In this document: piece by piece, positions 1-15,717 of the stretch
How the letters are laid out: each line of letters starts with the position of its first letter
Numbering within the stretch: the first letter of the stretch is position 1
DNA from: Treponema sp.
GTDB taxonomy: Bacteria; Spirochaetota; Spirochaetia; Treponematales; Breznakiellaceae
DNA: 15,717 bases
Direction of reading: 5' to 3'
NCBI GenBank assembly: GCA_031288005.1
Contig: JAITSE010000074.1
Span: 1 to 15,717 of the forward strand
The notes under the pieces: model-generated
The model's database searches: none
Seen by the model: only the letters and a program-made list of their open reading frames with translations
Told to the model about the DNA's origin: nothing
Position numbers and translations under genes: made by a program

Positions 1-114
1 AGTGGGAGAGACTCTCACTTAAACCTGAGCGGCTCCCACTCGAGTGGGAGGGACTCCCACTTAAACCTGAGCGGCTCTTACTCGAGTGGGAGAGACTCTC
101 ACTTAATCCTAAGC
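1..114. repeat. 42-bp tandem repeat, about 2.7 copies, built from hairpins
   Basis: Units run 1-42, 43-84 and 85-114 (partial, cut by divergence). Each unit starts with a small hairpin, agtgggag-aga/gga-ctcycact, and the junction between units 1 and 2 (33-50) is a perfect 18-bp palindrome, ctcccactcgagtgggag. In units 1 and 3 the right arm reads ctctcact instead of ctcccact, which leaves a G-T (G-U in RNA) pair, so the fold is kept. The array touches the window edge and may continue to the left. There are no unique spacers, so it is not a CRISPR. Confidence 0.85.
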
Positions 115-163
115 CCCTCTGACATTTATCAGAGCCCCTCAGGAATACACGGGAATAAGTCAG

Positions 164-426
164 GGAGTTTTGCGAACCGCGGTTCTACGAACTGCGGAAA
201 CGCGGAAACTTCGGAAACAAGTTTCCGAAGTTTCCGATGGGTCGCTTTGACCCGCTAAGAAGTTCACAGCGGCAAACAATTCAAAAAAAACTCCAGGAGA
301 ACCATCGGTTCTACGAACCGCTAAGGGATCGGAGGCCCCACGGTTCTCAAGTGCGGGGAGTTTTGCGAACCGGCGGCTGCACTGCGGCCCGCAAGGGCCG
401 CGCTGTTCAAAAGTTCGCAAAACTCC
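164..426. repeat. Cluster of nested palindromes in a gene-free stretch
   Basis: This stretch holds no credible gene; the open frames across it are by-products of the palindromes. Seen directly: a perfect 12-bp palindrome at 174-185; a hairpin with 16-bp arms and a 2-nt loop at 203-236; cggttc-tac-gaaccg at 306-320; and a large nested structure whose outer arms are ggagttttgcgaac (357-370) and its reverse complement (413-426), with an inner gcggccc-gcaa-gggccgc hairpin at 384-401. The same ggagttttgcgaac word also occurs at 164-177. The outer arm at 413-426 ends immediately before the stop codon of the minus-strand gene that follows. Confidence 0.85.
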
Positions 427-1350
427 TTAGCAATCAGGCTTTGCCTGATTGCAGGGTTCCCAAACTCCTAAGCAAGCCGTGGAAGCGGAGCTTCCACGGC
501 TTGCAAGAAAATCCAGCAGCGGCGCTTTCCAGTTTCCGAGCTTTCCTTCGTCCAGGAACTGCCGGTACTTTTCAAAAATGTACGCCCGCAGGCTTTCGCT
601 TTTCCCTGGCGAGCCGGGGCGTGTAAAAAGGGCGGAGACAAAGCCGGCGGCTTCTTCCCCGGGAAAAAGGGCGGGATCAAAGCGGGACATGGCGTACAGG
701 CTTGCGGAAACGCAGTTTACACTGTGCTGCTTGACATACAGCACGGCTTCGGTGATATCCAGCGCGCCCTGGCGGAGTTCCTCAAGCTGGGCGGCAAAGC
801 GCTCCTCGTCTCCCATGGAACGGATGACAGCCCTGAACTTTGTATAGGTCCTGATGACAACCATGACGTGCAGGGAAGGGATGCACATAAGATGCGGGTC
901 CGCCGCGTGAATCAGTACAAATCTGAAGCTTCCGTAATACCGCGGGCGCCGGGTAGTGGACAGATTTTCCGTGTATATTTCCGCGGCAAAAGCGTAGAGC
1001 TGTCCCAGGGTGTCAATAAAATCCATGACGGGGGCTTCCGCGCGGCGCCCGTATTGACTGAGCAGAAAACCTGCCGCCCGGATCCAGAAGGCCACGAAAT
1101 CCAAGTATACGGCAACATACTTGGGGCTGAAGGGTATTTCCGCATCCAAAGGATGATCTACAGAGCTAACGGGGATACGCCCCGGCAAAAGCGCCGCCTT
1201 GTATTGCAGGAAAAAGAAATTGTACACCATTGATTTGGCCGCCCGCAGCGCAGCTTTTCTAAGCCGGGGCCGGCAGAGGACCCTGAAAACGGTATATGCC
1301 GGGGATTCTTTTGCCGCTATTGACGAAGGCGGGGCGGATTCTTTTTGCAT
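427..1350 (-). CDS. PAP2-like (AUR1/PAP2_3 type) integral membrane protein
   Basis: 307 residues. Seen: a basic N-terminus, then HPLDAEIPFSPKYVAVYL (about 66-83) running into hydrophobic segments at about 75-98 and 108-126; TTRRP at 132-136; IPSLHV at 157-162; and KQHSVNCVSA at 207-216. In PAP2_3 proteins the order is an (I)PF(x)P entry, R-P, P-S-x-H and then H-Y-x-x-D-V; the last motif lines up here as H-S-V-N-C-V. The catalytic-type histidines (161 and 209) are present, but the Asp that normally supports the second His is Cys. The family handles lipid phosphates in the membrane; an exact substrate cannot be inferred and activity may be altered or lost. The last 25 residues (about 283-307) are encoded by two hairpin repeats (472-504 and 430-452) plus the spacer between them, so the native end was probably near residue 282. 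The ATG at 1350 has only a weak purine-rich ribosome site. Confidence 0.7.
   Translation of the reverse strand: MQKESAPPSSIAAKESPAYTVFRVLCRPRLRKAALRAAKSMVYNFFFLQYKAALLPGRIPVSSVDHPLDAEIPFSPKYVAVYLDFVAFWIRAAGFLLSQYGRRAEAPVMDFIDTLGQLYAFAAEIYTENLSTTRRPRYYGSFRFVLIHAADPHLMCIPSLHVMVVIRTYTKFRAVIRSMGDEERFAAQLEELRQGALDITEAVLYVKQHSVNCVSASLYAMSRFDPALFPGEEAAGFVSALFTRPGSPGKSESLRAYIFEKYRQFLDEGKLGNWKAPLLDFLASRGSSASTACLGVWEPCNQAKPDC
430..504. repeat. Two hairpin repeats inside the 3' end of the PAP2-like gene
   Basis: Hairpin A (430-452) has 10-bp arms beginning gcaatcaggc, with loop ttt. Hairpin B (472-504) has perfect 15-bp arms, gcaagccgtggaagc, with loop gga. Read on the minus strand, hairpin B ends ..ttgc and is followed by ttaggagttt, and hairpin A ends ..ttgc and is followed by taaggagttt. 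The shared flank marks them as members of one family although the arms differ. A degenerate copy of hairpin B lies at 11578-11611. Confidence 0.85.
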
Positions 1351-1442
1351 AAAGCTCTCTCTTTCACGTTAATTCTTAAGAAACTAACCGGGTTTTACGA
1401 AAAACTCAAGCGCAAGCCGGCAGCTTTTACCCCGCAAATCCG

Positions 1443-1479
1443 TGCGAACCGTGGAACCCGCAGGGTTCCACGGTTCGCA
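1443..1479. repeat. Perfect hairpin, 17-bp arms, between divergent genes
   Basis: The arms are tgcgaaccgtggaaccc and its exact reverse complement, with a 3-nt loop, gca. It lies between the divergent PAP2-like gene and the methyltransferase gene, directly upstream of the methyltransferase promoter. It has no T-run on either side, so it does not look like an intrinsic terminator. It belongs with the other short-loop palindromes of the window. Confidence 0.85.
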
Positions 1480-1485
1480 GTCTAT

Positions 1486-1513
1486 TCGACAAAGCGGCGG
1501 AATATGTTATAAT
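1486..1513 (+). promoter_or_regulatory. Sigma70-type promoter, probably giving a leaderless mRNA
   Basis: The -35 box is TCGACA (1486-1491; consensus TTGACA), the spacer is 16 bp, and the -10 box is a perfect TATAAT (1508-1513). The -10 ends 7 nt before the ATG at 1521, so transcription should begin at or next to the A of that ATG. No Shine-Dalgarno sequence fits upstream. Confidence 0.7.
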
Positions 1514-1520
1514 CGCGCTT

Positions 1521-2807
1521 ATGGAATTAATGGCTGATGCGGCGGCCCTCTGCGCGGCGGGCGCTGAAAAAGCCGTCTCAAACGAACTGCGTAAGCTGGG
1601 GCTTTCCGTTGCGGGCAGCGCTTACGGCAGGGTCAGATTTAAGGCCGGATTATCCGGCCTCTACCGCGCTCTCATGGGGCTGAGGGCGGCGGACCGGGTT
1701 TTGCTGGAAACCGCCTGTTTTCCCGCCGTGGATTTCGACGCCCTCTTTGAGGGAACCCGGGAAGTCCCCTGGGAAGCCTACATTCCCCGGGGCATGGGGC
1801 TTAGAGTGTCCAAGGTCAGGACCAACCGCTCCCGGCTCATGGCGGAAACCAGCATCCAGGCGGTGGTTCACAAAGCTGCGGCCGGGCGTCTTTGCGAGCG
1901 CCTGCATCTTGCCAGGCTGCCGGAAGCGGAGAAACAAGCGGAACTGCGGGTTTATATCGAAAAGGACCGGGTTTCCCTGCTCTTGGATTTGTCAGGGCCT
2001 CCTCTCTTCAAGCGGGGCTACCGGCTTGAAGGCGGCGCGGCTCCGTTGAGGGAGAGCACTGCCGCGGCCTTGCTGCTTCTGGCGAATTGGCGGCGGAAAT
2101 ATCCCCTCTGGGATCCGCTCTGCGGCTCCGGAACCATTGCCATTGAAGCCGCCCTCTACGCATGGGACATGGCGCCGGGCCTGGGCCGGACTTTCGCTTT
2201 GCAGGATATGCTTCCCGCGGATCCGGCCCTTGAGCAAAGAATCCGGGAAGAGCTGCTGGCCAAGGTCAACTTAGACAGAACCATCCGTATCCACGGCAGC
2301 GATGAGGATAAGAGCGTCCTTGCCATTGCCAAGGCGAATCTCCTGCGGGCCTATGATTTGGCCCGGGGCAAAAGACTTTCCCCTGAAAAACGCCGCCGCC
2401 GGGAATCCGGCGCTGGGGGGCCGCTGCCCCTTGATTTAGGACCGCCGTTAGACGCTCCAGGACTGCCGGAACTTAGGGCTGCCGCTATGGAAGATTCTGC
2501 CGGATGGCCGCCTTGTGAAGAAAGACCCCTGAGTCCGCAAAATCCGGACGAGGAAAGCGGGAGGGACGAACCGGCTGGATTTATCATTACCAACCCGCCC
2601 TATGGCATACGCCTGGGGGACGCCGCTGGCGCGGAGGCTGTTTACAGGAAAATGGCCGGCTTGACCCGGCGTTTTCCCGGCTGGAAACTGGCCGTCATTA
2701 CAGGCCATCCAGGTTTCGAGTCCCATTTTGGCAGAAAAGCGGACTCCCGCAGAGAAATTACCAACGGCGCGATTCATTCATATATTTATCAGTACGAACA
2801 GCTTTAG
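1521..2807 (+). CDS. THUMP-domain class I SAM-dependent RNA N2-guanine methyltransferase (RlmL-type)
   Basis: 428 residues. The N-terminal third (about 1-155) fits the ferredoxin-like plus THUMP RNA-binding module of this family. The C-terminal Rossmann methyltransferase domain shows the SAM-binding motif DPLCGSGT (198-205), followed by IAIEAALYAWDMAPG, and the catalytic NPPYG motif (358-362). Family members transfer methyl groups to the N2 of guanine, in 23S rRNA for the RlmL type; the exact position modified here is inferred only. Residues about 283-350, between motifs III and IV, form a low-complexity Pro/Glu/Arg-rich insertion that is not typical of the fold. The ATG at 1521 sits 7 nt after the -10 box; an in-frame ATG at 1530 is the alternative start. 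The TetR-type gene follows after 10 nt and is probably cotranscribed. Confidence 0.88.
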   Translation: MELMADAAALCAAGAEKAVSNELRKLGLSVAGSAYGRVRFKAGLSGLYRALMGLRAADRVLLETACFPAVDFDALFEGTREVPWEAYIPRGMGLRVSKVRTNRSRLMAETSIQAVVHKAAAGRLCERLHLARLPEAEKQAELRVYIEKDRVSLLLDLSGPPLFKRGYRLEGGAAPLRESTAAALLLLANWRRKYPLWDPLCGSGTIAIEAALYAWDMAPGLGRTFALQDMLPADPALEQRIREELLAKVNLDRTIRIHGSDEDKSVLAIAKANLLRAYDLARGKRLSPEKRRRRESGAGGPLPLDLGPPLDAPGLPELRAAAMEDSAGWPPCEERPLSPQNPDEESGRDEPAGFIITNPPYGIRLGDAAGAEAVYRKMAGLTRRFPGWKLAVITGHPGFESHFGRKADSRREITNGAIHSYIYQYEQL

Positions 2808-2817
2808 GGAGCGGGGT

Positions 2818-3411
2818 ATGTCCATTGTGGTCGAGCATGAAAAACGGAGGGAAGAGATTTTGGAAAAAGCCCTGGATGTTTTCACGGATGAAGGGTACGA
2901 AAACACGACGCTGACAAAGATCGCCGAACGATGCGCTATTACAAGAACGACCTTATATCTCTATTTCAAAAACAAAAAAGATATTTTCAACTATTCGATA
3001 AAGCAGCTTTTGGAGAAAGTCGAGAAAGATATACTCTGTATCAAAGAAAACCGGGAACTGAATTATGTAGAAAAGCTCGCCAATGTTTTACTTGTTATTC
3101 TTGACCGGCTGGAAGAAAGCCGCCGCCTCCTGCCGGTAATTCTGGATTTTTTGCTCAACTTGTCTAAAAACGGCGTAAACCCGGACAACCGGGTCAGACG
3201 GAGGACCGTCCGGCTGCGCCGCATTCTGGCGGCCATGATGATTGAGGGAATCAAGGCCGGAGAAATTGCTCCCGTCAATGTACGGGCGGCGGACGATCTG
3301 CTGTATGGAACAATCGAGGCGGCCATCTTCCGCCTTGCGGTACTCAAACGCGTATCCATTGATGAACTAAGACAGGCCGCTGTCCTGGCGGCGGCCCTTA
3401 CGAGCCGCTAA
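2818..3411 (+). CDS. TetR/AcrR-family transcriptional regulator
   Basis: 197 residues, the usual size. The N-terminal DNA-binding region is clear: helix 1 around EILEKALDVFTDEGYENTTL, then the helix-turn-helix KIAERCAITRTTLYLYFKNK (about 33-52) followed by KDIF. The rest is an all-helical ligand/dimer domain without a recognisable subfamily signature, so the effector is unknown. The start is the ATG at 2818, preceded by ggga/gcgggg purines 10 nt after the upstream stop; a longer in-frame extension into the methyltransferase gene is possible but unnecessary. The nearest candidate target is its own operon; no clear operator was identified. Confidence 0.9.
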   Translation: MSIVVEHEKRREEILEKALDVFTDEGYENTTLTKIAERCAITRTTLYLYFKNKKDIFNYSIKQLLEKVEKDILCIKENRELNYVEKLANVLLVILDRLEESRRLLPVILDFLLNLSKNGVNPDNRVRRRTVRLRRILAAMMIEGIKAGEIAPVNVRAADDLLYGTIEAAIFRLAVLKRVSIDELRQAAVLAAALTSR

Positions 3412-3427
3412 ATCAAGCAAGCTGTGA

Positions 3428-3440
3428 GAGACCAGGTCTC
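3428..3440. repeat. Short palindrome gagacc-a-ggtctc
   Basis: Arms are 6 bp with a 1-nt loop, in the gap between the regulator gene and the MoxR operon. The same gagacc/ggtctc arms recur at 11674-11688 with loop gga and, lengthened by one base pair, at 13499-13515 with loop gaa. Confidence 0.6.
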
Positions 3441-3487
3441 AGGCTGCCGGCAAGCTTCGAGTTACAAGCCCGGAGGAAGGCTGCTAA

Positions 3488-3516
3488 TTGCTCTTTGCCG
3501 GAGGGCCTGCTACAAT
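3488..3516 (+). promoter_or_regulatory. Promoter of the moxR-bat operon, probably leaderless
   Basis: The -10 box is TACAAT (3511-3516) and lies exactly 7 nt before the ATG at 3524. At 17 bp upstream there is a poor -35 match, TTGCTC (3488-3493). No ribosome site precedes the ATG. The geometry is the same as at the methyltransferase gene, which supports both the start codon and a leaderless transcript. Confidence 0.6.
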
Positions 3517-3523
3517 ACCCGGT

Positions 3524-4576
3524 ATGGAAGCGAACCTTAACCCTGAGTCTCGTAGGGCGATTGAAGCGGCGGCGGAACTGCTGGGGCGTTTGCGAGAGGC
3601 CCTTGCCAGGCGGATCGTTGGGCAAACGGAGATGATAGACGGGCTTTTGATGGCCCTGACCGCCTGTGGACATATACTCCTTGAAGGAGTGCCGGGACTT
3701 GCAAAAACTCTGGCAGTGCGGAGCCTCGCGGAGATTACGGCTCTTCAGTTTAAGCGAATTCAATTCACTCCGGATCTTCTGCCGGCGGATATAACCGGGA
3801 CCCTGGTATGGGAGCAGAGTACGGGTAAATTCATGGTCCGCCGGGGGCCTGTTTTTGCCAATCTGCTTCTGGCGGATGAGATCAACCGCGCGCCCGCCAA
3901 GGTCCAGTCCGCGCTGCTTGAGGCAATGGAGGAGCGGCAGGTAACCATAGGGGATACAGCTTATCCTCTGCCTGATCCCTTCCTGGTTCTGGCGACCCAG
4001 AATCCCATTGAGCAGGAGGGGACTTATGCCTTGCCTGAAGCCCAGCTTGACCGCTTCCTCCTCAAACTCATCCTACGGTATCCCCTGCCTGACGAGGAAG
4101 TCCGCATTGTGGAGCAGCGTGAAGACGGAACGGAAGGCGAAGCTTTGCCGCTATTGACGCCCGCGCCGGACCCGGCCTTCAGAAAGGTTCTTGAGGCCGC
4201 AGTCCGGGCTGTGCGTGTGGACCGGCGTATTACCGAGTACCTTGTTTCACTGACCGCCGCAACCAGGCCGCCCGCGTCCAGGACTCAGACTTTTGCTTCT
4301 TCCCGCTCAGGGGAAGGGGAGCGCCGGCAGGACCGGGAGGGCCTTTACCGCTATATTGCTTTCGGAGCCTCTCCCCGCGCCTCCATCGCCCTCTACCGTT
4401 GCTGCCGTATCCGGGCGCTCTTTGAGGGCCGCGCGTTTGTAACTCCCGAAGACGTAAAGGCCGCTGCTTTTCCTGTCCTAAGGCACCGCATCGTTCTTTC
4501 CTATGAGGCTGAAGCGGACGGCCTGGATGCGGACGGAGTTATCTCCAGAATTCTGGCCCTGGTCCCGGCGCCCTGA
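3524..4576 (+). CDS. MoxR-family AAA+ ATPase
   Basis: 350 residues from the ATG at 3524. Seen: Walker A GVPGLAKT (55-62, the MoxR variant), Walker B LLLADE followed by INRAPAKVQSALLEAMEE (114-136), sensor 1 ATQNP (157-161) followed by IEQEGTYALPEAQLDRF, and the sensor 2 region GASPRAS (281-287). MoxR ATPases act as chaperone-like remodelling factors for von Willebrand factor A (VWA) proteins encoded beside them, as here. A Ser/Arg-rich segment at about 250-273 breaks the lid domain and looks like a lineage-specific loop. An upstream TTG at 3488 is in frame but would overlap the promoter, so the ATG is preferred. The gene opens the eight-gene operon. Confidence 0.93.
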   Translation: MEANLNPESRRAIEAAAELLGRLREALARRIVGQTEMIDGLLMALTACGHILLEGVPGLAKTLAVRSLAEITALQFKRIQFTPDLLPADITGTLVWEQSTGKFMVRRGPVFANLLLADEINRAPAKVQSALLEAMEERQVTIGDTAYPLPDPFLVLATQNPIEQEGTYALPEAQLDRFLLKLILRYPLPDEEVRIVEQREDGTEGEALPLLTPAPDPAFRKVLEAAVRAVRVDRRITEYLVSLTAATRPPASRTQTFASSRSGEGERRQDREGLYRYIAFGASPRASIALYRCCRIRALFEGRAFVTPEDVKAAAFPVLRHRIVLSYEAEADGLDADGVISRILALVPAP

Positions 4577-4593
4577 ACTATTTCAACTTCAAT

Positions 4594-5511
4594 ATGGAAC
4601 GGCGGGAACTTCTACAAAAGATAAGCTCTTTCCACCTCGCTTCCAAGGATTTAGCGGAGGACCTTCTGTCCGGGGAATTCGCTTCGGTTTTCCGGGGCCG
4701 GGGGATGGAATTCGACGCGGTCAGGCAGTACGAGGCGGGGGACGACATTCGTTCCATAGACCGGAATGTAAGCGCCCGGTTCGGCAGACCCTTTGTAAAA
4801 CTTTACCGGGAGGAAAGGGAACTCACGGCGTTTATAGTGCTGGACTGTTCCGTTTCCATGCGTTCCGGCGGGAATTTTCCGGGCCGGGGAAAAAGCGTCC
4901 TGACAAGGTATGAACAAGGAGTTTTGGCTGCGGCGCTTATCGCTCTTTCCGCGGAAAGGACGGGGCAGCTGGTTGGAGCGCTGTTTTTTGACCGGGACAT
5001 CGCCAGGGTCTACAGTCCGCGGAAGGGGAAGTCCCATGCGCTGGCAGTGATAAGCGCCGCGTTGGAACTGGAAAACCCTGAACGGGGGAGCGGTTTGGGC
5101 GCGGCCTTGTCCGGGGCCCGGCGGCTCCTCAAACGCCGCAGTTTGGTGGCGGTAATTTCCGACTTCCTCTGTGTGGACTGGGAACGGAAACTTGGAGATC
5201 TCAGCGCCAGGCATGATGTCATTGCCCTCAGAATAAGCGATCCTCTGGACAACGAAATGCCTCGTCTTGGCCTGGCCGCTCTAGAAGACGGGGAGACCGC
5301 CTATGGTTTCCATGCCCTCACTTCCTCCATGTCTTTCCGCGGCGCCTGGTCCGAATGGCATGAAGATCGCGCCCGGCTCTGGCAGTCTGTCTGCCGCCGC
5401 GCCGGCGCGTCCATGCTTGAACTAAGTACTGCCGCCGATGCCCCAGGCGTTTTGGCTCATTTCTTCCGGGGAAAAATGCGCCGGAACTGCCGGTTCAGGA
5501 AGCGCCGATGA
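4594..5511 (+). CDS. DUF58 domain protein (VWA-like partner of MoxR)
   Basis: 305 residues. The DUF58 signature is clear: RGRGMEFDAVRQYEAGDDIR (34-53) followed by SIDRN and AR. The usual tryptophan of the IDW motif is Arg here (residue 57). A metal-ion-dependent adhesion site follows at DCSVS (84-88), with VISDF (187-191) as the later Asp-containing strand. There is no signal peptide or membrane segment, so it should be cytoplasmic. DUF58 proteins are paired with MoxR ATPases and are thought to be remodelled by them; the biochemical role is unknown. It begins 17 nt after the MoxR stop without an obvious Shine-Dalgarno site and ends in an ATGA overlap with the next gene. The C-terminus is very basic. 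Confidence 0.9.
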   Translation: MERRELLQKISSFHLASKDLAEDLLSGEFASVFRGRGMEFDAVRQYEAGDDIRSIDRNVSARFGRPFVKLYREERELTAFIVLDCSVSMRSGGNFPGRGKSVLTRYEQGVLAAALIALSAERTGQLVGALFFDRDIARVYSPRKGKSHALAVISAALELENPERGSGLGAALSGARRLLKRRSLVAVISDFLCVDWERKLGDLSARHDVIALRISDPLDNEMPRLGLAALEDGETAYGFHALTSSMSFRGAWSEWHEDRARLWQSVCRRAGASMLELSTAADAPGVLAHFFRGKMRRNCRFRKRR

Positions 5512-6449
5512 AGTCCGCGTTTCTTCTTTTTTGCTTGATTGCCTTGGCCGTCTACTGCGATGCCCAAGATGACTATAGCGCCTACCTTATTCCCCAGACA
5601 GTTTTTGTGGGCGATCAGGCCCGGCTGGCGATTCCCCTTGATGCCGCTTTTGCCGGGGCCGTGGGAAGAGCGATACTGGACAATCCTGAAGAACTTCCAT
5701 CCACGCCCGGCTTGATCGTTTCCAAGATAGAGTTAGAAAACCGGGGGGGGAGTTGGCAGCTTCTCATCGATTTTACAGCATTCATACCCGGCGTGATAGA
5801 ACTGCCTCCCATAAAAATTGCTTCCCTTACCTTTACCGGCCTGACAGTAACTGTGACGTCCATACTGGAGACAGAAGGTAATGTCTCTGCGCTTTCTGAG
5901 CCGGCTCCGCCCCTGACGGTTCCGGGCACCTTGGGAATGATCTATGGGGTAATCCTTGGAATCGCCGCTTCTATTGCCGGCTTTGCTCTGCTGTTCCTGA
6001 AAGGGGGGCCTATGTTTAGGAACTGGCGTGAAGAGTTCAGACGGCGCCGGCTGATCTGGTCCATGGGCCGGGTTTTACGGCGGCTTAGGAATTTCATAAG
6101 CCAGGGCGATTCCGGGGAGGCCTCTAAGGTTCTGGACAGGCTTTCAACGGATTTCAGAGGTTTTCTGGGATCTTTCACCGGAATGAACTGCCTGGCCATG
6201 ACCGGAGAGGAATTTCTTTTCCTTCCTTCACTTACCGCTGAGCCTTCGGGCCCTTTCCTGCGGGATTTTTTCCGGCGCTGCGACATCCTGCGGTTCAGCG
6301 GAACGGCGGTAGAAAGCCAGGATGCATCGGAAATGCTGGATAAGGCGGCGGATTTTATCGGAAGAATAGAGAAACAAAAAGGGACGGCTGATGCCGGGGA
6401 ACCGGGGCTTTTTCAGGGCATTACAAAACGGGAGGAGAAGGCGGTATGA
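5508..6449 (+). CDS. BatD-like membrane protein with periplasmic beta domain
   Basis: 313 residues. Seen: an N-terminal signal sequence (about 1-19, ending near CDAQ), a short beta-rich domain of about 120 residues, one transmembrane segment (about 142-165), then a basic cytoplasmic stretch (RNWREEFRRRR) and a helical C-terminal region. This layout, and the place between DUF58 and BatA, match the small BatD-like or poorly named protein found here in spirochaete bat operons. No catalytic motif is visible. It is probably an anchor or scaffold for the VWA proteins; that is inference from position. Start and stop both lie in ATGA overlaps with the neighbouring genes, which indicates translational coupling. 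Confidence 0.7.
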   Translation: MKSAFLLFCLIALAVYCDAQDDYSAYLIPQTVFVGDQARLAIPLDAAFAGAVGRAILDNPEELPSTPGLIVSKIELENRGGSWQLLIDFTAFIPGVIELPPIKIASLTFTGLTVTVTSILETEGNVSALSEPAPPLTVPGTLGMIYGVILGIAASIAGFALLFLKGGPMFRNWREEFRRRRLIWSMGRVLRRLRNFISQGDSGEASKVLDRLSTDFRGFLGSFTGMNCLAMTGEEFLFLPSLTAEPSGPFLRDFFRRCDILRFSGTAVESQDASEMLDKAADFIGRIEKQKGTADAGEPGLFQGITKREEKAV

Positions 6450-7447
6450 GCATAGGCTTTGACCGGCCCTTTCTTGCCGCCGCGGGCGCGGGGATCATCC
6501 TGCTGTTTTGCGGTCTTTCCCGCCTCCTCCGGGACGCATTGACTTTGGAGCTTCCTCTGGGGCCGCCCGGCGGGGTTCCCTTCAAACCGGCTCTAAATTT
6601 TACCTTCCTTGTCAGACTCCTCCGCATTCCTGAATTGTGCGGCGCCTCCCTTCTTTTTATTGCGGCGGCGGGGCCTAAATTCATATCCACTGAGATCGTC
6701 TGGCTCAGCCGGGGAGCGGATGTGCTTTTCGTGATGGACATAAGTCCCAGCATGGCTGGTCTGGACATGGACGGGCGCAGCCGTTTTGACGCGGCCCGGG
6801 AACTAGTTATGAATTTTGCCGGAAGCCGGCCCGCGGATGCCGTAGGGCTTGTAGCAGTGGGGAACGAAGCGGGCCTTCTTCTGCCGCCCACGGTGGACAG
6901 AGCGCCTCTTTATTCCCGCCTGGACAGCCTCGGGATAGGGGAATTGGGGGACGGCACAGCCTTAGGGCTGGGACTTGCCATCGCTGCCCTGCATATACGG
7001 ACCTCCAGAGCCCCTCGCCGGGCGGTGGTGCTTATCACCGATGGAGAGAACAACGCCGGCGCGGTGCATCCTGAAACAGCGGCTGAAGTCCTGCGGGATT
7101 CAGGGGCTTCCCTCTGGGTGATAGGCGTTGGGGCCGCCGGCGAGGTTCCCATTGATTATGTTGATCCTATTCTCAAAGTCCGAAGGACCGGCTCTTTTGA
7201 CTCTCGTTTTGATCCGGAGAAACTCAACGCTATTGCCATGAAAGGCGGGGGAACCTTCATAGCTGCCGCATCAGGGAGAGCTCTTTCCGAAGCCTTTGCC
7301 AGCCTGTCGGAGGCCGAGATGACAGTAGTGCGCTCCGGGACTATGAACAGGCCTCAGGATATTCAGAGGCCGGTGATCCTTGCGGCTTTGACCATGATCC
7401 TCCTCGCCCGGTTTATCCGGCGCTGGCTTATGGGGGCTTTTCTTTGA
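6446..7447 (+). CDS. batA: BatA, VWA-domain membrane protein
   Basis: 333 residues. Hydrophobic segments lie at about 8-22, 55-75 and 308-325, leaving the VWA domain between the second and third. The metal-ion site is complete: DISPS (98-102), the Thr in GDGTALG (171) and the Asp of LITDGENN (199). Bat proteins were named for Bacteroides aerotolerance; in spirochaetes they have been linked to oxidative stress, but direct evidence varies. A good ribosome site, ggaggag (6431-6437), precedes the ATG. It overlaps the gene before by ATGA and the next by TTGA. The neighbours strongly support the naming. Confidence 0.92.
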   Translation: MSIGFDRPFLAAAGAGIILLFCGLSRLLRDALTLELPLGPPGGVPFKPALNFTFLVRLLRIPELCGASLLFIAAAGPKFISTEIVWLSRGADVLFVMDISPSMAGLDMDGRSRFDAARELVMNFAGSRPADAVGLVAVGNEAGLLLPPTVDRAPLYSRLDSLGIGELGDGTALGLGLAIAALHIRTSRAPRRAVVLITDGENNAGAVHPETAAEVLRDSGASLWVIGVGAAGEVPIDYVDPILKVRRTGSFDSRFDPEKLNAIAMKGGGTFIAAASGRALSEAFASLSEAEMTVVRSGTMNRPQDIQRPVILAALTMILLARFIRRWLMGAFL

Positions 7448-8457
7448 GTTTTGATTATCCCGCTTTCCTTTTTTGCATCGGCCTTCTCGTTCCCCTGACC
7501 TTTCTTTCAGTCCTTCATTATAGCCTGCGCCGGGATGTTTTGACTTTTTTTCTTCCTTCGCCCGGTTCACCTTCCGGACGGGGAAGGGAATTCCGGTTCC
7601 GCTACCTTTTGTCCGTCTCCTTTTTTCTCTTGTTTTTCGCCTGCCTTGCCATAGCCTTGGCAGGGCCTCGTTGGGGGACCCGGCTTGTCCCGGAATTTCG
7701 CCAAGGGGCGGATGTGGTCCTGGTTATGGATCTTTCCCGGAGCATGGATGTCCGGGACGGCGGAGAAAGAGGACGTTCCCGTCTGGAGCAGGCGGCGGTC
7801 ATAGCCGGAGAACTGCCGGCGCTTTCCAGGGGGACCCGTTTTGCCGTTGTGATAGGAAAAGGGACCGGGGTTCTTGCCGTCCCCTTAACTGACGATGCCG
7901 AAGCGGTTAGCGCCTTTCTGGAAGGGCTTTCAACTTCCCTTGTTACCGGAAGGGGAACCAATCTGGAATCCCTTGTTACCGCGGCTGCCAGGGCTTTTCA
8001 GGACAGTTTTCCTACCCGCCGGCATATCATCCTGTTTTCTGACGGAGAGGCCCATCAGGGATCATTCTTTCAGGGAATTGAGAACGCCCTTGCCAGAAAT
8101 ATATCAATCACGGCGGTGGGACTGGGCAGCGAAGCTGGCGGAGTGGTCCCTTCCGCTTCCGGGAGGGATGGCGGCCCCGAAGCGGATCTTGTGAGCTTTC
8201 TCCGCCGGGATGCCCTGCGAGACGCCGCGGAAAGGACAGGCGGCATATACCTTGATGGAACAAATGAGCGCGCCGCAGCCTTTCTTGCAGGTCATATAAT
8301 CGCAGCCTCCCCGGAATCAGGCGGCGCCGGAGATCCGGGGCCGGCGGACTTCAGACGAGAGCGGGTTTCCCGTTCCTACATTTTTATTCTCACCGCTTTG
8401 GCTGCTTTTGGGCTGTCCTGGGCCTGCGGCAAGAAACGGAAACGCCGTGAAACGTAA
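7444..8457 (+). CDS. batB: BatB, VWA-domain membrane protein
   Basis: 337 residues, with a TTG start inside the TTGA overlap with batA. Transmembrane segments lie at about 8-25, 54-73 and 311-327. The VWA metal-ion site reads DLSRS (96-100), followed by Thr in GRGTNLE (172) and Asp in LFSDGEAHQG (200), all intact. It is the paralogue of the preceding BatA and in the family probably pairs with it at the inner membrane, in contact with BatC and BatD. The C-terminus is a basic tail (KKRKRRET) overlapping the start of batC. The non-ATG start and the overlap suggest that its output is tied to batA translation. Confidence 0.92.
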   Translation: MSFDYPAFLFCIGLLVPLTFLSVLHYSLRRDVLTFFLPSPGSPSGRGREFRFRYLLSVSFFLLFFACLAIALAGPRWGTRLVPEFRQGADVVLVMDLSRSMDVRDGGERGRSRLEQAAVIAGELPALSRGTRFAVVIGKGTGVLAVPLTDDAEAVSAFLEGLSTSLVTGRGTNLESLVTAAARAFQDSFPTRRHIILFSDGEAHQGSFFQGIENALARNISITAVGLGSEAGGVVPSASGRDGGPEADLVSFLRRDALRDAAERTGGIYLDGTNERAAAFLAGHIIAASPESGGAGDPGPADFRRERVSRSYIFILTALAAFGLSWACGKKRKRRET

Positions 8458-9142
8458 AGAAGGCGTCCGGCAGGATGGGCGCACAAAAAGCAATCCCGGC
8501 ACGGCCCAAAAGCGGCGGTATCAGATAAATCTATTGGCAAGACTTAAAAATTTTTATGCGTTTATGCTGGGCGCTCTGTTTCTTGCCGCATCCTGTTCCG
8601 GCGCATCCGGCAAGTTCAAAATCATTGAAGGGGGATTCTTCAATCAACAGGGAATGTACGCTGAAGCTATAGCCGCGTACCGTTCTTCCCTGACGTTTCC
8701 AGGAGCCGCCCCTTATGGAGAATACGGACTTGGAGTTATGTACCTTACCCTGGATGAAGGAGATGCGGCTCTTGAGCGTTTTACGGCGGCGGAAAAAGCC
8801 CTGGCTGTTCTGGGCGGCGACGAACACCGGGAACTGCTCTACCGGATTCACTACAACCGCGGGGTGATCCGGTTTCACAACGGTGATTTTACGGAAGCCG
8901 CGGGAGAATTTCGCAAAGCCCTGGAAGCCGACAGCCGCCGCATCGAAGCAAAGCGGAACCTGGAGCTTAGCCTCCTTTCTGTGAATCCCCGGGGAGGCGC
9001 CGCGCCGGCCCCTCTTTCCGGTGGAAGCAGCGCCGGGGAAAGAAATGAAGTTTTCTTTGATTATCTGCGTCAAAAAGAGCAGGATAGATGGAGAAGCCGG
9101 GAATGGATCGAAGATGCTCCCTTATCGGGGCCGGATTATTAG
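8447..9142 (+). CDS. batC: BatC-like tetratricopeptide-repeat lipoprotein
   Basis: About 231 residues from a GTG at 8447; a TTG at 8534 is the main alternative and would give a compact lipoprotein signal (ARLKNFYAFMLGALFLAASC). The segment FLAASC is a relaxed, spirochaete-like lipobox. After it come at least two tetratricopeptide units: FNQQGMYAEAIAAYRSSLTF and, later, YNRGVIRFHNGDFTEAAGEF. The tail is a charged linker ending KEQDRWRSREWIE..GPDY, a type of ending I recall from spirochaete BatC proteins. BatC is thought to be periplasmic and to bridge the VWA proteins. The start is uncertain: no strong ribosome site is seen for either choice. It overlaps batB by 11 nt and batD by up to 55 nt. 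Confidence 0.85.
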   Translation: MKRKEGVRQDGRTKSNPGTAQKRRYQINLLARLKNFYAFMLGALFLAASCSGASGKFKIIEGGFFNQQGMYAEAIAAYRSSLTFPGAAPYGEYGLGVMYLTLDEGDAALERFTAAEKALAVLGGDEHRELLYRIHYNRGVIRFHNGDFTEAAGEFRKALEADSRRIEAKRNLELSLLSVNPRGGAAPAPLSGGSSAGERNEVFFDYLRQKEQDRWRSREWIEDAPLSGPDY

Positions 9143-10644
9143 GATTTTTAGCAAACCTATCCCTTGTTCTCTGCCCGGTTTTTTCAGAGGAAGCCGGCTA
9201 TTTCCCGGACCCTGACTACTACCTGGACTACGGCCTTTCGCCTGAAACCGGTCTTTCCGGCGATGCCGCCATGAACATGAAAGTGCTTCTGGAAGTCTCC
9301 CCGGAGATCCCGGAAGTTCACGCCGAATGGCTGATTCGTATTCTTGTGGATTATCCAAACCCGCAGGATGTTTCCATCCAGATTCCAGAACTCCCCCCTT
9401 CCCTTGTTCTGGACCGGCTTCGCACAGCGGTCCGCTTTGTAAGTTCTGACGAAGAGACCGGCCCGGCGGCTGAGGAAAAGTGGACTGTTGTAGACCTCTT
9501 TTTTATCCCGGTTCTGAACGGACCGCTTTCCCTTGCCCCTTTTGAGGTCCGGGTTCCAGGAGGCTTTGGCCGCAGCCTGCCGGTATCCGCCACTGTCCGG
9601 GGAGGAGAAGATGAAGCCGGTTCAATTATGGCGGCCTGGGAGTCTGCGCCCGCATTTCTCGTGGCCGGGCATAGCGCGGAAACAGGGCTCCGTCTCATTA
9701 CGAGGCTGATAGAAAATCCGCAGTCCCTTTCATACCGGCCGGAAGCGCCGTCGAACGCCATAATTGAGCCTGCCGGCGCAGAAAAGACCGGGCCGGAAGA
9801 GTTTGTCCTTCGCTTCAGGATTATTCCGCTGGAAGGAAATTCCATAATCATTCCCCCGGGCATTTTGAAATATGAGGAGTTCTCTGCCGCCGTTCCAGGC
9901 CGCGAATTCGCTGTATTGCCTTCGGCGGGCCGCCAGGCGGATTCCGCCGGAGCCTCCGCGCAAGGGCCGGTTTCTTCCCGGGATCAGGGCGCCGGTGAAG
10001 ATCCCGCCGGGACCCGGCTGTCTTCAGCGCCCGCGTTCCCCGATGCCGCCGCCGTTTTTCCGCCTTTTCGCAAGGGATATGAACAGGCCCTGAAGGAAGG
10101 CCGGCTTTATTGGGAACAGGGCCTGTACGCCGAAGCTCTTGCCGCGCTCAGATTAAATGAACGGGAGCTTGCGGCGGGTCCGGCTCTGGCGCTCCCGCGG
10201 CGGGCCGCGGAAAAGGCCCTGGGCATAGAGTTCACCGAAGATGAAAGATGGCGGCCCAGGTATCTTCTTCCTGGATTGTCCGCGGTTATTTCATTTATTT
10301 TTTTTGCCCTTCTCATAAAAGGCAGGCGGAAAATTTTTACAGTAACTTTAGGTTCTATCCGGGGTTATACGTTTATTGCGGCGCTTTTTTGCATCACCCT
10401 GGGAACATCTGTCTATGGATTTTTCAGCGGATCGGTCCGGCAAGCGAAGCCGGATAAAAGCCGTACCGGAATACTTAGAGAGGCGGGCCTTTTCAGGGTA
10501 CCGGAAAAGGAAAGCCTTATGGATCCGGTTCTCCAGGAAGGGGAACCTGTTCGAATCCGTTCTTTAACGGACGCCTGGGTTTATGTTGAATCTTTTGAAG
10601 GCAAAGCAGGCTGGGTTCCCTTGGAGCGGATTATTTTTTATTGA
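9088..10644 (+). CDS. batD: BatD-like protein with C-terminal SH3-type domain
   Basis: 518 residues from the ATG at 9088; the ATG at 9103 (513 residues) has a better-placed GGAG and gives a clean signal peptide, MDRRCSLIGAGLLGF. The periplasmic part (about 35-270) is beta-rich, as in BatD (oxygen tolerance) proteins. Residues about 280-325 are a Pro/Ala-rich linker, 329-375 a helical tetratricopeptide-like hairpin (KEGRLYWEQGLYAEALAAL), and 393-410 and 428-446 transmembrane helices. The last 60 residues (..EGEPVRIRSLTDAWVYVE.., GKAGWVPLERI) look like a bacterial SH3 domain. By topology this SH3-like end returns to the periplasmic side and could bind peptidoglycan or a partner. The function within the complex is inferred. 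Confidence 0.82.
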   Translation: MEKPGMDRRCSLIGAGLLGFLANLSLVLCPVFSEEAGYFPDPDYYLDYGLSPETGLSGDAAMNMKVLLEVSPEIPEVHAEWLIRILVDYPNPQDVSIQIPELPPSLVLDRLRTAVRFVSSDEETGPAAEEKWTVVDLFFIPVLNGPLSLAPFEVRVPGGFGRSLPVSATVRGGEDEAGSIMAAWESAPAFLVAGHSAETGLRLITRLIENPQSLSYRPEAPSNAIIEPAGAEKTGPEEFVLRFRIIPLEGNSIIIPPGILKYEEFSAAVPGREFAVLPSAGRQADSAGASAQGPVSSRDQGAGEDPAGTRLSSAPAFPDAAAVFPPFRKGYEQALKEGRLYWEQGLYAEALAALRLNERELAAGPALALPRRAAEKALGIEFTEDERWRPRYLLPGLSAVISFIFFALLIKGRRKIFTVTLGSIRGYTFIAALFCITLGTSVYGFFSGSVRQAKPDKSRTGILREAGLFRVPEKESLMDPVLQEGEPVRIRSLTDAWVYVESFEGKAGWVPLERIIFY

Positions 10645-10654
10645 GGCGGCAGTT

Positions 10655-11143
10655 ATGAATTTTGGAGATATTTTGGATGCCTGGGATAAGCAAGCAGTCC
10701 AAACCGGGAAAAAGCGGGGAACGCCGGACGCATTAGGCGGCTCTGACATAGGCAATTCTATGGAGGAGTGGCTTAGGACAAACGGCGTTTACGACAAAGA
10801 CGCTGAAAGCATAAAAGAAGACGAAAGATATTCCACTGAACGGCGCCGCAGGCTTAGGGCAAAGAATCCCGATGCGGCTCTTGATCTTCATGGGCTTACC
10901 AGCGGAGAAGCTTGGGCGGCTCTGGAAAATTTTTTTGAGGAGAGCCGCCTGAAGGAACTCGAAAAGGTCCTGCTCATACACGGCAAAGGAAACCATTCGG
11001 CCGGGGAAGCGGTATTAAAACGGATAGTTCTGCAATTTATAGAAAAATGTCCCTACGCGGGTGAAAGCGGCCGGCCCTCTGTGGAATTCGGCGGGAGCGG
11101 CGCTACATGGGTATTATTGAAAGCTAACGCTCGCGGTAAATGA
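10655..11143 (+). CDS. Smr-domain protein
   Basis: 162 residues from the ATG at 10655, with a gaggcgg ribosome site at 10643-10649. A charged N-terminal region (1-70, RRRRLRAK near its end) is followed by an Smr domain: LDLHGL (76-81), the LLIHGKG core (106-112), and [11 protein letters not shown] (146-156). The small MutS-related (Smr) domain has nuclease or nucleic-acid-binding activity in studied proteins, and stand-alone bacterial versions have been tied to rescue of collided ribosomes. The gene starts 10 nt after batD and is therefore the last gene of the operon. Its 3' end overlaps the convergent infA by 20 bp. Confidence 0.9.
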
Positions 11144-11348
11144 TGCGGCCTCTGCTTAAATCGTAGGGCGAGAGGGCAACTTTCACCCGGTCGCCTGGAA
11201 CAATACGTATATAATGCTTACGCATTTTACCGGAAAGATGAGCTAGAATGAGGTGACCATTTTGATTATCAAGCTCAACTCTGAACATGGTGTTTGGAAG
11301 GGCTTCCCGGACAACCCCTTCAACTTCAATAGCTTCTTCTTTTGCCAC
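11124..11348 (-). CDS. infA: Translation initiation factor IF-1
   Basis: 74 residues, full length for IF-1. The S1/OB fold is clear: [17 protein letters not shown], then [19 protein letters not shown] and [19 protein letters not shown], ending YRER. It binds the ribosomal A site during initiation. The start codon is GTG (11346-11348), with gagga 6 nt upstream (plus-strand 11355-11359) and a strong promoter behind it. It stands alone here rather than in a ribosomal protein operon. No intrinsic terminator is seen between it and the convergent Smr gene. Confidence 0.97.
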
Positions 11349-11365
11349 TCTGATTCCTCTTTGTT

Positions 11366-11394
11366 ATACTACTTATTCACGCCGGCTTTGTCAA
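11366..11394 (-). promoter_or_regulatory. Sigma70-type promoter of infA
   Basis: On the minus strand there is a perfect -35 TTGACA (11394-11389), a 17-bp spacer, and a -10 TAGTAT (11371-11366). A leader of roughly 10 nt then carries gagga and leads to the GTG start. Unlike the two leaderless-type promoters of the window, this one serves a gene with a normal ribosome site. Confidence 0.75.
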
Positions 11395-11446
11395 TTCCCC
11401 TGCAAACCGCGGAAGACCGCTGAAACCGAAAATATTTGCCTTTTCT

Positions 11447-11510
11447 GAAAAAACAAGATTTTTGAAAAACAAGTTTTTCTTGAAAAAATCGTGTTTTTCT
11501 TAAAAAAAAT
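11447..11510. repeat. Alternating A-tract/T-tract repeats, likely curved DNA
   Basis: Three imperfect 17-20 bp units of the form g-aaaaa(a)-caag-ttttt begin at 11447, 11464 and 11482, and a run of eight A follows at 11502-11509. The A and T runs are centred at about 11450, 11461, 11467, 11476, 11486, 11496 and 11506, most of them 9-11 bp apart, close to the helical repeat. Such phasing usually bends DNA. It lies between the infA promoter and the poly-G lipoprotein gene and could act as an upstream promoter element for either; a clear promoter for the lipoprotein gene was not found. Confidence 0.6.
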
Positions 11511-11547
11511 TTGCAATATTCTGAAATATCGTTTAATCTTATAGTAA

Positions 11548-11611
11548 CCCCCTATTTCTGAGGGGGAAATTTAAACAGCAAACCGTGGAAGCGGAGCTTC
11601 CTTAGGCTTGC
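11548..11611. repeat. Two hairpins upstream of the lipoprotein gene
   Basis: The first, 11548-11566, is ccccct-atttctg-aggggg, without a T-run. The second, 11578-11611, is a degenerate copy of the hairpin at 472-504: it keeps the inner ggaagc-gga-gcttcc core and the outer gcaa/ttgc ends but is broken between them. It ends two nucleotides before the ribosome site of the lipoprotein gene, so in the mRNA it could affect translation start. Confidence 0.65.
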
Positions 11612-11624
11612 AAAGGAAAATTGT

Positions 11625-12969
11625 ATGAGTGTTTTTGAAAGGAACCTACCGGTTCCAAAAAAGGCGCTGACCCGAGACCGGAGGTCTCAGTTCGACGTCT
11701 TCACGGCGCTCGCTGCCGTCGCAGTGTTCGCCGCGTGTTCCTACCCCTCCGCGCCCGGCGCGGAAACCGCCGGCCCCGCGGCCCTGTTCCAGGACGCGGG
11801 CGGCCTTGTCCGTGTAACCGTGCCGCTCCCGACCGGGGGGGGGGGGGGGGTCAGACCCGGAAGCCGTAGGTTCCCTAACCTCCATTTCACGCTCCATTCT
11901 AAACAAGAACATCCGCTTTGACGCGGACTTCTATGAAGTCGTATTCAGAACCATAAAAAAATCCACCGAGTCCACCCTTCCAACCCAAGTTAAACAATAC
12001 TACCGTGGCGCCGGAACAAAGAACGACGGCTACATCAACGTGGCGGTCTATCCCGGCTACGCCTATGACGTGCTGCTCCTTGCGGGATCCACGGACTATC
12101 AATGCAAAACCCTCCTGGCCGCGGGCTACAGCGAGGGCAGCTACACATTAGGCGCCGAAATAAACCTCATCACCCCGGGCGAAAACAACGTAATCGGCAT
12201 TACAATCAACGCCTTCCCCCTCCTGTGGGACACAAGCAAAAACAACGCGATGTCGGCGGACAATGATTTTGCGTTTATAACATACGATGCATACACCAGC
12301 AGCACAGGCAGTTTAGGAAACGTAATCGCTTCAACAATAAACAACCGGAATATTCATATTTCCCCCACAACCACGTCAACGATTGCTGATGCAAGTTCCC
12401 CCATTGCTGACGCTGCGGTCATTGCCGTAACATTCAGAGTGGCGAAGCTGGCGGCTCTCCTTGGGGCGGAGAAAACCGGCACGGAATTGGGCGCAATAAG
12501 CCTGGTTCCAAAGATTACGCTGAATCCCCTGTCAGGCGGCTCAAACGAGAAACTGACTTTTGACGCGGTAAGCTTCATTTCCAGAGCAGGAACCAACGCC
12601 ACAACCTCACTCGACATTTACCCTGCCACATCCACTAACCGGTATTATATAATTTCCGGCCACTCAAATGCGACTAATGCGCAAATCACCTTTGTAAGCG
12701 ACACCAGCGTCAACAAACTCCCCAAGAACAACAAAGACGGGCTTCTCGTGTTTGAGCTTGAGTACCGGGCCTTCGGCACAACGGTCAATGAAGGCACAAC
12801 CTTGTGGACCATCCGCAACGGCCTCAACGACAAAGAAGACACCGCCGCGGCGGCATCGAGCGACACCACCGGAGACACCGACGGCGGCGCTTTCCGCGTC
12901 AAGTTCGGCGCGGGCGCTCCCGCGGACCTGATAAACGCGCAGACGCCGCACAAAGCAAGTCCGTTCTAA
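11625..12969 (+). pseudogene. Putative phase-variable surface lipoprotein, out of frame at a G16 tract
   Basis: The ATG at 11625 has aaagga 7 nt upstream. The first frame has a signal sequence ending VFAACS (Cys 38, relaxed lipobox), then VRVTVPLPT and five glycines from a run of 16 G, after which it reads through in the wrong frame and stops at 11921. The frame starting right after the G run (tca at 11851) is open to the stop at 12969 and reads SDPEAVGSLTSISRSILNKN..., so both parts belong together. Losing one G or gaining two would join them into 447 or 448 residues. The second part is rich in Thr, Ser, Ala and Asn, with beta-type character and no known domain. It is probably an exported outer-surface protein. 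As sequenced it is off; whether this is reversible phase variation, decay, or a tract-length sequencing error cannot be told from one sequence. Confidence 0.75.
11835..11850 (+). repeat. Homopolymeric G tract, 16 G
   Basis: Uninterrupted run of 16 G inside the coding region of the lipoprotein gene, encoding glycine. Runs of this length are prone to slipped-strand change of length. The reading frame downstream fits a tract length divisible by three. Confidence 0.95.
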
Positions 12970-12990
12970 AAACGCCAGGGTCTGAGATCG

Positions 12991-13125
12991 TGGGACCTAA
13001 GGTTCGCAAATCAGTGGAACCTTAGGTCCCAGAGGTCTGCGGACAGTAGTCTGCGGACAGTAGTCCGTCTGGAGTTTTGCGGACTTTGTATGATATAAAG
13101 AACTTTTCTAATTCCGCGAAACTCC
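12991..13125. repeat. Hairpins and a 14-bp direct repeat between lipoprotein gene and DUF4469 fragment
   Basis: An inverted repeat with 15-bp perfect arms (tgggacctaaggttc) spans 12991-13031 with an 11-nt loop. Next is a direct repeat, gtctgcggacagta, twice at 13035-13048 and 13049-13062. Then ggagttttgcgga (13071-13083) faces its near-complement (13113-13125, one mismatch) around an AT-rich 29-nt loop. The last arms are variants of the ggagttttgcgaac word of the left cluster. No gene is visible between 12970 and 13137. Confidence 0.8.
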
Positions 13126-13137
13126 AAGCAATCTTGA

Positions 13138-13377
13138 GACCGCTTTAGCGGGCTTTACATTGTGAACGCCTCAGGCGGTGCAGGCGGCACAGACGGCCTG
13201 GCCCAGAAGCTTATGGGGAACTTCGTAGAAAACCACCCCGCCCGCGTCTCCGCCCAGCTTCCCGCCCTGACTGCCGGGAGCTACCGCGTCAGGGTTATTA
13301 CCCAGCACTCAGGCGGCGGCGTGTTCTTAAAGGAACCCAGGCAAATAGACTACGCGGTTGACCTGACTGTCTCCTAG
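13138..13377 (+). pseudogene. C-terminal fragment resembling a DUF4469 (Ig-like) domain
   Basis: Open from 13138, after a TGA at 13135-13137, to the stop at 13375-13377: about 79 residues, DRFSGLYIVNASGG.. to ..VFLKEPRQIDYAVDLTVS. The pattern GLYIVN, then NHPARVSAQLPALTAGSYRV, VITQHSGGG and LKEPR matches how DUF4469 domains end as I recall them (GIYFV, NxPSE, VPAL.AG.YRL, T.FSGG..LK.PR). These domains usually follow an N-terminal DNA-binding-like HU domain, which is missing here. A GTG at 13162 is the only plausible start and lacks a ribosome site. The open frame begins at a small hairpin (13140-13151), so the gene probably lost its 5' part where repeats were inserted or recombined. Confidence 0.6.
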
Positions 13378-13391
13378 GCCCAGGGGTCCGG

Positions 13392-13638
13392 GGTAATTTG
13401 GGACAGTAGGTCCCAAATTACCTAAGGAGTTTTACTTTCCACCGGGGTGGAAAGTAAAACTCCACGGTTCCAACCAGCAACCGGAGGACAGACCACGGGA
13501 GACCCGAAGGGTCTCAAACCAGCCACTAAAATAAGTGGAACCCTACGGGTTCCTTGGGAGTTTTGAGACCAGCAAAGAACTGAAAACCGGTCTCAACTCC
13601 AGGGTCTCAAAACTTCTAAGCAACCGCGTAGCGGTTGC
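13392..13638. repeat. Dense hairpin cluster, no gene between 13378 and 13615
   Basis: Successive palindromes: 13392-13422 (13-bp arms ggtaatttgggac, loop agtag); 13426-13463 (perfect 18-bp arms starting ggagttttactttcc, 2-nt loop); 13499-13515 (gagaccc-gaa-gggtctc); 13523-13538 (ccact/agtgg); 13537-13553 (ggaaccc-tac-gggttcc); 13557-13600 (ggagttttgagacc against ggtctcaactcc, two bases different in length); 13620-13638 (gcaaccgc-gta-gcggttgc). The last one supplies the final seven codons of the minus-strand nucleotidyltransferase-HEPN gene. None has the T-run of a standard terminator. Confidence 0.85.
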
Positions 13639-14335
13639 AAGGTTTCAATTTATCACAAAATTCAAATATCTTTGCGGCATTCTCAATGGCTAGTCTTGTT
13701 ATAGTATCATCAACAGTCAATTCATTGGGATAACGGACATGAACGCCATAGGGGTTTAGAAGCGCGCAGTATTGCTGAATAGTCGAAAAACTCAAGTTTC
13801 GGGCGGCACAGAGCTGGTTTAATTCCAAAAGATCGTGAATACGGGGAGGGTCTATATCTTTTAAAACAAGGTAAGCTTTGAGTGATTTCCCGGCGCATTG
13901 TTGAGCGTGATAACAGGATATTTCAGTCTCTTTGGGATTAACATCGTTGAACATATAAACGGCGGTATTAAGATCGCTTTTAGCGTAACGCAGCCATTCT
14001 TTTGCCAAATCATGCGCGGTCATAGAGAACAAGCCCCTTTTTGACAATGATACGCTCAATGGTAGGCAATTTACTTCTTCTTCAAAACGGCTTTTATAAT
14101 TTGCAAGGACATCTACGGCTTTATAATTCGGGTTCCGCGCCAGTCCGCCGTAAATATTCTGTAATACCACTATGGGTTTTTCCGTGCCATCTTTAAGGAC
14201 AACAAAAATACCGTAATCGCTGCCTGGTCCGGGCGTTCCATAAGCATAGGAACCAAAGAGAATTATTTTTTCACAATTTTCTCCGACGGTTTTTAAGATA
14301 CTGTTTTTTATTGCGAGTATTTCATCGTTTATCAT
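13616..14335 (-). CDS. Nucleotidyltransferase-HEPN fusion protein (MNT/HEPN type)
   Basis: 239 residues from the ATG at 14335, with gggggga 9 nt upstream; a TTG at 14353 is in frame but lies inside the preceding gene. Residues 1-95 are a minimal nucleotidyltransferase: FGSYAYGTPGPGSDYG (27-42), with a possible third acidic residue at D75. The expected D-x-D is D-Y-G, so the second metal ligand is missing. Residues about 107-230 form a HEPN domain: EWLRYAKSDLNTAVYMF, CYHAQQCAGKSLKAYL, PPRIHDLLEL. The usual QQ-x-A-E-K is AGK here, and no R-x4-6-H RNase motif is seen. Two-gene MNT/HEPN pairs are toxin-antitoxin modules; this fused, degenerate form may be regulatory or inactive. It starts 5 nt after the hsdS half and probably shares its transcript. 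The last residues, CNRYAVA, come from a hairpin repeat. Confidence 0.8.
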   Translation of the reverse strand: MINDEILAIKNSILKTVGENCEKIILFGSYAYGTPGPGSDYGIFVVLKDGTEKPIVVLQNIYGGLARNPNYKAVDVLANYKSRFEEEVNCLPLSVSLSKRGLFSMTAHDLAKEWLRYAKSDLNTAVYMFNDVNPKETEISCYHAQQCAGKSLKAYLVLKDIDPPRIHDLLELNQLCAARNLSFSTIQQYCALLNPYGVHVRYPNELTVDDTITRLAIENAAKIFEFCDKLKPCNRYAVA

Positions 14336-14340
14336 AACAT

Positions 14341-14913
14341 TTATTCCCCCCAAGCCCCGTCAACAAGCTTTTTAATCTTCGCCTTGTACTTTGCGCTCAG
14401 TTCCCGGCAGCCCTCAATGATCTTCCGCTCGGCTTCGATACTGGCCGCAATTTCCCGCTGGATTGCAAGAGGCGGGAGGGGAATCGTGTAAGCCATTAAG
14501 TTTTTAGCGTTTATATTTGATTGTCCGATTGCGCGACTTGCAAATGACTTTATTCCTTGCTGAAAATTATCTGAATTCATAAAAGCATTTACAAAAACAG
14601 GGTTGGCTAAATCTTGATTGATAGAAAGCCTAATCAAATAAGAAGCAAAACAATATTTTCCAGACAGGGTAAATATCCCCGTACGCCCAACATGTTCAAA
14701 ACTGTTTGACCGATTGAACAAAATATCCTTATCAATGAGCTGGTATCTTTTAAATTCCTTATCCGTAATGTTGGCGTATTTCATTTTCCCGTTATCTACA
14801 CATTTTCCGTCACTAATTTCATTCATACGAAATGTTTTATAACCCTTTCCATCTAACGAAAGAGGTACAGACAAACCATATTGAACATTTTTACACACAT
14901 CTCCCAGCCTCAC
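14341..14913 (-). CDS. hsdS: Second half of type I restriction specificity subunit HsdS
   Basis: 190 residues from a GTG at 14913. It begins RLGDVCKNVQYGLSV, the usual entry to a target recognition domain, and ends in the conserved helix PLPPLAIQREIAASIEAE followed by a coiled-coil stretch (SAKYKAKIKKLVDGAW). HsdS reads the DNA target for the HsdM methylase and HsdR nuclease through two such domains. The frame continues upstream without a shift (ADNWKPRIELDPAWPDV) to the TAG at 14965-14967 and on into the first domain, so this is the 3' half of a single gene cut by one amber codon. The GTG has no visible ribosome site, so independent translation is doubtful. The recognition domain is AT-richer than its borders, typical of swapped specificity modules. 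Confidence 0.85.
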   Translation of the reverse strand: MRLGDVCKNVQYGLSVPLSLDGKGYKTFRMNEISDGKCVDNGKMKYANITDKEFKRYQLIDKDILFNRSNSFEHVGRTGIFTLSGKYCFASYLIRLSINQDLANPVFVNAFMNSDNFQQGIKSFASRAIGQSNINAKNLMAYTIPLPPLAIQREIAASIEAERKIIEGCRELSAKYKAKIKKLVDGAWGE

Positions 14914-15024
14914 ATCAGGCCATGCGGGGTCAAGCTCAATCCGCGGCTTCCAGTTGTCCGCCGCCTACAGCGCGCCGTCAATGACTTTCTGATAGGCTTC
15001 AATTTCCGCCGCAATTTCCCGCTG
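14444..15024 (-). repeat. Direct-repeat pair bordering the two HsdS recognition domains
   Basis: An identical 17-bp block, gccgcaatttcccgctg, occurs at 14444-14460 and 15008-15024, and caagaggcgg at 14466-14475 and 15030-15039. They encode the conserved QREIAA/PPL helix at the end of each recognition domain. Homologous recombination between such blocks can delete or exchange a domain. Confidence 0.7.
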
Positions 15025-15717
15025 AACTTCAAGAGGCGGCAGAGGGATTTGGAAGGCATATAAGATTTTTTTATTTAAATTATTTATATTTGTACCATAT
15101 ATTTGTTCACGTAAAAAATGATTGAAATTTGAATATCGTAAAAAATGAAAAACAAATTTAGGATGCAAATTTTCTTTTGTCCTAATACATCCCATAAAGC
15201 CACCAAAATAAAATTCCGTATCTGATTCAATAAATGCAACTTTTCCAACATGATCTTTACTTCCGCTTGCTAAACAAATGAAAATATCGCCTTTTTTTAA
15301 TTTTTTGGAATCATCAAAGTTTTTATCAATTCGTTTTATATCAGAAAAATCCAAGTTCCCGTTGAGATTTATATTGTTTGCTCGCAATACCTTTTTACCA
15401 CCATCTGAGATTTCATCGTTTTTAGAGTAAGTTACTCCTCTTATCAACTCGCACACATCCCCAAGGCGCGCCATCGGCCACTTTTGCTTTCCCCGCGGCT
15501 CAGGCGCCAGGTAGCGTTCCCCGCTCAGGTTATACTCTCCGTTTCCGGCAATTTTTTCCTTTGGAACAATCAAGGCCTTTGCCTCAGGCTTTTGTTTAAG
15601 GCCGTCTCTGCCGCTCATCACTGCCTTCTGGAACTCTTTGATCAGCTTTAGAGCTTCCGGCAGATCGTTTTTCTCTATTGCCCGCCTCTGCGCTCCAAGC
15701 TCAAAGCCGTCGTTCTC
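14965..15717 (-). CDS. hsdM: HsdM C-terminus fused to first half of HsdS (partial, runs off window)
   Basis: Open to the right edge, 250 residues visible. The first part (NDGFELGAQRR at the edge, KNDLPEALKLIKEF, then IVPKEKIAGNGEYNLSGERY) is the standard tail of a type I N6-adenine methylase. With no stop it continues into KWPMARLGDVCELIRGVTYS, a first HsdS recognition domain, ending PLPPLEVQREIAAEIEAYQK and VIDGAL before TAG. A normal HsdS would read on through a linker, and the codons after the TAG do exactly that in the same frame (AADNWKPRI). The TAG could come from CAG by one transition. The recognition domain (about 15050-15440) is strongly AT-rich against GC-rich flanks. A GTG at 15621 is internal and not the true start; that lies outside the window. 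Confidence 0.85.
   Translation of the reverse strand, partial: ENDGFELGAQRRAIEKNDLPEALKLIKEFQKAVMSGRDGLKQKPEAKALIVPKEKIAGNGEYNLSGERYLAPEPRGKQKWPMARLGDVCELIRGVTYSKNDEISDGGKKVLRANNINLNGNLDFSDIKRIDKNFDDSKKLKKGDIFICLASGSKDHVGKVAFIESDTEFYFGGFMGCIRTKENLHPKFVFHFLRYSNFNHFLREQIYGTNINNLNKKILYAFQIPLPPLEVQREIAAEIEAYQKVIDGAL

Follow-up and report, generated by a model that had tools for sequence, protein, structure and literature searches.

What keeps the two arms of a hairpin complementary while their sequence changes from copy to copy is the question raised by a 15,717-nt stretch of DNA from Treponema sp. (GenBank assembly GCA_031288005.1, contig JAITSE010000074.1), referred to here in its entirety as the window. 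A preliminary description drawn from these letters had listed ten short-loop palindromes with arms that differ between copies but match within each, and had suggested either selection on the fold or a process that rewrites one arm from the other, such as template switching or the action of a REP-associated transposase. Our preferred reading, held with moderate confidence, assigns them to a dispersed and probably non-autonomous palindromic repeat found in Treponema-type spirochaetes. Under it, copies of the repeat spread, template switching occasionally rewrites their arms and flips their loops, and copies with decayed folds are lost or cease spreading.

Long hairpins of the window form a repeated unit

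All ten palindromes lie where they had been placed, nine of them recovered by an exact scan (arms of at least 7 bp, loops of 0-6 nt) and the tenth (306-320), with 6-bp arms below this cut, directly visible. The span of 430-13638 assigned to them is not continuous, as the ten sit in three patches (203-504, 1443-1479 and 13392-13638). These patches are mostly outside genes, the exceptions being 430-504, where the hairpins at 430-452 and 472-504 together code the tail of the predicted minus-strand ORF 427-1350, and 13620-13638, in the tail of ORF 13616-14353. Measured against 30 dinucleotide shuffles, the window holds 5 palindromes with arms of at least 12 bp (0 expected), 6 perfect ones with arms of at least 10 bp and loops of at most 6 nt (mean 0.07), 11 with arms of at least 8 bp (2.0) and 19 with arms of at least 7 bp (7.5, the largest shuffle reaching 15). 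The long hairpins of the window are far beyond chance; 7-bp hairpins by themselves are within chance. The observation that arms differ while the dyad is kept holds in general, with exceptions in a 42-bp tandem array (1-126), where the stem of two of the three copies contains a G.T mismatch, and at 180-195, where the hairpin falls a single wobble short of 306-321, its partner. When the patches were folded as DNA, more stems appeared, chief among them 12991-13031 and, with long interiors, 164-294, 357-426 and 13071-13125 (Table 1).

Most of the window palindromes are parts of a repeated unit composed of a hairpin H1 with the base GGAGTTT...AAACTCC, a 3-nt linker (TAA or TTA) and a second hairpin, H2. 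With up to two mismatches, GGAGTTTTGCGAAC occurs 5 times in the window against 0.17 expected. Three of the 12 AAACTCC sites on both strands are followed by exactly 3 nt (TTA, TAA and TTA) and then by a perfect H2 of 10, 15 and 13 bp, respectively; of four AAACTTC sites in the window, one is followed by TAA and an 8-bp H2 hairpin, and a second runs straight into a hairpin (linker 0) that lies inside 203-236. The baseline for a hairpin within 5 nt is 0.57% of all window positions. Because hairpins follow these AAACTCC and AAACTTC sites, we recognize four units in the window, namely 357-452, half an H1 with 472-504, 13463-13392 in reverse orientation, and 13557-13638; two further H1-like stems (164-294 and 13071-13125) are without H2.

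Table 1. Hairpins, linkers and related repeats of the window.
Position	Strand	Feature	Basis
1-126		Tandem array of three 42-bp short-loop palindromes, two of them with a G.T mismatch in the stem	Repeat/arm comparison
164-294	+	H1-like stem GGAGTTTT...AAAACTCC (164-171, 287-294) enclosing hairpins 180-195 and 203-236, without adjoining H2	
203-236		Perfect hairpin, 16-bp arms, loop AA	Exact scan
306-320		Hairpin, 6-bp arms, loop TAC	Direct reading
357-426	+	H1, arms GGAGTTTTGCGAAC / GTTCGCAAAACTCC, 42-nt interior holding a 7-bp hairpin (384-401)	
427-429	+	Linker TTA	
430-452	+	H2 GCAATCAGGC-TTT-GCCTGATTGC, 10-bp arms	Exact scan
462-471	+	Right half of H1 (AAACTCC) and linker TAA	
472-504	+	H2, 15-bp arms, loop GGA	Exact scan
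1443-1479		Lone hairpin between two genes, 17-bp arms, loop GCA	Exact scan
12991-13031		Hairpin TGGGACCTAAGGTTC / GAACCTTAGGTCCCA, 15 bp, 11-nt loop, absent from the preliminary list	DNA folding
13071-13125	+	H1-like stem GGAGTTTTGCGGAC / TTCCGCGAAACTCC, without clear H2	
13392-13422	-	H2 of reverse-orientation unit, 13-bp arms, 5-nt loop	Exact scan
13423-13425	-	Linker of reverse-orientation unit, TTA on the minus strand	
13426-13463	-	H1 of reverse-orientation unit, GGAGTTTTACTTTCCACC, 18 bp, 2-nt loop	Exact scan
13499-13515		Hairpin, 7-bp arms, loop GAA	Exact scan
13537-13553		Hairpin, 7-bp arms, loop TAC	Exact scan
13557-13616	+	Degenerate H1 GGAGTTTTGAGACC, two copies of the right arm (13589-13600, 13603-13616)	
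13617-13619	+	Linker TAA	
13620-13638	+	H2 GCAACCGC-GTA-GCGGTTGC, 8-bp arms; minus strand encodes the final residues of ORF 13616-14353	Exact scan

The unit is dispersed through related genomes

We surveyed 195 genomes of the family with the pattern GGAGTTTN{4,34}AAACTCC, using the reversed pattern as control, and found GGAGTTT...AAACTCC in 169 of them, with up to 203 H1s per genome (G056) against 0-7 for the control. The exact 14-mer GGAGTTTTGCGAAC was rejected as a family marker, being found in 1 of the 195. Among 392 genomes drawn from the wider phylum, some of which belong to the family, those outside it gave 0-6 H1 matches and 0-19 control matches. Twenty stretches of 20 kb from relatives contained 32 palindromes with arms of at least 10 bp and loops of at most 6 nt, 11 of them supplied by a single stretch from G114, compared with 2.2 in shuffles. 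The general anatomy of the unit in these genomes is H1 (GGAGTTT-x-loop-x'-AAACTCC), a linker of 2-4 nt and H2; a third hairpin, H3, precedes some units. Of 79 H1s in relatives, 49 have an H2-like hairpin next to them, against 1-4 of 79 at control offsets. In 73 such units, picked for perfect arms, the outer arms and the linkers are kept across genomes, the most frequent linkers being GA (25), CAA (13), AT (11) and TAA (6); because of that selection, the 73 are evidence of anatomy and not of covariation. The anatomy is thus seen in the window and in relatives alike, and the spread of the family, the covariation of its arms and the hypervariability and inversion of its loops are observations from the relatives only.

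The RlmL-like protein of the window (1521-2807) is 71-75% identical to its closest relatives, which come from three Treponema sp. assemblies, probably of termite-gut origin to judge by their isolate codes. No H1/H2-type hairpin lies beside the gene in these three; two have no palindrome of at least 8 bp (loop at most 6) there, and L001 has 8-bp and 12-bp ones of other sequence. The window's nearest relatives, G001, G002 and G003, carry 2, 0 and 14 H1s. In relatives, H1s avoid genes, 15 of 40 falling inside ORFs against an ORF coverage of 85% by a crude ORF caller. A search of plasmid records with window positions 1-520 gave no match, and three IMG/VR stretches containing GGAGTTTTGCGAACCG had no palindrome of at least 9 bp, nor any of at least 8 bp within 400 bases of the match.

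Near relatives differ in how often they carry the GGAGTTT form (G073 99, G071 10 and G072 7; G070 57 and G069 8; G087 91 and G088 13). The last pair cannot be taken as a sign of recent spread, because matches to the Rfam family TD-2 (see below) are alike in the two, at 17 and 18 with 19 candidates scored per genome, and because G088 has TGAGTTT forms; between these genomes the form of the hairpin rather than its number may differ. At the G088 counterpart of locus L157, an alignment at 89% ends at base 1381, beside the hairpin cluster at about 1382-1671. The gene beyond the cluster differs, so the cluster's absence from G088 may reflect rearrangement rather than an empty site.

The window units are TD-2-like but diverge from the TD-2 model

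The preliminary description put the hairpins forward as its strongest candidate for an undescribed system, which was not borne out, as the unit overlaps in relatives with TD-2 RNA (Rfam RF03162, clan CL00124). A TD-2 search with strict filters, scoring at most 19 candidates per genome, gave matches at E 0.001 or better in 85 of the 195 family genomes, 55 of them over the cut-off, and in 0 of 14 control genomes. The unit of L216 scores 46.4 bits, below the gathering score of 48.7. Of the window's nearest relatives, G001 and G003 have TD-2 matches and G002 has none. TD-2, like the unit, has three hairpins, with GAGUUU...AAACUC as the middle one and a short linker between it and the next, and the window shows the GAGTTT/AAACTC stem, short linker and H2 of this arrangement. 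The window units differ from TD-2 in their larger H1 interiors, in H2 arms that start with GCAA or GG, and in the absence from the window of the AYGGAY apex, taken from the TD-2 consensus, on any stem of at least 4 bp. The TD covariance models found no match in the window up to E 1, nor did Rfam at gathering scores or a tRNA scan.

The window finding is a divergent, dispersed, TD-2-like palindromic repeat. TD-2 is filed in Rfam as an sRNA, and the dispersion and loop inversion come from the present analysis. Its source paper reportedly dates from 2017; the phrases TD-2 RNA, TD-1 RNA and TD-2 motif occurred in none of the papers searched. A second catalogued RNA, Flavo-1 (RF01705), adjoins TD-2-like units or lies near them in G087 and G116, but is a separate module and has no match in the window; of 37 IMG/VR stretches with a Flavo-1-like 16-mer, a flanking module was seen by eye in two (L256 and L268).

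In relatives, arms covary and H1 loops occur in both orientations

The claim that copying followed by mutation is insufficient was borne out, in that the inner H1 pairs of relatives change identity yet stay complementary. In 85 H1s for which the outer 7 bp were the sole basis of choice, a set that includes three terminators (from G014, G015 and G016) and one window copy, Watson-Crick pairing holds for 260 of 296 inner pairs. In 25 distinct 25-mers, pairs 8, 9 and 10 are formed in 22, 23 and 24, against 12.2, 9.2 and 11.7 expected under independent arms, and pair 11 shows no excess (21 vs 21.1). Pairs 8 and 9 of 23 distinct 23-mers are formed in 21 and 20 (11.3 and 10.7 expected) and pair 10 in 19 (15.9 expected); the six 27-mers, too few to add much, form pair 10 in only three. 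In G087, 19 units, retained when H1 matched over its outer 7 bp and H3 departed from its consensus arms at no more than 4 positions, had 3 broken pairs of 171 in H3 and 0 of 190 in H1. We found no orthologous site with a unit in both species, and the paired changes were seen by comparing copies from one and the same genome.

Tandem copies give a more mixed picture. Ten hand-picked comparisons, of which one skips a unit, were drawn from four relatives' loci (eight) and the window's 42-bp array (two) and yielded 7 paired and 8 one-sided arm changes; three pairs from G116, whose H2 arms are unequal in length but perfect in both copies, were left out of this tally. Paired changes came from L173, L156 and L216, and one-sided changes from array L294 of G088 and from the 42-bp array of the window. 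One L294 unit appears chimeric, and exchange between tandem copies seems to happen.

The loops of the same 19 G087 units are far more variable than their surroundings, with 46% non-consensus per site against 0.9% in H3 arms and 8.4% in the flank. Beside one flank, 8 of 10 H1 loop types in G073 also occur reverse-complemented, which 1 of 5000 random sets reaches, and in G087 6 of 8 types occur in both orientations (11 of 5000). The excess is weak in G116 (282 of 5000), so that spacer inversion is present in the H1 of two of three genomes tested. Plain reverses or plain complements were found neither in G073 (0 of 7) nor in G087, and the H3 loops of G087 show no inversion excess (1921 of 5000). 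The G073 test used 43 of 84 counted loops (one flank type, 3-nt loops, perfect arms), the G087 test 33 of 42, three of which have other linkers, and the G116 test 18 of 86, taken from the 24 listed; adding three omitted G087 loops, perfect and of 3 nt, leaves 6 of 8 unchanged. GNA triloops form stable DNA mini-hairpins, and GNA/TNC loops make up 20 of 43, 25 of 33 and 12 of 18 in the three H1 sets; a GNA triloop as a general rule was rejected, since only 1 of 19 H3 loops conforms. Types other than GNA also occur in both orientations, for example ACC/GGT and TAT/ATA.

H1 loops in both orientations beside one flank are a published signature of template switching. In yeast, template switching (quasi-palindrome correction) homogenizes the arms and inverts the spacers of inverted repeats whose arms exceed 9 bp and whose spacers measure 2-5 bp (PMC8604942). 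H1 loops in relatives show the like inversion; the yeast account concerns inverted repeats in genes and not a dispersed bacterial repeat family. Loop inversion in relatives fits the suggestion that one arm is rewritten from the other, and the one-sided changes in two tandem arrays speak against constant rewriting.

The strongest alternative, which we regard as credible if less than probable, is that selection on the fold acts by itself, on a folded RNA or a folded single-strand DNA substrate, with compensatory mutation in the arms and free drift in the loops. This would account for the arms, and it agrees with the cataloguing of TD-2 as an sRNA, with the outer arms and linkers kept across genomes and with the mismatched intermediates in tandem arrays. 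It would not account for the flipped loops in excess of random sets in G073 and G087, including ACC/GGT and TAT/ATA, and gene orientation around H1s shows no preference (8, 8, 7 and 7 among 30 H1s with ORFs on both sides, by the crude caller), unlike what a cis-acting transcript element would lead one to expect. Selection on the fold probably contributes to hairpin upkeep.

No mover of the unit was found

Another explanation is that a Y1 (HUH) transposase moves the hairpins as single-strand DNA, making them a REP/RAYT-type element. PMC3733652 describes GTAG- and CGTC-tagged REPs as short dispersed palindromes with stems and loops that vary between families, which the present hairpins resemble; its text gave no match to Treponema. 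Y1_Tnp is present in 119 of 195 family genomes, but it is missing from 5 of 14 hairpin-rich drafts (G058, G081, G116, G151 and G194, with 41-136 H1s; as drafts, they may be incomplete), and none of the ten best Y1 loci has an H1 hairpin within up to 1.5 kb on either side. Unlike in REPs, moreover, the constant GGAG of H1 is within the stem and not an unpaired tag. The scan of 16 window ORFs gave no transposase family over its cut-off and no integrase family of the sort that integron attC sites would call for. With window ORFs, Y1 loci and hairpin-rich drafts all failing to link one, the proposed REP-associated transposase is unsupported and we consider such an element improbable. No mover of the units was found by these searches. 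Separately, one sub-threshold HTH_Tnp_1_2 match falls within a TetR protein of the window.

Ordinary transcription terminators or chance hairpins are a very improbable explanation. In its favour, three H1-like matches, single ones in G014, G015 and G016, carry a T run on one strand and are terminators, and the window's 7-bp hairpins are within chance expectation. Against it, the window's long hairpins, read from the sequence, have no T run beside them, exceed chance by far and are arranged as H1-linker-H2.

Discussion

Under the preferred reading of a dispersed repeat rewritten by template switching, an enzyme would spread copies of the hairpin unit. Since the arms are near-perfect, mostly 8-18 bp and close together, replication might occasionally switch template within a unit. 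Such a switch would copy one arm onto the other, changing the stem while keeping its pairing, and would flip the loop, and copies with a decayed fold would be lost or cease spreading. In kind, the hairpin family is ordinary, a dispersed palindromic repeat partly already in Rfam; the freedom of its stems and loops under a kept fold is unusual. Hairpin pairs with compensatory changes are also known from the double-hairpin elements of fungal mitochondria, an organelle.

We further offer, tentatively and as a rather unlikely extension, that the family evolves mainly by template switching, with the fold and not the sequence being inherited, and that the catalogued 'small RNA' TD-2 is really such a DNA element. 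If so, the covariation that serves as standard proof of a functional RNA could arise within a repeat family by template switching of its DNA, and the DNA explanation would have to be ruled out first for TD-2 and similar candidate RNAs. Each genome would then offer, in its dozens to hundreds of natural short palindromes whose flanks are known, a direct record of bacterial template switching.

Hairpin units and neighbouring genes

Two minus-strand ORFs of the window, 427-1350 and 13616-14353, end inside hairpin units: their stop codons lie within the linkers between the hairpins H1 and H2, and the H2 sequence is the coding sequence of their C-terminal tails. The second ORF combines two domains (see table) that are usually found in separate genes, as the two members of a toxin-antitoxin pair. 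The reading frame at 13150-13377 may be the severed end of the gene at 12040-12969, and the gene row at 3488-9142 resembles an aerotolerance (Bat) operon.

Further features of the window
Position	Strand	Feature
1-126		42-bp unit, three tandem copies, itself palindromic; contig edge
3488-9142		Consecutive genes: MoxR-type ATPase, DUF58, ORF without assignment, two VWA proteins, TPR protein
13150-13377		Frame that reads like a protein and lacks a good start, flanked by two hairpin patches
13616-14353	minus	ORF with nucleotidyltransferase and HEPN domains
14341-15621		Two neighbouring ORFs, each with one type I restriction specificity domain (Methylase_S)

Related palindromes and RNA motifs

An AT-rich palindrome (GTATAAATATTCAT) is present in 160 copies in the related spirochaete genome G114 (loci L052 and L065-L079), where, in the copies read, it sits nested within a stem resembling GGAGTTTG...CAAACTCC. 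The palindrome's loop is ATTT/AAAT in both orientations, four times each, and GTTT eight times, in one orientation only.

The consensus of TD-2 RNA, the Rfam family that overlaps the hairpin units of relatives, has an AYGGAY hairpin apex reminiscent of a motif named TwoAYGGAY in a table of PMC2864571. Among the matches listed, seven to TD-2 fall inside 7 kb on one contig of another related genome (G159:C20; L283, L298), where the surrounding ORFs look like putative phage tail genes. Modules resembling a second Rfam RNA, Flavo-1, are carried by the IMG/VR viral contigs L256 and L268.
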